Shown: one piece after another, positions 1 to 64,000 of the stretch
Numbering within the stretch: the stretch's first letter is position 1
Layout of the letters: each line of letters starts with the position of its first letter
Assembly: GCF_902806265.1 (NCBI RefSeq)
Contig: NZ_CADCVZ010000006.1
Coordinates: 1-64,000 of the forward strand
DNA from: an uncultured Sphingomonas sp.
GTDB lineage: Bacteria > Pseudomonadota > Alphaproteobacteria > Sphingomonadales > Sphingomonadaceae
Direction: 5' to 3'
DNA length: 64,000 nt
Translations under genes and position numbers: made by a program
The notes under the pieces: model-generated
Told to the model about the DNA's origin: nothing
Database searches by the model: none
What the model saw: only the letters and a program-made list of their open reading frames with translations

Positions 1-1267
1 GGGCGAAGGCCGCGATCAGGTGCGCTCCTCCGTGTCCTTTGTGCTCGGCGGCAACCTCGAGGAGCTCCTGCTGACCGGGTCGGCGGCCGCGGCGGGCACC
101 GGCAACGGTCTGGGCAATGTCCTGCGCGGCAACGCGGCCGCGAATGCCTTAGACGGGCTCGACGGGGCGGACGAGTTGCACGGCAACGACGGAAACGACT
201 CGCTGGACGGCGGCACAGGGGACGATCGTCTGTTCGGCGGCGGGGGCAACGACACGCTGTTCGGCAACGCGGGCTACGACCGGATGTACGGCGGGACTGG
301 CGACGATACCTACATGGTCACGGATGTGGACAATTATACTTATGAGAATGCGGGAGAAGGTCGCGACAAGGTCGTGGCTTTCATCGACCATCAGCTTCGT
401 GCCGAGGTCGAAGACCTGGTCCTGAACGGAACCGCCAACCTCATCGGCAAGGGCAATCTTGCCGACAATGCCATCGTCGGCAACGATGGCGACAACCGGA
501 TGTACGGCTACGACGGCGCGGATACGCTGGAAGGCCGGGCCGGCAACGATTATGTAATGGGCGGCGCGGGCAACGATATGCTGTCCGGCGGCGCGGGGCA
601 CGACCGCATGTACGGCGGCATCGGCGACGACCGCTATCTGGTCGGCGACACGGCCGACTATGCCTATGAGAATGCCGGCGAAGGCACCGACCGGGTGATT
701 GCCACCATCAACCATGTGCTGCGGGCCAACATCGAGCAGCTGGAACTCGGCGGCAGCGCGGACCTGCGCGGCTACGGCAATGCGCTCGACAATTTGGTGG
801 CGGGCAATGGCGGCGGCAACCAATTGTACGGACGCGACGGCAACGACCAACTGCTGGGCAGCGGCGGAAACGACATCCTGTTCGGGGAGAACGGCAGCGA
901 CCGGCTGATCGGCGGCGCCGGACAGGACCGCGCTTACGGCGGAGCGGGCAGCGACGAGTTCATCTTCGGTGCCGGCGACCTGTCGGGAGCAAGCAATAGC
1001 TCGGCCGACCGGGTCCACGATTTCTCGCGCGATCAGGGCGACCGCATTCGCCTAGACGGGATCGACGCCGACATCATCCGGGGCGAGGATCAGAGCTTCG
1101 CCTTTATCGGCGAGAACGGCTTTTCGGGCACGGCAGGCGAGCTGCGTTACCAGCAGATCAGCGGCAATACTTTCGTCCAAGGCGATACGAACGGTGACGG
1201 AGCGGCGGATTTCTGGATCCGCCTCGACGGCCTGCACACGCTCGGCAGCGGCGACTTCTTCCTGTAG
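1..1267 (+). CDS. RTX-type calcium-binding secreted protein (3' part only)
   Basis: The frame is open from base 2, so the gene begins before the window and only about 420 C-terminal residues are seen. Glycine- and aspartate-rich nonapeptides of the GGxGxDxLx type repeat throughout (for example GGTGDDRLFGGGGNDTLFG), the signature of hemolysin-type parallel beta-rolls that bind calcium outside the cell. Longer units of about 135 residues recur, each holding a YENAGEG(R/T)D segment followed by a leucine-rich strand and then nonapeptides. The C-terminus ends in a hydrophobic tail after an FIFGAGDLSG segment and a DxNGDGxAD loop, as in peptidase M10/serralysin C-terminal domains that carry the uncleaved type I secretion signal. 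No catalytic part is visible, so whether it is an enzyme or adhesin is unknown. Confidence 0.85.
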   Translation, partial: GEGRDQVRSSVSFVLGGNLEELLLTGSAAAAGTGNGLGNVLRGNAAANALDGLDGADELHGNDGNDSLDGGTGDDRLFGGGGNDTLFGNAGYDRMYGGTGDDTYMVTDVDNYTYENAGEGRDKVVAFIDHQLRAEVEDLVLNGTANLIGKGNLADNAIVGNDGDNRMYGYDGADTLEGRAGNDYVMGGAGNDMLSGGAGHDRMYGGIGDDRYLVGDTADYAYENAGEGTDRVIATINHVLRANIEQLELGGSADLRGYGNALDNLVAGNGGGNQLYGRDGNDQLLGSGGNDILFGENGSDRLIGGAGQDRAYGGAGSDEFIFGAGDLSGASNSSADRVHDFSRDQGDRIRLDGIDADIIRGEDQSFAFIGENGFSGTAGELRYQQISGNTFVQGDTNGDGAADFWIRLDGLHTLGSGDFFL

Positions 1268-1276
1268 GCCGCGCTA

Positions 1277-1298
1277 GGCCGCGCTGCGCAGCGCGGCC
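1277..1298. terminator. Perfect 22-bp palindrome after the RTX gene
   Basis: A perfect inverted repeat (two 11-base arms, no spacer) lies 10 bases after the RTX stop codon. It would form a strong GC hairpin in RNA but has no T-run after it on the plus strand, so it is at best an atypical terminator or mRNA 3' stabiliser. Inference only. Confidence 0.35.
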
Positions 1299-1307
1299 CC
1301 TCACAAG

Positions 1308-1335
1308 AAAAAAGGGGCGGGCCGAGGCCCACCCC
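1308..1335 (-). terminator. Intrinsic terminator of the outer-membrane protein gene
   Basis: Read on the minus strand this is a 10-bp GC stem with one G-T pair (GGGGTGGGCC / GGCCCGCCCC) followed directly by six T residues, a standard Rho-independent terminator. It lies 30 bases beyond the stop of the minus-strand barrel protein gene. Confidence 0.8.
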
Positions 1336-1364
1336 TTCCTTCAGTTCACGCAATGACCCGTGGA

Positions 1365-2171
<807 letters not shown>

Positions 2172-2365
2172 ATATTCTCCCTTGTTTATGCTCTTCGTAG
2201 ACAACGCGCTTCTTAAGCGAAGAGTTCTTTATTCTTCAATGCCCAAGCGCAACAGGTCGGCCGTTGTTGCATCCAAGTCACGCCCATAATCATCGTTAAC
2301 CATTTAAGCGCAAGGATTGCCGCAGTTTTTCCATGGAAAATGCTTTCGGCGTTTGCTCCAGGCCG
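2172..2365 (-). promoter_or_regulatory. Upstream region of the barrel protein gene
   Basis: A 194-base gap between the end of the capsule operon and the barrel gene. It is AT-richer than its surroundings and holds a short inverted repeat (CGCTT-CTT-AAGCG near 2207-2219) in the probable 5' leader. I see no convincing -35/-10 pair. It must contain the barrel gene promoter if that gene is transcribed alone. Confidence 0.4.
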
Positions 2366-3151
2366 TTAGGAATAGCCGAAAACCCGCTGATATTCGGAAC
2401 AATCCTTATCGATCAAGGCTGCCATTGCGAACTGCCTTGCGTCTAGGTCCCGGTCGCCAGGCATGCGCGACTTGGGACAAACCGACTGTCCGTGCCGCGT
2501 GGCCTCAAAGCCGCGGTCGAACTCCTCGAGGTTCCGGTCGGTCGCTCCGCCGCCACGCCAGCCAAGGAAGCCCGCGAGCTCCCGGCGAGGCGCGTCCGAC
2601 CCGACGAAGCTTTCGTAACGGACCACGGCGTGCGGCAGCGGGCCGGCGGCCAGGAGACGGTGGAGCCCCACCAGCCCGGCAGCCTCCCGGCGGCAGTAAT
2701 CGACGACCCATTGGTCACTGAAACGATGCAGATTGCCCTGCGCGCGGTGCTTTTCAAAGAAGCTAAGCGCAACATCGACGATGTTCCGCACCGAGATCAG
2801 GACGCGGCGGGGCACCAGCTGCTCGATGTACCGCCCGTGCTCCGAGCAGAGCACTTCCTTGACGCCCCAACGCTTGCCGGCCAGCCGCGGCGCCACCAAC
2901 CGCCGGAAGCGGGCGCCGGCAGACCCGTCGTCCGCCGCCCATTCCTCCTCGGTCACGGGCATGCCGAAGTTGGCCAGCTGGATGCGCAGCAGGCGGGTGT
3001 TCGCGACTTCGGTGAACAGAGGTTCGCTAAACACCAGCTGGTCCGGCGGCGAGGTCAGCCAGTTGCAGATCATGGTGCTTCCGGACCGGCCCATCGCCGC
3101 CAGGTAGAAGTCGGGCCGATCCACCTCCGGCGGCAGGAAGGAGTCAGGCAT
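2366..3151 (-). CDS. Sulfotransferase family protein
   Basis: 261 aa, last gene of the capsule operon. Near the N-terminus AAMGRSGSTMICNWL (about 18-32) matches the 5'-phosphosulfate loop (RSGST) of PAPS-dependent sulfotransferases, and VLISVRNIVDVALSFF matches the 3'-phosphate-binding segment with its conserved Arg. The start at 3151 is chosen because it gives an 8-base overlap with the preceding glycosyltransferase and places the P-loop at the usual distance. The expected role is transfer of sulfate from PAPS to a sugar hydroxyl of the polysaccharide or its precursor in the cytoplasm. The acceptor is inferred from context only; Stf0-like or other sulfotransferase subfamilies cannot be separated by eye. 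Confidence 0.8.
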   Translation of the reverse strand: MPDSFLPPEVDRPDFYLAAMGRSGSTMICNWLTSPPDQLVFSEPLFTEVANTRLLRIQLANFGMPVTEEEWAADDGSAGARFRRLVAPRLAGKRWGVKEVLCSEHGRYIEQLVPRRVLISVRNIVDVALSFFEKHRAQGNLHRFSDQWVVDYCRREAAGLVGLHRLLAAGPLPHAVVRYESFVGSDAPRRELAGFLGWRGGGATDRNLEEFDRGFEATRHGQSVCPKSRMPGDRDLDARQFAMAALIDKDCSEYQRVFGYS

Positions 3152-4292
3152 CGGCCGCGGACCGCAACAGGGCGAGTTCCTGCGGAACGACCAGTGCGGC
3201 GGCGGTTTGACGCCGGATGCGAGCGGCGGCAGCGGCCGAGTGGGATTCGAACAACGCGGGGTCCTCCACCATGCGCCGGATGCCCGAAGCCAGCCTGCCG
3301 GCATCTTCCGGCGGAGCAAGCTCGCCGCACTCCCCGTCCACGAACTCGCGGACGGCGGGGATGGCGTTGGTGACCGGGACCAGCCCCGACGACATGGCTT
3401 CGTCGCGCGACACGCCCTGAGTATCGATGCGCGTCGGCACCAGGAAGACGCCATGCTCGCGGTGCAATGCGGCGATGCGCGCCTGGCTCACGAAACCGCG
3501 CTCGACGGCGACGTTCCCGAGGTGGCGGAGCGGCGCCAGCGTGCGGTCCATCAACGGTCCGTCGCCAACGACCGTGAAGCGCAGCCGGTCGGAGCCGGCC
3601 TCGTCCGAGAGCTGCAGGATGGCGCTGACCGCCAGATCGTTGCCGTACCCGCGTGAGTCGAACGGCCTGAGCATCAGCACACCGAAGCGCTGCGCCGCCG
3701 GCTTGGGTTGGTAGCGGAACAGGTCGGTATCGATCGGATTGGGAATGACGCTGGCCGCCCCAGGCACGTCGGGCAGGTCGTGCCGGAACAGGTCAACCGC
3801 GGCGTGCGAGACGAAGACGAGGCCGAAGCGGGCCGGCGGCGCGAGGAGGAACTCGCGCCAGAACCGGCGGCGGCGTTCGATCACCTCCAGCGCCGCGGCG
3901 CGTTCCTCGCCCGCGAGATCCCACTCGGCCTTGCGCCGCGCGAACTCCGGGATCTCCGAGCCGTGCAGCCAGGCGCGGATGGGGTAGCGTTCGGCGAGGG
4001 GCGCCAGGGCCGGCCACTGCGCTTCGCTGAACCCATGCGCCGCCACCACGTCCGGGCGCCATCCGTCTGCAAAGGCGGCAAGTGCCTCCGAGCTGCCGCT
4101 GCGGCAGGTCACTCCGTCGATTCGATGCTTGGACGGCGTCGGCTGGTTCGCGGGCCGGAACACCGCAACCTCGTGCCCGTAGCTAAGGTAAGCAAGGACG
4201 CGGCGATGCACGAACGGATATTGGTAGAGATCGCCCGGAGCCGGATAGGAGCGCGTTACGACCAGGATCCGCAGCGGCGGCCCGCTACTCAT
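3144..4292 (-). CDS. Glycosyltransferase family 4 protein
   Basis: 382 aa with the two-Rossmann GT-B layout. The N-terminal half starts RILVVTRSYPAPGD and contains AHGFSEAQ and WLHGSEIP. The C-terminal half contains VVGDGPLM and the donor-binding segment SRDEAMSSGLVPVTN, the EX7E-like element of GT4 enzymes. It would move a sugar from a nucleotide donor onto a growing capsule unit on the cytoplasmic face. It overlaps the upstream TPR-acyltransferase gene by 8 bases and the downstream sulfotransferase by 8 bases, so the three are almost certainly co-translated. Sugar specificity cannot be read from the sequence. Confidence 0.85.
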   Translation of the reverse strand: MSSGPPLRILVVTRSYPAPGDLYQYPFVHRRVLAYLSYGHEVAVFRPANQPTPSKHRIDGVTCRSGSSEALAAFADGWRPDVVAAHGFSEAQWPALAPLAERYPIRAWLHGSEIPEFARRKAEWDLAGEERAAALEVIERRRRFWREFLLAPPARFGLVFVSHAAVDLFRHDLPDVPGAASVIPNPIDTDLFRYQPKPAAQRFGVLMLRPFDSRGYGNDLAVSAILQLSDEAGSDRLRFTVVGDGPLMDRTLAPLRHLGNVAVERGFVSQARIAALHREHGVFLVPTRIDTQGVSRDEAMSSGLVPVTNAIPAVREFVDGECGELAPPEDAGRLASGIRRMVEDPALFESHSAAAAARIRRQTAAALVVPQELALLRSAADA

Positions 4293-6273
4293 GGACCCGG
4301 CGTGGGCCCGTGCCCTCGGCCGGCCGCACGTAGCGCCACAACCCCCCGCTCAGGCGCAGGTTTTCGGGCGCGCCGCCGAGGAACTGGCGGAGGCAGCGGA
4401 GGTAGGCGGCCCGCCAGCGGTCAGCATAGTCGTCCGCGGACTCGCGCCGGCCGGCGTCGGGCAGACGCTCCAACATAAAGTAGATCTGCCCATTCTCCCA
4501 AAAAGGCGCAACGAACATTGAGGGGATGCCGAGTCGGTGCGCCATGCGGGCGGCGAAGCTCGAGTAGGTGATCTCCTGCCCTTCGAAGGCGACGCGCGGC
4601 GCGGCCAGGTTGATCGCCCCGTCGACCGCGATCACCACCGCGTTGCCGCCGCCGAGTGCACCCAGGACCTTGCGCGCGACGTCCGTGCCGCCCTGGTCGC
4701 TGGTCGAGATCAGCGAGCGGGCGTAGGAGGTGCGCGCCACGCTGGGGGTCGATGCGAGCCATTTGGACTTCACGCCGAGCAGCTCAAGGGCAAGCGGCCC
4801 CGCATACATCGCGCCGATGTGCGCCGAGGCGAGGATCAGCCCGCGACTTGGGTCGACTTGGGCGAACGCCTGCTCGACGGCCGTGAGGTCCGCCAGCCGC
4901 GACATGGCCTCATGGACCTGGTCGTCGCGGCATTCGAGCCAGTCGAGCAGGTAATGGTCGGCAAGATAGCCCCACTTGGCGGCGCGCTCCCAACCCTGGC
5001 GATCGGCGGTGCGGTCGCGCCGGAGCTGCCAGGCCCAGTCCAGCCTTGCCGCCGGGACATCGGCGGCGTCGGCCTTTGCCCAGAGCTGTTCGAGCCCTGC
5101 CTCGAAGGACGGGGGCAGCGCCCGTTCCCGCTCGGCGGTGAAGCGGTCAAACAGGTCGGCGGCCTCGGCGGTCTGGCCAGCCTGGCTCAGCGCGCCCGCG
5201 GCATAACGGTGCCAGCGATGCGAGCCCGGCTGTAACGCGATTAGCTGCCGGAACTCATGGGCGGCCTCGGCATGTTGCCCGTTCTGCTTGTAGGCGCGGG
5301 CCAGCAGCGCACGGGCGTTGGCCGAGTGGGTGATCTTCTTGCAGGCTTCCGCTAAGTGCGGCGCAGCCTCCCCGGGTTTGCCGGTCCGCAACAGCACCTC
5401 GCCCAGCAGCAGCGCGGTGTTCGCGTCCCCGGGCATGTGACGGAGCGCTTCGCCGAGGTGCTCGGCGGCGCGGGCATTACCATCTGACCGCATCGCTGAG
5501 CGATAGACATGACCCAGCAGCTGCCGGAGCCTGGGAGCATCGGGTGACACGGCGACGCACCGCTCGCCGGCGGCGATCGCTTCCTCCGTCCGGCCGGCGT
5601 CCCAGTAGGCGCGTGCCACCTCCGCGATGACCTCGGGCTCCGCCGGCCAGGCAGACTCGGCAGCCTCGGCAAGGCGGGCTGCGTTCTCCGTCAACCCGGC
5701 GCGACCGAGGCAGAGCAGCGCGATCCGCGCCAAGCGTGGGTTGCGGGCGGCCCTTGCCGCAAGCACCCGGGCGTAGGCGCCCGCGGCTTCAACCTGGCCG
5801 TCCTGCAGCAGCAGCTGGAGGTAGGCGGCCTGGCCGTCCAGGTCATCGGGCCGCAGCTCGATCAGCCGCAGCGCGTCAGCGAGCGCGGCCGGGAATTGCC
5901 TGGTCCGCCCGAACAGGCTGCCGCGGAGTCGTAGCTCCTCCACCGCTTCCGGTTGGACGTCGAGCAGACGTCCGAGCACCGCAACCGCCGCGTCGAACTG
6001 TTTCTCTCGGATGAGCCACGACAGCACGTGCCGCCGCAGCGTGACCCGCGCCTCCGGCAGGCTTGCGACCTCAGGGTCGAGCTGGTCGAGACCGCGATCG
6101 ATCCGTCCGCTGCGGATCAACGCTACCGCATAGAGCAGCTTCTGCTCGGTATCGTCCTCCCGGCCCTGCCCCAGCGAGCGCTCGGCAAGCGCGCAGGCAT
6201 CGGACCAGCGCCCGGCTTCAACGGCCTCCGTGAGTAGGCCGTCAGGACTGCGCAGCAGCGTCGCGGCGTTCAC
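4285..6273 (-). CDS. TPR protein fused to a lipid A acyltransferase-like domain
   Basis: 662 aa, GTG start overlapping the KpsE-like stop as GTGA. Residues about 1-400 are alanine-rich tetratricopeptide-like helices (repeated A..Y...G..E.A pattern). Residues about 440-640 resemble the LpxL/HtrB lysophospholipid acyltransferase fold: LILASAHIGAMYAGPLALEL, then a VARTSYARSLI helix, then GNAVVIAVDGAIN and a YSSFAARMAHRLGIPSMFVA segment. In LpxL enzymes the histidine is followed five residues later by an acid (HX4D/E); here that place holds Tyr, so normal catalysis is doubtful. The domain pairing inside a capsule operon suggests a role in anchoring or acylating the polysaccharide lipid end. That is inference. 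Confidence 0.7.
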   Translation of the reverse strand: MNAATLLRSPDGLLTEAVEAGRWSDACALAERSLGQGREDDTEQKLLYAVALIRSGRIDRGLDQLDPEVASLPEARVTLRRHVLSWLIREKQFDAAVAVLGRLLDVQPEAVEELRLRGSLFGRTRQFPAALADALRLIELRPDDLDGQAAYLQLLLQDGQVEAAGAYARVLAARAARNPRLARIALLCLGRAGLTENAARLAEAAESAWPAEPEVIAEVARAYWDAGRTEEAIAAGERCVAVSPDAPRLRQLLGHVYRSAMRSDGNARAAEHLGEALRHMPGDANTALLLGEVLLRTGKPGEAAPHLAEACKKITHSANARALLARAYKQNGQHAEAAHEFRQLIALQPGSHRWHRYAAGALSQAGQTAEAADLFDRFTAERERALPPSFEAGLEQLWAKADAADVPAARLDWAWQLRRDRTADRQGWERAAKWGYLADHYLLDWLECRDDQVHEAMSRLADLTAVEQAFAQVDPSRGLILASAHIGAMYAGPLALELLGVKSKWLASTPSVARTSYARSLISTSDQGGTDVARKVLGALGGGNAVVIAVDGAINLAAPRVAFEGQEITYSSFAARMAHRLGIPSMFVAPFWENGQIYFMLERLPDAGRRESADDYADRWRAAYLRCLRQFLGGAPENLRLSGGLWRYVRPAEGTGPRRVHE

Positions 6274-7565
6274 CTGGCAGCCGCCAAGGCCCGCGGGAGG
6301 CGCCGCCGGAGCGACGCCCGCAGCAGCCCGCGAAGCGCAAAGCCCAGCATGGCCGCCAAGCCGATCAGGAGCAGCAACGGCATCACAATCGACGGCAGGT
6401 CGCGCACTTGCGCGAAGGCTCCGGCGGACATGCCGACGATCAGCACGAAGTAGCGGCGCTGCTGGATCATGTTGAGATAGGCTTGCTGAAGCGTGTTCAG
6501 GGTCGACTGCCAGCGGGCCTGCGCGATCTCCTTGCGGTCGGTGGCATATTCGAACTCGCCAACCGTGCGCGACAGGGACCCGCCGCTCGGATTGACCAGC
6601 CGGCCGCGCTGCTCGCCGATCTGCGACCGCAGTTCGCGCACGCGCTGGTCGAGCCCGGGCAGCAGCGGGCTGTTGACCAGCCCCTCGCCGCGCAGCGCGT
6701 CGCGCTGCCGCTCGGCTTCAGACAGCTGCAGTTCGAGGCTGCTGATCAGCTGGTAGACCGCGGCGGCCGTCTGCTCCGGGTTGAGCTCGCCCCGTTCGGC
6801 CTGGACCGCGGCAAGCGAGCGGCGCGCGCTGGCGACCTGCCGTTCGGCCTGCTGCACGTCGCGGGTCAGCGCTTCGATCTGGTCGGCACCGATCTTGTCG
6901 GACGACGCGTTCACATGATGCTCGGCGGCAGCCAGGATGGCGTTGCCAAGGCGAACCGCGTCCTCCGGGGTGCGGGCTTCGACCTTGAGGCGCAGGATGC
7001 CTTCCTGAACGTCGACCATCACCGACACACGCTTCAGATAATAGCGGAACGGATCACGGTTGAGGCCGAGCGGTCCTTCGAAGCGGGCCAACGGGTCCAT
7101 CTGCGAACCGCGGAAATGGTCCAGAAAGCCGTGCCGCCGCTCCATGTGCTCCATCATCGGCCGCGACAGGATGAACGCGCGCGCCTTGAAGGCGTCGGCG
7201 ATGGTACTGTTGGAGGCGCCCATGGCGAACAGGCCCGCGGTCGGGGACGCAGCCGAGTTGGTGCTGGTCTGGACGGTGAACACGGCCTCGCCCTCGTACA
7301 GCTTGGTCGCGACGAAGCCGACGTACAGCAGCACGGCGAGCAGGGGCGCGGCGAGCAGCAGCATGGCGCGGCGCAGGCTGGTGCGCCAGCGCTGCTGACG
7401 GCGGCCGAGGATCTCGCGGCGGGCCTCCTCGAGCCGCGCCTCGGGCGAGAAGCCGCTCGCGCGGCCGACGAACTTGGGCGGTTCGGGCTCGCTTGGCGCC
7501 GGGTCCAGGTCGACCTCCACCAGCTTGCGCCGTTCCTGCCAGTTGCGGATGCGTTCGTCGTTCAT
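6270..7565 (-). CDS. Capsule export inner-membrane protein, KpsE/Wzz-like
   Basis: 431 aa from the ATG at 7565. A cytosolic N-terminal 60 residues lead into a membrane segment (MLLLAAPLLAVLLYVGFVA), a long periplasmic part with coiled-coil helices (about 210-330, rich in Q, E, R and A), and a second membrane segment near the C-terminus (IVMPLLLLIGLAAMLGFAL). This is the layout of polysaccharide co-polymerases in ABC-dependent capsule export, which link the inner-membrane transporter to the KpsD/Wza channel. It sits between the KpsT-like ATPase (28-base gap) and the TPR-acyltransferase gene (GTGA overlap). Confidence 0.85.
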   Translation of the reverse strand: MNDERIRNWQERRKLVEVDLDPAPSEPEPPKFVGRASGFSPEARLEEARREILGRRQQRWRTSLRRAMLLLAAPLLAVLLYVGFVATKLYEGEAVFTVQTSTNSAASPTAGLFAMGASNSTIADAFKARAFILSRPMMEHMERRHGFLDHFRGSQMDPLARFEGPLGLNRDPFRYYLKRVSVMVDVQEGILRLKVEARTPEDAVRLGNAILAAAEHHVNASSDKIGADQIEALTRDVQQAERQVASARRSLAAVQAERGELNPEQTAAAVYQLISSLELQLSEAERQRDALRGEGLVNSPLLPGLDQRVRELRSQIGEQRGRLVNPSGGSLSRTVGEFEYATDRKEIAQARWQSTLNTLQQAYLNMIQQRRYFVLIVGMSAGAFAQVRDLPSIVMPLLLLIGLAAMLGFALRGLLRASLRRRLPRALAAAR

Positions 7566-7593
7566 GGGCGTGGACTCACTTGTCGCTTGCTGG

Positions 7594-8292
7594 TCATGCG
7601 AGATCGAAGACGGGAACTTCAGCGCTCTCGTCGGCGTCCGGGTCGTTGGTGCCGGCGAGCAGTTCGGTGGCATGGTCGAAACCGTCGCACGGCACGATCT
7701 CGCCCTCGCTCACCACGTAGAAGCGCTCGCAGACGTCCTTGGCTTGGCGCGGATTGCTGCCGACGAAGATCAGGCCGCAGCCTTCCGCAAGGCGCGCGGT
7801 CAGCACCTCGGTGGTCTTGCGGCGGAAGGCTTCGTCGCCGGTCGCGATCTTGTCGTCGGCGAGGTAGGTGCGCGCGGGAATGCCAAGGCTCGCCGCCATC
7901 GCCAGCCGGGCCTTCATGGTCGGCGAGTAGAGCTTCAGCGGCCGGTAGTACATCTCCCCGAGCTCGGCGAAGTCCTGGCAGAAGGCGGCGAGGTCGAGCG
8001 GATCGACGTCGGCGACCTGCGCCAGGCTGCGCACGTTCGCCTCGCCCGTCATGTCGGCCTGGAACCAGCCGGAGTAGCCCAGCGGCCAGCCGCCGGCGTC
8101 GCGCAGCACGGTGCCGCCGTCCGGGCGGTCGAGGCCGGCGAGCAGGCGGATGATGGTCGACTTGCCCTGCCCCGGCCGCACCAACAGCGCGACCTTCTCC
8201 CCCGTGTTGACGACCAGCGAGGCCTGGAACAGGACCACCGTCGGCCGGTCGCCGGTCATGTAGTAGCGGGTGCAGTCGACAAAGCCCCACAT
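7594..8292 (-). CDS. Capsule ABC transporter ATP-binding protein, KpsT-like (divergent motifs)
   Basis: 232 aa, one base after the permease stop. It fits the small KpsT ATPases that power polysaccharide export: Walker A region LLVRPGQGKSTIIRLLAGL, then a signature region LYSPTMKARLAMAASL and Walker B region TYLADDKIATGDEAF. Several usually fixed residues differ. The first Walker A glycine is Val, the signature lacks the SG pair of YSSGMRARL, and the catalytic Glu after Walker B is Asp. The conserved GDxxF follows and a late His is not evident (FVGSNPRQ where switch His is normal). It may be a slow ATPase, or this branch of KpsT proteins may simply vary. The pairing with the adjacent permease makes the function clear. 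Confidence 0.85.
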   Translation of the reverse strand: MWGFVDCTRYYMTGDRPTVVLFQASLVVNTGEKVALLVRPGQGKSTIIRLLAGLDRPDGGTVLRDAGGWPLGYSGWFQADMTGEANVRSLAQVADVDPLDLAAFCQDFAELGEMYYRPLKLYSPTMKARLAMAASLGIPARTYLADDKIATGDEAFRRKTTEVLTARLAEGCGLIFVGSNPRQAKDVCERFYVVSEGEIVPCDGFDHATELLAGTNDPDADESAEVPVFDLA

Positions 8293-8293
8293 G

Positions 8294-9100
8294 TCAGTCG
8301 CGCCTCGTGAGGTTGAGCACGGCGCCGATCATCAGCATGGCGGCGATCCACAACAGGGCATAGCTGCCCGACGCGACCCGCGACTGGTAGTGCAGCAGCA
8401 TGCCGTCGCGCGCGATCTCCACCGCGTGCAGCAACGGGTTCCAGCTCAGCACGTCGAGCAGATAGTCCGGCAGCTCGTTGGCGGTGAAGAAGACAGCCGA
8501 CAGGAAGAAGCTCGGGCGCAGCAGGATCTGGCCGATCTGGTTGAACCGGTCGTTGAAGCGCGCCAGGCCGAGAAAGGCGTAGGCGTAGCTGACCCCCAGC
8601 GCCCAGCACAGCGCGGTGCCCCACAGGAAGGTGAGCGGGTCGTCCATCTCGCCGCGGCCGAACAGCAGGAAGTTGGCGGCGAACACCACGCCCAGCAGGA
8701 TGGCGCTGTTGAGCACCTCGACCAGGGCGGCCGAAGCCACCGCATGCTCCTCGGTTACGGCCGGGTAGATCAGCAGTCCGCGGACGGTAGAGCGGGTCCG
8801 GCCGACCGCGGTCACGACATGGCGAAAGGTCGCGTAGGGGATCAGGCCGGAAATGATGAAAGTGACAACGTCGGTGTAGACCGGCGAGGTCCGGCCGAGC
8901 ATGGCAAAGGCCAGGTAGGTCGCCGCGATCCACGCCAGCGGCGCCATAAAGGACATGGCAAAGCCGAAGCCGTTTTCGCCCAGGCGCGAGCGAACGTCCC
9001 GTTCGGCCAGGGCGAGCACCAGCTGCAACTGTACCCGCAGCCACTCGGAGAAGCTCTCCCCGGCGACCGGCCGGGAAACGGTGCCCGCCCCGGAGATCAC
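8294..9100 (-). CDS. Capsule ABC-2 transporter permease, KpsM-like
   Basis: 268 aa, GTG start overlapping the KpsD-like stop (GTGA). About six hydrophobic segments follow an amphipathic N-terminal stretch; LAERDVRSRLGENGFGFAM is the typical lead into membrane span 1 of ABC-2 exporters. Further spans include VVTFIISGLIPYATFRHVV and SYALLWIAAMLMIGAVLNL, and WNPLLHAVEIARDG is a conserved ABC-2 segment. It pairs with the KpsT-like ATPase to move lipid-linked capsule polysaccharide across the inner membrane. Confidence 0.88.
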   Translation of the reverse strand: MISGAGTVSRPVAGESFSEWLRVQLQLVLALAERDVRSRLGENGFGFAMSFMAPLAWIAATYLAFAMLGRTSPVYTDVVTFIISGLIPYATFRHVVTAVGRTRSTVRGLLIYPAVTEEHAVASAALVEVLNSAILLGVVFAANFLLFGRGEMDDPLTFLWGTALCWALGVSYAYAFLGLARFNDRFNQIGQILLRPSFFLSAVFFTANELPDYLLDVLSWNPLLHAVEIARDGMLLHYQSRVASGSYALLWIAAMLMIGAVLNLTRRD

Positions 9101-10152
9101 GGCACCACCGTGATCGCGGAACGGGCGGTACCGAGCGTCTGGGTGAGCGCCGACAAGGCCTTGCGCGTTTGGGTAAACGGCGCGTTGGAGATCATCACCA
9201 CATCGCCGTCGCGAACGATGAAGCGACTGGCCAGCGCCACCGTTTCCGGGCGCCGCATCTCGAACTGGTAGACCACGGGCGAGGCCTGCCCGGGCTCGGC
9301 CCGGACCAGGAAGATGGCGCGCGGGTCGGCGGCGTTCTCGTCCAGCCCGCGGGCCTGGCCGAGCACGTCCGTGACATTGTACGCCCGCTTGGCGATGCGC
9401 ACCTGGCCCTGAGCACCCGCAGCACCGAGCACGGTGACATGCTGCACCACTTCGTTGAGGATGATGGAGTCGCCGGGCTGAAGAGCGATGTCGAGAGCGG
9501 GATCGCGCAGCACGTCCGCCATCCGGACGCTGGCGGCCTGTCCTCCCCGGCGGACGGTGACGTCGAGCATTTCCGGGTTCTTGAGTTCCGGCGCGACCTC
9601 ACCCAGCAGCTCGCCCAGCCGGGTGCGCCCGCGCTCGATCGGATAGGTGCCGGCCTTGCCCGCGTTACCCTGGACGCTGACGAGCTTGCTCCGCGGACTG
9701 GCAGCGCGGAGGTCCACCTGCGGGTTACGGATGATGCTGCGCAGCCGGGCCGTGATCGCCTCCCGCGCCTGCGGGATCGTGCGTCCGGCGACGGCAACGG
9801 TGCCGGCGAACGGCACGTAGATCCGGCCCGCCTCGTCGACTGCGATCTCGCCCAGGTCGCCGCTGCCGGTTGTGAACACGGTCGGCGCGCCGCCCTCCCA
9901 AATGGTGAGCTTGAGCATGTCGCCCGGGCCGATCGCCTCATATGCGACCGGACCGGCGGCGGTGAACTCGGCCGGGAAGCCGGCGGTCGCCTGCGCGGCG
10001 GCGGGCAGGGTTGCGGCGGTCACCGGAACCAGCGTGATCCGCCCGGCCTCCGATGCCTTTTCCACCTCGCCAAGCGAGGACACCGAGCGCGGCATGACGC
10101 AGCCTGCCAATGCCGCGGTGGCAAGAACCAGGAAGAAGGGTCGCAGCCGCAT
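9097..10152 (-). CDS. Polysaccharide export outer-membrane lipoprotein, KpsD/Wza family
   Basis: 351 aa. The ATG at 10152 has AGGGA seven bases upstream and starts a lipoprotein signal peptide with lipobox LAGC (cleavage before Cys17), where a longer open frame would run through the preceding gene. A poly-export domain starts at about residue 60 (IGPGDMLKLTIWEGG, then IAVDEAGRIYVPFAGTVAVA), followed by soluble-ligand-binding beta-grasp repeats (TVLGAAGAQGQVRIAK). It would form the periplasmic and outer-membrane exit channel for the polysaccharide, working with the KpsE-like protein. It follows the TPR-glycosyltransferase by 10 bases. Confidence 0.88.
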   Translation of the reverse strand: MRLRPFFLVLATAALAGCVMPRSVSSLGEVEKASEAGRITLVPVTAATLPAAAQATAGFPAEFTAAGPVAYEAIGPGDMLKLTIWEGGAPTVFTTGSGDLGEIAVDEAGRIYVPFAGTVAVAGRTIPQAREAITARLRSIIRNPQVDLRAASPRSKLVSVQGNAGKAGTYPIERGRTRLGELLGEVAPELKNPEMLDVTVRRGGQAASVRMADVLRDPALDIALQPGDSIILNEVVQHVTVLGAAGAQGQVRIAKRAYNVTDVLGQARGLDENAADPRAIFLVRAEPGQASPVVYQFEMRRPETVALASRFIVRDGDVVMISNAPFTQTRKALSALTQTLGTARSAITVVP

Positions 10153-10162
10153 CGTCAATTCC

Positions 10163-12079
10163 CTAAGCCGCTTGTTGAACTTCGGAGTAGTCGTCCCCGG
10201 CTCCGCTTGGCGCCGAGCAGGAGACGAAATTGGCCAGCATGTTGGGAACCGAGAAGTGTGCGTCGAGGAAGCGGCGGCCCAACCCGTCCTCGGCGAACAG
10301 GGCGCGATCCTCGCTGCGCATGGCGAGCTCGTGCGTCTGCGCGACCAGATTGTCGAGGCAGGGCTGCTCCGTGCATTCGAGAACATAGCCGGTGGTTCCA
10401 TTGAGCAGGCACTCGGATGCGCCGCCCGCCGGGGTGGTGACGACCCGCACGCCCATATACTGCGCTTCGATGAGGACGTTGGGCAGCCCCTCGTAGCGCG
10501 ACAACAGCAACAGCACGTCGAGCCGCGACATCCAGTAGCCGACCCGCGTCGAGCGATCGGTGAACAGGATCCTGTCGGCGATCCCGAGGTCGCTCGCCAG
10601 TTGCTGGGCGGAGGGGAGCAGCCGGCCCCCGCCGACCATCACGATCCGCGTGTCGGGATGCGCCTTGAGGTAGCGCGCAGCGAAGCGGATCCACAGGTTC
10701 GGCTGCTTGTCGGTGTCGAACCGGAACACGCTGCCGATGGTGCGGGTGGCGTCGGGCGTCGCGCGAACGAACGCTTCCCACATCTCCTCGCAAGCGGCCG
10801 AGCCCTGCACCGCCATCGGCTCCACCCCGTTGTAGACGATGGCGAACCGGCTCACGGGAATGTCGAGCCACTCGGCATAGGCCCTGGCGGACGCCTTGTT
10901 GTTGCTGAGAAAGGTGACGCCCGGGACCTGCGCCATCGCCCGGTACATCAGCTCATATTCCGGCCGGTACATGTGCTTGCGCAGCACGGGCGGGAGTCCC
11001 CGGATGGCGAGCTGGATGTGCGGCACGCCCGCGACCAGCGCGGCCAACCCCGCGAAAAGGCAGGCGCCGTCCTGCCAGGCGGAAGCGACGTCCGTGCCGG
11101 AGTCGATCAGGTGCTTGGACAAGCGCTTGACGCCATAGTTCACGCTGGGCGGAAGATAGTCGAGCAGCAACCGCAGCTGCGCATCCTCGACCCCCAGCGA
11201 CCGCGGCGAGACCGGCTTGACCTCGTTCAGCTGGTGCAGCTCGACACCCGCTTCGCTGACCTCGCCGAGGTAGAAATCGTTCTGCTTCTCGGGCCCATGC
11301 GAACGAATCACGATTTCCACCGGCCGCGTGAGAGCGATGCCGCCGACCGGGAGCAGCGCCTTGCGCTTGCGTTCCAGCTCGATCGCCAGCCTGGTCAGCT
11401 GGCGCTCGGCCCCGCCCGGTCCGAGGCTGCCGGTGATCAGGCTCAGCCGGCCCAGCCCCGGCGCCTTGGGAGCGGCCACTTCGCGACCGGCGAACCACAG
11501 GATCGCGTGCTTCATGGCGAGCAGGCGGGCGTCCTCGTCCTCGGCGACCGGCCGGCCTTCCAGCTCTGCCAGCAGATCGAGGATCGCAGCCGTGTTGCCG
11601 CACAGCGCGTACGCTTTGCTGTCGTCGGGATAGCTCCCGTGCAGCGGCAGCAAAACTTGATGCGCTTTGGCGATGTAGCCGTCCCCAACCAGGCGCTTGG
11701 CGTAGTTGATGCGGTACTCGCGCCGCTCGGGGCAACTGGCGAACAGGGCGTCGAACAGCTCCGCGGAACGGTCAAAGGCACGCGCGGTGTAGAGGAGATC
11801 GGCCTTGACCAGCAGCGCGGCCGGATCGCTGTCGTCGCCGAGATTGCGGGCCTCGATCGCCTCCACCGCATCGGCCAGCGCCTTGCGCTTGATCAGCCGG
11901 CTGACCTTGCACAGCCAGAGCGGCTCGCTGCCCGGGTAGATCGCCTCGAACAGCGCATGCTGGCGGTCGAACTCCCCGTCGCATTCGATCACTTCCAGCA
12001 GCGCAACGGCGGCGCCTGGGCAGCCGACCACGCCTGCGCTGTCGTCAGCGACGAAGTCGCTCTTCAATCCATTGTACAT
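10163..12079 (-). CDS. Glycosyltransferase with N-terminal TPR-like domain
   Basis: 638 aa. Residues 1-200 are helical repeats (ALLVKADLLYTARAFDRSAE). The rest is a GT4-type GT-B enzyme: LITGSLGPGGAERQLTRLA is the N-terminal donor-side loop, RFAIVYNGVEP is the usual linker, IGSVFRFDTDKQPNLWIR and VMVGGG mark the second Rossmann domain, and RYEGLPNVLIEAQYMGVRV is the E-x7-E element binding the nucleotide sugar. The protein likely adds a backbone sugar of the capsule. The TPR part may dock it to the other TPR proteins encoded on either side. Confidence 0.85.
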   Translation of the reverse strand: MYNGLKSDFVADDSAGVVGCPGAAVALLEVIECDGEFDRQHALFEAIYPGSEPLWLCKVSRLIKRKALADAVEAIEARNLGDDSDPAALLVKADLLYTARAFDRSAELFDALFASCPERREYRINYAKRLVGDGYIAKAHQVLLPLHGSYPDDSKAYALCGNTAAILDLLAELEGRPVAEDEDARLLAMKHAILWFAGREVAAPKAPGLGRLSLITGSLGPGGAERQLTRLAIELERKRKALLPVGGIALTRPVEIVIRSHGPEKQNDFYLGEVSEAGVELHQLNEVKPVSPRSLGVEDAQLRLLLDYLPPSVNYGVKRLSKHLIDSGTDVASAWQDGACLFAGLAALVAGVPHIQLAIRGLPPVLRKHMYRPEYELMYRAMAQVPGVTFLSNNKASARAYAEWLDIPVSRFAIVYNGVEPMAVQGSAACEEMWEAFVRATPDATRTIGSVFRFDTDKQPNLWIRFAARYLKAHPDTRIVMVGGGRLLPSAQQLASDLGIADRILFTDRSTRVGYWMSRLDVLLLLSRYEGLPNVLIEAQYMGVRVVTTPAGGASECLLNGTTGYVLECTEQPCLDNLVAQTHELAMRSEDRALFAEDGLGRRFLDAHFSVPNMLANFVSCSAPSGAGDDYSEVQQAA

Positions 12080-12103
12080 TCTGCTGTCCCCCCGGACCTT
12101 GTT

Positions 12104-14596
12104 CTATGCAACCGGTTCCGGCCGCCGCGCGGCCGAGGCTTTCGCTTCGCGCGCCGCCAGCACCCGACAACGTTCGAGGTTGCGTGCGTTGCTTTCCACT
12201 TCGGGCGCCAACTGGTTCAGCCTGCCCCAATATTGCGCCGCCTGTTCGAACCGCATCTTGCGCATGGCCTCCAGGGCGGCGCGGCGCAGGATGGCGGCAT
12301 CGTCGGGCTTAATCCGCAGCAGCAGGGATAGCACCTGCTCGCGGCCTTCCTCGTCCGCCGCACCGTTCTCGATCTCGCGCAGCTGCAGCCGCAACCTACG
12401 GTTGAGCCGTTCAAGCTCGCTCGTCAGCCCGGCACTTTCCCCGCTTTCCGTGTGCAACAGCTCGACCAGCTTGCCTGCAAGGCGGAATTCGCCGTTCAGG
12501 GTTGCGGTGCGCAGCTGGCGGAGCGCGCGGCGATCCGCCGTCTGGAAAAAGCGCGTGGCTTCCCCGGCGTATTTTGCGGCCGCGGGATGATCCGACTGGC
12601 GTAGCGCAGCGTACATCTGCAGGGCAATGTCGTAGCGGCCGAGCGCAGCGCCGATCCGCCCGGCCCAGCGCAGCACGCCGGGGTGCGACGGATCGCGCTG
12701 GTGAATTTGGGTCAGCAGGTCCAGTGCGGCACCATTGTCACCCAGCTTGTGGAGCGACAAGGCGACGGGCAGCGCCGCATCGGTGGCGGCCAGGATCACG
12801 TCGCCAGCCTTTTTCCATACGGCCACCACCGCGGGATAGTCCTGCTGCGCGTAAGCCTCGCGCACCGCGGAACGAAAGTGCGCCAAGGCTGCCCGTTCTG
12901 TCCGGGCCGGCAGCCCGCCGGGGCGGATGGCCGCCGCCGCAGCCGCCAGCTCGTGCGCCCACTGGAACTCGCCACTTGCCAGCAACTCGGCCGCGACCCG
13001 CCCGCTTTGCGCGGCGATTCGAACCGCAGAAGCGGGCGGCACGCTGTTGCCGCACCCGGCGAGCTGACGCAGGCAGTCGGTCGCGGTGTCCAGCATTCCC
13101 GCCGAGATCAGGCTGTCGATCAGGGTTTCGGCGCGGCTGACGTCCACCCGGCAGATGGCGCCGAACACCTTGGCGAACATCGGACCGTCCTGGTGGTCGA
13201 GCGCCCAGCGAGCGATCTCGAACGTACCGCCGACGCCCGATGCGCTATGTTCCAGCACCTCCTCGCGCCATGCCTGGTATGGGCTCGCATCGCCCAGCTG
13301 TGACAGGGAGGTGAGCACCTTCAGCGCGGCCGTGAAGTTGGTACGGTCGTGGCGGAACGACTGCTTCCATGCATTCAGGGCACGCTCGGGCTGTCCGGTC
13401 TGCTCATAGGCGGCCGCGGCACAGGCATAGATGATCCCGCTTTCATGTTCGTCGCCGAGCAGCAGTTCGGCGAGCGCCAAGGCTTCCGCCCATTGCTCGG
13501 TCGCAGTGTAGGCTTCCAGCAGGGCCACCTTGCCGTCGGGGGACAGCGAGGACGACTGGTTCAGCCCTTCTAGGGCGCGCAAGGCGCCCTCGAAGTCCCC
13601 GATTTGCGAGAGGATCTTCCCGCGCAGTTGAATCAAGGGCGGAGCATCAGGCTCCTTGCGTAGCGCGGCATACAGCCGACGACTTCCGGACAGGAAATCG
13701 TCGAACTTGATCAGGGCTTCGATGTTCTCGGCGAGCAGGTGCTGGCGCAGCGCTGCGTCCTGCCCTTCCGGCAGGTCCATCGCTTCCATCATCCGCCCGA
13801 CATGCTCGCGGTGGATCTCGGCATAGACCCGGTCGGAGAAGCTCTGGGTGAAATGCGTCAGGTCAAGCCCTCCATGCTCAAGCGCCCGCTCCTGACCCAT
13901 CGCCTCCATCGCTGCCGTGGGATCAAAGCAGGGCACCTGCAGCTGCCCTGCGGCGAGCTTGACCCAGTTGATCAGCCGCTCGCGCGCGGGGATGGTCGCA
14001 CCGTCCGGCGTCCGAGCGTTGACGTGGGTCATGAAGATGACCGTGTCGCGGCCGAGGCGCTCGGCGATCTCGGCCATGTCCGCCTTGAGCGAAGCGAAAT
14101 CCTGTTCTTCCATGCGCAGGCTGGCGAGCAGCGCCTGGTCGGCGGGACTCAGCAGCGCATAGGCCGGATCAGCGCCAAGGAACTCGGCGAGTTCGGCATG
14201 CTGTTCGCGCTTGATCAATGACCAGAAGCGCTGGGTCCGCTTGCCGTTGGAGAAGAACTCGGAGAAATGCCGGTACAGGTAGTTGATCTGGACCGAGTCG
14301 GCTCGGCAAGTGATCTTCTTGGCCGAGCTGATCTCCACCATATGAAGGTCCGACGGCGTCCAGTCCCCGTCCGAGCCGCCGGGCGCGGGGTCCGGCCGGA
14401 ACAGGATGGGCCGGACCTGCTCGGCGAAGCTTTGCTCCCCTTGCAGATAGCGGACCTGTTGCAGCGCCTCCGCACTGGTGTGAGTGTATCCATAAACCCG
14501 GGCGGTATTGATGAGGATCGGGTACTTCGGCTGCGCCTGCCGGAGCGGATTGTTGATGCGACAGGTCCCGATGGGGGTAATGCTGAACTTCTGCAC
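12104..14596 (-). CDS. Large TPR protein of the capsule operon, function unknown
   Basis: 830 aa. GTG at 14596 is preferred over TTG at 14599 because GGAAG lies at a better distance. Residues 1-290 form a mixed domain starting ITPIGTCRINNPLR, with conserved-looking stretches YGYTHTSAEALQQ, VEISSAKKI and VIFMTHVNART; the early GTC and late FMTHVN are reminiscent of GSCFA/WcbI-type SGNH-like proteins, but this is a weak resemblance by eye. The remaining 540 residues are tetratricopeptide-like repeats. It lies between the nucleotide-sugar dehydrogenase and the TPR-glycosyltransferase, so a role in polysaccharide modification or assembly is inferred. Confidence 0.6.
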   Translation of the reverse strand: MQKFSITPIGTCRINNPLRQAQPKYPILINTARVYGYTHTSAEALQQVRYLQGEQSFAEQVRPILFRPDPAPGGSDGDWTPSDLHMVEISSAKKITCRADSVQINYLYRHFSEFFSNGKRTQRFWSLIKREQHAELAEFLGADPAYALLSPADQALLASLRMEEQDFASLKADMAEIAERLGRDTVIFMTHVNARTPDGATIPARERLINWVKLAAGQLQVPCFDPTAAMEAMGQERALEHGGLDLTHFTQSFSDRVYAEIHREHVGRMMEAMDLPEGQDAALRQHLLAENIEALIKFDDFLSGSRRLYAALRKEPDAPPLIQLRGKILSQIGDFEGALRALEGLNQSSSLSPDGKVALLEAYTATEQWAEALALAELLLGDEHESGIIYACAAAAYEQTGQPERALNAWKQSFRHDRTNFTAALKVLTSLSQLGDASPYQAWREEVLEHSASGVGGTFEIARWALDHQDGPMFAKVFGAICRVDVSRAETLIDSLISAGMLDTATDCLRQLAGCGNSVPPASAVRIAAQSGRVAAELLASGEFQWAHELAAAAAAIRPGGLPARTERAALAHFRSAVREAYAQQDYPAVVAVWKKAGDVILAATDAALPVALSLHKLGDNGAALDLLTQIHQRDPSHPGVLRWAGRIGAALGRYDIALQMYAALRQSDHPAAAKYAGEATRFFQTADRRALRQLRTATLNGEFRLAGKLVELLHTESGESAGLTSELERLNRRLRLQLREIENGAADEEGREQVLSLLLRIKPDDAAILRRAALEAMRKMRFEQAAQYWGRLNQLAPEVESNARNLERCRVLAAREAKASAARRPEPVA

Positions 14597-14630
14597 CAAT
14601 CTTCCGTCCGTTACCTGTTGGGTGGGGCCT

Positions 14631-15917
14631 CTAGAGGCTCCAATAATGGATGTCGGGCCTCAGCGAGCCAGGTGGCACTGCCGACTTCACATCCACGAAG
14701 ATCCCGTCGCTTGCGACCATTTGCCCAAAGTCGTTACCATCGAGTAAACCATAAGTGGAATGGGGAACTGCCAGGATCAGGGCATGCAGATCGCGAAACT
14801 CCTCAAGTGAGGACAATTCGACACTATATTCCTCGATCACCGAGTGCGGCGATGCCATGGGATCATGGACCAGCGGCTTCAGCCCGAACGACACCAGCTC
14901 CCGATGGATGTCGACCACCTTGGAGTTGCGGATGTCGGGAACATTCTCCTTGAAGGTGAAGCCGAGAATGCCGACCCGCAAGTTCTTGAGCGGCATGTCG
15001 TTGCGCGACAACAGCTTGATCAGGCGCTGGCCGATGTAGGCGCCCATGCTGTCGTTGATGCGGCGGCCCGACAGGATCACTTCGGGATGGTAGCCGAGTT
15101 CTTCCGCCTTGGCCGTGAGGTAGTAAGGATCGACCCCGATGCAGTGGCCGCCTACTAGGCCGGGGTGGAACTTCAGGAAATTCCACTTGGTGCCGGCCGC
15201 AGCGAGCACGTCGCGCGACCGAATGCCGACCAGGTCGCAAATCTTGGAGACCTCGTTCATCAGCGCTATGTTGACGTCGCGCTGGGTGTTCTCCAGCACC
15301 TTGGCCGCTTCCGCGACCTTGATGGACGGGGCCTGGTGGATGCCGGCCTCGATGATCGCGCCGTAGACGCCGCACAGGCGGTCGAGCGTTGCCTCGTCCT
15401 GCCCTGCGACCACCTTGACGATCTTCTCCAGCGGATGCTCCTTGTCGCCCGGATTGATCCGCTCCGGGCTGTAGCCGAGGGTGAAGTCGACACCGCACTT
15501 CAACCCCGAGGCCCGCTCCAGGGCGGGACCGCAGATCTCCTCGGTAACGCCGGGGTAGACAGTGCTTTCGAACACCACCGTGGCGCCGGGCGAGAGCACT
15601 GGCCCGACCACCTCGCAAGCCTTGAGCATGGCCCGGAAGTCCGGGCGGTTGGCGTCATCGATCGGGGTCGGCACGGTGACGATGTACAGGGTCTTGCCGA
15701 CGAGCTCGGCGGGATCGGAGGTTATCTGCAGCCGATTGCTCGTCAATTCGCCGGGCGATACCTCATTGGTGCTGTCGACGCCGCGATTGAGATCGTCCAC
15801 CCGCCGCAGGTTGGTGTCGAAGCCGGTGACGTCGGCCTGCCTGGACAAGGCGACCGCCAGCGGCAACCCGACATAACCCAGGCCGATAACACCGATCCTT
15901 TCTTCAATACCCGACAA
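14631..15917 (-). CDS. Nucleotide-sugar dehydrogenase (UDP-HexNAc/UDP-glucose dehydrogenase family)
   Basis: About 428 aa. There is no in-frame ATG; TTG at 15917 with GGGGCGGGG upstream puts the NAD-binding GLGYVGLPLA at residue 11, as usual, while TTG at 15983 would add 22 residues. The family order is clear: Rossmann N-domain, VTVPTPID, FESTVYPGVTEE, GYSPERINPGDK, the KVLENTQRDVNIAL helix, catalytic region LVGGHCIGVDPYYL with the active Cys, and FTFKENVPDIRNSK. The INPGDKEH and GGHCIGVDPYYL segments favour WbpO/TviB-type enzymes making UDP-GalNAcA or UDP-GlcNAcA. It supplies a uronic acid donor and appears to be the first gene of the capsule operon. Confidence 0.88.
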   Translation of the reverse strand: MSGIEERIGVIGLGYVGLPLAVALSRQADVTGFDTNLRRVDDLNRGVDSTNEVSPGELTSNRLQITSDPAELVGKTLYIVTVPTPIDDANRPDFRAMLKACEVVGPVLSPGATVVFESTVYPGVTEEICGPALERASGLKCGVDFTLGYSPERINPGDKEHPLEKIVKVVAGQDEATLDRLCGVYGAIIEAGIHQAPSIKVAEAAKVLENTQRDVNIALMNEVSKICDLVGIRSRDVLAAAGTKWNFLKFHPGLVGGHCIGVDPYYLTAKAEELGYHPEVILSGRRINDSMGAYIGQRLIKLLSRNDMPLKNLRVGILGFTFKENVPDIRNSKVVDIHRELVSFGLKPLVHDPMASPHSVIEEYSVELSSLEEFRDLHALILAVPHSTYGLLDGNDFGQMVASDGIFVDVKSAVPPGSLRPDIHYWSL

Positions 15918-16174
15918 ACTACACCCCGCCCCGGGCCGCGTTAGGGTCGGCCGCCTACCCCTCACCTTGATGTGAATTGGCAATCATCGCGAGAACCTGT
16001 TGCCGCCCTGCCCCCCAAGGCCCAACAGAAACATCGCCAGCGATCACCGAGCATTAGCGGCATAGCTCCTTCGCCCCGGCTGACAAGCTGTTGCGAGATC
16101 CGGTTGGCTGCAACATCGCCAAGTGCAGCTTCGAAGCAACAGTAGCTAACGGGAAGATAACGATTAAATGCGAG
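15918..16174 (-). promoter_or_regulatory. Gap before the capsule operon, probable promoter region
   Basis: 257 bases separate the end of the PIG-L gene from the nucleotide-sugar dehydrogenase, the only real break between the two long minus-strand operons. A TTGTCA hexamer on the minus strand (near 16080-16085) has a poor TATGCC partner 16 bases on. I see no other clear site. It may hold the capsule promoter. Confidence 0.35.
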
Positions 16175-16867
16175 CTAGCTGCTTGCCGGATGGTACCATT
16201 CACTGGCCTGCCGTTCCAAGCGTTCGGCCAGCGCCCCGGCGCCCCCGAACTGAAGGCCGAGCTGCGTTACGTAACTCGCGCAGACGCAGTATTTGACGGC
16301 TCGCGCCTCGGGCGAGACGGTCCATCGGCAAGCGGTATCGCGCCCCTGTGCGCCTGCCCGATCAAGATAAGGCCAGTCCTCCCACAGGCGCAACCTGGGT
16401 AGTGGTAGAAGCCGGATTGCGTCGCGGACGATCAGGTGATCGACGTGGCCGCCGATCCCCAGCGGGGCAAGGACCCGGCTTGGCTGGAGATCGGCCAACA
16501 CTTGGGTCAGCGCGCGGGGCACTGCTGCCAGCGCAGCGTCATGGGGAAGCACATCGCCGAACAGCGCGGCCGCGTTCTCGTAGCCGCGATGGGGAGCTTC
16601 GAGCAGCGGCAGGTGGATCGGCTCGGCCCCGAGCGCCCGGCAGGCCTGGCGGTCCTCCTCGCGGCGCAGGGCCATATAGTCGACGTCGGCCGGCAGCCCC
16701 TTGTCCAGCTGGCAGGCCAGCGCGAAGCCCGACGGCTGCGCCACGTTGCCGGTGAACACGGTAGCGACGACCACCCGCCAGCCGCGCTGGGCCGCGGTCC
16801 ACAGCAGGGCCCCGGCAGAGAAGGCGGCATCGTCGAGGTGGGGCGAGACGGCGAGCAGGGTCCTCAC
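16175..16867 (-). CDS. PIG-L family deacetylase
   Basis: 230 aa, last gene of the nine-gene YcaO cluster, GTG start overlapping the glycosyltransferase stop (GTGA). PIG-L/LmbE zinc sites are clear: SPHLDDAAFSAG (His10, Asp12, Asp13) and GGHVDHLIVRDA (His141, Asp143, His144). These enzymes remove N-acetyl groups from GlcNAc linked to another moiety, as MshB does for GlcNAc-inositol, BshB for GlcNAc-malate and PIG-L for GlcNAc-PI. Placed beside a GT4 enzyme and in an operon with inositol-phosphate synthase, a GlcNAc-inositol-like substrate is a reasonable inference. There is no signal peptide, so it acts in the cytoplasm. Confidence 0.88.
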   Translation of the reverse strand: MRTLLAVSPHLDDAAFSAGALLWTAAQRGWRVVVATVFTGNVAQPSGFALACQLDKGLPADVDYMALRREEDRQACRALGAEPIHLPLLEAPHRGYENAAALFGDVLPHDAALAAVPRALTQVLADLQPSRVLAPLGIGGHVDHLIVRDAIRLLPLPRLRLWEDWPYLDRAGAQGRDTACRWTVSPEARAVKYCVCASYVTQLGLQFGGAGALAERLERQASEWYHPASS

Positions 16868-18072
16868 AACAGGTGCGGCTCCGCGCGGAAGTGGCAAGGC
16901 GTCAGCGGCAGGTCGGGGTCGAAGGCGGTGTCGGGCGTGGTGCCGGCGAGCTGCTCGTAGACGCCCATGATCTGTCGGCCGACCGCGTCCCAGCTGTAGG
17001 TGCGGCGGCATTCCTCCAGCGACGTGGCGGCGAGCCGGCGGCGGAGCTGCGCATCGTCCACCAAGCGGGTGAGCGCCTTGGCCAGCACCACGCGATCGCC
17101 CGGCTCGACCAGCAAGCCGTTCTCGCCGTCGCGCAGGCAGTCGACCACCCCGACCGAGCGGCAGGACAGCACGGCCAGCCCGCTCGCCAACGCCTCCAGG
17201 ATGGTGTTGGAGAAGCCCTCGGCATAGGTGGGAGAGACGAAGATGTCGTGGCCTCGGTAGACCTCGGGCACCCGATAGTAGTCCGCATAGCCGGTGAAGG
17301 TCACCCGGTCGGTCAGGCCAAGCTCCTCCGCCAGCGCCTTCGCGGCGTCCAAGTCGGGGCCGATGCCGGAGATAGTGGCCGGCCACTCGCCGCCGGTAAG
17401 CTGGAGCGCGTGGAGGAAATCAAGCACGCCTTTCCGGCGATCCACCCGCCCGTGGTAGAGGATGCTCACGGCGCCCTCCGAACGGGCGGTAGCTGGCGTG
17501 AAGCGGTTGGTGTCGACGGCGCCCGGCACGACGGTGAAGCGCTCCAGCGACGTTCCCAGCCGATCGCGCACTTCCTCGGCGAAGCTCCACCCGCCGATCA
17601 GCAGCGCGCCGGCATGGTTCAACACCCGCACCATCACCAGCCGGTGCGTCTCGCAGCAGCTGCCCACCCAATGGCCGTCGCCGCCCTGGATCGAGACGAG
17701 GTTGGGCACGCCGGTCCGTTGCGACGCGAGCAGCGCCGCCCAGCCGGTCGGATAGCCGTACTGCGCGTGAAGGAGGTCGAACGGCTGCGCGCGGTGCTCG
17801 GCGACGATCGTTTCCACGAGCTCGGCGATGTCGCGCTCGAAGTCGCCGCCGTCCTGCTCGCCGCGCTGTTCGAGGCCGATGACCTTGACGCCCGGCACAT
17901 TGGGAGGCGGGCCGCCGCCGTAGACCCGCGTGCCGAGCGGGTCGCCGCGATACTGGCTGACCATGGTGACGTCGTGCCCCGCCGCGACCAGCTGCTCCAG
18001 CAGGTTGAGCGCATAGACCGACATGCCGGAGATCGCCGGAAAGAAGCGCCGGCTGACGAAGCAGATCCTCAA
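16864..18072 (-). CDS. Glycosyltransferase family 4 protein of the YcaO cluster
   Basis: 402 aa with a TTG start overlapping the isomerase stop (TTGA), followed by RICFVSRRFFPAISGMSVY, the usual GT4 opening with a glycine loop. Later elements: GGDGHWVGSC, VVPGAVDTNRFTP, ILYHGRVDRRKGVLDFLHAL, and the donor-site SPTYAEGFSNTILEALASG with the E-x7-E pair. This architecture matches MshA/BshA-like retaining glycosyltransferases as well as many polysaccharide enzymes. The next gene is a PIG-L deacetylase, the same GT4 plus deacetylase pair as in mycothiol and bacillithiol synthesis. The acceptor is not known. Confidence 0.87.
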   Translation of the reverse strand: MRICFVSRRFFPAISGMSVYALNLLEQLVAAGHDVTMVSQYRGDPLGTRVYGGGPPPNVPGVKVIGLEQRGEQDGGDFERDIAELVETIVAEHRAQPFDLLHAQYGYPTGWAALLASQRTGVPNLVSIQGGDGHWVGSCCETHRLVMVRVLNHAGALLIGGWSFAEEVRDRLGTSLERFTVVPGAVDTNRFTPATARSEGAVSILYHGRVDRRKGVLDFLHALQLTGGEWPATISGIGPDLDAAKALAEELGLTDRVTFTGYADYYRVPEVYRGHDIFVSPTYAEGFSNTILEALASGLAVLSCRSVGVVDCLRDGENGLLVEPGDRVVLAKALTRLVDDAQLRRRLAATSLEECRRTYSWDAVGRQIMGVYEQLAGTTPDTAFDPDLPLTPCHFRAEPHLL

Positions 18073-18899
18073 GCGCCGGCTGTCCGCAGATAAGCGATCG
18101 CCTCGGGGATGGCGGCGTGCGCGCGGGGGCTTTCGCGGCTGTACTCGACGCAGACCAAGCGATCGAAGCCGATCTCGGTGAGCGCCGCCACCACCGCGCC
18201 CACGTCCATGTCGCCTTCGCCGAACGGCAGATGTGTGTGGTCGCCCACCTTCATGTCTTCAATCGACACGGTACCGAGCGCGTCCGCGTACTGGCGCACC
18301 GCCTTATCGGGGGCGATGTCCTGGGCGACCAGGCAATGGCCGGTGTCCAGCGCCAGCCGGAGGGCCGGGTGCCGCTGCGCCACTGCGTCATAGTCCGCCA
18401 CGGTTTCGACCAGCATCCCGGGCTCGGGCTCCAGGCTGACTGCGACGCTGCGTGCTCCCGCATGGTCGCACACGGCGGCGATGCCTTCGTGGAGCCAGGT
18501 CATGGCCTGCTCGCGATCGACCTGCGGCTTGGGCACGCCCGCCCAGAAGGACACGGTCTCGCTGCCGAGCTTGGCGGCGATGTCGATTGCCCGGCACAGG
18601 AACTCGACCCGCCGGGCGCGGCCCTCTGGGCTCGGGTTGAGCAGGGTCGGCTCATGCTTTTCGCGCGAGTCGAGGAGGTAGCGGGCGCCGGTTTCGATCA
18701 CCGTGCCGAGGTCGAGCCGGTTCAGCCGCTCCCGCAGCCGCTCCACCTGCCGCTGCCAATCGTAGGCGAACGGATCGAGGTGGTGGTGGTCGAGCGTCAG
18801 GGCCACCCCCTGGTAGCCGCAGTCGGCGATCAGCGCGACGGCATCGTCCAACCGGTGACTGGACGCGCCATTGGTATTGTAGGCGATCCGCAGGCTCAT
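18069..18899 (-). CDS. Sugar phosphate isomerase/epimerase (TIM barrel)
   Basis: 276 aa, ATG overlapping the YcaO stop (ATGA). Xylose-isomerase-like TIM barrel (AP endonuclease 2 superfamily): opening RIAYNTNGASSHRLDDAV, candidate metal ligands Glu157 (VSLEPEPGM), Asp185 and His188 (LALDTGHCL), and Glu252 (CVEYSRES), with FGEGDMDVGAVVAAL as the typical GxGxxD turn. Relatives include IolE and IolI of inositol metabolism and hydroxypyruvate or tagatose epimerases. Given the inositol-phosphate synthase and the Gfo/Idh/MocA oxidoreductase in the same operon, action on a keto-inositol or keto-sugar is plausible. Confidence 0.85.
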   Translation of the reverse strand: MSLRIAYNTNGASSHRLDDAVALIADCGYQGVALTLDHHHLDPFAYDWQRQVERLRERLNRLDLGTVIETGARYLLDSREKHEPTLLNPSPEGRARRVEFLCRAIDIAAKLGSETVSFWAGVPKPQVDREQAMTWLHEGIAAVCDHAGARSVAVSLEPEPGMLVETVADYDAVAQRHPALRLALDTGHCLVAQDIAPDKAVRQYADALGTVSIEDMKVGDHTHLPFGEGDMDVGAVVAALTEIGFDRLVCVEYSRESPRAHAAIPEAIAYLRTAGA

Positions 18900-20401
18900 G
18901 CGGCCTCCGCCTCCAGGTGGACCAGCATCTGGTGCGCTCCCGGCTCGCGATAGAGCGGGTATAGCGCACCGACCTTGGCATCGACCGCGGCCGTGTCGAG
19001 CAGGGGCGTGCCGCCCAAGCGGTCGTAGGCCTCGGGCGAGAGCCGGACCGGGCGAACGGCGGCGGTCGGCGCGGCGTTCCAGCGGAGCAGCGGGCTGTCG
19101 CGGTCGCGCAGCTTGGCGGCGTTGCGCTCGCCGATCCGGTGATAGCTCATCGTCTCCACCTCCAGCCTGGGCACGATCACGCGCACCGCGTGCATCGCCG
19201 CACCCGGCTCGGTGAAGTCGAGAACGAGCGGATCGAGCCCGGCGGCAAGCAGCCGGAGCGCCGCTTCTTCGCCCTTGGCGACGGGGTCCGCGATGTCGCT
19301 GGCGGGCAGGCCGGTGAACGCCCGCTCGCTCCGCACGGTGAAGACCGGATCGGCCAGCAGCTCGCGCAGGCGCTCGCCGTCCAGGCTCAGCCAACGGCGG
19401 AAGGCCTCGACCTGGCGCGGTTCGGTGTCGCGGGCGGCGCGGTGGACGCGCGGCTCGACCCGCTCCCAGTAGCCCGGCGGCATGACGCCGCGGATGCGCT
19501 CAACCAGACCGAAGGTGAAGGCCTTGCGCGCCCGGGCGTGGGCATACTCCAGCACCGCCTTGCGCAGCGCCGCGACCCGGTCGAGGTCGCACGCTTCGCC
19601 GCCGCCGGTCATGGCGATCGGGACGGGCAGGCGCGAGGGGTCGCGGTCCGCGCCAACCACGAACAGGTTGGAAAAGCCGAATTCGTCGGTAGCGAACTTA
19701 GGCAGGAGGTCGATGCCGGCCGCTTCGACCCGGTCGATTGCCGCCTGCAACTCGGGCGGCAGCGGCTCATCGAAGGTCAGACGCACGCCCGCGTCCATCG
19801 CCCGAAACAGCAGACCGTTGCCGTCGCGCTGCAGGCATTCGAACAGGCCGTGCGCCGCCGCCCACTCCCGCGAAGGTCCGGCGCCCAGGCCGTTGGTGAT
19901 CAGGGTGGTGAAGGGCCGGTAACCCGGCGGCAGGTGATCGGCCGTGAGCGCCGCGACGTCCACCGGAACCAGCACCGGCTCGTCTGAGAACCAGCGGCGC
20001 GCCTCCACCCAGCTGAGCGGCGTGTCCCGGTCCACGGGGGAGCCGGCCGGAAGGCAGAACTCGAGCGGGTCGGCCACGCCCTCCTGCCCCCGTCCCCTGA
20101 CCAGCTGATTGTAGCTGCCTTCCACCTGCGGCTTGCGGGCGAAGCCGAGCCGCGCGCGCACCTCCTCCAGGCACTCGGCGGTGGCCGCGATCATCGCTTG
20201 CTCGGGCGTTGCGCCATAGCCCGTGCCCTGCTGCATCTCGCATCCGGCCGCCGCCGGATCGTGCGGGAACATCGCCGCCTTCCACGCGGGCACGCCCGTG
20301 ACGTCGAGCGGGCTCATGTCGAACAGGAACCAGTCGCTCGGCGGCAGCGCCTCCGTGTAGGCGCGCACCACGGCCGGGACCGGATGGTCGGAGTGGATCA
20401 T
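18896..20401 (-). CDS. YcaO-domain protein
   Basis: 501 aa, about the size of a single YcaO enzyme. Two ATP-binding blocks typical of YcaO are seen: GYGATPEQAMIAATAECLEE (61-80, the E..A....E..E helix) and TNGLGAGPSREWAAAHGLFE (169-188) followed by CLQRDG. The usual ExxER pattern reads E188-C-L-Q191-R192, so the second acid is Gln here. YcaO enzymes phosphorylate amide oxygens to make azolines, thioamides or amidines, mostly on ribosomal peptides, sometimes on proteins (RimO-linked) or small molecules. No E1-like/ThiF, TfuA or precursor peptide gene lies in the operon, so a non-peptide or distant substrate is possible. It overlaps both neighbours by ATGA. Confidence 0.85.
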   Translation of the reverse strand: MIHSDHPVPAVVRAYTEALPPSDWFLFDMSPLDVTGVPAWKAAMFPHDPAAAGCEMQQGTGYGATPEQAMIAATAECLEEVRARLGFARKPQVEGSYNQLVRGRGQEGVADPLEFCLPAGSPVDRDTPLSWVEARRWFSDEPVLVPVDVAALTADHLPPGYRPFTTLITNGLGAGPSREWAAAHGLFECLQRDGNGLLFRAMDAGVRLTFDEPLPPELQAAIDRVEAAGIDLLPKFATDEFGFSNLFVVGADRDPSRLPVPIAMTGGGEACDLDRVAALRKAVLEYAHARARKAFTFGLVERIRGVMPPGYWERVEPRVHRAARDTEPRQVEAFRRWLSLDGERLRELLADPVFTVRSERAFTGLPASDIADPVAKGEEAALRLLAAGLDPLVLDFTEPGAAMHAVRVIVPRLEVETMSYHRIGERNAAKLRDRDSPLLRWNAAPTAAVRPVRLSPEAYDRLGGTPLLDTAAVDAKVGALYPLYREPGAHQMLVHLEAEAA

Positions 20402-21228
20402 CCGAGACTCTCCAGCGGCAATCGCCTGACTCCCGGTGCGCGGGCAAGCCCCTCGTCCAGCGCTGCGAGCGCCTGCGCACGGCCGATCTCCCGCGCATAT
20501 TCGAATGGGGTGAGCACCGCGTCAAACTCGAGCGGCGCGATCACTTCGCGGTAGCGGCGGAGCTCGGCGTGGGTCAGCGGGATGTCCTTGTGAAAGGCTT
20601 TGTGGCTGCTGATGCCGTGCGAGCGGCCGTCCGCGTCCTGATCCACCTTGAACATGTCGCCGCAGAACAGCCGCCCGTGCACGGCATCGTGCAGCGCCGC
20701 CTGCCCGGCGTAGTGGCCGCCGACATGGTGGAGCGTGTAGCCGGGGGCGAGCTCCAGCTGATCATCGTAGGGCGCGGTGACCTGGAAGGCCTTGGTCATC
20801 TGCAGGTCGTCGCGATGGATGGCCAGCAGCTCGGGCGCGAACTCGCGCTGCAGCTGGAACAGCGCGCCATAGCCATGGGCATGGCTGGCGGCGAGCAAGC
20901 GAATGCCGCCGAGCGCACGCAGCTGATCCAGCATGGCGGCCGAGTAGTAAGGCGCGGCCTCGAACGCGATATTGCCTTCGGGGCGGATGATGAGCCAACC
21001 CGTGCCGGCCAGGCCGAGGTTGGGCGTGGTGGTGAACGCCCACAGGTCGGGCGCGACTTCGCGAAAGGCGCCGGAGTGGGTCGCGGCGACCTCCTCCTCG
21101 GGCAGGAAGTGCCAGCCATCCTCCGGCAGGTCGTTGCGCACGTCGGTGCACACCGGGCAGTCCGGCGGGGTGGCGAAATGGAGCTGCCAGAAGCCGCAGT
21201 TGGCGCAGGCGTAATGGCTCAAAGGCAT
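20398..21228 (-). CDS. Zinc-ribbon plus metallo-beta-lactamase-fold protein
   Basis: 276 aa, ATG inside the end of the oxidoreductase gene (10-base overlap). Residues 1-30 carry a rubredoxin-like zinc ribbon (Cys8, Cys11, Cys24, Cys27: ACANCG and CPVC). The rest resembles the MBL fold: LLAASHAHGYGALFQLQ (His116, His118), HHVGGHYAGQAAL (His172), LFCGDMFKV (Asp191). The normal HxHxDH motif reads HAHGYG, so the Asp-His pair of the second metal site is gone; one metal site may persist. It could be a hydrolase or oxygen-handling enzyme reshaped for this pathway. Its exact role is unknown. Confidence 0.75.
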   Translation of the reverse strand: MPLSHYACANCGFWQLHFATPPDCPVCTDVRNDLPEDGWHFLPEEEVAATHSGAFREVAPDLWAFTTTPNLGLAGTGWLIIRPEGNIAFEAAPYYSAAMLDQLRALGGIRLLAASHAHGYGALFQLQREFAPELLAIHRDDLQMTKAFQVTAPYDDQLELAPGYTLHHVGGHYAGQAALHDAVHGRLFCGDMFKVDQDADGRSHGISSHKAFHKDIPLTHAELRRYREVIAPLEFDAVLTPFEYAREIGRAQALAALDEGLARAPGVRRLPLESLG

Positions 21229-22220
21229 GCGATGGCCCGATCGTAGGCGCCGGCGAACAGGCGCATCAGCGTGAGGTCGCGGCTTAGCGAGAAGTCGTGC
21301 GGTCTGCCGTGCACGGCATCGGCGAAGGCGGCCGCCTGCGCGGCGAAAGGACTGAGCCCGGTATCGAAGGCGATCGGCCGCTGCTCGCCCCTTCGACCGC
21401 AGGTCAGCACGGCGGTCCCACCGGCGGACTGGCCCATGGTGTCGATGGCGACAATTGCGCCGCGGTCGCCGATGACCTCCAGCCGGCGGCGGGGCAAAGC
21501 CTCGGGACAGTTGTAGGCAACATGGCTGCCGAACAGGGCGCCGCTTGCGAACCGTCCGGACAGCATGCCGCCGTCGTCGACCGGATAGTCGTGCACCCGG
21601 CGCTGAAGCTCGATGTGCAGGCGGACCAGCGGCTCGCCGAGCAGCAGCTGCGCCAGGTCGAGGCCGTGCAGCGCAAGGTCGAAGACCGCGCCGCCGCCGG
21701 CCGCCTGCGGGTTCGCGCGCCAGTTCCCCTCTTCGTTCTCGGCACCGGGCGGCCGCCAGCGCGGGTCGACCCAGCAGGCATAGCCGATGCGCACGGCCGT
21801 CACCTGCCCGATCGCGCCGTCCGCGATCTCGCGGGCCGTCGCCCGATGCGCCGGATGGTGCCGCTGATCGAAGGCGGTGCCGTACAGCACTGGCTCGGCT
21901 GCCACGGCGATCTCCTCCGCCTGGCCGAGCGTCGCCGCCATCGGTTTCTCGCACAGCACGGGGATGCCGGCGCGGGCTGCTTCGGCCACTGGCGGCAGAT
22001 GCAGGTGATTGGGTGTCGCAACGTAGATCGCGTCCGGGCGCCGCTCGAGCAGTTCGGCCGCACTGCCGAAGGCTTCAAGTCCGGCCGCTTCAGCCTTCGC
22101 CCGAGCGCCGGGCGACGGGTCCGCCACGCCGACCAGCTGCTGAGCGGCGGCGGCGATCGCGGGCGCCATATGGTCCCGCGCCACCCAGCCAAAGCCCACG
22201 ATGCCCCAGCGGAACGGCAT
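21219..22220 (-). CDS. Gfo/Idh/MocA family oxidoreductase
   Basis: 333 aa, ATG sharing one base with the methyltransferase stop (TGATG). N-terminal Rossmann fold with FRWGIVGFGWVARDH, the family hallmark CEKPMA (Glu91-Lys92-Pro93, the catalytic lysine), then an alpha/beta domain with GGGAVFDLALHGLDLAQLLL where Asp and His of the DxxxH active-site motif are seen. Relatives oxidise inositol (IolG) or glucose, reduce keto-sugars, or make amino-sugar intermediates with NAD(P). In this operon it most likely oxidises an inositol or sugar hydroxyl. Confidence 0.88.
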   Translation of the reverse strand: MPFRWGIVGFGWVARDHMAPAIAAAAQQLVGVADPSPGARAKAEAAGLEAFGSAAELLERRPDAIYVATPNHLHLPPVAEAARAGIPVLCEKPMAATLGQAEEIAVAAEPVLYGTAFDQRHHPAHRATAREIADGAIGQVTAVRIGYACWVDPRWRPPGAENEEGNWRANPQAAGGGAVFDLALHGLDLAQLLLGEPLVRLHIELQRRVHDYPVDDGGMLSGRFASGALFGSHVAYNCPEALPRRRLEVIGDRGAIVAIDTMGQSAGGTAVLTCGRRGEQRPIAFDTGLSPFAAQAAAFADAVHGRPHDFSLSRDLTLMRLFAGAYDRAIACL

Positions 22221-23329
22221 CACCAGCGCTCCGGCAGGTCGATGAGCTCGCGCCGCCGCGCCGCTTCCGCCCACTGCGGCGCCATGAGCGTTTCGGTGGG
22301 CAGGTCGACACGGCAGGAGTAGGTCACTCGCGGGCCGTATTCCTCCGCGTAGCGGGCGCTTGGCCAGCGGGGGCCCTCCGCCCCGCACAGCGGATTGCGG
22401 CGGAGCGTTCGGCCCGGCAGAGGCAGGTCGAAGGGCCCGCGGCCGGCAGCCGGTCCGGCGCCGATCACCAGGGCGAAAGCCTCGGTTTCGCGCGACGCGC
22501 CGGGCTCGGGCATGCTGCCGGTCGCGCCGGCGCGGGTCAGCACCTCGTCGTCGTAGAACACCGCGCCGGCGAACATCGCCTGTACCACTTCGCGGGTCAT
22601 GCCATAGCCGCGCGAGAGGTTGGGATGCACGGCATTGTGGATGTGGGCCAGCGCCACCACGGGCGCCACCGATCGCAGCTCGCGCGCGACCGCCGGCTTG
22701 TTGGCGAAGAAGTAGAAGGCGTCATGGCAGAAGGCGAGGTCGGTCCGGACCTCCACCGGCCAGCGCCCGTCCGCGTCGAAGCACAGGAGCTCGGCTTGCG
22801 GTGCGATCCAGTGCCGCGCGACCCATAGCTTGGCGAACACCACGTCCGCGCCGACGACGTCCACACCCACCTGGCCGAGGGCGCGCAAGTAATGACCGAT
22901 CCCGCAGGCCAGCTCGAACGCGGTCCGGGGCGCGCTCCAGTGCGCGTCGAGCAGGGTCAGGCCCGCGACAAAGGTCGGGTCGCTCCAGCGATGCGCGAAA
23001 TAGTCGCCGACCCGCCCCCAGCCAAGCAGTCGCATCGCCTCGCGCAGGCTGATCTCGTCCTTGCCGTCGATCACCCGCCTGAGGTCCCCGGGGAGCGGCG
23101 GCGGCTCGGTCCACCAGCGATCATTCTCGGCCAGCAGCAGGACCAGCGCGCCAGCCCGGTCGCCCGCGTCCAGCCGCTCCAGTGCGGCCGCAGCCAGCGC
23201 TTCGGACCCCGCGCGGAGGTAGGTGATCCCGTCCACCACCGGCCAGCGCTCGCTTCGCCCGTCGGACAACGAGTGCGCGCTGTCGAACCGAAGCGGCCGG
23301 CCGCTGGCGGGGGAGCGATAGCGGATCAA
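22220..23329 (-). CDS. Class I SAM-dependent methyltransferase
   Basis: 369 aa, TTG start overlapping the HD-like gene stop (TTGA); no suitable ATG exists nearby. The SAM site is AFELACGIGHYLRALG (137-152), followed by VVGADVVFAKLWVARHW. The first 40 residues (ending WPVVDGITYLRAG) look like a Trm112-type domain whose zinc cysteines have been lost, a common lead-in for small-molecule methyltransferases. A C-terminal extension of about 100 residues has no family I recognise. It would methylate an O, N or C atom of the cluster product. Confidence 0.8.
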   Translation of the reverse strand: MIRYRSPASGRPLRFDSAHSLSDGRSERWPVVDGITYLRAGSEALAAAALERLDAGDRAGALVLLLAENDRWWTEPPPLPGDLRRVIDGKDEISLREAMRLLGWGRVGDYFAHRWSDPTFVAGLTLLDAHWSAPRTAFELACGIGHYLRALGQVGVDVVGADVVFAKLWVARHWIAPQAELLCFDADGRWPVEVRTDLAFCHDAFYFFANKPAVARELRSVAPVVALAHIHNAVHPNLSRGYGMTREVVQAMFAGAVFYDDEVLTRAGATGSMPEPGASRETEAFALVIGAGPAAGRGPFDLPLPGRTLRRNPLCGAEGPRWPSARYAEEYGPRVTYSCRVDLPTETLMAPQWAEAARRRELIDLPERW

Positions 23330-24216
23330 AGCAGCCCGACCTCCTGCAAGGTTGAATCTTGGAAAGCTTTGACCGGTCCGGCGTGCACGAGCTCGTAGTC
23401 GCCGAGGACGGCATCCATGGTCGCGCCGGCGGCGGTCAGGTGCTGCTCGATCTCGAGCACGCGGTCGATCACATCCGCTGCGTGAAAGGCGCGCCCTTCC
23501 GGCGAGGCATCGTCCGCGATTAGCGCCAGCGCTGCCTCCATCCGGCTCCGCAAGGACGGGGGCAGTTCGGACAACGCCCGCTCCCGCCCGCGGGCGATCA
23601 CAGGATCGAGCAGGTCGCCGAGCAGCACTTCGCCGGTGAAGCCGCTGTCCGGCATGTAGGCATTGTGGAAGTGGTGGCCGAGGCCCGCCAGGAACACGGC
23701 TGTCCGGTCAGCGCCGTAGCCGGGCGCAAGCAACACGCCATAGACGGCCACCGCCAGGCAATGCTCGGCGTGGTTCTCGGCCGGCTCCAGCATTAACCGC
23801 GGCTTGCCCGGGCAGGTCACGCCAGCCCGCGGCTGGTCGGCCAGGAGCAGCGCGAAGGCGGGCGGCGCACCGACCGGCAGCTCCTCCGCGAGAACAGCCT
23901 GGAGCTCGCTCGCTAGGGCGGGATCAATCGCGCCGTCGACCGTCTCGAACGCCGTTCGAAGCACTTGCTCCGCCTCGTCCCGCGACAAGCCCAACTCGAA
24001 TAGCTTGGCGAGATCCAAATCGCCCAGCCGCGCCGCCGCCAGCGCCGCTCCAACCGTTCGCCGCCCGACCTCCCGCGGCTCCTCTCCCGCCATCAGCGCT
24101 CCCCACCCCGCCAAGAACATGCGGGTGGCGATCGATCCGTTCCGGCCCGCGGAGGTGATGCGCTTGAGGTTGCCCAGCTCGCGAAACAGGGGGATCAGCC
24201 CGGCGCGATCGCTCAT
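23326..24216 (-). CDS. HD-domain-like protein of the YcaO cluster
   Basis: 296 aa, ATG overlapping the inositol-phosphate synthase stop (ATGA). All-helical. A possible HD metal site is visible: ENHAEHC (His149, His152), FLAGLGHHFHNAY (His181, His182, His184) and AFHAADVIDRVLEI (Asp248, Asp251). The classical His-Asp pair is His-His here. HD proteins include phosphohydrolases and also di-iron oxygenases such as myo-inositol oxygenase and PhnZ, so with an inositol-making enzyme next door either a phosphatase or an oxygenase role is possible. I cannot assign a family with certainty. Confidence 0.6.
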   Translation of the reverse strand: MSDRAGLIPLFRELGNLKRITSAGRNGSIATRMFLAGWGALMAGEEPREVGRRTVGAALAAARLGDLDLAKLFELGLSRDEAEQVLRTAFETVDGAIDPALASELQAVLAEELPVGAPPAFALLLADQPRAGVTCPGKPRLMLEPAENHAEHCLAVAVYGVLLAPGYGADRTAVFLAGLGHHFHNAYMPDSGFTGEVLLGDLLDPVIARGRERALSELPPSLRSRMEAALALIADDASPEGRAFHAADVIDRVLEIEQHLTAAGATMDAVLGDYELVHAGPVKAFQDSTLQEVGLL

Positions 24217-25391
24217 CCCCGGCTCAGCCACTGGTCGAGGATCAGCTGCTGCTCGCCGAAGCCATGCTCCGGATCGCGTCCGTCGGCGGTTTGCGGCGCC
24301 TTGAAGAAGATGCCGAGCTGTTCCTGCACCCCGCCGTCCCCGCGCTGGTGAGCGAGGTCGAGCACCCGGGCGATCTCGATCACCAACGGGGCCGCCAGCA
24401 CCGAGTCCTTGCACAAGAAGTTGAGCTTCAGCTGCATCTTCTGGCCGAGGAAACCAGTGATATCGATGTTGTCCCAGGCTTCCTTGTCGTCCCCGCGCGG
24501 GCGGTAATAATGGATCATCACGATGTGATCCTCGACCGGGTAGCCCATGATCTGGTCGAGCACGCTCTTTTTGGTGTCGAGCTTGGAGGCGAGGCTCCGG
24601 GGATCGTCCAGCGCCTTGCCGTCCGAGTTCCCGAGGATGTTGGTCGAGAACCAGCCGTCAACGTGCAGCGCTCGCTGGCGCAGGGCGGGTGCGATGACGG
24701 TCTTCATCATCGTCTGGCCGGTCTTGCCGTCCTTGCCCCCGACCGGCACGTTGCGCTTGGCGGCAAGTTCGGTGAGCGGCACGACGTCGGCGGCCACCGA
24801 CGGGGTGAAGTTGGCATAGGGCGTATCGGCGCCGATCGCGGCGTAGGCGTAGAGCATGGCCGGACTGATCGCCGGGTCGTTGGCATCGAGCCCGCGCTCG
24901 AAGGCGTCCAGGCTCTTAAGACTCTCGGCTTCGGCGTCCGGCATCCGCTCGGTCGAGGCCAGGTTGATCATCACCATCCGGTCGAGATCCTGCTCCTGCC
25001 GGAATCGGTCCATGTCGGCGCGGATCAGCTCGACCGCCTTCCGGTGCCCGTCCGCCGCAACCTTGTTCCCACCGTCGATGTTGGCGCAGAAATCGGTGCT
25101 GCCCACCGCCGGCCAGGCGCGCATGCCCTTCAGTGACGAAGCGCCGTCGTTCAGCTCAGGCTCGCCAATTACTCCGTGGCGCAGGGCGCAGCTATCAAGC
25201 GTTTCTTCCGTCAAGTCCCAGCCGCCGAACACGATATCGCGATAGCCCGCCATGCCGTTCACGTTTCGGTCGGCGAGCGGCAGCCCGGCCAGGCTGTTGG
25301 AGCCGGCCTTGATCATCTCGATCCCGGCGATGGCGGTAGTTGCGACCGCTCCGCCCACGCCGACCACCGCGACACCCAACCGACCCGACAT
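24213..25391 (-). CDS. myo-Inositol-1(3)-phosphate synthase family protein
   Basis: 392 aa; the ATG at 25391 has GGGAGA five bases upstream and starts just before the NAD-binding VVGVGGAVATTAIAG. Later segments match bacterial and archaeal inositol-phosphate synthases: INLASTERMPD, TPSVAADVVPL, NVPVGGKDGKTGQTMMKT, STNILGNSDGKAL and KSVLDQIMGYPVEDHIVM with lysines in the expected catalytic places. The enzyme converts glucose 6-phosphate to inositol phosphate through an internal NAD redox cycle. It is the first gene of the nine-gene operon, so inositol phosphate or a close cyclitol is likely the first committed intermediate. Confidence 0.9.
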   Translation of the reverse strand: MSGRLGVAVVGVGGAVATTAIAGIEMIKAGSNSLAGLPLADRNVNGMAGYRDIVFGGWDLTEETLDSCALRHGVIGEPELNDGASSLKGMRAWPAVGSTDFCANIDGGNKVAADGHRKAVELIRADMDRFRQEQDLDRMVMINLASTERMPDAEAESLKSLDAFERGLDANDPAISPAMLYAYAAIGADTPYANFTPSVAADVVPLTELAAKRNVPVGGKDGKTGQTMMKTVIAPALRQRALHVDGWFSTNILGNSDGKALDDPRSLASKLDTKKSVLDQIMGYPVEDHIVMIHYYRPRGDDKEAWDNIDITGFLGQKMQLKLNFLCKDSVLAAPLVIEIARVLDLAHQRGDGGVQEQLGIFFKAPQTADGRDPEHGFGEQQLILDQWLSRG

Positions 25392-25534
25392 CCCGCTCTC
25401 CCTGTCCGCGCGAGCCAAGGCATCGACGCGCTGGTAAAGCTAATCGACGGAACGCCCCAAGGTTCAGCGTCGAGCGGTCTGCGACCTAGAAAAAAGCGGA
25501 CGTCCGTTACATAGGTCTATGGCTGCAGCAGCCG
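25392..25534 (-). promoter_or_regulatory. Gap between Crp-like gene and YcaO cluster, with weak terminator
   Basis: The 143-base gap must contain the start signals of the nine-gene cluster if it is transcribed apart from the Crp-like gene. On the minus strand a 10-base palindrome (25497-25506) is followed by a six-T run (25490-25495), a weak intrinsic terminator for the Crp-like gene. A second small hairpin lies near 25519-25531. No clear -35/-10 pair or Crp box (TGTGA-N6-TCACA) is seen. Confidence 0.45.
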
Positions 25535-26287
25535 TTAGTGACTTATGTCACTGCTATTGGCGGTGGGCGGCAGCCAGTCCACCGCGACATGCCCATGCCG
25601 GTCGTTGAAGTCCACCAGCTGCGACAATGCCCCGATGTCCATGATTCGGATGATCTTGCCGTCGCGCTCCAGCAGGCCGGTTGCTTCCAGCGCTTTCAGC
25701 GACCGGTTGACGTGCGCCTTGGTCAGACCGACCGCGTCGCCCAGGTCCTGCTGCGTCAGCGGCAGCTGGAAGGTCGTGCCGTTCAGCCCGTCGACCAGCC
25801 GCAGGCGCGAGTGGATATCGAGCAGCAGCGTCGCCACTCGGGTCATCCCGTCGGTTCGGCCGATGGAGGTCAGCCGGTCGGCCATCGCGACATGCTCCGA
25901 CGCGCTGACGCCATAGAGCAGCGCGCCGAGCCGCGGGTGATCCTGGAACAAGCGGCCGAGCGCCGGGCGGGGCGTTTCGTACAGGGTACAAGGGCTGACC
26001 GCCGTCAGGGTCGCCGCGCTATACCCCCAGGCGATGCTGAAGGTGGTGGTGACGTCGCCCACGAAGTAGAAGCGCAGGATCTGCCGTCCGCCGTCCTTGA
26101 GTTGCACCGACCCGTGCAGCCAGCCGGACGCGACGATGTGGAGCTTGTCGGTCTCCTCGCCTTCGCGGACCACGGTCTCCCCTGCCTCGAACCTTTGCTC
26201 GCGCCGCTCCAGCCACTGCAGCGCATCGCGCTCGGCAAAGGTCAGCGGCAGGTGCTGCGACAGGCGAAGTTCGAGCGGGCTGGACAT
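25535..26287 (-). CDS. Crp/Fnr family transcriptional regulator
   Basis: 250 aa from the ATG at 26287 (GGGGGAA upstream). N-terminal cyclic-nucleotide-type jelly roll (FEAGETVVREGEETDKLHIV, ILRFYFVGDV) and a C-terminal winged helix with the HTH LTQQDLGDAVGLTKAHVNRS. There are no N-terminal cysteines for an Fe-S cluster, so it is not an oxygen-sensing FNR; the effector is unknown. It is on the same strand and 143 bases upstream of the YcaO cluster, which makes it a candidate regulator, though such genes are common in sphingomonads and the link is inference. Confidence 0.88.
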   Translation of the reverse strand: MSSPLELRLSQHLPLTFAERDALQWLERREQRFEAGETVVREGEETDKLHIVASGWLHGSVQLKDGGRQILRFYFVGDVTTTFSIAWGYSAATLTAVSPCTLYETPRPALGRLFQDHPRLGALLYGVSASEHVAMADRLTSIGRTDGMTRVATLLLDIHSRLRLVDGLNGTTFQLPLTQQDLGDAVGLTKAHVNRSLKALEATGLLERDGKIIRIMDIGALSQLVDFNDRHGHVAVDWLPPTANSSDISH

Positions 26288-26416
26288 GGAAGACAGATTC
26301 CCCCGCCCCGCGCGCCGGGTCAAGCAGGTGGCGGTGGAGCAGCCGCCCAGATGGAAACGGGGTTCAGTCAGGGTCGGCGCGCTAAGTACGCAAGGTTCGG
26401 ATGTGGAGCCATAACG

Positions 26417-27808
26417 TCAGCTGTTCCAGCCGCCGCCCAACGAGCGGAACAGGTCGATCTGCGCCTCGACGATCCGGGCATCGGCTTCGGCGAGCGCAGC
26501 CTGGGCGTCGGCTGCGGTGCGTTCGCTGTCGAGCAGCTCGAGCGAATTGATGTCGCCTTCACGCTGGCGAGCACGGGTAATCCGGGCCGCAGCTTCGGCC
26601 TCGTCGCGGGCGGATTGCAGTGCCGTGCGCCGCTGCAGTGCGTTGCGATAGGACGATAAGGCCGTTTCGGTCTCCTCCAGCGCCTGGAGCACGGTACCGT
26701 CAAAGGTCGCCAGCGCAGCCTGCGTGTTGGCCTGCGCGCCCGCCACCCGGGCCCGCGCCGCGCTGCGGTTGGCGGTCCAGTTGATCAGCGGTCCGACCAG
26801 CCAGCTCAACGGATTGAACAGGCTGCCTACACCCGCGCCGCTCGAGCCGGTGGAGCCACCCAGGGTGATTTGCGGGTAGAGCTCGGCGGTGGCGACCCCG
26901 ATCCGCGCGGTGGCGGCGGCCAGGCGCCGTTCGGCGGCACGCACATCCGGGCGACGAGCAAGAAGGGTCGCGCCATCCCCCACCGGGATCGGCCGGTCGA
27001 GGCGGAGCGTGGCGGTCCGGGCGGCCGCCGACCCGGGCAGCTCGCGCGGGGTTCGGCCGGTCAGCGTGGCGAGCCGGAACAAGGCCGCCTGGCGCTGCGC
27101 GGCGAGCAACGGGATTTCGGCCTGCCGTTGATCGCGCAGGGCGGCAATCCGGGCGGTGTCCAGGCGGGTGCCGAGCCCGACCTCGACCCGGCGCTGGGTC
27201 AAGTTCAGCGACCGGCTCAGCAGAGCCACGATCCGTTCTGCGGTGGTGATGCGCTCGGCGAACGAGGCCGCATCGGCATAGGCGCGAGCCGTTTCCCCGA
27301 CGATCGCCACCCGGACGGCGTCCGAGTCTGCTGCCGCCGCGCCGACGTCCCCGCGCGCCGCCTCGATGTCGCGCGAGATGCGGCCGAACAGGTCGGCTTC
27401 GTAGGCGACGTCCAGGCCGACATCGACCTGCAGGTCCGTGCGGTTCTGGCCCGGAATGGCCGGACCCGGAAGGCGGCCGTACTGGCTGCTGCCTCCAAGG
27501 CCGACCTGCGGCTCGCGCGCGCCCCGGCTTTCCCGCAGCAACGCCCGTGCCTGGACCAGCCGTGCCGCGCCGACACGGATGTCGGTGTTGGCGGCCAAGG
27601 CATCGGCGATCAGGCCGTCGAGCACCGGGTCCTGGTAGAGCCGCCACCAATCGTCAGCCGGCTGAGCGTCCGACACTGCTGCACCAGCAACCAAGACGAA
27701 GGGGCCGGACGCGGGGGCGGAGATCGACCCGGCGCGGTAGTCCGGTCCGCTTGCGCAGGAGGCCAGGGCAAGTGCCGACCCTGCAGCTGTCAATAATCGC
27801 TTGCGCAT
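26417..27808 (-). CDS. RND efflux outer-membrane lipoprotein, NodT/OprM type
   Basis: 463 aa. Lipoprotein signal MRKRLLTAAGSALALASCAS with the Cys at 18. Two repeats of long helices typical of TolC-type channels follow: WWRLYQDPVLDGLIADAL, then ARAYADAASFAERI and the second-repeat LLARRPDVRAAERRLAAATA with IGVATAELYPQITLGG. It forms the outer-membrane exit duct of the tripartite pump whose adaptor and inner-membrane pump are encoded directly upstream (12-base gap to the pump gene). Confidence 0.9.
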   Translation of the reverse strand: MRKRLLTAAGSALALASCASGPDYRAGSISAPASGPFVLVAGAAVSDAQPADDWWRLYQDPVLDGLIADALAANTDIRVGAARLVQARALLRESRGAREPQVGLGGSSQYGRLPGPAIPGQNRTDLQVDVGLDVAYEADLFGRISRDIEAARGDVGAAAADSDAVRVAIVGETARAYADAASFAERITTAERIVALLSRSLNLTQRRVEVGLGTRLDTARIAALRDQRQAEIPLLAAQRQAALFRLATLTGRTPRELPGSAAARTATLRLDRPIPVGDGATLLARRPDVRAAERRLAAATARIGVATAELYPQITLGGSTGSSGAGVGSLFNPLSWLVGPLINWTANRSAARARVAGAQANTQAALATFDGTVLQALEETETALSSYRNALQRRTALQSARDEAEAAARITRARQREGDINSLELLDSERTAADAQAALAEADARIVEAQIDLFRSLGGGWNS

Positions 27809-27820
27809 GAACTTTATCCC

Positions 27821-30800
27821 TTATTCGGCAGGCACGAGCGCAGGGGACGCGCTGTCCCCGCGTCGGCGCCTGGAGATGCGATCGGCCAGCGTGCGACACA
27901 CTACGTAGAAGGTCGGCGTGAAAATGAGGCCGAAGGCGGTGACGCCGATCATCCCGAAGAACACGGCCGTGCCGAGGGCTTGCCGCAGTTCGGCGCCAGC
28001 CCCCGTCGCGATCAGCAGCGGCAGCGTTCCCAGGATAAATGCGAAGCTGGTCATCAGAATCGGCCGCAGCCGGTCGCGTGCGGCACGCACGGCAGCCTCG
28101 ATCGGCGACATGCCCGCGTCCTCGTCCTGGCGGGCGAACTCGACGATCAGGATGGCGTTCTTGGCCGCCAGCGCGATCAGCACGATCAGTCCGATCTGCG
28201 TCAGCACATTGTTGTCCATGCCGCGCAGGTTCACGCCCATCATCGCGGCAAGCAGGCACATCGGCACGATAAGGATGATGGCCAGCGGCAGGACCAGGCT
28301 CTCGAACTGGGCGGCGAGCACCAGGAACACGAACAGCACGGCCAGGCCAAACACCAGCGCCGAGGTGTTGCCCGCGGCCTTCTGTTGATAGGCGATGCCG
28401 GTCCATTCCGTCCGGTAGCCGGCGGGCAGGCTTTCCGCCGCGAGCTTCTCCATCGCCTGGAGCGACTGGCCGGACGAGAAGCCGGGCGCGGTATCGCCAT
28501 CGATCTCGACCGCCGGGAACCCGTTGTAACGCGATACGCGGTACGGTCCGGAGCGGTCTTCGAAGGTGGTGACCGACCCTACTGGCACCATCGCCCCGGA
28601 ATTGGATCGAGCGCGAAGATTGGCGATGTCCGCTTCGGTCGCTCGGAACGGAGCGTCCGCCTGTGCGGTCACGCGATAGGTACGGCCGAGCAGGTTGAAG
28701 TCGTTGACGAAGGCCGAGCCGAGGTAGACCTGCAACGCCTCGAACACCCGCTCGGGCGGTACGCCCAGCATGTCCGCCTTGCTCCGGTCGATGTCGGCGA
28801 ACACGCGAGGAGTCGAGATGTCGAACAGGGTATAGACCTGCTGCAGTCCCGGGGTCTGATTGGCCTTTCCGATCACCCCCCACGACAGGCCGGACAGTTC
28901 CTGGAAGCTACGGCCGCCGGTGTCCTGGACGACCATCCGGTAGCCGCCGGCCGAACCGATGCCTTGGATCAATGGTGGTGGGACGACCAGCAGCCGCGCT
29001 TCGTTGATATCGGCCGTGCGTTTCTGCGCTTCGGCCATGATGCCGGCGAAGGTCACCCCCAGCTTCTTGCGCTCCTCGAACGACTTCAGCGGGATGTAGG
29101 CGGCAGCGGCGTTGGGCGCCTGCGTCTGCGAGGCGCCATCGAAGCCGGCCAGCATGACCGCGCCCTCGACGCCTGGGATCGGCATTATCCGTTCGGCGAC
29201 CTCCCGCAGGACCTCATCGGTCCGTTCCAAAGACGAGCCGGAGGGAAGCTGAACGACCGTCAGGAAATAACCCTGGTCCTGCGCCGGGATGAAGCCGGTG
29301 GGCGTAATCGAGAACAGCGCAACGGTGGCGCCGATCAGTGCGGCATAGGCTGCCATCATCCGCTTCGGCGCTTGCACCAGCCGACGGGTGAGCAAGGCAT
29401 AGGCATCGCTGAACCGCTCGAACATGCGGTTGAAGCGATCGCCTGCGGCTCGGGCCAGCTCGGTTATGCGATTGCCGGGCTTCTCTTCACCGTGCGGCTT
29501 CAGCAGCAGCGCCGCTAATGCCGGCGACAGGGTCAGCGACAGCAGCAGCGATATCAGGGTTGCAGCCGAGATCGTGACGGCGAACTGATGGTAGAAGGCG
29601 CCGGACAGCCCACCCAGGAACAGGGTCGGCAGGAACACGGCGCAGAGCACAAGCACGATCGCCACCAGCGCCGCGCCGACCTCATCCATGGAGGTTCGCG
29701 CCGCCTCCAGCGCGGACAGCCCTCGGGCAAGGTTGCGCTCCACATTCTCGACCACGACAATCGCGTCGTCCACAACGATGCCGATCGCCAGCACCAACCC
29801 GAACAGCGATAGATTGTTGAGCGAGTAGCCGACCATCTGGAGCACGGCAAAGGTACCGATCAGCGAAACCGGGATGGCGATCACCGGGATCACCGCGGCA
29901 CGCCAGCGCTGGAGAAACACAAGAATCACCAGCACCACCAGCGCGATCGCCTCCAGCAGCGTTATCAGCACCGCATCGATCGACTGCGAGATGAATTCGG
30001 TTGGGTTGTAGATGACCTTGTATTCGAGGCCCGCCGGAAACGATTTCGAGGCCGCCTCCATTTCTGCTTCGACGGCTTCAGCCGCCGCCAGCGCATTGGT
30101 GCCGGGGCGCTGGAAAACGCCAAGCCCGACGGAAGGCTGGCCGGACAGATAGGTGTTGTTGGCATAGTCGGCCGCCCCGAGCTCGACCCGCGCCACATCC
30201 GAGACGCGGACCTGCCGGCCGTCGGCATCGCTGCGGACCACGACGTTGGCGAACTGCTCGGCATCCGTCAGCCGGCCCTGCGTCTCGATATTGAGCTGAA
30301 AGGCATTGCCGTTGGCGTAGGGGGGCTGACCCAGGGTGCCGGCAGCCACCTGCACGTTCTGCGCGCGCAACGCGGCGACGATCTCGCCGGCGGTGAGGTT
30401 CAGGGCAGCGGCGCGTTCGGGATCGATCCACACCCGCATGGCATAGTCGCGAGCGCCGAACAGCCGCACGTCGCCGACCCCGTCCAGCCGGGCAATCCGG
30501 TCGCGCACTTGGCTCAGCGCGTAGTTCGACATGTAGCCACGGTCGAGGACGTTGCCGGGTGACACCAGGTTCACCACCATCAGGAAGTCGGGCGAGGTCT
30601 TGCGGGTGACGATACCCAGCCGCTGCACCTCCTGCGGCAGGCGCGGAGTGGCGATCGCGACCCGGTTCTGAACCAGCACCTGCGCGGCGTTGAGGTCCGT
30701 GCCCTGGGCAAAGGTCACGGTGATCGTCAGGTTGCCGTCGCCGGTCGATTGCGAGGACATGTAGAGCATGTCGTCGACCCCGTTGATCTCCTGCTCGATA

Positions 30801-30997
30801 GGTGCGGCGACGGTGGACGCCACGGTCTCCGCCGACGCGCCGGGATAATTGGCGTTCACGGTTACAGTTGGCGGCACGATGTCAGGATATTGCGAGACCG
30901 GGAGCCCGAAGTAGGCGATCCCGCCCATCACCGTGATCAGGATGGCGATAACCGCGGCAAAGATCGGCCGGGTGATGAAGAAACGGGACATGCGCAT
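27821..30997 (-). CDS. RND multidrug efflux pump, AcrB/MexF family
   Basis: 1058 aa with twelve membrane spans and two large periplasmic loops. Start: ATG at 30997 (GGAG nine bases before) giving MRMSRFFITRPIFAAVIA, the standard HAE1 opening; GTG at 31012 would add five residues. Proton-relay aspartates are present in span 4 (VLAIGIVVDDAIVVVENV), and FIPAQDQGYF and the span-11 LIALAAKNAILIVEFA lysine are conserved. It expels hydrophobic drugs or solvents using the proton gradient. It lies between adaptor and channel genes in one operon under the TetR gene. Confidence 0.93.
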   Translation of the reverse strand: MRMSRFFITRPIFAAVIAILITVMGGIAYFGLPVSQYPDIVPPTVTVNANYPGASAETVASTVAAPIEQEINGVDDMLYMSSQSTGDGNLTITVTFAQGTDLNAAQVLVQNRVAIATPRLPQEVQRLGIVTRKTSPDFLMVVNLVSPGNVLDRGYMSNYALSQVRDRIARLDGVGDVRLFGARDYAMRVWIDPERAAALNLTAGEIVAALRAQNVQVAAGTLGQPPYANGNAFQLNIETQGRLTDAEQFANVVVRSDADGRQVRVSDVARVELGAADYANNTYLSGQPSVGLGVFQRPGTNALAAAEAVEAEMEAASKSFPAGLEYKVIYNPTEFISQSIDAVLITLLEAIALVVLVILVFLQRWRAAVIPVIAIPVSLIGTFAVLQMVGYSLNNLSLFGLVLAIGIVVDDAIVVVENVERNLARGLSALEAARTSMDEVGAALVAIVLVLCAVFLPTLFLGGLSGAFYHQFAVTISAATLISLLLSLTLSPALAALLLKPHGEEKPGNRITELARAAGDRFNRMFERFSDAYALLTRRLVQAPKRMMAAYAALIGATVALFSITPTGFIPAQDQGYFLTVVQLPSGSSLERTDEVLREVAERIMPIPGVEGAVMLAGFDGASQTQAPNAAAAYIPLKSFEERKKLGVTFAGIMAEAQKRTADINEARLLVVPPPLIQGIGSAGGYRMVVQDTGGRSFQELSGLSWGVIGKANQTPGLQQVYTLFDISTPRVFADIDRSKADMLGVPPERVFEALQVYLGSAFVNDFNLLGRTYRVTAQADAPFRATEADIANLRARSNSGAMVPVGSVTTFEDRSGPYRVSRYNGFPAVEIDGDTAPGFSSGQSLQAMEKLAAESLPAGYRTEWTGIAYQQKAAGNTSALVFGLAVLFVFLVLAAQFESLVLPLAIILIVPMCLLAAMMGVNLRGMDNNVLTQIGLIVLIALAAKNAILIVEFARQDEDAGMSPIEAAVRAARDRLRPILMTSFAFILGTLPLLIATGAGAELRQALGTAVFFGMIGVTAFGLIFTPTFYVVCRTLADRISRRRRGDSASPALVPAE

Positions 30998-31045
30998 GGG
31001 AACGGTCTCCACGCCCGCGGGCGTTGAGGAAGGGAACGGAGCGAT

Positions 31046-32323
31046 CTAGCGTCCGGCGAACGTCGCCTCGCCGGTTACGGCCGTGGGCCTTGGAGCGTCC
31101 GCCTGACTGACCTGCGGCTGGATAACTCCGCGGCGCACGTTGACCTTGGTCCCGGGCATGGCCAGCTGGCCTCCGCTGATCACCACGCGGTCGTTGGCGT
31201 CCAGCCCGGACCGCACCACGCGCAAGCCGTCGACTACCGGGCCGAGCACGACCGGCTTGGGCGTCACGCTACCGTCCTGTCCGATCACCGGCACGACCTT
31301 GCGCGCCTGGTCCGTCTGCACGGCGGCATCAGGAACCAGCAAGGCGGGCGCCGTTCCCCGGGAGGCTAGGCGCATGTTGCCGAACATGCCGGGAGTGAGA
31401 AACTGGCCGGTGTTACGAACGAGCGCGCGAAGGCGAATGGTACCCGAGCGCGTGTCAAGGCTGTTGTCGGTGAAGTCCAGCCGCCCGCGCCAGCGATAGT
31501 CAGGCTCGTCCTGCAGCCGAATCTCGACTGCCGAAGGTGCCGCGCCACTTTCCCGCGCGCGGCGCGCTTTGAGGAACAGCGCCTCCGATGCGTCGAAGCT
31601 GAAGTGAATCGGATCAAGCGCGTTGATTGTGGTGAGCAGGGTCGCTTCCCCGACAGCGCCGCCCTGGACGAGGTTGCCTGCGTCGATCCGCCGGTCGGAG
31701 ATGCGGCCGCCGATCGGCGCGCGAACCTGCGTGAAGCCGACATCGAGAGCGCGGGACTGGATGCGGGCGTTGGTCGCGGCGAGCGATGCCTCGGCCGCTT
31801 GAACCCTGGCGCGCAGCCGATCGATGTCGCTGCGGGAAACCGCGCCGACATCGACCAGCCGGTTGGCCCGGTCGAGGTCGGCGCGAGCAAGCGCCAGATC
31901 GCTCCGTGAGCCTTGTGCCGTGGCGCGGGCCTCCGCAAGGGCGGCCGCGAACGGACGCCGGTCGATGGTGAACAGCAGCTGCCCCTGGCGAACGACCGAA
32001 CCATCGGTGAAGTGTACGCCCACGATCGCGCCCGAGACTCGCGGGCGGACCTCAACGGTCCGGCTCGCCTCGAACCGACCGGAATATTCGTCCCATTCGG
32101 CGATCTGGCGGACGAGCGGGCTGGCCACGGTCACCGTTGGCGGTGGCGGAGCCGCGGCTTGCGGCGCACTGCTGGGCCAGCCGAGCGCCACCCCTGCTGC
32201 CAGCACGAGCGGCAATGCCGCAAGTCCGAGCTTCTGCGGGCGGGTCAGCCCCCGGGGACGAGTCTCGTTGTCGAGCGGGGCTGCGCTACTTTCGTCGGCG
32301 CGGACGTTGGCGGCGATGTTCAC
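31046..32323 (-). CDS. RND efflux periplasmic adaptor (membrane fusion protein)
   Basis: 425 aa, GTG start with GGGGAG seven bases upstream and GTGA overlap with the preceding small gene. One N-terminal membrane anchor (LGLAALPLVLAAGVALGW) is followed by the lipoyl halves (VEVRPRVSGAIVGVHFTDGS ... VGFTQVRAPIGGRISDRRI) flanking a coiled-coil hairpin (about 125-190), then the beta-barrel and membrane-proximal domains. It couples the inner-membrane pump to the outer-membrane channel. MexE/AcrA type by layout. Confidence 0.92.
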   Translation of the reverse strand: MNIAANVRADESSAAPLDNETRPRGLTRPQKLGLAALPLVLAAGVALGWPSSAPQAAAPPPPTVTVASPLVRQIAEWDEYSGRFEASRTVEVRPRVSGAIVGVHFTDGSVVRQGQLLFTIDRRPFAAALAEARATAQGSRSDLALARADLDRANRLVDVGAVSRSDIDRLRARVQAAEASLAATNARIQSRALDVGFTQVRAPIGGRISDRRIDAGNLVQGGAVGEATLLTTINALDPIHFSFDASEALFLKARRARESGAAPSAVEIRLQDEPDYRWRGRLDFTDNSLDTRSGTIRLRALVRNTGQFLTPGMFGNMRLASRGTAPALLVPDAAVQTDQARKVVPVIGQDGSVTPKPVVLGPVVDGLRVVRSGLDANDRVVISGGQLAMPGTKVNVRRGVIQPQVSQADAPRPTAVTGEATFAGR

Positions 32324-32721
32324 TTGGCTGCTCCCCGCCTGCGTGCGGTCGCGCGGCTCTTGTGAATGCTGGCCTGGATGAGTTCATATTGGTCGAGCGT
32401 GAAGCCGGCATCCAGGAAGGCCTCGAGTTCGGAGTTCGGCACGTTCCAGTGACTATGCCAAGCGTGCACCGCGACCCGCCGCAGCCCTTCCAGCCGGGGA
32501 CTGGCGAGGCGGTTGGGGAAGGACAGGCCGAACAGGCTGCCAAGGGCTGCGGCAAACCGGCCGGGCTCGCGCAGGCTGGCAAGGCTGTCCCGCTCGGCCA
32601 TGGCGACGATCGACCATTCAAGCGCGGACAGCCGTGCCGGCACTACGGCCGAAACCTCTGCCTGTGCTTGTCTCACTTCCCGTGCTTGGCTCGGCCATAT
32701 GGCAAGAGGAACAGAGGCCAT
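32320..32721 (-). CDS. Small protein of the RND operon, function unknown
   Basis: 133 aa. The ATG at 32721 has AGGAG six bases upstream, and the stop overlaps the adaptor start (GTGA), so it is the first gene of the efflux operon. No signal peptide or membrane segment. It is helical, with SALEWSIVAMAERDSLASL and a Trp/His-rich stretch VHAWHSHWNVPNSELEAFL. I do not recognise a family. Its place at the head of an efflux operon suggests a regulatory or accessory role only by context. Confidence 0.75.
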   Translation of the reverse strand: MASVPLAIWPSQAREVRQAQAEVSAVVPARLSALEWSIVAMAERDSLASLREPGRFAAALGSLFGLSFPNRLASPRLEGLRRVAVHAWHSHWNVPNSELEAFLDAGFTLDQYELIQASIHKSRATARRRGAAK

Positions 32722-32954
32722 GACATTCTCCTGTTCGGTAGGCGCATCGCGCCGAGGCCCGCCAGTCGCCTGACGCAGCCGTTCAACTGAAACATGGATG
32801 CGGAACATCGACCGCCGCGACCGCTAAGCCCGCACGTCGACAACGCCCCTAACTATACTCTCGGAACTGGGCCGCGGTTACGCCGCGCTGACTCGCCCCT
32901 TTGGTTCGGTTGCCCCGACGTGCGCCTAATCTGCGCCACTGGAACATCTCTTTG

Positions 32955-32970
32955 TATACTGCATGGTATA
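32955..32970. promoter_or_regulatory. Inverted repeat overlapping the -10 box, probable TetR operator
   Basis: TATAC-N6-GTATA, a perfect 5-bp inverted repeat with a partly symmetric centre, sits on the -10 box of the efflux operon promoter. Binding of the adjacent TetR protein here would block RNA polymerase. Inference from position and symmetry. Confidence 0.55.
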
Positions 32971-32993
32971 GAAAGCCGAGGTGAGTTCGTCAA
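32965..32993 (-). promoter_or_regulatory. Sigma-70-type promoter of the RND operon
   Basis: On the minus strand TTGACG (32993-32988) and TATACC (32970-32965) are separated by exactly 17 bases, a good vegetative promoter. It points to the 133-aa gene and the pump genes, with a leader of about 235 bases. The rest of the 307-base spacer 32722-33028 shows no gene. Confidence 0.65.
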
Positions 32994-33001
32994 TGCTTTT
33001 T

Positions 33002-33015
33002 CTACCGCTCGGTAG
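33002..33015. promoter_or_regulatory. Perfect inverted repeat upstream of the -35 box, candidate operator
   Basis: CTACCG-CT-CGGTAG is a perfect 6-bp inverted repeat, of the ACCG-NN-CGGT kind seen at some TetR-family operators, placed nine bases upstream of the -35 hexamer and 14 bases after the TetR stop. It could be a second TetR site or, read as RNA, a hairpin at the end of the tetR message. Confidence 0.45.
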
Positions 33016-33028
33016 CAAATCGGTGAAA

Positions 33029-33640
33029 TTACTTTCCGGGCCACATGGACAGGCTGGTTTCAACCAGCGTTTCGAGCTGCTGCTTGCTGGCGCCGCTTCC
33101 CGCTTGCACCGACATGCCCTGGAGGATCGCCACCAAGTAATTGCACAGCCCTTCCACGTCGGCGTCGGGCGGGAGATCGCCTTCCACCTTGGCGCGCTCC
33201 ATGCGTTCGCAGATAGCTCGGTGGGAGGAAGCACGCCGCGCCAGCAGGTCGGCACGCACTGACTCGGCCTCTGCGCCGCAGGTAACCGAGCTGATCACGC
33301 GCAGGCAGCCTCTCGGCTGACACTCGCTGGTCTGCAGCTGGAGCGCACCGCGCAGCAGCCGTTCGGCAACCTGACGGGAGGTCGGAGCATTGAGCGCCTC
33401 CGAAACATAGGCGAGCTTCTCACGCTCATACAGATCGAGCGCCTTGCGAAACAGCTCCTCCTTGTTGCCGAAGGCGGCGTAAAGGCTGGGACGGGTGATC
33501 CCCATCGCGTCCGTAAGATCGGTCAGCGAGGTGCCCTCGTAGCCCTTGCTCCAGAACAGCTGCAACGCCGCCGCGAGCGCCTCGTCGACGTCGAATTCCC
33601 TGGGCCGGCCCTTGCAGACGCGCTTGATCGAGCATTCCAT
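33029..33640 (-). CDS. TetR family transcriptional regulator
   Basis: 203 aa from the ATG at 33640. N-terminal HTH: RPREFDVDEALAAALQLFW, then GTSLTDLTDAMGITRPSLYA with the recognition helix and FGNKEELFRKAL. The C-terminal ligand domain contains two close Cys (QPRGCLRVISSVTCG), as in AcrR/TetR_C-like efflux regulators. It is directly upstream of the efflux operon on the same strand, with palindromes between them, so it most likely represses that operon until a drug-like ligand binds. Confidence 0.9.
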   Translation of the reverse strand: MECSIKRVCKGRPREFDVDEALAAALQLFWSKGYEGTSLTDLTDAMGITRPSLYAAFGNKEELFRKALDLYEREKLAYVSEALNAPTSRQVAERLLRGALQLQTSECQPRGCLRVISSVTCGAEAESVRADLLARRASSHRAICERMERAKVEGDLPPDADVEGLCNYLVAILQGMSVQAGSGASKQQLETLVETSLSMWPGK

Positions 33641-33919
33641 ATCGCCCAGTACATATGTGCGAAGCCGGGGCAAGTCCACTGGCTTTTGCTGACGCGGCGG
33701 TAGTTCTGTTTGCGAGGCTCCTACGGTCGGCTGCAAGTAGGGACCTTGTCCGACCCGCGTGGCGGGGACCATGCCATAATAAAGATGGAGGTCCGAACCA
33801 CACATGCAGCTCCTCGTGGCTGCCTTGGCCAGCATCGTGCAGCGGACCCCTCACGGCGGTGGCCTCTGGCGACTTATCAGGGCTGCCGGCAGTTTCCCGA
33901 TCGCGATGGAAGCGGATGT
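33641..33919. other. Non-coding gap between kinase pseudogene and tetR
   Basis: 279 bases. Short open frames cross it on the plus strand, but none has a ribosome site or recognisable product. It must hold the tetR promoter on the minus strand; no clear hexamer pair is visible. Confidence 0.5.
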
Positions 33920-36649
33920 TCACTTTTGTCCAAGGCTGTCACCCGCTTGAGACAACGCGGCAAGACTCTGGACGAGATCGGCCTGCCGGAACGGCTTGGT
34001 GAGCCGCGGCAGATCAGGGCTTATGCCGTCGTCCTCGGCGTAGCCGGAGATTAGGAGGACCTTCGGTGCCGGCCATCGCCGCTTCAGCCGACGCGCGAAA
34101 TCCGTACCCGTCATCCCCGGGCATCAAGTGGTCGGTAACGATCACGTCAGGAGCCAGCCCGTTTTCCAACAGCTTCAGCGCCTCCTCCGCCGAGCCGGCC
34201 TCGACCACCGCATAGCCGAGGTCGGACAGCATGTCGGAGGTCGAAGCGCGTACAAGCTCCTCGTCGTCTACGAGGAGGGCGGTCCCCGAAGCGGCAACCT
34301 CGACCGCTCTGTCGAGCGTCTCGGACGAGGGAGCGCTTGCACTAGCGACCGGCAGCCACAGCTTGACGGTCGTTCCGATGCTGTGCCGGCTGTCGATCGT
34401 CATGGCGCCGCGGAGCTGGGCAGCCAGTTCGTGCACCATCGACAATCCAAGGCCGGTTCCCTTGCCGACGCCTTTGGTCGAGAAGAACGGCTCGATCGCG
34501 CGCCGCGCCGTTTCGGCGTCCATGCCCGCACCAGTGTCGGATACCGACAGACGAACGTAACTGCCCGGAGCCGGGTCCGACTGGTGGCCGACACCTACGA
34601 CTTCCGCTCCAGCCGTGATCGTCAGCGCGCCCCCATCGGGCATCGCATCCCTTGAATTGAGGGCGAGGTTCAGGATCGCCATCTCAAGCTGGTTGGGGTC
34701 GGCGGTCACTGGCGGCAGATCGAGCGCTACGTCCACCACGACCTTCACTCGCGGCCCCGACGTACTGGCGACTAGGTCGGCCATGCCGTCTACAAGCTTG
34801 CCAAGTTCGACCGGCACCGGTTGCAGCGGCTAGCGACGCGCGAAGGCCAGGAGCCGTTGCACGAGAGTCTTCGCCCGTTCGGCCGACTGCACCGCGCCAC
34901 CAATCAAGCGCTGCTCGCGCTCGCTGCCGATCCCACGCTGCTGCAGCATGTCGAGCGAGCCGATGATCGGAGTGAGCAGGTTGTTGAAGTCGTGGGCCAC
35001 TCCGCCGGTGAGCTGGCCCATGCTTTCGAGCTTCTGGCTTTGACGCAGGACCTCCTCAGCCGTCACTTGACGAGTCACGTTCCGGCTGGACCCGATCAGG
35101 CGCGCAATGCGTCCGTCCGTGTCGCGGACCGGAACGATCGAAGTGTCCCAGTGCGTCGGACCCTCCGCAAGCTCGTAGGTCTCGCGATATTGAAAGATCT
35201 CGCCGGTCTCGAGAACGTGGCGGTAGGTCCCCAGCACTTGCCCAGCGAGTTCGGCGGGGAGGATCTCGTCCAGGCGCTTGCCGCGCACCTCGTCAAGCTT
35301 GAAGCCAAGGCCTGCCTCGTGGGCGGGGTTCACCTGTTCGACCACAAAGCTGCCTCGGCCTCGACCGCGATCACGAACAGCGCCTCGGGCGAATGCTCGA
35401 AGTAGGCTCGGTAGAGCGCATCCGAGGCCCGGCGCGCAGCTTCCGCTTCTTTGAGCTGGGCTTCCCTCCGCAGCCTGTCGGTAACATCCGTCACGAACAG
35501 GTAGGCGCCGATCTGCTCTCCTGCCTCATTCATCAACGGTCGGAACTTGACTTCGTAATAGGGTCTTTCGCGTTCCGCATCGCCGAAATCTTCGACGAAA
35601 GTGACGTGCTCGCCTCGAAGCCCCCGAGCCCATCCGGCCCGCACCTGCGCCTGTTGCTCGGGCTGTCCGGCGAGCAGTTCAAGCATGTTGTCTCCCGCAT
35701 CGGGTCGCACGCCGAAGATGCGCTCGAATTCGGCAGCGTTCGCGGCGTTGATGGCGATGATGTTGTAGTCGAGATCGACCGCCATGATCAGGACGTCCGT
35801 GGTTTCCACGATCGTTGCCAGCATGTTCCGCTCAGCAGTTCGCTCGGCCACCCTTCCTTCAAGCGTGGCGTTCAGGTTTCGAAGTTCCTCTTCGGCGAGC
35901 TTCCGGTCGTGGATGTCGGTGGAGGAGCCGAACCAGCGGACGATGTTTCCCGTGGACGGATCGCGATATGGCTCGGCCCGGACCAGGAACCAACGATACT
36001 TGCCTTCCGCCGACCGGATCCGATGCTAAACGCCGAATGGAGTGCCCGTTGCCTTAGCCTCCTCGAACGCCGTGATCGTCCCGGCAGCATCGTCAGGATG
36101 GACATGACTCGGCCGCCACCTGTGCCGCGGTCGATGACTCGTACGGGACGCCAGTGTAGTTGGACCATTGCTTGTTGAAGAATTCGGTCCTGCCTTCTCC
36201 GTCCGTGGTCCAGACGATCTGCGGCACAGCATCGGCCATCAGCCTGAAGCGGGCCTCGCTCTCGCGCAGACTGTCATCGGCATTCTTCTTGTCGGAGATG
36301 TCGCGGAAGTAGACCGAGAGCCCGGACCCGTCGGTCGGGTAGATGCTGAGATCCACCCACCTCCCCAATATAGGGGACACGGCCTCCAGCCTGACAACCT
36401 CTCGTGTTTCCGCAGAGCGAAGATGCGCTTTGTAGGGCTCGGAACCGACAGCCTGAGGGAACTCCTCCCAATAGATCTTGCCGATAGGCTTTCGCGGGGT
36501 CGGCCCCACCATTCCTCCGCCCGGCGGTTGACGTAAGTGAAGCGCCAATCCTGATCGACGGCGTAAAAGGCATCCGAGATGCTTTCCAGTATCTCGGTGC
36601 TGCGTTGGCCGAGGATGCCTTCGGCGTCGGCCGCAATCCCGTTCGTCAT
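33920..36649 (-). pseudogene. Decayed hybrid histidine kinase (PAS-PAS-PAS-HisKA-HATPase-REC)
   Basis: Joining frames gives a full hybrid kinase of about 900 residues: PAS domains (ISDAFYAVDQDWRFTYVNRR, FRLMADAVPQIVWTTDGEGR, IVETTDVLIMAVDLDYNIIA), HisKA with GGVAHDFNNLLTPIIGSLD, HATPase with LNLALNSRDAM and FFSTKGVGKGTGLGLSM, and a receiver with LLVDDEE and VTDHLMPG. It is broken by four frameshifts (near 36485, 36110, 35340 and at a GGGG run near 34120) and two in-frame TAG stops (36026-36028, probably a Glu codon once, and 34827-34829, a Gln codon in the intact paralogue). So many lesions in one gene with clean neighbours argue for true decay, not sequencing error. It is closely similar to the intact kinase just upstream. 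Confidence 0.85.
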
Positions 36650-36696
36650 AGCTATGTCCTAACTTGGACCAAGGCTTACTCGCAACCGAGCCGAGC

Positions 36697-38682
36697 TCAG
36701 TTCGCTGAGAAACCCAGTCCCGCGAGGCTTGCGGCGAGCTCGTGCTGGCGGAACGGTTTGGTCAAGCGAGGCAGGTCGGCCGCGATCTCGTCCACTTCGG
36801 CGAACCCCGAGATCAGAAGCACCGGAACGGCGGAGTGCAGCTTGCGGACGGCTCGGGCCAGTTCGGTTCCGGTCAAGCCGGGCATCAGGTGATCCGTTAC
36901 GAGGACATTGGGTTGTAGGCCGTCCGACAGCAGGCGCAGCGCCTTCTCCGCGCTGTCCGTTTCCACCACCCGGTAGCCCAGCTCCTCCAGCATGTCGGCG
37001 GTGCTCATCCGGGCGAGTTCCTCGTCGTCGACCAAGAGGACCGTGCCCGTACTCGTGTGAGTCGGGTTCAGCTCACGCACTTCGCTGACCTCCACCCCGG
37101 TTGCCGCGATCGGCAGCCACAGCGTGACGGTGGTGCCCGCACCGGGCCGGCTCGAGATCGCAATGGCACCGCCGAGTTGCGCCGCAAGGCCGTGGACCAT
37201 GGACAGGCCCAGGCCCGTTCCCTTGCCGACCCCCTTGGTCGAGAAGAACGGTTCGACGGCTCGGGCCAGAGTTTCCTCGTCCATCCCGACGCCCGTGTCG
37301 ACGACGCACAGGCGCACGTATCGCCCGGGCGCCAGGTCGGACCGCCCAAGCGCGACCTGATCCACGTCCGCGGCGATCGTCAGCGTTCCGCCTTGCTCCA
37401 TCGCGTCCCGGGCGTTCACCGCCAGATTGAGGATCGCCATTTCGAGTTGGTTGGGATCGGTCTGCACGGCGGGCAGGTCGGGGTCGATGTTCACTTCCAC
37501 GCCGACCCGCGGTCCCGACGCCCGGGTCACCAGTTCGGCCATGCCTTCCACCAGCTCCGCCAAGTCGACGCCCGTCGCCCGCAACGGCTGCCTGCGGGCG
37601 AAGGCGAGCAGCCGCTGGACCAGGATCTTCGCCCGCTCGGCCGACTGGAGCGCGCCTTCGATCATCCGCTGCTCGCGGTCCGTACCGATGCCGCGTCGCT
37701 GCAGCAGGTCGAGGCTGCCGACGATCGGCGTCAGCAGATTGTTGAAGTCATGCGCGACGCCGCCCGTCAGCTGACCCATCGCCTCCATCTTCTGGCTTTG
37801 CCGGAGCGCTTCCTGCGCCTGGCCGAGTTCGGCGGTGCGAGCGGCGACCCGCGCTTCCAACGTCTCATTGAGCTCACGCACGGCAGCCTGGCTCTGGTGC
37901 TCGGCCGTGGCGTCACGGAAGATCTTGAGAAAGCCGCCCCCGTCCAGGCACATGCTCAGGCCAGAGCCCCAGAAACGCGTGCCGTCCTTGCGCTGGTGCC
38001 ATCGCTCATTGACGGCCCGGCCGTCTTCCCGCGAACGATCAAGCTCTTCCTGCGGCTTGCCGACGGCGATATCCTCAGGTGTGAAGAAGAAGTCGCCGAA
38101 CCGCCCCAGAGCGTCGTCCACGGCGAAACCGGTGATCCGCACGGCGCCGGAATTCCAGCTGGTGACCACCCCGGCGTCGTCGAGTTTGGCGATCGCGAAA
38201 TCCTCTGCTCCTTCGACGATCTGGCGGTAGCGCTCCTCTCCTTCCTGCAGGGCCTGCAGCCGCGCCCGGGCTTCATACTGCCGGCGGCGGCCGCGAAGCG
38301 CAGCCTGGGCGAGGCTGACCAGCGTCGTCGGGTGAAAGGGGCGCTCCAGAAAGGTGACGTTGCCGAGCGTCTCGAGGTAGCGCGACGCCGAAGGATTGCG
38401 CTCCAGCCCGCCGCCCCGCGCGGTCAGCAGAACAAACGGGAAGTCGGACCATTCCGGCTGTGAAAGGATCCACTGGCGCAGCGGGCGAAGATCGGCACCG
38501 AGCAGCGCTTCCTCGGTGATGAGGGCAAAACCAGCGCCTTCCCCCAGGCAGCGCACCAGCTCTGCGATGCCGAGGCAGCTCGTGCTGCGGATGCCCGTTT
38601 CCTGAAGCATCGAGGCGGCGACGTGGGTGTCGCGTCCGGTCGGCGCCAGGATAAGCGCCTGTTCAGAGACGTCGGACTTCAA
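36697..38682 (-). CDS. Hybrid sensor histidine kinase with N-terminal pseudo-receiver
   Basis: 661 aa, TTG start overlapping the KaiC-like stop (TTGA). Order: receiver-like domain (1-130) lacking the acidic cluster (ILAPTGRD) and the phospho-Asp (ALITEEAL); a PAS domain (150-265); coiled linker; HisKA with His311 (GGVAHDFNN); HATPase (N-box with Asn423, DTGVGMDEE, KGVGKGTGLGLSM); and a true C-terminal receiver (LLVDDEE, phospho-Asp597 in VTDHLMPG, Lys in RLTKPF). No membrane segment, so it is cytoplasmic. Autophosphate likely passes from His311 to Asp597. Co-translation with a KaiC-like ATPase suggests the kinase reads the ATPase state through the pseudo-receiver. Confidence 0.9.
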   Translation of the reverse strand: MKSDVSEQALILAPTGRDTHVAASMLQETGIRSTSCLGIAELVRCLGEGAGFALITEEALLGADLRPLRQWILSQPEWSDFPFVLLTARGGGLERNPSASRYLETLGNVTFLERPFHPTTLVSLAQAALRGRRRQYEARARLQALQEGEERYRQIVEGAEDFAIAKLDDAGVVTSWNSGAVRITGFAVDDALGRFGDFFFTPEDIAVGKPQEELDRSREDGRAVNERWHQRKDGTRFWGSGLSMCLDGGGFLKIFRDATAEHQSQAAVRELNETLEARVAARTAELGQAQEALRQSQKMEAMGQLTGGVAHDFNNLLTPIVGSLDLLQRRGIGTDREQRMIEGALQSAERAKILVQRLLAFARRQPLRATGVDLAELVEGMAELVTRASGPRVGVEVNIDPDLPAVQTDPNQLEMAILNLAVNARDAMEQGGTLTIAADVDQVALGRSDLAPGRYVRLCVVDTGVGMDEETLARAVEPFFSTKGVGKGTGLGLSMVHGLAAQLGGAIAISSRPGAGTTVTLWLPIAATGVEVSEVRELNPTHTSTGTVLLVDDEELARMSTADMLEELGYRVVETDSAEKALRLLSDGLQPNVLVTDHLMPGLTGTELARAVRKLHSAVPVLLISGFAEVDEIAADLPRLTKPFRQHELAASLAGLGFSAN

Positions 38683-40169
38683 AGTTCCTTTTCTCCGAGA
38701 AGGCGAGCTTCGTGGCTGACCAAAGTCGGAACGCCGCGAAGCACGCCTTGAAATTCGACGAGCGGCTTGCCCAAAGTGAGGCCATTCGAATCCAGCCGGT
38801 ACTCGCGGATCGTGTCCTCGTGCGCGCTGGTCCGCTTCTTGATGACTGAGATCGCCCGGCGAACCCGCCCGCGCGCCTCGAAGTAGCGCAGCAGAATGAC
38901 CGTATCCGCGAGATAGGTCACGTCGACCGGTGCCTTCATGTCTCCGACCAGCCCATGTTGAGCGACCGTCAGAAACGTGGTGGCGCCCTGCCGGTTCAGG
39001 TATTGCAGCAGCTCGTGCATGTGCAGCACCAAGGCACTCTCTTCGGGCATCGCGGCTTGGTAGCCGTTCAGGCTATCGATGATGACGGTGCGGGCACCCT
39101 TCTCCTGAACGCAGCCACGGACGCGCTCGGTGAACTCGCCCGGCGTGAGCTCGGCCGCGTCGACCTGCTCGATCAGCAGCATACCCTGATCGATCAGCTG
39201 TTGAAGGTCGATGCCGAGACCTTTCGCTCGCTCTATCAGCAGCCCGAGCTCCTCGTCGAAGACGAACATCGCAGTGCGCTCGCCGCGGCTCGCCGCTCCA
39301 ACTGCGAAGGTCAGCGTCAGCAGCGACTTGCCGGTGCCCGCCGGCCCCAGGATGAGCACGCTTGACCCCCGCTCGACCCCACCGCCGAGCAGCGCGTTGA
39401 GTTCGGCGGACTCGCTCGGCAGCGGCTCACGGCTGAAGGTCTTGCGGTGCTCGGCGGAGATCAGCCGGGGGAACACCCGGACGCCGCCGGTGTCGATGAT
39501 GAAGTCATGAAAGCCGCCCCGGAAGCGCCGCCCACGATACTTCACGATCCGTAGCCGCCGACGCTCAGCACCGTAGTCCCGCGCGACCTCCTCGAGCGCG
39601 ATGACGCCGTGAGCGACGCTGTGCACAGTCTTGTCGTTGAGGTCGGTGGTGAGGTCATCGAGCATCAGGACGGTCGTGTCCTGCTTGGCGAAATAATGCT
39701 TCAAGGCCAGGATCTGGCGCCGGTAACGGAGGGAGCTTTGGGCCAGGAGCCGGATTTCCGACAGGCTGTCCAGGACGACCCGGTTGGGCCGGACGCGCTC
39801 GAAAGCTTCGAAGATGCGCTTGGTCGTCTCGCCCAGCTCCAGGTCGGAGGAATAAAGCAGGCTTTGCTGCTGTTCCTCGTCGAGCAGGCTTTCAGGCGGG
39901 ACCAGTTCGTAGATGGAAATGCCGTCGAGGGACCAGCCGTGCGACCGAGCGCTGGCGCGCAGTTCGTCCTCGGTCTCGGATAGGGTTATGTACAGCCCGC
40001 GCTCGCCAGCCGCCGCGCCCGCCTGCAGGAATTGGGTGGCGATGGTCGTCTTGCCGGTCCCCGGGCTTCCTTCAAGCAGGAAGACGCGCCCGCGAGCCAA
40101 TCCGCCTACGAGAACCTGGTCGAGGCCTTGCACGCCCGTCTGGGCGCTATCGTTCCGGTGGGTGGTCAC
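38679..40169 (-). CDS. KaiC-like double RecA-fold ATPase
   Basis: 496 aa with two KaiC domains. GTG at 40169 is chosen because it follows GGGA at eight bases and places the first Walker A correctly; longer frames run through a tRNA gene. Walker A: GSPGTGKT (34-41) and GPAGTGKS (275-282). Walker B: RVVLDSLSE and TVIIDSLNG. These proteins are paralogues of the cyanobacterial clock ATPase and act in alphaproteobacteria in stress or light-linked signalling, but no kaiA or kaiB gene is near. The pairing with a cytoplasmic hybrid kinase is its most informative feature. Confidence 0.9.
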   Translation of the reverse strand: MTTHRNDSAQTGVQGLDQVLVGGLARGRVFLLEGSPGTGKTTIATQFLQAGAAAGERGLYITLSETEDELRASARSHGWSLDGISIYELVPPESLLDEEQQQSLLYSSDLELGETTKRIFEAFERVRPNRVVLDSLSEIRLLAQSSLRYRRQILALKHYFAKQDTTVLMLDDLTTDLNDKTVHSVAHGVIALEEVARDYGAERRRLRIVKYRGRRFRGGFHDFIIDTGGVRVFPRLISAEHRKTFSREPLPSESAELNALLGGGVERGSSVLILGPAGTGKSLLTLTFAVGAASRGERTAMFVFDEELGLLIERAKGLGIDLQQLIDQGMLLIEQVDAAELTPGEFTERVRGCVQEKGARTVIIDSLNGYQAAMPEESALVLHMHELLQYLNRQGATTFLTVAQHGLVGDMKAPVDVTYLADTVILLRYFEARGRVRRAISVIKKRTSAHEDTIREYRLDSNGLTLGKPLVEFQGVLRGVPTLVSHEARLLGEKEL

Positions 40170-40341
40170 TAACGCAGTCCCGTACAGCCTTCCCGATACC
40201 GGGCGGGCAAAGCTCGCTTGCTGCTCGGTAGGGCGATGCGAGTAGGCCGAACTTCCTCGGCGGGCAACTTGAGCAGACACAGTCTCGTTTGCCCAAGCGG
40301 TCGGCCTATTTCGGACAACCCATTTTCGGGGCGACGATGGA

Positions 40342-40432
40342 TGGCGGAGCGGGAGGGATTCGAACCCTCGATACGGTTTTGCCGTATACTCACTTTCCAG
40401 GCGAGCGCCTTCGACCACTCGGCCACCGCTCC
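40342..40432 (-). tRNA. tRNA-Ser (GGA anticodon)
   Basis: 91 bases on the minus strand including an encoded 3' CCA. Acceptor arms GGAGCGG / CCGCTCC pair fully, discriminator G. TGGCCGAGTGG forms the D-arm start, CTCGC-CTGGAAA-GTGAG gives anticodon GGA, a long variable arm (TACGG / CCGTA) marks a class II tRNA, and GGTTCGAATCC is the T-loop. Confidence 0.95.
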
Positions 40433-40574
40433 GCACTGCACCTGATCGTCGATGCAACGCATCGGCGTGAATCAGGTGTTCAACCAAAACGCCTGGACGC
40501 GGCCGTTTAGTCGGGTCGTCGCGCCGGGGCAAGGAAGCTTGCTTGGGTCTGCGACGGTCCCCTATGCGCACGTG

Positions 40575-40973
40575 ATGCGCCCCTTCGGCCCGCCCCCTTC
40601 CGCCGCCGAGATCGAGGCGCTGGCCCGCCGCGCGCTGGAGCGATTGCCGGAGCCGTTCGCGTCCAATCTGGGCGCGCTGGTGCTGCGGGTGGAGGAGTTC
40701 GCGGAGGCCGACGTGCTGGCCGAGCTGGGCCTGGAAGATCCGTTCGAACTGACCGGGCTCTACACGGGGCAGCCATTGACCGGGCGAAGCGTGGAAGACG
40801 TGGCCGCGCTGCCCGACACGGTGACCCTGTACCGCCGCCCAATCCTCGACGAATGGGCGGATGGCGGCGAGGAGCTTGAGCATCTGGTCGCCCATGTGCT
40901 GGTGCATGAGGTCGGGCATCATTTCGGGCTCAGCGACGGGGACATGCACGCGCTGGAAGCCGAGGCGCGTTGA
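40575..40973 (+). CDS. Metallopeptidase family protein (zincin-like)
   Basis: 132 aa. Carries HEVGHHFGLSD (His111, Glu112, His115), the HExxH zinc motif with a third ligand at the following Asp/His region, as in the small minimal zincins of family PF06262. No signal peptide. Its stop overlaps the ccmA start (TTGA), so it is co-translated with heme export genes, although no functional link is known. The ATG at 40575 is used because upstream in-frame starts run into the tRNA leader. Confidence 0.85.
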   Translation: MRPFGPPPSAAEIEALARRALERLPEPFASNLGALVLRVEEFAEADVLAELGLEDPFELTGLYTGQPLTGRSVEDVAALPDTVTLYRRPILDEWADGGEELEHLVAHVLVHEVGHHFGLSDGDMHALEAEAR

Positions 40974-41542
40974 GCGGGCTGCTCCGCTTCGAGGACGTGG
41001 CCTGCTGGCGCGGCGGACGCCTGTTGTTCGAAGGGTTGAGCCTCACCCTCCAGCCCGGCGAGGCGCTGTGGGTCCGCGGTCCCAACGGCGTCGGCAAGTC
41101 CAGCCTGTTGCGCCTGGCCGCGGGGCTGCTCGCGCCGGCGGCCGGCGCGGTGCAGGCGGCTCCGGCCGCGCTGGCCGACGATGCCCTGGCGCTCGATCGG
41201 GAGCTTCCGCTGGAGGCGGCGCTGGGTTTCTGGGCGGGGCTGGACGCGCGCAGCGAGGGCTTGCCCGATGCGATGGCGGCGGTGGGGTTGCAGCATCTCA
41301 ACGCGGTGCCGGTGCGGATGCTTTCGACCGGCCAGCTGCGGCGCGCGAGGCTGGCGCGGGTGGTGGCCAGCCGCGCTCCCCTGTGGCTGTTGGACGAGCC
41401 GCTGAACGGACTCGACGAGGCTGGTGCCGAGCAGCTCGAAGCTGTTCTCGACCGCCACCGGCAGGATGGCCGAGCCGTTCTCGCCGCGTCGCACGCGCCC
41501 TTGCCGGGCACGGGCTGGCGCACCCTGGAGCTGGCCGGATGA
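40970..41542 (+). CDS. ccmA: Cytochrome c biogenesis heme exporter ATP-binding protein CcmA
   Basis: 190 aa, TTG start overlapping the metallopeptidase stop (TTGA). Walker A GPNGVGKSS (38-46), signature region LSTGQLRRARLARVV, Walker B APLWLLDEPLNGLD, and an H-loop ASHAPL. The short size and LLDEPLNGLD match CcmA. With CcmB it forms the ABC exporter that loads or releases heme from CcmE during c-type cytochrome maturation. Confidence 0.92.
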   Translation: MSGLLRFEDVACWRGGRLLFEGLSLTLQPGEALWVRGPNGVGKSSLLRLAAGLLAPAAGAVQAAPAALADDALALDRELPLEAALGFWAGLDARSEGLPDAMAAVGLQHLNAVPVRMLSTGQLRRARLARVVASRAPLWLLDEPLNGLDEAGAEQLEAVLDRHRQDGRAVLAASHAPLPGTGWRTLELAG

Positions 41543-42177
41543 TCGGAGCCGTCATCGGCCGCGAGGTCCGGCGGGCGCTCGGCGGAGCGGCCTGGCTTCC
41601 GCCGGTGTTCTTCCTGCTGGTGGCGACGGTGGTGCCGTTCGCGGTCGGTCCCGACGAGCGGCTGCTGGAGCGGATCGGGGCGGGCGCACTGTGGGTTGCG
41701 GCGCTCACCGCGGCGCTGCTGCCGATCGAGCGGCTGGTCGAGCCGGACCGGGCTGACGGGGTGCTCGATCAGCTCAGCTTGCGCGGAATGCGCGCGGAAG
41801 AGATCGCGCTGGCCAAGATCGTCGGACATTGGCTGACCTTTGGGCCGCTGCTGCTGCTGGCTTCGCTGCTGGGCGCGGCGCTGCTCGGGCTCGATGGTCA
41901 AGCGCTCGGCCGCACCCTGCTGACGGTGGCCGTCGGGACGCCGGCCCTGGCGGCGCTGGCGGTGGCGGTTGCCAGCTTGACCGCGGGCCTGCGCGGGAGC
42001 GCCGCGCTGGGCGGGCTGCTGCTGCTGCCGCTGGCCGTGCCGTTGCTGATCTTCGGCGCGTCGGCGGCCGGCAGCGGGGAGCCGGGCGCGCTCAAGCTTG
42101 AGGCTGCAGTTGCCTTGTTCATCCTCCTAGGAGCGCCGTTCGTGTCAGGCGCGGCGCTCAGGGCTTTGCGCTCCTAA
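41539..42177 (+). CDS. ccmB: Heme exporter permease CcmB
   Basis: 212 aa, ATG overlapping the ccmA stop (ATGA). Six hydrophobic spans follow the family opening IGREVRRALGGAAWLPPVFF; LLPIERLVEPDRADGVLDQL is a well-conserved CcmB segment (usually LERLFEDDYEDGSLDLL). It is the membrane partner of CcmA. No ccmC or ccmD follows: the gene stops against a convergent gene, with the two stop codons interleaved at 42174-42177. Confidence 0.92.
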   Translation: MIGAVIGREVRRALGGAAWLPPVFFLLVATVVPFAVGPDERLLERIGAGALWVAALTAALLPIERLVEPDRADGVLDQLSLRGMRAEEIALAKIVGHWLTFGPLLLLASLLGAALLGLDGQALGRTLLTVAVGTPALAALAVAVASLTAGLRGSAALGGLLLLPLAVPLLIFGASAAGSGEPGALKLEAAVALFILLGAPFVSGAALRALRS

Positions 42178-43034
42178 CGACTCCAGCGCGCGAAGATGGC
42201 CGTGGGCAGCAGCAGGCTGCGGCGCTCCTCGCGTACCGCCATTTCGCCGCACTCCACCGTGCCGCCAAGGTCGCCGAGCGTCTGCCGCACCAGCTCGCCG
42301 ATCGCCAGCGCCGACATCCGCACGGCATAGACGGTCAGCACCAGGAAGCGGCTGTTTTCATCCAGCAAGCGGCGGCAGTCGGCCAATAATGGCGCGAGGT
42401 GCTCCTCGAGCCGCCACACCTCGCCCGTGGGACCGCGGCCGAACTTGGGCGGGTCGAGCAGGATGCCGTCATAGCGCCGCCCGCGCCGCACCTCGCGCGC
42501 GGTGAACTTGGCGGCGTCCTCAACCAGCCAACGGATCGGGCGCTCGGACAGGCCGGAGAGCGCGGCATTGGCGCGGCCGCCTTCCACGCTCTTCTTGGAA
42601 GCGTCGACATGGACCATGCGGGCTCCGGCCTCGCTCAGCAGGAGGGTGCCGACCCCGGTGTAGCCGAATAGATTCATGATCTCGGCGCCGTCCGCCCGCG
42701 CGCGCATCCAGTCCCATTGCGGCGCCATGTCGGGGAAGAAGCCGAGGTGGCGGAAGGGCGTCAACGAGGCGTGGAAGCGGACGGCTCCGCGGGCGAGCGG
42801 CCAGCTGGCCGGCACGGGCCGGTGCTGGACCCAGCGGCCGCCGCCTTCCTCGTCGCTGCCGGGGAGGAACTCGGCATCTGCCGGCCAGTCGGGCGCGGCC
42901 GGGGACCACATCGCCTGGGGCTCGGGCCGGATGACCTGGACGGGGCCGTAGCGCTCGAGCTTGCGGCCGTCGCCGCTGTCGACCAGGCCCCAATCCTCCC
43001 ACGGCTCGGCGACAAGGGTGAGGAGGTCGCTCAC
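42174..43034 (-). CDS. Class I SAM-dependent methyltransferase, RlmI/RlmK-like
   Basis: 286 aa, GTG start overlapping the M16 peptidase stop (GTGA). The SAM site IMNLFGYTGVGTLLLSEAGA, MVHVDASKKSVEGG and the catalytic-type loop YDGILLDPPKFGRG match the PF10672 group that holds 23S rRNA cytosine or guanine methyltransferases. It lacks the N-terminal PUA domain of RlmI, so the exact target is uncertain. It acts in the cytoplasm. Confidence 0.85.
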   Translation of the reverse strand: MSDLLTLVAEPWEDWGLVDSGDGRKLERYGPVQVIRPEPQAMWSPAAPDWPADAEFLPGSDEEGGGRWVQHRPVPASWPLARGAVRFHASLTPFRHLGFFPDMAPQWDWMRARADGAEIMNLFGYTGVGTLLLSEAGARMVHVDASKKSVEGGRANAALSGLSERPIRWLVEDAAKFTAREVRRGRRYDGILLDPPKFGRGPTGEVWRLEEHLAPLLADCRRLLDENSRFLVLTVYAVRMSALAIGELVRQTLGDLGGTVECGEMAVREERRSLLLPTAIFARWSR

Positions 43035-44263
43035 GCGGCCAGCGCGAGCGACCCGCCGCCGACCGACGCCAGCGCGGCCGGACTCGCCAGCAGCCGCTCG
43101 CCCGCGGCCCGCGCCGCTGCGAGGTCGACTGCGCGCAGCTCGGCCAGCGCTTCTTCCAGCGGTACGATCCGGCCGAATAGCTCGTAAGCGCGCGCATGAT
43201 GGTCGGCGCGGCCCTGGACTCCTTCCAGGCTCATCCTGAGCTGCGCTTTCAGCTGGGCGCGAGCGCGGGCGAGTTCGGCTTCGTTCAGCGTTCCCGCTGC
43301 GTCCGCGACGATGCTGCGGGCGAGGCCAAGCGCTGCCGGGGCGTCCGCGCGATCGGTGGCAGCGCTGACCGCGAACACGCCCGTGTCCGCGAAGCCCTGC
43401 ACCCAGCTGTAGACCGAGTAGCACAGGCCGCGCTCCTCGCGCAGCTGCTGGAACAGGCGCGACGACATGCCGCCGCCCACGGCCTGGGCGAACAGGCTGG
43501 TGGCCGGGGTGGCTGGGTCAGCGGCTGACGGGGCGGCCAGCGCGAAGCTCCAGTGCGCCTGCTCGGACGAGCGCCGGTCGATCCGCTCGCCGCCGATGAA
43601 GCGGGCGGGCGGGGCCGGCAGCGGTGGCCCGGCGCCCATGTCCCCGAACCGCGCTTCGACGAGGCTCAGCATTCGATCCTCGTCAACCGCGCCGGTAGCC
43701 ACCAGCAGCAGGCGAGAGGCGATCAGCTGCTGCGTGGTCCAGGCGGTAAGGTCGGCACGCTCGAACCCGCGGATCGCGTCCTCCGTGCCGATCACCGGCC
43801 GGCCGAGTGGCTGCCCCGCGAACGCCGCTTCGAACAGCAGGTCGCCGGCAAGGTCCTCTGGCACGTCGCGGCACTCGCCGAGCTCGGACAGGATCACGCC
43901 CTTTTCGCGCTCCAGCTCGTCGGGGTCGAAGCGGGGCGCCTGGACGAGGTCGGCGATCAACTCAACCGCGAGCGGCACGTCGTCGGGCAGGGTGCGGGCA
44001 TGAAAGGCGGTCTGGTCGCGGCTGGTCCAGGCGTTGAGCGAGCCGCCGACATCCTCGATCGCCTCGGCGATGGCGCGGGCGTCGCGGGAGCCGGCGCCCT
44101 TGAACACCATGTGCTCGACCATGTGCGCGAGGCCGCCCTTGCCGTCGGGCTCGGAGCGCGAGCCGACCGCGGCGTAGAGGCCGACCGCGGCCGACTGGGC
44201 GCCGGGCATGGGATCGACGATGATTGCCAGGCCGTTCGGCAGGTTGTGAAGCCGCGCCGTCAC
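43031..44263 (-). CDS. M16 family zinc metallopeptidase
   Basis: 410 aa, GTG start overlapping the SURF1 stop (GTGA). The inverted zinc motif HMVEH (His47, Glu50, His51) is intact, followed by the distal Glu region (EREKGVILSELGECRD) and the second M16 half starting near 200. Size and sequence match bacterial relatives of mitochondrial processing peptidase, often found after the cox assembly genes in sphingomonads. No signal peptide. Confidence 0.9.
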   Translation of the reverse strand: MTARLHNLPNGLAIIVDPMPGAQSAAVGLYAAVGSRSEPDGKGGLAHMVEHMVFKGAGSRDARAIAEAIEDVGGSLNAWTSRDQTAFHARTLPDDVPLAVELIADLVQAPRFDPDELEREKGVILSELGECRDVPEDLAGDLLFEAAFAGQPLGRPVIGTEDAIRGFERADLTAWTTQQLIASRLLLVATGAVDEDRMLSLVEARFGDMGAGPPLPAPPARFIGGERIDRRSSEQAHWSFALAAPSAADPATPATSLFAQAVGGGMSSRLFQQLREERGLCYSVYSWVQGFADTGVFAVSAATDRADAPAALGLARSIVADAAGTLNEAELARARAQLKAQLRMSLEGVQGRADHHARAYELFGRIVPLEEALAELRAVDLAAARAAGERLLASPAALASVGGGSLALAA

Positions 44264-44853
44264 TCTGCCGCTCCCTGGAGTTTTCCCCGGACCGCCAGCA
44301 GGTAGATGACCAGCGCGGCGGCCGCGAACAGGAACCATTGCACGGCATAGGAGCGGTGGTTGTTGGGCACGTCCGCGACGTTCGGCTTGGCACTCGGCTC
44401 CAGTCCGCCCAGCCCCTCGGCGGAAACCAGCCGCATCCGCATCTCGCCGTCCGAGGCGACCACCCCGCTGACCGGGCCGCCGCGCCACGGCACGCCTGAC
44501 TTCGGATCCCGCGACCAGCCGATATCGACCCGCATGCCCGGGCCCTCGGCGCCGGCGCGGCAGTCGACCAGATGGCTGAAGCCGCTGACGCCCTCGCGGT
44601 TGCGGCCGGCGATCAGCTTGGTTGCGACCGGCTCCAGGCACATGCCACTGGCCTGGCGGAAGAGCGGCAGCTGCTCTTCGCGGATCGGACCGGCGGGCCA
44701 GGCGACCGGGGGCAGGCCCTGCGCAGCGCCATACTGGGCGAGCAGCGCATCCTTTTGCCGCCCGCGGCCGAGCTGCCATACACCCAGCGCGATCATGGTC
44801 GCAACGGCGGCAAGCACGATCACCGTTGGCACAACCGGAAGCTTGCGGATCAC
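44260..44853 (-). CDS. SURF1 family cytochrome oxidase assembly protein
   Basis: 197 aa, GTG start overlapping the DUF983 stop (GTGA). Two membrane segments at the ends (VPTVIVLAAVATMIALGVW and WFLFAAAALVIYLLAV) flank a periplasmic domain. The diagnostic GVWQLGR near the N-terminus and NNHRSYAVQWF near the C-terminus are both present. SURF1 helps insert heme a into oxidase subunit I. Confidence 0.92.
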   Translation of the reverse strand: MIRKLPVVPTVIVLAAVATMIALGVWQLGRGRQKDALLAQYGAAQGLPPVAWPAGPIREEQLPLFRQASGMCLEPVATKLIAGRNREGVSGFSHLVDCRAGAEGPGMRVDIGWSRDPKSGVPWRGGPVSGVVASDGEMRMRLVSAEGLGGLEPSAKPNVADVPNNHRSYAVQWFLFAAAALVIYLLAVRGKLQGAAE

Positions 44854-45224
44854 CGGACGAGCCGTCCTTCGCGCGCGCGGTTGCGATACTCAGCACCGAG
44901 CAGCCAGCCCTTGGCGAGCCGCAGTCCGCCGAGCGTCAGGAATAGGCCGACTGGAAACCATATGAGGTGCATCCACCAGGGCGGCTCCGCTGCGGCGTCG
45001 AGCAGCAGGGCGCCGACGGTCAGCACGGCTCCCACGATCAGAATCAGAAAGGCGGCGGGACCATCGCCGACGTTGAACTGGCTGAAATCCAGTGCACACC
45101 CCGAGCACCGGTCGGCGAACTGCACCGGCCCGCGGAACAGCTTGCCCTCACCGCAGCGCGGACAGCTGCCCCGCAGCGCCTGGACGAGCGGCGGCGGGTG
45201 GGGCCCGGCCGGAGCCCCGGTCAC
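44850..45224 (-). CDS. DUF983 protein (zinc-ribbon membrane protein)
   Basis: 124 aa, GTG start overlapping the coxC stop (GTGA). Cytosolic zinc ribbon CPRCGEGKLF (Cys21, Cys24) with CSGC (Cys40, Cys43), then two membrane spans (FLILIVGAVLTVGALLL and HLIWFPVGLFLTLGGL). The family is constantly found in alphaproteobacterial cox operons; its biochemical role is not established. Confidence 0.9.
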   Translation of the reverse strand: MTGAPAGPHPPPLVQALRGSCPRCGEGKLFRGPVQFADRCSGCALDFSQFNVGDGPAAFLILIVGAVLTVGALLLDAAAEPPWWMHLIWFPVGLFLTLGGLRLAKGWLLGAEYRNRAREGRLVR

Positions 45225-46051
45225 CCGTGGACCGGCGCGCCCCAGCCGCCCCACACGTAAATGGAGATGAACAGGAACAGCCACACCACGTCGACAAAGT
45301 GCCAGTACCAGGCGGCCGCTTCAAACCCGAAGTGCTTCTGCTGCGTGAAGTCGCCCTTGGCCGATCGCAGGTAGCAGACGATCAGGAAGATGGTGCCGAC
45401 CAGCACGTGAAAGCCGTGGAAGCCGGTGGCCATGAAGAAGCTCGAGCCATAAACGTTGCCGCCGTTCTCGATCGAGAAGGCGAACGGCGCGTGGAGATAC
45501 TCGTAGCCCTGGATGAAGGTGAAGATGACGCCTAGCGCGATGGTCGCCAGCAGACCCTTCTTGAGGCCCGCACGGTCGCCGTTGATCAGCGCATGGTGCG
45601 CCCAGGTGACGGTGGTGCCCGAGCACAGCAGAATCAGCGTGTTGAGCAGCGGGAAGCCGAACGGGTTGATCGTCTCCAGCCCCTTGGGCGGCCATTGCGC
45701 CCCGACCGCGTCGACCGCGGACGGGAACAGCGCGAAATCGAAGAACGCCCAGAACCAGGCCAGGAAGAACATCACCTCCGAAGCGATGAACAGGATCATG
45801 CCGTAGCGCAGGTGCAGCTGCACGATCGGCGTATGGTCGCCGGCGCGGCTTTCATGCACCACGTCCCGCCACCAGGCGTACATGGTGAACAGCACCCCCG
45901 CGAGGCCGGCCAAACACACGAATTTGCCGTACGGATTGTCGTGCATCCACATGATGCCGCCGCCCGTCAGCGCCAGCGCGGAGAAGCTGCCCACGATCGG
46001 CCACAGGCTGGGCGGAAGAATGTGGTACGGGTGGTTCTTGGTCGCGGCCAT
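45221..46051 (-). CDS. coxC: Cytochrome c oxidase subunit III
   Basis: 276 aa with seven membrane spans. Hallmarks: NHPYHILPPSLWPIVGSFSA at the start, FIASEVMFFLAWFWAFF in span 3, TWAHHALINGDR, and FHGFHVLVGTIFLIVC with WYWHFVDVVWLFLF at the end. It is the third core subunit of aa3-type oxidase in the inner membrane. The gene follows ctaG after 33 bases; the catalytic subunit genes coxA and coxB are not in this window. Confidence 0.95.
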   Translation of the reverse strand: MAATKNHPYHILPPSLWPIVGSFSALALTGGGIMWMHDNPYGKFVCLAGLAGVLFTMYAWWRDVVHESRAGDHTPIVQLHLRYGMILFIASEVMFFLAWFWAFFDFALFPSAVDAVGAQWPPKGLETINPFGFPLLNTLILLCSGTTVTWAHHALINGDRAGLKKGLLATIALGVIFTFIQGYEYLHAPFAFSIENGGNVYGSSFFMATGFHGFHVLVGTIFLIVCYLRSAKGDFTQQKHFGFEAAAWYWHFVDVVWLFLFISIYVWGGWGAPVHG

Positions 46052-46084
46052 TCGTGCAGCTTTCCTCTGTCTTCGCGCTGCGCT

Positions 46085-46627
46085 CTAGCTGGCGCCTTCA
46101 GGATTTTCCACCGGGTAAAATGTGTAGCTCAGCGTGATCTCGTCGATGTCGCGGGTGCTCTCGTCCTCGCGGATCTTGGGGTCGACGAAGAACACCACCG
46201 GCATGTCGACCTGCTGGCCGGGGCGGAGCGTCTGCTCGGTGAAGCAGAAGCATTCGATCTTGCTGAAATACTGCCCGGCCTTGGCCGGAGAGACGTTGAA
46301 GATGGCGCGGCCGGTGGTCGGGCGGGCGACGAGGTTCTTGGCGGTGTAATTGACCACAATCCGCTCGCCGGGCCGGACCGTGACCCGCTCCGCGGCCTTG
46401 AACTCCCACGGCAAGGCAGGATTGATGTTCGCATCGAAGCGCATGCCCACCTGGCCCGCCACCGCGCCCGGCGCCGCGTCCGCGCGCAGCGGGGTGCCGC
46501 CAAAGCCGGTGACCTGGCAGAAGATGCGGTAGAGCGGCACGGAGGCGAAGGCGAGCCCGGCCATGAACAGCACGAACAGCACCGCCTTGAATGCCGTTGC
46601 GCGGTTCTTCTGCGCGAGTGCCGTCAC
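46085..46627 (-). CDS. ctaG: Cytochrome c oxidase assembly protein CtaG (Cox11)
   Basis: 180 aa, GTG start overlapping the stop of the 46-aa gene (GTGA). One N-terminal membrane anchor (AVLFVLFMAGLAFASVPLY) and a periplasmic Ig-like domain with the copper-binding motif ECFCFTEQ and DMPVVFFVDP. Cox11 delivers copper to the CuB site of subunit I. Confidence 0.94.
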   Translation of the reverse strand: MTALAQKNRATAFKAVLFVLFMAGLAFASVPLYRIFCQVTGFGGTPLRADAAPGAVAGQVGMRFDANINPALPWEFKAAERVTVRPGERIVVNYTAKNLVARPTTGRAIFNVSPAKAGQYFSKIECFCFTEQTLRPGQQVDMPVVFFVDPKIREDESTRDIDEITLSYTFYPVENPEGAS

Positions 46628-46764
46628 CGGTTGACCCAGATCTTGGCAATCGTGATCAGGAACACCAGGATGATAAAGGCCGCCAGCACCCAGGCCGTGG
46701 CGCGGGCGCCGCTGCGTTGCCGCCGGCGGATCAGCTCCTGCTCCGGGCGGGGCGGGTCAGCCAT
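46624..46764 (-). CDS. 46-aa single-span membrane protein of the cox block
   Basis: A small gene in the right frame between ctaB and ctaG: MADPPRPEQELIRRRQRSGA, then one membrane span (WVLAAFIILVFLITIAKIW). The start is six bases after the ctaB stop and its stop overlaps ctaG (GTGA), so it is clearly part of the operon. It resembles the short CoxF-like proteins found at this place in alphaproteobacteria; its role is unknown. Confidence 0.85.
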   Translation of the reverse strand: MADPPRPEQELIRRRQRSGARATAWVLAAFIILVFLITIAKIWVNR

Positions 46765-46770
46765 CGCTCA

Positions 46771-47697
46771 TCACCCGAGCAAGGTCGGCGCATAGCGGTT
46801 AGCCAACCGGTCGCATGCGACCGCGCCGAACAGCAGGAAGAGGTACAGCACCGAGAAGGCGAACAACCGCTTCTCCGGCCCCATCGCCGCCGGCTCGGTC
46901 GCGCGATTGGCGAGCACTCCGAGCGAGAGAAAGACGAAGAACGCCGACAAGGCGACCGCAACGATGCCGTACAGGGCACCGGTCAGTCCGAGCAGCCACG
47001 GCGCAACGGCCACCGCCGCCATCGGCAGCGAGTAGAGCGCGATCTGCCGCCGCGTCGCCTCCGCCCCTGCCACCACCGGCAGCATGGGGATGCCCGCCGC
47101 GGCGTAGTCGGAGCGCACGAACAGGCTCAGCGCCCAGAAATGCGGCGGGGTCCACAGGAAGATCAGGAGGAACAGGAGAACGGGCAGCAGCGCCAGCTCG
47201 CCCGTCGCGGCGACCCAGCCGATCAGCGGCGGAAAGGCCCCGGCCGCGCCGCCGATCACGATGTTTTGCGGGGTCCGCCGCTTCAGCCAAACGGTGTAGA
47301 CCACCGCATAGAAGAAGATGGAAAAGGCAAGGATCGCCGCCGCGAGGTGATTGGCCGCCAAGTCCATCAGCATCACGGAGGCGGCGGAAAGGCCGATGCC
47401 GAAGTGCAACGCCGTGTCCCGGCTCAGCCGGCCTGCGGGCAGCGGCCGGTCGGCGGTGCGCTTCATCTTGGCGTCGAGGTCGGCCTCATACCATTGGTTG
47501 AGCGCCGCCGCCCCACCCGCACCCAGCGCAATGCACAGCACCGAGGCGAAGGCCAGGACCGGGTTCATCGCCCCGTGCGCGGCGAGCAGGCCGCACAGGC
47601 CGGTGAACACGACCAGCGTCATTACCCGCGGCTTGGTCAGCGCGAACAGGTCCCGCCAGTCGGCGGGCAGATGCTGGGTGGCGGTGATTGCGGGCAT
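46771..47697 (-). CDS. ctaB: Protoheme IX farnesyltransferase (heme O synthase)
   Basis: 308 aa from the ATG at 47697; the frame opens further but the extension is unlike the family. UbiA-type prenyltransferase with nine spans; the first Asp-rich motif is [20 protein letters not shown] and the second region is [20 protein letters not shown]. It farnesylates heme b to heme O for the oxidase. Here it is the first gene of the oxidase assembly block, with only a 153-base gap to the divergent DUF2147 gene. Confidence 0.94.
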
Positions 47698-47850
47698 GAC
47701 TCGCGCGCCGTATAGAGCGGTTGCCCCGTGCGCGCTAGGCGTCGGCCGACCCGAGCGCTGCCTTATTTCGGTCATCGTTGATACACCCCCGTTTCAGCTT
47801 CGGCAGGTTAATGGCGACACCAAGCTACTGCCGAACAACGGGAAACCACG

Positions 47851-48249
47851 ATGAACAAGCTTGTCCTTGCCGCCGCAGCACTGCTCGCGGCCGCCCCGGT
47901 CGGAGCCGCCGCCGCCTCCCCGCTGGAGGGCGTGTGGACCAACCCCAAGCGCAGCGTCACGGTGCGCATCGCGCCATGCGGCCAACAGCTGTGCGGGCGG
48001 GTGATCGCCGCTTCGGCCAAGGCCCGGACCGACGCGGCTCAGAGCGGCACGCGCAGCCTGGTCGGCACCACCATCCTCAGCGGGCTGTCGCCGGCCGGAG
48101 CCAACAAGTGGCGCGGCCGGGTGTTCATGCCGAAGGCCAACCGCCGGGCGACGGCCAACCTCAGCCTTACGGCACGCAACCGGCTGAACGTCGAGGGCTG
48201 CGTGCTGAGCGTCCTGTGCAAGAGCCAGACCTGGTCGCGGGTCAGCTGA
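47851..48249 (+). CDS. Secreted DUF2147 family protein
   Basis: 132 aa. Cleavable signal peptide (MNKLVLAAAALLAAAPVGAA), then SPLEGVWTNPKRSVTVRIAP, the usual DUF2147 opening, with four cysteines likely paired (CGQQLCG and GCVLSVLC) and ending SQTWSRV. Beta-rich periplasmic protein of unknown function. Its 3' end overlaps the convergent hutH gene by 8 bases. Confidence 0.85.
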   Translation: MNKLVLAAAALLAAAPVGAAAASPLEGVWTNPKRSVTVRIAPCGQQLCGRVIAASAKARTDAAQSGTRSLVGTTILSGLSPAGANKWRGRVFMPKANRRATANLSLTARNRLNVEGCVLSVLCKSQTWSRVS

Positions 48250-49747
48250 AGCGGAAGTCCCCACCGAACTCGCCCCGCAGCACCGCCGCCTGCAGCGCGG
48301 CCATCTCATCCGCCCAATAGCGGTCGGTAGTAAGGTGCGGGCTGAGCGCGCGGACCTTGGCGTGGAGCGCCTGCAGCGGCTCCGAGGTCCGGAGCGGCGC
48401 GTGGTAGTCCACCCCCTGCGCAGCGGTGATCAGCTCGGTCCCGACCACCCCCGCGGCGTTGAGGGCGATCTGCGCGGCCTTGCGCGCGGAGATCGGCGCC
48501 ATCGAAACATGGTCCTCCTGGCCGGCGCTGGTCGGGATAGAATCGACGCTGGCCGGGTAGGCCAGGCTCTTGTTCTCGCTGACCAGCGCGGCCTGGGTCA
48601 CCTGGGTGATCATGAGGCCACTGTTGATGCCGCCGTCCGGAGTGAGGAAGGCGGGGAGGCCGCTCAGCTTGGGGTCGATCAGGATGGCGCTGCGGCGTTC
48701 GGACAGGCTGCCGACCTCGCACAGCGCCATGGCGATGGTGTCGGCGGCAAAGGCGACCGGCTGGGCGTGGAAGTTGCCGCCGGAGGTGGCTGAGTCTTCA
48801 TCCGGGAAGATGAGCGGATTGTCGGTCACCGCGGCGGCTTCGATGGTGAGGGTGCGAGCGGCGTTCTCCAGCAGGTCGAGCGCGGCGCCCATCACCTGCG
48901 GCTGGCAGCGGAAGCTGTAGGGGTCCTGCACCCGCCCGCAGCGGCCGTGCGAGGCGACGATCTGCGAGCGGTCGAGCAGCCGAGCGATCTCGGCGGCGAC
49001 GCGGATCTGGCCGGGCTGGCCGCGCAGGGCGTGGAGCCGCGGGTCGAATGGCTTGGCGCTGCCCTTCAACGCATCGACCGACAGTGCTCCGGCGGCAAGC
49101 GCGACGCCGAACACCCGCTCGGCGGCGAACAGCGCGTCCAGCGCGATGGCGGTCGAGAACTGGGTGCCGTTGATGAGGGCGAGGCCCTCCTTGGGACCGA
49201 GCACGAGCGGCACCATCCCCAGCCGCTGCAGCGCTTCGCCAGCTGCCAGCCGCTCGCCGGCAAGATCGATGGAGCCGAAGCCCATCAGCGCCGCGGTCAT
49301 GTGCGCGAGGGGCGCGAGGTCGCCGGACGCGCCGACGCTGCCCTGCGCCGGAATCACCGGCATTGCGTCGCGGTCGAGCAGCGCCTGAAGCGCCGCGATG
49401 ACCTCCGCCCGCACCCCGGAATAGCCGCGCCCAAGGCCGAGCAGCTTCAGCACGATCATCAGCCGCGTCACATGCCGCGGCAGCGCCTCTCCCAACCCGC
49501 AGCTATGCGACAGGATCAGGTTCCGCTGCAGCTCGGCAAGCCGGCCGGCCGGAATGCGCTCATTGGCGAGCAGGCCGAAGCCGGTGTTGATGCCGTAGAC
49601 GGTCTCTCCACCCGCTACGATCCGCTCGACGGCGGCTGCGGAGGCGCGCACGCGGTCCATGCTCGCGGCGTCGAGGCGGGCGGCTGTGCCGGTCCAGAGC
49701 TGGCGCAAGGTAGCGAGTTCGATAGCTTCGGGGTTGAGGGTGAGCAT
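48242..49747 (-). CDS. hutH: Histidine ammonia-lyase
   Basis: 501 aa from the ATG at 49747; typical HutH length. The self-made MIO cofactor site is Ala140-Ser141-Gly142 in GSVGASGDLAPL. Other family segments: YGINTGFGLLA, ILSHSCGLGEALP, QDPYSFRCQPQVMGA and TSAGQEDHVSMAP. It turns L-histidine into urocanate and ammonia, the first step of the Hut pathway whose hutU and hutI genes lie at 50627-53493. Confidence 0.95.
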   Translation of the reverse strand: MLTLNPEAIELATLRQLWTGTAARLDAASMDRVRASAAAVERIVAGGETVYGINTGFGLLANERIPAGRLAELQRNLILSHSCGLGEALPRHVTRLMIVLKLLGLGRGYSGVRAEVIAALQALLDRDAMPVIPAQGSVGASGDLAPLAHMTAALMGFGSIDLAGERLAAGEALQRLGMVPLVLGPKEGLALINGTQFSTAIALDALFAAERVFGVALAAGALSVDALKGSAKPFDPRLHALRGQPGQIRVAAEIARLLDRSQIVASHGRCGRVQDPYSFRCQPQVMGAALDLLENAARTLTIEAAAVTDNPLIFPDEDSATSGGNFHAQPVAFAADTIAMALCEVGSLSERRSAILIDPKLSGLPAFLTPDGGINSGLMITQVTQAALVSENKSLAYPASVDSIPTSAGQEDHVSMAPISARKAAQIALNAAGVVGTELITAAQGVDYHAPLRTSEPLQALHAKVRALSPHLTTDRYWADEMAALQAAVLRGEFGGDFRFS

Positions 49748-49856
49748 GGTGGCGCGTGTAAGGCGTTTGCCGAACGATGCACAGGTCAGCAATCCTTGGC
49801 TCAGAGCGATCAACTTGCAGAAAACAGTCTAGGAGTTATCTCGAATGTAGCTCGGT

Positions 49857-50413
49857 ATGGCTACAGCGGGGGAGCGTATGTCAGGGTCGGCGGAGTTCAA
49901 ATTGAGCCGTGCATCGAGCGCGTGGACGGGACTGGGTCTGCTTCTGCTAACGGGCTGCATTTTCTTCGTCGCGCTATTCATGAACGAGGCAGAATTTCTG
50001 CATACCCGGGTGCGGCGAGGTGGCGGCATTGTGAGCTGATCGAGCAGACAATCGGCTGGGAGCTGTCTGCCGGCCTATTGGTACTCTTCGGCTTGTGGGC
50101 AGCCGTGTACGCAATTGCATCGCTTTGGAAGGCGTTGAATCCAGTTGCCGACGTAATTGCCTATGAGGACCGCTTAGAATTCCATCCTGCGGTTCGGAGA
50201 GCAGCCGCGAGCTATGATGAAATCTCTCATTGGTCGATCAAGGCCTCGGATGGGCATCCTGTCGTTTGGCTGCATTTCTTTGAACCGTATTGGTCCCTGC
50301 AAGGTCTCTTCGAGCGCAAGCCGGTGAAACTTGAAGGCGGCAAGGAAGACGTGGAGCCGTTAGTACAGTTCTTCGCTCGGGATCCGGTCATGCGCGAGAA
50401 ATACGCCGGCTAA
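49857..50413 (+). pseudogene. Frameshifted two-span membrane protein gene
   Basis: Two frames together give one plausible protein of about 185 residues: frame one has a membrane span (GLGLLLLTGCIFFVALFM) and stops at 50039, and the second frame picks up at ELIEQTIGWELSAGLLVLFG with a second span and a cytosolic domain (YEDRLEFHPAVRRAAASYDE) ending at 50413. The second part has no start codon of its own. Loss of one G near 50030 (GTG-AGC-TGA where GTG-GAG-CTG-ATC would keep the frame) explains it. A sequencing error is the alternative. The family is not recognised; it may be like STM3941-type or PH-like membrane proteins. Confidence 0.6.
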
Positions 50414-50626
50414 CGCTTAGACAGCGTTATGCTAGCCAGCTCTTCCGTAACTCAGACAAACCTCTCCGTTGCGCAGCAATGGGGAGGAACCGCTCAGCCG
50501 GCAGGCTGAGGGGTGGAGGGGCGTGCGGTGGCTCGGGCGGTGGCTCGTGTGGGGAGAGGGCTGCCCCCCCACCATCGCCTTTGGCGGCGGTCCCCTCCCC
50601 ATCCGGCTGCGTCGGACAGGGAGGTG
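50414..50626. repeat. Hairpin-rich spacer between convergent genes
   Basis: A G/C-skewed 213-base gap. It holds an imperfect hairpin (CCTCTCC...GGGGAGG, 50461-50487), a perfect 7-bp stem with tetraloop (CTCAGCC-GGCA-GGCTGAG, 50493-50510), and a run of GGTGGCTCG-type repeats (50520-50560) opposed by a C-rich block (50564-50604). It looks like a small extragenic palindromic element and may end transcription of both flanking genes. No T-run is present. Confidence 0.5.
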
Positions 50627-52279
<1,653 letters not shown>

Positions 52280-52287
52280 GCGTCCCC

Positions 52288-53493
52288 TTAGGCGTCCTGG
52301 CCCGCGACCATCCGCCGCTCGGGCCCGGGCAGCCCGATCCAGTAGCCGAGCTCGGCCGGATGATCGATCCGCCAGGCGCACAGGTCGGCCTGCATACCGG
52401 GCGCGAGGGTGCCGATCTCGTCCTCGTAACCGAGCGCGCGAGCGGCGTTCACGGTCATGCCGGCGAGCGCTTCTTCCGGCGACAGGCCGAACAGGGTGCA
52501 AGCCATGTTCATCACCAGTTGCGGATTGAGCAGCGGCGAAGTGCCGGGGTTGCAGTCGCTCGCCACCGCGATCGGCACGCCATAGTCGCGCAGCAGCCGC
52601 ACCGGGGGCGGCTGCGTTTCGCCCAGCGCGTAGAAGGCGCCGGGCAGCAGTACCGCCACCGTGCCCGCCTCGGCCATCGCCTCGACCCCGGGCTCGTCCA
52701 GATATTCGAGATGGTCGGCCGACAGCGCATTGTAGCGGGCCGCCAGCTTCGCCCCGCCGCGATTGCTGAGCTGTTCGGCATGGAGTTTGACCCGAAGCCC
52801 ATGGTTCTCGGCGGCGTCGAACATCCGCTCGATCTCGTGCGGCAGGAAGCCGATACCCTCGCAAAAGCCGTCCACGGCGTCGGCCAGGGCCAGCCGCGCC
52901 ACCGCGGGGATCATCTCTTCGACCACCATGTCGACGTAAGTCGTCCGGTTCGCGCCCTGCGGCAGCGCGTGCAGCGCCAGCAGCGTGGGCACGATCCGCG
53001 CCGGCTCGTGCTGGCTCAAGGCGCGCGCCGTGTTGAGCAGCCGGATCTCGCTGGCGGTGTCGAAGCCGTAGCCGGATTTCACCTCTACCGTGGTGCAGCC
53101 GCCCGCGATCAGCGCCCGGAGCCGCTGCCGGGCGCTGTCCAGCAGCTCGCCTGCCGAGGATGCGCGGGTCGCCGCGACCGTGGACGCGATGCCCCCGCCG
53201 GCCTGGGCAATTTCCTCATAGCTCGCGCCCGCCCGGCGCAGCGCATGTTCCTGCGCGCGGGTGCCGCCGAACACCAGGTGGGTGTGGCAATCGATCAGCC
53301 CGGGGGTGACCCAGGCGCCGTGCAGCGGGACCACCTCGCGCGGCTGGGTCCCGGCCAGCTCCGCCCGACGGCCGACGCGGACGATCTTGCCGTCCTGGAT
53401 GCCGATCGCCGCATTCTCGATGATGCCCAGCGGGTCGCCGCGGGCCGGAACCATGGTCGCCACATGGCAGTCGGTGAGCAGCCGATCCCACAT
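52288..53493 (-). CDS. hutI: Imidazolonepropionase
   Basis: 401 aa. Amidohydrolase fold with the metal motif [34 protein letters not shown], the [10 protein letters not shown] His, and the Asp motif [11 protein letters not shown]. Hydrolyses imidazolone propionate to N-formimino-glutamate. Forms an operon with hutU and starts 35 bases from the divergent hutG-like gene. Confidence 0.96.
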
Positions 53494-53528
53494 GGCGCCG
53501 CCTGTGCCACGCTGCTAGGGGCCGCGCA

Positions 53529-54422
53529 ATGACGAGCGCCTGGCCCAATCTCCAAGACCTGCTGGTGCCGGCGACGGAGTCTGCTCCGATCGGGCTGGTC
53601 GGAGCGCCGCTGGCGGCGGGTTCGGTTACCCCCGGCCGCTGCGACCTGGCGCCGGGCGAGTTGCGGGAGGTGCTGCGGCGGGTTGGACGCTACGACATCG
53701 ACACGGGCAACCTGCTAGACGCGCTGGTGGCCGATCATGGCGACCTGCCCCTGGAAGGGCTGAGCATTGAGGAGGCGACCGCGCCGATCCGCGAGGCGGT
53801 GGCGGCGAGCGTCGCGCAGCACCGGCTGACGCTGCTGATCGGCGGCAACAACGCCGTGACTCGGCCCGGGGTGCACGGCCTCGGGCTGCCGCTGGAGCGG
53901 GTCGGCCTGCTCACCCTCGACGCCCACTTCGACATGCGCGAAACGGACAACGGGCTGGGCAACGGCAATCCCGTGCGGGCGCTGATGGAGGACGGACTGC
54001 CCGGACGGAACATCGCGCAGGTCGGGCTGGCACCCTTTGCCAACAGCCGGGCCATGCACCAGGATGCACTCGCGGCGGGCAACCTGGTGATCTCCGCCAG
54101 CTACGTGCGCGAGCATGGGGTGGAACGACAGGTCGAGCGGGCGCTGCTCCACCTCGCCCATTGCGACGCGATCTATGTCGATTGCGACATCGACGTAATC
54201 GACCGGAGCCAGTTCCCAGGAGCGCCGGGCGCCCGGCCGGGCGGAATGGCGGTGGGCGATTTCTTCGCGGCCGTTCGCCTACTCGCCGCCGAGCCGCGGG
54301 TGCGGGCGATCGACCTCACCGAATGGGACCCGCCGCTCGACCCGACCGACCTTAGCGCGCTGACTGCGGGCCGCTGGCTAGCCGAGGCGATCGCCGGCTT
54401 CGAGGGCCGTGCCCTAGCTTAG
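53529..54422 (+). CDS. hutG: Arginase-family formimidoylglutamase-like protein
   Basis: 297 aa, divergent from hutI, so the last Hut step is the likely role (formimino-glutamate to glutamate and formamide). Ureohydrolase manganese motifs: LDAHFDMR (Asp131, His133, Asp135) and DCDIDVIDRSQFPG (Asp218, Asp220). The first motif, normally GGDHS or GGGHE with a manganese-binding His, is GGNNAVTRP here (Asn108), so one metal ligand is changed. The substrate may therefore differ from the textbook HutG; the symbol rests on context. The 3' end overlaps the convergent ligase gene by 9 bases. Confidence 0.8.
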   Translation: MTSAWPNLQDLLVPATESAPIGLVGAPLAAGSVTPGRCDLAPGELREVLRRVGRYDIDTGNLLDALVADHGDLPLEGLSIEEATAPIREAVAASVAQHRLTLLIGGNNAVTRPGVHGLGLPLERVGLLTLDAHFDMRETDNGLGNGNPVRALMEDGLPGRNIAQVGLAPFANSRAMHQDALAAGNLVISASYVREHGVERQVERALLHLAHCDAIYVDCDIDVIDRSQFPGAPGARPGGMAVGDFFAAVRLLAAEPRVRAIDLTEWDPPLDPTDLSALTAGRWLAEAIAGFEGRALA

Positions 54423-55433
54423 CAGCTGCTTGAGCTCGGCCGGCGTCAGCGGGTGGCGCAGCTGCTCGGTGCGGCATTGCGTCGGCGCCTTGTCGGGGCG
54501 CCGCCGGAGCAGGCGCGTGCCGTGGCGGAAGCGGCCGGACGTGACCTGGTCGTAAAGCACCTCCAAGACGATCTCAGGTCGGAGCGGCTGCCACTCGCTG
54601 TCGCGGTCGCGGGCCCAGCGGCTCGGCTTGTCTGGTCTGGAGCCGGTGAAGCCGGGCGGCTCGATCAGCGCCTGCAGCTCCGGGGTCCAGCCGCGCTTCT
54701 CCGCGGCGGAGAAGGAGGAGCAGAAACCGACATGGTTGAGCTGGTCCCCCTCATCGTAGAGCCCGAGCAGCAGCGAGGCCATGTGCTTGCCGGCCTTGTC
54801 GTAGCGGAAGCCGCCGACCACGCAGTCGGCGGTGCGGTGCTGCTTCACCTTGACCATCGCCCGCTCGCCGCAATGGTAGGGCTCGCCGATCCGCTTGGCG
54901 ATCACGCCGTCGAGCGCGCCGCCGCTGCGCTCCAGCCAGGACAGGGCGGCGGCGCGATCGGGAGTGGCCGGGGAGAGCAGAAGCGCGGGTTCATGCTGAT
55001 CCGCGAACCATGTCTCGAGCGCCCCGCGGCGCTCAGCCAGTGCGCGACCGGTCAGGTCCTCGCCGCCGAGACGGAGGAGATCGAACAGCATCAGCTGCGC
55101 CGGCGTCTCGGCGGACAGCTTGCGAATGCGGCTCTCGGCCGGGTGCAGCCGCATGCTCAGCGCGTCGAAGCTGAGTCCGCCCGGTGTCTCGATGATCAGC
55201 TCGCCGTCGAGGGTGAAGCGTTCGGGCGCAAGCCGACCAAGCCTCGCGACCACTTCGGGGAAGTAGCGGCCGAGCGGCTTGCCCGACTTGGACCACATCT
55301 CGACCTCGCTGCCGTTGCGCACCGCGATGCAGCGGAAGCCGTCCCACTTGGGTTCGTACTGCCAGCCTGGTTCGTCGGGCAGCTGCTCCACCAGCAGCGC
55401 CTCCATCGGTTGGAGGGCGCGCGCTGAAGTCAT
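54414..55433 (-). CDS. ATP-dependent DNA ligase (LigC type)
   Basis: 339 aa. Nucleotidyltransferase motif I EPKWDGFR with the adenylated Lys29, motif III TLDGELII, motif IV DGVIAKR and motif V MVKVKQHRTADCV, followed by an OB-fold with RWARDRDSEWQPLRPEIVLE. No Ku-linked polymerase or nuclease domain, so it fits the short LigC ligases of non-replicative repair. It overlaps the exonuclease gene by ATGA. Confidence 0.92.
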   Translation of the reverse strand: MTSARALQPMEALLVEQLPDEPGWQYEPKWDGFRCIAVRNGSEVEMWSKSGKPLGRYFPEVVARLGRLAPERFTLDGELIIETPGGLSFDALSMRLHPAESRIRKLSAETPAQLMLFDLLRLGGEDLTGRALAERRGALETWFADQHEPALLLSPATPDRAAALSWLERSGGALDGVIAKRIGEPYHCGERAMVKVKQHRTADCVVGGFRYDKAGKHMASLLLGLYDEGDQLNHVGFCSSFSAAEKRGWTPELQALIEPPGFTGSRPDKPSRWARDRDSEWQPLRPEIVLEVLYDQVTSGRFRHGTRLLRRRPDKAPTQCRTEQLRHPLTPAELKQLLS

Positions 55434-56203
55434 GGGGCGAGCTCGATCCAGACGGGCGCATGGTCGCTGGTCTTGGGTAGCGCGCGGACACTGCGGTCCA
55501 CCCCCGCCCGCCGCAGTCGTTTCGCCGCGGGCTTGTTCAGCAGCAGGTGGTCGATGCGCAGGCCGGCGTCCCGCGGAAAGGCGTTGCGGAAATAATCCCA
55601 GAAGGTGAACACCCGTTCGTCCGGGTGGAGTGTACGCAGCGCGTCGGTCCAGCCGGCATCGAGCAGCCGCTGATAGGCCGCCTTCGCCTCCGGAGCGAAC
55701 AGCGCGTCGTTCACCCAGCGCTCGGGCTTGTAGACGTCCGCGTCGGTCGGGATGATGTTGTAGTCGCCGGCCAGCACCACCGGGCCGTCCAGACCGAACA
55801 GCTCGGCCGCGAGCGCCTCGAACCGATCGATCCAGGCCAGCTTATAGTCGAACTTGGGCCCCGGCTTGGGATTGCCGTTGGGCAGGTAGAGGCAGCCGAC
55901 CAGCACGCCGTTCACCGCGGCCTCCAGGTAGCGCGATTGCGCCGGGTCAGGATCGTCGGGGAGGCCTCGGCGGGTCTCCACCGGGGTGCAGCCGCGGGCG
56001 AGGATGGCCACGCCATTCCAGCTCTTCTGCCCCTGCCAGATCGCGCCGTAGCCCGCCTCCTCGATGGCGGCGACCGGAAACTTATCGTCGCCCGCCTTGA
56101 GTTCCTGCAGGCAGGCAACGTCCGGCTGGGTGCTCGTGAGCCAATCAAACAGCACGGGCAGCCGGCCATTGACCCCGTTCACATTGTAGGTGGCGATCCG
56201 CAT
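55430..56203 (-). CDS. xth: Exodeoxyribonuclease III
   Basis: 257 aa. Endonuclease/exonuclease/phosphatase fold: MRIATYNVNGVNGRLPVL with the metal Asn, CLQELKAGDDKFP with the metal Glu, LAGDYNIIPTDADVY with Asp and Asn, LRIDHLLLN and TSDHAPVW with the final Asp-His pair. Makes and trims ends at abasic sites in base-excision repair. Co-translated with the DNA ligase, a natural repair pairing. A GTG 13 codons upstream is an alternative start. Confidence 0.92.
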   Translation of the reverse strand: MRIATYNVNGVNGRLPVLFDWLTSTQPDVACLQELKAGDDKFPVAAIEEAGYGAIWQGQKSWNGVAILARGCTPVETRRGLPDDPDPAQSRYLEAAVNGVLVGCLYLPNGNPKPGPKFDYKLAWIDRFEALAAELFGLDGPVVLAGDYNIIPTDADVYKPERWVNDALFAPEAKAAYQRLLDAGWTDALRTLHPDERVFTFWDYFRNAFPRDAGLRIDHLLLNKPAAKRLRRAGVDRSVRALPKTSDHAPVWIELAP

Positions 56204-56296
56204 GCCTCCCGTGAACGGTTCGGCGGCGAAACTGTTCACCCGTCGCCAGCGATCGCTGCGCCGGCTGTTGCTCGTGACCGGGAGCGCTGTCATGCC

Positions 56297-58756
56297 ATGG
56301 CCATGATCCACGCCGCCCTCGCACTTGCTTTCCTGTTTATTCTTACTGCCACGTCGCTCGCCGCAGCGCCGGCAGGGGCGCAGCAGTCGCCTGCGAACGA
56401 GGAGGCGGTCGGCATCGAAGCCGCGAACAGCGTCGGCCGCCTTCGGGTCATCGCGCTGACCCCTACCGTCCTGCGGGTCCGCTTCGCGCCCGGTGGCGAG
56501 TTCGCGGAAGATGCGAGTTGGGCTGTCCCCGCGAACGTTCGGGCGCAGCGGGCTGCGATTACCCGCAGGAGCAACGGCTTCAGCACCTCCGCGCTGCAGG
56601 TCGCAGTGGACCCGCGCACGCTGGCGCTGAGTGTCACCGACCGGCAGGGCAAGCTCATCCACGCCGACACGGGCGTCCCCATTACCCTGGAGGCAGGCGG
56701 CTTCACCCTGCGCAAGGCCATGCCGGCCGGCGAGCGCTACTTCGGCATGGGCGACAAGACGGGGCCGCACGATCGGCGCGGCGCGAGCTTCGTCAACTGG
56801 AACACAGATGCCTACGGCTATGGCGCGGCCACCGACCCCATCTACAAGTCCATTCCGTTCTTCGTCGCGGCGGGCGGCCAAGGCGGCGCCTACGGCCTGT
56901 TCCTCGATAACAGCCACCGCAGCTGGTTCGACTTCGGCCACCGCCAGGAGAACGTCCTGGCGCTCGGCAGCCCGGGCGGGCCGATCGACTATTATCTGAT
57001 CGCCGGGCCGACCGTCGCCGAGGTGGTCCGCCGCTACACCGACCTCACCGGCAAGGCGCCGCTGCCGCCGCGCTGGGCGCTGGGCTTCCAGCAGTCGCGC
57101 TACAGCTACATGAGCGATGCGGAAGTGCGGGAGATCGCCGCGCGGTTGCGCTCGGACCGGGTGCCGACCGACGTGCTGTGGCTCGACATCGACTATCAGG
57201 ACCGGAACCGGCCGTTCACGGTCAACCGCCAGACCTTCCCCGACATGCGCCGCCTGGCGCGGGACATGCGGGCGGACGGACTCAAGCTGGTGGCGATCAC
57301 CGACCTGCATATCGCCCATGCGCCGGGCGAGGGCTACGCACCCTACGACAGCGGCCGCGCCGGCGATCACTTCCTCAAAAACCCGGACGGCAGCACCTAT
57401 GTCGCGCCGGTCTGGCCCGGGCCATCAGTGTTCCCCGATTTCACCCGCGCCGTCACCCGCCGCTGGTGGGGCGACTTGTACAAGGGTTTGGTCGACGACG
57501 GCATCGCCGGTTTCTGGAACGACATGAACGAGCCGGCGATCTTCGAGACGCCGACCAAGACCATGCCGCTCGACACGGTGCACCGGATCGACGCCGACGA
57601 CTTCCGCCCGCGCCCCGCGCCGCACGCCGAGCTGCACAATGTGTACGGCATGGAGAACAGCCGCGCGACGTTCGAAGGGCTGCAGGGGCTGCGACCGAAC
57701 CTGCGGCCATTCGTGCTGACCCGCGCCACCTATGCCGGCGGGCAGCGCTACGCGGCGACTTGGACCGGCGACAACAACGCCACCTGGGATCATCTGAAGC
57801 TGATGGTGCAGCAGTTGGTCAACCTGGGCCTGTCCGGCTTCACCTATGCCGGCGCGGACATCGGCGGTTTCACCGGCGGACCGAGCCCCGAGCTGCTCAC
57901 CCGCTGGTACCAGCTTGGCGCGTTCACGCCCGTGTTCCGCAGCCATGCCGCCAAGAACACGCCGCGGGCCGAGCCGTGGGTGGACGGCCCCGAGCACCTC
58001 GCCATCCGCCGCCGCGCCATCGAGGAGCGTTATCGGCTCATGCCCTATCTCTACGGGGTCGCCGAGCAGCACGCGCGCACCGGAGATCCGGTCATGCGGC
58101 CGGTCTTCTATGACTACCCGGGCGCGCTCGCAGCACCGTGCGACACCAGCATGACCTTCACCGTCGGGCGCGAGCTGATGGTGGCCGCCTCGCCCAGGCC
58201 GGAGTCGCCCCAGGCGTACGACGTCTGCCTGCCGGTGGGCGGCTGGTATGATTACTGGACCGGCGAGCGCGTCCGGGGTCAGCCGATCGAGGGCAACACA
58301 GCGGTTGAAAGGATCGTGGAAACGCCGCGACTGGAGCGGCTGCCTTTGTTCGTCCGCGCCGGCACCATCCTCCCGCGCCAGCCGGTGACCCAGTCGACCG
58401 CGGAAAAGCCGCGCGGACCCTTGTCCCTCGACATCTATCCCGGACCGGACTGCCGCGGCGAGCTCTACTGGGATGACGGCGAGACCCTGGGCTACCGCCG
58501 CGGCGCGTTTCTCCGCCAGCCGATACGCTGCGCCGTCGGCGAGAGCGGCCTGCAGATCAGCTTCGCACCGCGGACGGGATCGCTAAAGCCATGGTGGCGC
58601 GAGCTGGCCGTCACCGTTCACGACTGGGGCGGGGCGGCGGAGGTCCGTACAAACGGCCGCTCTGTCACGGCTGAGGAGGACGGGCCGGCGCGGGCGCTGC
58701 GCTTCACCCTGCCTGACCCGCGCCGCGGCACCGAGGTCGTGATCAGCCGCCGCTGA
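56297..58756 (+). CDS. GH31 family alpha-glucosidase, secreted
   Basis: 819 aa with a signal peptide (ALALAFLFILTATSLAAAPA). GH31 domains in order: N-terminal beta-sandwich (to about 220), (beta/alpha)8 barrel with nucleophile Asp409 in FWNDMNEPAIF and acid/base Asp492 in WTGDNNATWDH, then two C-terminal beta domains (MVAASPRPE, LPLFVRAGTILP, YWDDGETLGYRRG). It releases alpha-linked glucose or related sugars from oligosaccharides in the periplasm. The start shares 93 bases of spacer with the divergent xth gene, where GTGAAC and GTTCAC (56211-56239) form a loose inverted repeat. The next gene is a sugar transporter (TGATG). Confidence 0.93.
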   Translation: MAMIHAALALAFLFILTATSLAAAPAGAQQSPANEEAVGIEAANSVGRLRVIALTPTVLRVRFAPGGEFAEDASWAVPANVRAQRAAITRRSNGFSTSALQVAVDPRTLALSVTDRQGKLIHADTGVPITLEAGGFTLRKAMPAGERYFGMGDKTGPHDRRGASFVNWNTDAYGYGAATDPIYKSIPFFVAAGGQGGAYGLFLDNSHRSWFDFGHRQENVLALGSPGGPIDYYLIAGPTVAEVVRRYTDLTGKAPLPPRWALGFQQSRYSYMSDAEVREIAARLRSDRVPTDVLWLDIDYQDRNRPFTVNRQTFPDMRRLARDMRADGLKLVAITDLHIAHAPGEGYAPYDSGRAGDHFLKNPDGSTYVAPVWPGPSVFPDFTRAVTRRWWGDLYKGLVDDGIAGFWNDMNEPAIFETPTKTMPLDTVHRIDADDFRPRPAPHAELHNVYGMENSRATFEGLQGLRPNLRPFVLTRATYAGGQRYAATWTGDNNATWDHLKLMVQQLVNLGLSGFTYAGADIGGFTGGPSPELLTRWYQLGAFTPVFRSHAAKNTPRAEPWVDGPEHLAIRRRAIEERYRLMPYLYGVAEQHARTGDPVMRPVFYDYPGALAAPCDTSMTFTVGRELMVAASPRPESPQAYDVCLPVGGWYDYWTGERVRGQPIEGNTAVERIVETPRLERLPLFVRAGTILPRQPVTQSTAEKPRGPLSLDIYPGPDCRGELYWDDGETLGYRRGAFLRQPIRCAVGESGLQISFAPRTGSLKPWWRELAVTVHDWGGAAEVRTNGRSVTAEEDGPARALRFTLPDPRRGTEVVISRR

Positions 58757-60075
58757 TGCCCAGCGATCCCCCGCGGCCCGTGTCCAAGCGCCGGCTGCTG
58801 CTGTTCGCCTCCGGGGACTTCGCCTTCAATCTGTATTGGCAGAGCGTCATGCTCTTTCTGCTGTTCTACTATACGGAGGCGCTTGAGCTGCCGATGGCGG
58901 TGGCGGCGACCACCTACATGGTCGCATCCGTGTGGGACGGCCTCGCCAACTTCGCGGCAGGGGTATGGGTCGACCGCAAGCGCAGCGGCCGGGGCTACGG
59001 GCCGTTGTTGATGGTCGGCAGCCTGCCGCTGGCGCTCAGCTTCACCCTCGCCTACCTGCCGCCGCCCACCACAGCGGGGTGGGGGGTCGCCGCCGTGTTC
59101 GTCGGGCACCTGCTGTTCCGCACAGCTTATGCGGCGGTCAACGTGCCCTATCTCGCCATGTCCGCCCGGGTGAGTCCGGACGCGGGAGACCGGGCGTTCG
59201 TGGCGGGCATGCGGATGCTGTTCGGCACGGGGGCGGCGGTCCTGGTGGCTTTGAGCACGGTTCCGGTCGGCCGCTGGCTGACCGGCACGGAGGATGCGGC
59301 GCAGGCTTACTTGGGCGCGGCGGTCTTGTTCGCGGTGGCCGGCACGCTGATCCTGCTGCTGGTCGGCGCCACCTACCGCGACGCGGCGCAGGACGGTCGT
59401 TCAGCCCCGCCCAACTTGCGCGCCGCGCTTCTCAGCCTCGCTCGCAACCGTGCGTTCGTCGCACTCAACGCCGCGATGATGGCGATGATCGTCGCGGTGA
59501 CAGTGCTCAATAAATCGGTGCTCTACTACTTCAAATATCTCATCGGGAACGAGAGCGCCGGTCAGCTGGCGCTCGCATCCATGGGGATCGTCAGCGCCGC
59601 GGCGGTGCCGCTGTGGATGCTGCTTGGCCGCGCGATCGGCCTGCGCGCGTCGTGGCTGAGCGCAGCCGGAGCGGCGATGGCTGCGCTTGCCGTGTTCGGA
59701 CTCGTGGACGTGCACGGGGCCGGCGCGATGCAGCTGTTCCTGATCGCCATGCAGGTGGCGATCGTCGGTCTCAACTTCGTGTTCTGGGCGATGCTTCCCA
59801 ACACCATCGAATATGGCGAGCGGGAGACGGGCCTCCACGTCGAGGGCACCGTCTTCGGCCTGGCCGCCCTGCTGCAGCGCGTCGCCATCGGCATCGCCAC
59901 CGCCATCCTCGGCTGGTCGTATAGCTCCGCCGGCTTTGTCGCCAACGTCGAACAGAGCGCAGCCACCCTGTCCGGCATGCGCACGACGGTTGCCTTGGTG
60001 CCACTCCTCTTCCTCGCTCTGTCCTGCACCGCGATGCTCGGCAACCCGCTCGGGCGGCGGGCGAGCCCCGCCTAG
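58756..60075 (+). CDS. MFS sugar transporter, GPH family
   Basis: 439 aa, ATG sharing one base with the GH31 stop. Twelve membrane spans. The opening LLLFASGDFAFNLYWQSVML, then VASVWDGLANFAAGVWVDRK in span 2-3 and MLPNTIEYGERETGLHVEGT in span 10 mark the glycoside-pentoside-hexuronide cation symporter family. It would import the mono- or disaccharides freed by the neighbouring glycosidases together with a cation. Its stop overlaps the convergent GH3 gene. Confidence 0.9.
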   Translation: MPSDPPRPVSKRRLLLFASGDFAFNLYWQSVMLFLLFYYTEALELPMAVAATTYMVASVWDGLANFAAGVWVDRKRSGRGYGPLLMVGSLPLALSFTLAYLPPPTTAGWGVAAVFVGHLLFRTAYAAVNVPYLAMSARVSPDAGDRAFVAGMRMLFGTGAAVLVALSTVPVGRWLTGTEDAAQAYLGAAVLFAVAGTLILLLVGATYRDAAQDGRSAPPNLRAALLSLARNRAFVALNAAMMAMIVAVTVLNKSVLYYFKYLIGNESAGQLALASMGIVSAAAVPLWMLLGRAIGLRASWLSAAGAAMAALAVFGLVDVHGAGAMQLFLIAMQVAIVGLNFVFWAMLPNTIEYGERETGLHVEGTVFGLAALLQRVAIGIATAILGWSYSSAGFVANVEQSAATLSGMRTTVALVPLLFLALSCTAMLGNPLGRRASPA

Positions 60076-62357
60076 GCCGTCAGCTCGAACGTCGCATGCA
60101 GCCCGTCGGCCTCGGCCGAGGGCGCGATCCATACGTCGAACGTGCCGGGCTCGACCGTTGGCCGGTTCTGCAGGCCGATGAACTGGAGGTCGGCCGGCCG
60201 CAGCACGAAGCGCACGGTCTGCGAGGCGCCGGGCGCCAGCGCGACCTTGCGAAAAGCCTTGAGCTCGCGGACGGGCCGGGTGACGCTGGCCGTCCGGTCG
60301 CGGACGTAGAACTGCACCACTTCCTCCGCGGCCCGCCGGCCGCTGTTGGTGACCCGCGCGCTGACCGAGATTTCGCCATTCATCGGCATACCGCGAGCGC
60401 TCAGCGCCAAGTCCGAATAGCCGATCCGGCCGTAGGTCAGGCCATGGCCGAACGGATACAGTGCGGTGTTGGTGAGCCCGCGGAAGCGTGCCTTATACTC
60501 CTCCAGCTTACCCTCGGGGTTTGGCCGGCCGGTCGGCTTGTGCGCGTAGTAGTAGGGCTGCTGCCCCGACTCGCGCGGGAAGCTGACCGGCAGGCGCGCA
60601 GAGGGTGAGTAGGCGCCGAACAGCACGTCAGCGATGGAGTGGCCGGTTTCCGTTCCCAGGAACCAGGTGACGAGGATCGCGGGTGCGTTCGCGACCGCGC
60701 CTTCCAATGCCAGCGCGCGCCCGTTCTTGAGCACAACGACGGTCGGCTTGCCCACCGCCGCGACCGCTTCGGCCAGCTGTTGCTGCGGCTCGGGAACGAT
60801 GATCTCCGTCCGCGATTGCGCTTCGCCCGACATGTTCTGCGACTCGCCGATCGCCAGCACCACGATGTCCGCCGTACGCGCCGCGGCCACCGCCTGTTCG
60901 ATACCGCCCGGCAGCGCTTCCACGATGCCTGAGCCCTCCGCGACGACGATCGAGTTGCGGTCGGCCACCGCCTCGCGCACGCCGGTGGCGAGGTCCACCG
61001 CCTTCTTGTCGTCGCCATAGACGCACCACGGGCCGATCAGGTCATGCTGCCCGGCGGCGAACGGCCCGATCAGCGCGATCCGCTTGCCCGAGCGCGGCAG
61101 CGGCAGGAGGTCGCCGTCGTTCTTCAACATGACGATCGACTTGCGCCCCGCCTCGCGCGAGAGGGCAAGCGTCCGGCGGTTCATCGAGCGCGATTCCTCG
61201 CGCCGCTCGCTGATGCGGCGGAACGGGTCGTCGAATAGCCCGAGCATGGCCTTCATCGCCAGCACCCGCCGAACCGACTGGTCGAGCCGGTCCTGCGGCA
61301 CTTCCCCGCTCTGCACCAGGCTCGGCAGGTGGGTGCGGTAGAAGCCGCTCTGCATGCTCATGTCGACGCCCGCCAGGAACGCCAGCCGGGTCGCGTCGCG
61401 CGCATCCTTGGCGAAGCCGTGCGCGATCATCTCCTCGTCGCCGGTATAGTCGGACACGACAAAGCCGTCGAAGCCCCACTCGCCGCGCAGCAATTGGTTC
61501 ATCAGCCACGGATTGCCGGTCGACGGAACGCCGCTGATCTCGTTGAACGAGGCCATGGTCGACAGCGCGCCCGCGTCGAAAGCGGCCTTGAACGGCGGCA
61601 GGTACACCTCGCGCAGCGTCCGCTCGGAGATATCCACCGTGTTGTAGTCGAGCCCCGCTTCTGCCGCGCCATAGGCGGCAAAATGCTTGGCCGTCGCCAG
61701 CATGTGCGCGTCGGACTTGAGATTGCTGCCCTGGAAGCCGCGTACCCGCGCCGCCGCGAATAGCCGATTGAGCAGCACGTCCTCGCCGCCGCCCTCGACC
61801 CCGCGGCCCCAGCGCTGGTCGCGCGCCACATCGACCATCGGCGCGAAGTTCCAGTCCAGGCCGGTACCCGAAGCTTCATAGGCGGCGGCCTCCGCGGTAC
61901 GCCGGGCCAGCTCGGGCTCGAAGCTCGCCACTTCCGCTAGCGGCACCGGGAAGATGGTGCGATGGCCATGGATGATGTCCGCGCCGAAGATCAGCGGGAT
62001 CTTCATGCGCGATTCCCGCACCGCGGCAGTCTGCAGGGTGCGGTGCATGCGCGCACCGTTGCCATTGAACACGCCCGTCAGCTGGCCGCGGCGCGCCTCC
62101 TCCACCTGCTTGGGGAAGTCGCTGTTGCCGGGTGGGTTGAGCGAGGCGGCCGAGCTGCCGCCCCAGGCCGACGCCATCAGGCTCAACTGCCCCGCCTTCT
62201 CCTCCACGGTCAGCCGGCGGATGAGGTCGTCGACGAACGCCGGCACCCGGCCCCCACCCGCCGCTTGCAGCAGCGCCCGCGCGGGGCTGGCCGACCAGGC
62301 AACAACGGCACCAGCGCCCATCAATGCGGCGCGACGCGAAATCCGGCTGTCGAGCAT
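60072..62357 (-). CDS. GH3 family beta-glucosidase, Tat-exported
   Basis: 761 aa. Twin-arginine signal (SRRAALMGAGAVVAW). GH3 barrel with nucleophile Asp303 in GFVVSDYTGDEE, substrate motif KHFAAYGA, then the alpha/beta sandwich (IALIGPFAAGQHD, VLAIGESQNMSGE with the acid/base Glu region) and fibronectin III tail (VQFYVRDRTASVTRPVREL). Matches BglX-type periplasmic enzymes that cut beta-glucosides. It is divergent from the LacI gene across a perfect palindrome. Confidence 0.93.
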   Translation of the reverse strand: MLDSRISRRAALMGAGAVVAWSASPARALLQAAGGGRVPAFVDDLIRRLTVEEKAGQLSLMASAWGGSSAASLNPPGNSDFPKQVEEARRGQLTGVFNGNGARMHRTLQTAAVRESRMKIPLIFGADIIHGHRTIFPVPLAEVASFEPELARRTAEAAAYEASGTGLDWNFAPMVDVARDQRWGRGVEGGGEDVLLNRLFAAARVRGFQGSNLKSDAHMLATAKHFAAYGAAEAGLDYNTVDISERTLREVYLPPFKAAFDAGALSTMASFNEISGVPSTGNPWLMNQLLRGEWGFDGFVVSDYTGDEEMIAHGFAKDARDATRLAFLAGVDMSMQSGFYRTHLPSLVQSGEVPQDRLDQSVRRVLAMKAMLGLFDDPFRRISERREESRSMNRRTLALSREAGRKSIVMLKNDGDLLPLPRSGKRIALIGPFAAGQHDLIGPWCVYGDDKKAVDLATGVREAVADRNSIVVAEGSGIVEALPGGIEQAVAAARTADIVVLAIGESQNMSGEAQSRTEIIVPEPQQQLAEAVAAVGKPTVVVLKNGRALALEGAVANAPAILVTWFLGTETGHSIADVLFGAYSPSARLPVSFPRESGQQPYYYAHKPTGRPNPEGKLEEYKARFRGLTNTALYPFGHGLTYGRIGYSDLALSARGMPMNGEISVSARVTNSGRRAAEEVVQFYVRDRTASVTRPVRELKAFRKVALAPGASQTVRFVLRPADLQFIGLQNRPTVEPGTFDVWIAPSAEADGLHATFELTA

Positions 62358-62451
62358 TTCCCTCCCCTTCCAGGCTGCGCAGCAGGCTTCGGCGACCTAC
62401 CGCTCCGCTGCGTTCCCGACCAGAGCTTGACGCCCGAAGCTTGACGCAGCG

Positions 62452-62465
62452 TGTAACCGGTTACA
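62452..62465. promoter_or_regulatory. LacI-type operator
   Basis: TGTAACCGGTTACA is a perfect 14-base palindrome with the central CG that LacI-family proteins favour. It lies in the 183-base gap between the GH3 gene and the LacI gene, 95 bases from the GH3 start and 76 from the LacI start. It is the likely shared control site. Confidence 0.8.
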
Positions 62466-62540
62466 TGTCTTAAGCGGAAGCCGAAAGCAAACACTCTTGA
62501 GCGCTTGCGGGCGGCATCGATGGATGGGCAAGAAGGACGC

Positions 62541-63530
62541 ATGGCCGAAGCCACCATCCGCGACGTCGCCAGCCGCGCCCAGGTCTCGGTTGCGTCTGTG
62601 TCACGCGTGCTCAACGGCTTCGATAAGGTCAGCTCCCAAACGCGGGAGCGGGTGGCGGCGGCGGTGGCCGAACTCGGCTACGTGCCGCACGCCGCGGCGC
62701 GCAGCCTCAGCATGGCGCGGACCCACTCGATCGGAGTGGTCCTGCCCGACCTCCACGGCGAGTTCTTTTCCGAAATCGTCCGCGGCATGGACCGGGTGGC
62801 AAGCGAGCGCGGTTACCTGTTGCTCCTGTCCAGCCTGCATGCGGGGAGCCGGCTAGGGACCTCGGCGCTGCGCGCGCTGCGCGGCCGGGTGGACGGAGCC
62901 ATGGTGATGGCGCCCCACCTCGGCGAGGAGGAGCTTGCCGCTACCTTGCCGCCGGGCGTGCCGATCGTGCTGCTGAACACGCGCAGTCAGCAGGGGCTTC
63001 ACTCCACCATCAGCCTCGACAATGCGGCCGGGGCCACTGCCGTGGCCGAGCATCTGCTGGCGCTCGGCCGCAAGCGCGTGATCCACATCGCCGGTCCGCC
63101 CGGTAATGCGGACGCCCAAGAGCGCGCGCAGGCCTTTGCGCGTCGCGTTGCGCAAGGTGACGACGTGGTCCTGACGGCGGTGGAAGGCGACTTCTCCGAG
63201 CAGTCCGGCGAAGATGCGGTAGCGGCCCTGCTGCGCTCGCACCAGCGGTTCGACGCTGTGTTCGCAGCCAACGACAACATGGCGATCGGGGCGCTTCAAG
63301 CGCTGCGTCAGGCGGGGCGGCAAGTGCCGGAGGCGGTCGCGGTTGCCGGCTTCGACGACATCCCGATGGCGCGGCACCTCGGCCTCACCACCGTGCGCGT
63401 GCGGATCGCGGAGCTTGGCGAGTACGGGCTGTCCGAACTGATCGACACGGTTGAAGGCCGCGGCGCGCCACCAGCCAGCACGCTCCATCCGGTCGAGCTC
63501 GTCGTCCGCACCAGCACGGGGCAGGCCTGA
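62541..63530 (+). CDS. LacI family transcriptional regulator
   Basis: 329 aa; the ATG at 62541 with AAGGA upstream starts right at the HTH (TIRDVASRAQVSVASVSRVL), with hinge helix GYVPHAAARSLSMART. The C-terminal sugar-binding domain follows (SIGVVLPDLHGEFFSEIVRG, AGPPGNADAQERAQAF, AVAGFDDIPMARHLG). It most likely represses the glycoside-hydrolase genes until a sugar binds. It overlaps the next gene by one base (TGATG). Confidence 0.93.
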   Translation: MAEATIRDVASRAQVSVASVSRVLNGFDKVSSQTRERVAAAVAELGYVPHAAARSLSMARTHSIGVVLPDLHGEFFSEIVRGMDRVASERGYLLLLSSLHAGSRLGTSALRALRGRVDGAMVMAPHLGEEELAATLPPGVPIVLLNTRSQQGLHSTISLDNAAGATAVAEHLLALGRKRVIHIAGPPGNADAQERAQAFARRVAQGDDVVLTAVEGDFSEQSGEDAVAALLRSHQRFDAVFAANDNMAIGALQALRQAGRQVPEAVAVAGFDDIPMARHLGLTTVRVRIAELGEYGLSELIDTVEGRGAPPASTLHPVELVVRTSTGQA

Positions 63531-64000
63531 TGCAGTTCAGCCGCCGCGAGTTGCTCGGCGGGGGGCCCGCCCTGCTCGCGGCCACCTCGCTCGGCGGCTG
63601 CGCAGCATCGCTCGGCAGCACTCGGCCGCGGTCGCTGCCGCCCTTCTACGAGGACCTCGAGCGCCGCACTTTCCGCTTCTTCTGGGAAACGGCGAACCGC
63701 GCCAACGGCCTGGTGCCCGACCGCTGGCCGACACCGTCCTTTTCCAGCATCGCCGCGGTCGGCTTTGCGCTCACCGCTTACCCCGTCGGCGTCGAGCGCG
63801 GCTGGTGCAGCCGGACCGAAGCCCGCGACCTGACGCTGACCACCCTGCGCTTCTTCCACGACTCGCCACAGGGGCCGCAGTCGGCCGGGGTGACCGGACA
63901 CAAGGGCTTTTTCTACCATTTCCTCGACATGCGGACGGGACTTCGGTTCCGCCGCACCGAGCTGTCCAGCGTGGATACGACCTTGCTGCTGCTCGGCGTG
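63530..64000 (+). CDS. Glucoamylase-like lipoprotein, 5' part
   Basis: 157 residues are seen before the window ends. MQFSRRELLGGGPALLAATS with a later LGGC gives a combined Tat and lipobox signal. The mature part has PFYEDLERRTFRFFWETAN, GLVPDRWPTPSFSSIAAVGF and FFYHFLDMRTGLRF followed by ELSSVDTTLLLLGV, matching the glycoamylase-like domain (PF10091) of (alpha/alpha)6 barrels. Such proteins in sphingomonads act on beta- or alpha-glucans at the cell surface. Co-translated with the LacI gene. Confidence 0.88.
   Translation, partial: MQFSRRELLGGGPALLAATSLGGCAASLGSTRPRSLPPFYEDLERRTFRFFWETANRANGLVPDRWPTPSFSSIAAVGFALTAYPVGVERGWCSRTEARDLTLTTLRFFHDSPQGPQSAGVTGHKGFFYHFLDMRTGLRFRRTELSSVDTTLLLLGV

Follow-up and report, generated by a model that had tools for sequence, protein, structure and literature searches.

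A conserved nine-gene operon sets a YcaO enzyme among cyclitol and sugar enzymes and may make a glucosaminyl-cyclitol-type metabolite

We found that nine genes on the minus strand of an uncultured Sphingomonas contig, within the window (the whole stretch of 64,000 nucleotides that was analysed), form a real conserved system, a conclusion that is well supported. Tentatively, and at somewhat less than even likelihood, we read them as one horizontally mobile operon for a small polar metabolite of the glucosaminyl-cyclitol type that would aid life in strong sunlight. Beyond what a sequence-only reading of this DNA had described, we report a Crp-family regulator gene with an operator-like pair, occurrence in three phyla, an association with the UV-damage endonuclease UvsE, an exchange of ycaO in place, an HD-to-HH change in the HD-like protein and the loss of the second metal motif in the metallo-beta-lactamase (MBL)-fold protein.

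Layout and distribution of the operon

As the sequence-only reading had described, the nine genes run without a gap from position 16175 to 25391, each start overlapping the preceding stop, and all nine frames are open. The eight junctions also agree with that description: ATGA (4-base overlap), TTGA (4), TGATG (1), a 10-base overlap, ATGA (4), ATGA (4), TTGA (4) and GTGA (4). The genes are:

24213..25391, minus strand: inositol-3-phosphate synthase (MIPS; Pfam NAD_binding_5 / Inos-1-P_synth; top solved relative 7nwr, 276 bits)
23326..24216, minus strand: HD-superfamily-like protein, possible phosphatase (predicted structure and motif residues)
22220..23329, minus strand: class I SAM methyltransferase, TTG start (Methyltransf_11, 24.7 bits against a cut-off of 21.2)
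21219..22220, minus strand: Gfo/Idh/MocA oxidoreductase (above the Pfam cut-off)
20398..21228, minus strand: MBL-fold protein with an N-terminal zinc ribbon (predicted structure, Foldseek, motif counts)
18896..20401, minus strand: YcaO-domain ATP-dependent enzyme (Pfam YcaO, 163 bits against a cut-off of 25.7)
18069..18899, minus strand: xylose-isomerase-like TIM-barrel isomerase/epimerase (Pfam AP_endonuc_2, 132 bits)
16864..18072, minus strand: GT4 glycosyltransferase, MshA-like among others, TTG start (above the Pfam cut-off; NCBIfam; solved relatives)
16175..16867, minus strand: PIG-L (LmbE) de-N-acetylase, GTG start (Pfam, 64 bits)

A sugar-nucleotide dehydrogenase-like gene, named by eye, comes after the operon in the window.

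The claim that the nine families belong together held up in a neighbourhood search with YcaO as bait, in which 28 of 31 loci had four or more of the remaining eight. We then tallied 50 distinct loci, each longer than 7 kb with at least three core genes; near-identical strains were counted separately, and loci were merged only when their 240-base Gfo/Idh segments were identical. All nine genes stood in one order in 36 of these loci, in Alphaproteobacteria and Actinobacteria, and in the remaining 14 a gene was absent or moved, or the locus was damaged or cut by a contig end. Gene order was constant for the genes present, the one exception being an MBL gene relocated to the 3′ end, and exchange of ycaO in place was observed between loci. 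YcaO-only loci (L004, L010 and L030), the two-gene locus L066 and plasmid loci added later stand outside this tally. The plasmid loci include a Roseomonas plasmid, two Methylobacterium megaplasmids with eight genes and no MBL gene matched within the stretch, and a Hymenobacter plasmid (Bacteroidota; L103 and L108 being this locus and one actinobacterial locus) that has the rest of the set and, like the actinobacterial locus, lacks the methyltransferase. The cluster thus spans three phyla, intact in two and nearly so in the third. It is a patchy trait: of 298 genomes in the window's family, 14 have it. No GT4 relative was found in viral contigs.

One locus lies in a Mycobacterium and, in a tree drawn without support values, is placed beside that of Sphingomonas lenta. 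Its downstream flank carries rplM, glmM and, most telling, a gene for an F420-dependent Rv3520c-type oxidoreductase. Given this flank and the position in the tree, we consider contamination an unlikely source of the locus, and transfer the likelier one.

Enzyme families and the proposed product

The family names assigned from sequence alone stood for the seven genes that exceed the Pfam cut-off, whereas two fall below it, the gene for the HD-like protein with E = 0.04 to the Pfam HD domain and that for the MBL-fold protein with E = 0.012. Sequence profiles of these two proteins gave no meaningful match to solved structures. The AF2 model of the HD-like protein has a pLDDT of 91, and its top five Foldseek matches are all HD-domain proteins but with weak E-values (0.06–0.26, none below 0.001), which hint at an HD fold. 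Its motif residues H149/H152, H181-H182 (replacing HD) and D248/D251 are invariant in 40 of 40 rows. For the zinc-ribbon protein, the model (pLDDT 76) matches 2p97 at E = 7e-11, and an MBL fold is clearly supported by this prediction. MBL hydrolases carry the two-metal motif HxHxDH, which is replaced here by SHxHxYG in 34 of 35 rows and by SHxHxFG in the other; the second metal motif is lost, and the protein may have kept one metal site.

MIPS aligns over its full length with solved MIPS and has 147 of 392 residues invariant in a 40-row alignment. In GT4, 130 of 402 residues are invariant (41 rows); MshA ranks third for it in NCBIfam (88 bits, among the best 25 of 38 families) and is also among its five solved relatives. 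The closest solved relatives of PIG-L are the teicoplanin/A40926 pseudoaglycone deacetylases, which act on sugar-bound GlcNAc. An aminoglycosyl-cyclitol product is plausible because the operon joins a MIPS, an MshA-like GT4 and a deacetylase nearest to enzymes for sugar-bound GlcNAc. The TIM-barrel enzyme is nearest to IolO, hydroxypyruvate isomerase and IolE, all under their cut-offs. In YcaO, E76, E79, E188 and E285 are invariant in 41 of 41 rows, conserved acidic residues that we take to be of the ATP/Mg-binding type. Its closest solved relative is MJ1094 (42 bits), and an invariant Q191 occupies the position of an MJ1094 glutamate. The ATP-driven 'amide chemistry' earlier ascribed to YcaO would be an expectation from the superfamily alone.

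We infer the following chemical steps and their product. MIPS would convert glucose 6-phosphate to inositol phosphate, from which the HD protein may strip the phosphate. GT4 would attach an N-acetylhexosamine and PIG-L would free its amine, while the Gfo/Idh/MocA and TIM-barrel enzymes would oxidise and isomerise (or dehydrate) the cyclitol or sugar. With ATP, YcaO would activate an oxygen of a small molecule and not of a peptide, to be replaced by a nitrogen or sulfur nucleophile. The product would be completed by the MBL-fold protein and by the methyltransferase, which some lineages lack.

The sequence-only reading knew of no named pathway with this set, and none was matched by NCBIfam over its cut-offs or in the literature searched. 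The families listed there for mycothiol, bacillithiol, TOMM peptides and inositol catabolism all stay below cut-off, and no description of the cluster appeared in the titles and abstract beginnings searched, a search outside which most subscription papers lie. The operon has an inositol-phosphate synthase, an MshA-related GT4 and a PIG-L deacetylase in common with mycothiol biosynthesis (Ino1, MshA and MshB), to which it adds HD, Gfo/Idh, TIM-barrel, MBL, YcaO and methyltransferase genes. Since these three enzymes form the front half of mycothiol synthesis, and since some YcaO enzymes insert sulfur, the product could be a low-molecular-weight thiol, with YcaO-driven coupling or sulfur insertion replacing MshC to give a redox buffer. 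NCBIfam does list MshA (88 bits), BshA, BshB1 and Mca as weak matches, but those to mycothiol and bacillithiol families fall far under the curated cut-offs (MIPS to Ino1 equivalog TIGR03450, 33 bits against 638; GT4 to MshA equivalog TIGR03449, 88 against 462.5; BshA, 75.1 against 273.7; BshB1, 20.6 against 182.5). Neither MshC (cysteine ligase) nor MshD (acetyltransferase) has a counterpart among the nine genes in Pfam or NCBIfam, the patchy occurrence is unlike that of a housekeeping thiol, and a Mycobacterium, of a genus that makes mycothiol anyway, also bears the cluster. We consider a mycothiol analogue quite unlikely.

The Gfo/Idh/MocA dehydrogenase and xylose-isomerase-like TIM barrel that stand here in one operon also go together in inositol catabolism (IolG, IolE, IolI/IolO), whereas this operon begins with an inositol-making enzyme, and matches to the IolG and IolE/IolO equivalogs stay far below cut-off (80.2 against 355, 19.5 against 290 and 43.9 against 300 bits).

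A more specific version of the cyclitol product, which we hold to be unlikely, is a UV-absorbing inositol-derived aminocyclitol, a mycosporine-like sunscreen reached via myo-inositol. Mycosporine-like amino acids, which are UV screens, are made by DDGS, the ATP-grasp enzyme MysC and NRPS-like or D-Ala-D-Ala ligase-like enzymes. The likeness would lie in the proposed role, an ATP-dependent coupling and a methyltransferase; Pfam finds none of the DDGS, ATP-grasp and ligase families of that synthesis in the nine proteins. Myo-inositol would be oxidised by the Gfo/Idh enzyme, dehydrated or isomerised by the TIM barrel and O-methylated; YcaO, in place of the ATP-grasp enzyme, would phosphorylate an enol oxygen, so that the glucosamine amine provided by GT4 and PIG-L could add. 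Methylobacterium contains a UVA absorber that is still unexplained, and such a compound may account for it. Methylobamine is reported to be a UVA absorber of that genus, several of whose genomes carry the cluster.

IolG and IolI yield D-chiro-inositol in Bacillus, and some YcaO enzymes form amidines. An inositol-type antibiotic or signal resembling kasugamycin could arise in a similar manner, the Gfo/Idh and TIM-barrel enzymes converting myo-inositol to another inositol and YcaO forming an amidine on the amino sugar. Kasugamycin does unite D-chiro-inositol, an amino sugar and a glycine imine, and in its amino sugar joined to inositol and its imine/amidine it is like the product proposed here (PMC8869731, available part). 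Its enzymes (epimerase, dehydratases, aminotransferase and glycine oxidase) are, however, not among the nine, and in that part of the source the kasugamycin clusters have no deacetylase and YcaO is not mentioned (PMC8869731). Apart from these nine genes and that for Crp, no family was common to the loci outside near-related strain groups (ORFs of at least 90 aa), and therefore no common resistance or export gene was seen near them, which also makes a kasugamycin-like product improbable.

It is also conceivable that the operon decorates the envelope, building the head group of a glycolipid or polysaccharide and not a diffusible metabolite. Surface-glycan loci often contain genes of the GT4, PIG-L and methyltransferase families, the dehydrogenase-like gene named by eye after the operon in the window would fit, and in Roseomonas, Aureimonas and G455 the cluster has an MdoH-like glucosyltransferase gene beside it. 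We regard this as very improbable, given that MdoH adjoins the cluster in only these three of the loci examined and that Pfam finds no flippase, acyltransferase or membrane glycosyltransferase among the nine proteins.

Precursor peptides and regulation

Most characterised YcaO enzymes work on peptides, and the operon shares with the YcaO pathways for ribosomally made peptides (TOMM, thioamide and amidine peptides) a YcaO with conserved glutamates. Its sugar and cyclitol enzymes might accordingly decorate a peptide whose precursor is encoded elsewhere and modified by YcaO, and the nearest NCBIfam model of this YcaO is indeed the SagD-family cyclodehydratase (TIGR03604), although its 98 bits fall short of the cut-off of 219. 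We tested 17 ORFs of at least 20 aa (positions 25350–25700 and 15000–16250), and only the tail of the Crp gene recurred at the same place (17 rows); one other short ORF weakly matched part of the GT4 gene in L018/L040 (E = 2e-4), which we took as chance. In three Methylobacterium-type loci ycaO is preceded by a gap that contains a palindromic repeat, and inspection by eye showed no peptide common to these gaps. Neither Pfam nor NCBIfam lists a leader-recognition partner among the nine proteins. In contrast to the known peptide pathways, the operon thus has sugar and cyclitol enzymes where an adjoining precursor and a leader-binding partner would be expected, and we hold a peptide product to be a long shot.

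Directly upstream of MIPS, on the same strand, lie a regulator gene and two palindromes:

25535..26287, minus strand: Crp/Fnr-family regulator (Pfam HTH_Crp_2, cNMP_binding)
25539..25550, minus strand: operator-like palindrome 1, TGACATAAGTCA, overlapping the 3′ end of the Crp gene
25507..25518, minus strand: operator-like palindrome 2, AGACCTATGTAA, 32 bases downstream of palindrome 1

A Crp-family relative is adjacent, before the operon, in 17 of the 50 distinct loci, the window among them, and this gene is probably the regulator of the operon. In the window and its relatives, the Crp-family protein would switch the operon through the two palindromes upstream of MIPS, whose operator core was picked by eye from the very promoters in which it was then counted. 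Control by the general stress sigma factor EcfG was rejected as a general rule: 4 of the 43 loci, from Methylobacteriaceae and Lichenibacterium, have the motif GGAAC-N16-18-GTT some 100 bases upstream, against 8 occurrences in 420,629 background bases, and the window lacks it. The available part of a paper on EcfG in Sphingomonas melonis mentions neither inositol nor YcaO (PMC6599016).

Co-occurrence with UV-damage repair

The protective role that we infer for the metabolite comes from a genomic association with UvsE. Among 298 genomes of the window's family, 14 have the cluster, 14 have UvsE and 5 have both, against 0.66 expected (Fisher p = 1.7e-4; p = 1.3e-3 with the window genome removed), and UvsE is absent from 9 of the 14 cluster genomes. 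The association is also seen at the level of genera, with UvsE in 6 of the 12 that have the cluster, against 10 of 96 (p = 1.6e-4). In a further set of 25 cluster genomes UvsE is present in 18, and both YcaO-only genomes have it too, compared with 1 of 23 controls; the seven cluster genomes lacking it are six Sphingomonas/Erythrobacter genomes and the Mycobacterium. Outside the window's order, 16 of 17 bearers have UvsE against 1 of 23 hand-picked controls, 6 of these 16 being Methylobacterium/Methylorubrum and related genomes being non-independent. Identity of UvdE to the Roseomonas protein is 27–36% in Methylobacterium, G455 and actinobacteria and 66–81% in seven other genomes.

In some genomes the cluster and UV-repair genes are close. 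The Roseomonas cluster is flanked by two spore-photoproduct-lyase (SPL) genes, a DHH gene and uvsE; in Aureimonas, SPL and DHH homologues lie 8–10 kb from YcaO, and in one actinobacterium an SPL homologue lies 2.5 kb from MIPS. UV-repair genes were nevertheless rejected as regular neighbours: neither a further 20 kb on each side in ten cluster genomes nor 20 control stretches held a relative of SPL, UvsE, DHH or photolyase, and the single hit of this search was an MdoH relative next to the G455 cluster. Where UvsE and the cluster share a contig, they are 62 kb apart in G016 and 0.28–2.5 Mb apart in six others. SPL, DHH and UvsE make up a separate module that is also found without the cluster, with DHH beside UvsE in control G1047, and no photolyase relative was found near any cluster with the one reference sequence used. 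The co-occurrence may reflect a common sunlit habitat and not function. Because Methylobacterium and Erythrobacter carry the cluster, we also tested a link to anoxygenic phototrophy, which was rejected: one of the 14 cluster genomes has Photo_RC, against 2.5 expected, and 54 of 298 have it overall.

To our knowledge, YcaO enzymes are known almost solely as peptide-modifying catalysts. A YcaO among sugar and cyclitol enzymes, with no adjoining peptide found and no known pathway matched in the searches made, suggests a branch of small-molecule chemistry that has not been described. Culturable strains that carry the cluster include Sphingomonas sp. Leaf20 and Methylobacterium aquaticum 22A, where it lies on pMaq22A_1p, so gene deletion and metabolite comparison would be straightforward. 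If the UV link is causal, the operon would partly explain the sunlight tolerance of leaf, air and lichen bacteria; and if its product is a sunscreen, YcaO would act on a sugar or cyclitol and not on a peptide, in a pathway common to sunlit bacteria of three phyla.

Organization and conservation of the operon

Translation of the open reading frames confirmed the sequence-only reading that nine touching minus-strand genes of the named families form one run, and all eight junction overlaps matched it (4, 4, 1, 10, 4, 4, 4 and 4 bases, 5' to 3').

25391 to 16175, minus strand: nine-gene operon (translated open reading frames), in the order inositol-3-phosphate synthase (MIPS), HD-like protein, methyltransferase, Gfo/Idh/MocA oxidoreductase, zinc-ribbon metallo-beta-lactamase-fold (MBL) protein, YcaO, TIM-barrel isomerase, GT4 glycosyltransferase, PIG-L deacetylase

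The source genome is a 2.33-Mb draft from a Sphingomonas relative, in which the window's contig spans 71 kb. By eye, the downstream flank (within 12104–15983) encodes a repeat-rich SGNH-like protein and a nucleotide-sugar dehydrogenase-like gene, and 26417–31012, upstream of a Crp/Fnr-family (Crp) gene, encodes an outer-membrane efflux protein and an RND pump. Comparison of the loci showed that these flanking genes do not accompany the cluster.

The earlier expectation that the families stay together across genomes held: a search of GTDB genomes with YcaO as bait returned 31 loci, 28 of which combined it with four or more of the remaining eight genes in unchanged order (with MBL reversed at the end in locus L018), and three of which had YcaO alone. 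Within the window's family, the GT4 bait was positive in 14 of 298 genomes, and at class level in 3 of 385, the window's own genome being counted in both. The HD-protein bait was positive in 6 of 299 Pseudomonadota (the own genome and five from one genus) and 7 of 246 Actinomycetota. Five of the six actinobacterial loci compared had the identical nine-gene order; the methyltransferase was absent from the remaining one, which is a short contig. Proteins of the six loci gave best matches of 42–76% identity to one of six query sets. When loci were limited to those above 7 kb that contain three or more core genes, 50 were distinct, and 36 of these carried the complete set in a single order. MBL was missing from its usual place in eight (seven Methylobacterium-type or Lichenibacterium loci and the damaged locus L032), and MBL and PIG-L were both missing in three, two of them cut by contig ends. 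In Aureimonas, MBL was reversed at the end and YcaO lay elsewhere in the genome; contig ends cut the remaining two, one of which also lacked the methyltransferase. A Roseomonas haemaphysalidis plasmid carried all nine genes, two Methylobacterium megaplasmids matched eight with no MBL match, and a plasmid of Hymenobacter volaticus (Bacteroidota) carried the set except for the methyltransferase, its Gfo/Idh and GT4 matches being split. It is close to certain that the nine genes are a conserved biosynthetic unit.

Several features were seen around individual copies. On the Hymenobacter plasmid (unnamed6; L108, L113), Gfo/Idh is annotated in two frames, and genes for a biliverdin-producing heme oxygenase and a GAF-domain protein lie slightly more than 20 kb from the cluster. 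A palindromic repeat (CCTCATCCTGAGGTGC...) fills the gap between Gfo/Idh and YcaO, the MBL slot of other lineages, in the Methylobacterium-type loci L017, L021 and L068. In Mesorhizobium liriopis (L066, 9767–11617 and 1784–5488) only Gfo/Idh and MBL are adjacent, with YcaO elsewhere in the genome and genes for a BLUF blue-light sensor and a PAS/GAF HWE kinase less than 10 kb away. An MdoH-like glucosyltransferase gene lies next to the cluster in Roseomonas (L109, 19042–20604), where the gene is last in the run, and in Aureimonas (L067, 1125–2954) and genome G455 (L143, 17968–19578), where it diverges from MIPS, about 2.6 kb off in G455; none was found in 20 control stretches.

Protein families and predicted chemistry

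MIPS aligned over its full length to solved MIPS structures, with 147 of 392 residues invariant. MshA, the inositol-phosphate glycosyltransferase of mycothiol synthesis, ranked third among the NCBIfam matches listed for GT4 (88 bits), after two other GT4 families, and was among five solved relatives, the best of which is a cyanobacterial protein that we take to be sucrose-phosphate-synthase-like. The nearest relatives of PIG-L deacylate glycosidic glucosamine in teicoplanin-type antibiotics. Taken together, Gfo/Idh and the TIM-barrel protein look like the IolG plus IolE/IolO combination of inositol catabolism, with all matches below the cut-off. The HD-like protein was modelled with a pLDDT of 91, and its top five Foldseek hits were all HD-domain proteins with weak E-values; its HD motif reads HH in 40 of 40 aligned sequences. 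In the MBL protein HxH is kept and the second metal site has lost its DH; four invariant cysteines make up the ribbon.

YcaO enzymes phosphorylate an amide oxygen. The YcaO here has four invariant glutamates and an invariant Gln at the position of a Glu in MJ1094, and the stretches tested beside the operon yielded no precursor peptide; we infer that it acts on a cyclitol or sugar. The operon would be a YcaO-dependent route to a glucosaminyl-cyclitol-type metabolite, and a sugar-cyclitol product is likely. No description of the nine-gene cluster was found among literature titles and abstract openings.

Mobility, YcaO exchange and regulation

The operon moves between genomes, and its YcaO gene has been exchanged. 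In the window's own genus, just 2 of 61 genomes had YcaO. On a Mycobacterium contig, the cluster lies next to rplM, glmM and an F420-dependent oxidoreductase gene, and this copy falls beside Sphingomonas lenta in a tree given without support values. The window's MIPS, GT4 and TIM-barrel proteins cluster with those of loci L070 (genome G016) and L072, whereas its YcaO falls with the S. lenta, L005 and Mycobacterium proteins and is only 49% identical to that of L070, in which the neighbours of YcaO are 65–85% identical to their best query. Two YcaO lineages, about 50% identical, fill one slot in close relatives, and the YcaO gene alone (18896–20401 in the window; L070, L072) has been replaced in place within an otherwise conserved operon. 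A lone YcaO in Sphingomonas jatrophae (L004, about 10001–11506), 73% identical to the window's, is either a remnant or in different use; that genome has UvsE (a UV-damage endonuclease), and searches of it gave neither HD nor MBL matches, nor a close relative of GT4.

Upstream of MIPS, 17 of the 50 distinct loci, the window among them, carry an adjacent Crp/Fnr-family gene; in Hymenobacter one is annotated about 2.6 kb upstream, with another gene in between. Promoter palindromes close to TGACATAGGTCA lie near −158 and −127. With a core picked by eye from the counted promoters themselves and duplicate rows included, such sites (at most two mismatches) numbered 27 in 11,180 promoter bases versus 10 in 498,629 downstream bases, and at least one occurred in 17 of 19 Crp-adjacent rows versus 0 of 24 others. 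An EcfG-type motif (GGAAC-N17-GTT) lies about 100 bases ahead of MIPS in L017, L021, L025 and L068. For Methylobacteriaceae and Lichenibacterium, the promoters suggest that general-stress control may replace the proposed Crp control of Sphingomonadales.

UV-repair genes and a possible role in sunlight

UvsE (PF03851) and the cluster each occurred in 14 of 298 family genomes and together in five, against 0.66 expected (p = 1.7e-4; 1.3e-3 without the window genome), and by genus UvsE was found in 6 of 12 cluster genera versus 10 of 96 (p = 1.6e-4), related genomes not being independent in these statistics. A second group of 50 genomes comprised 25 carriers, of which 18 had UvsE, two genomes with YcaO alone, both of which had it, and 23 hand-picked controls, of which one did. 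Among the 17 carriers outside Sphingomonadales, 16 were positive, and six of these belong to Methylobacterium or Methylorubrum. A phototrophic reaction centre, the negative control, had no association with the cluster.

Some repair genes lie close by. The Roseomonas plasmid has two spore-photoproduct lyase (SPL) genes on one side of the cluster; on its opposite side, at a distance of about 9 kb, lie uvsE and a DHH gene (SPL and DHH checked with Pfam). The YcaO that stands apart in Aureimonas has an SPL homologue (60% identical) and a DHH homologue (53%) at a distance of 8–10 kb. DHH and part of an SPL gene also occur in the UvsE locus of this genome, and the coordinates of that locus agree with the beginning of the YcaO locus; judging by position, these are apparently a single locus. 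One actinobacterium has an SPL homologue 2.5 kb from MIPS. No UV-repair neighbours were found 20 kb further out in ten cluster genomes or in 20 control stretches.

Within the family sample, 9 of the 14 carriers had no UvsE, nor did 7 of the 25 in the second set. Where both share a contig, the distance between UvsE and the cluster is 62 kb in G016 and 0.28–2.5 Mb in six other genomes. The UvdE proteins of Methylobacterium, G455 and actinobacteria form a distant branch (27–36% identity to Roseomonas UvdE), and those of seven other genomes are 66–81% identical to it. SPL, DHH and UvsE are also grouped without the cluster; UvsE with DHH/SPL is a small UV-repair module of its own. Because of the carriers without UvsE, the distant UvdE branch, kinship, the few neighbours, the large distances and this independent grouping, the association is mainly genomic and its cause may be ecological. 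A DHH-family or SPL gene often sits beside UvsE in L115, L117, L118, L121, L125 and L129, as in the cluster-free control genome G1047.

UVA absorbers including methylobamine have been described in Methylobacterium, according to papers citing Yoshida 2017 and Kamo 2018. That the product is itself a chromophore is speculation. A UV role for the cluster is suggested, and its product is probably a protectant for life in sunlight.
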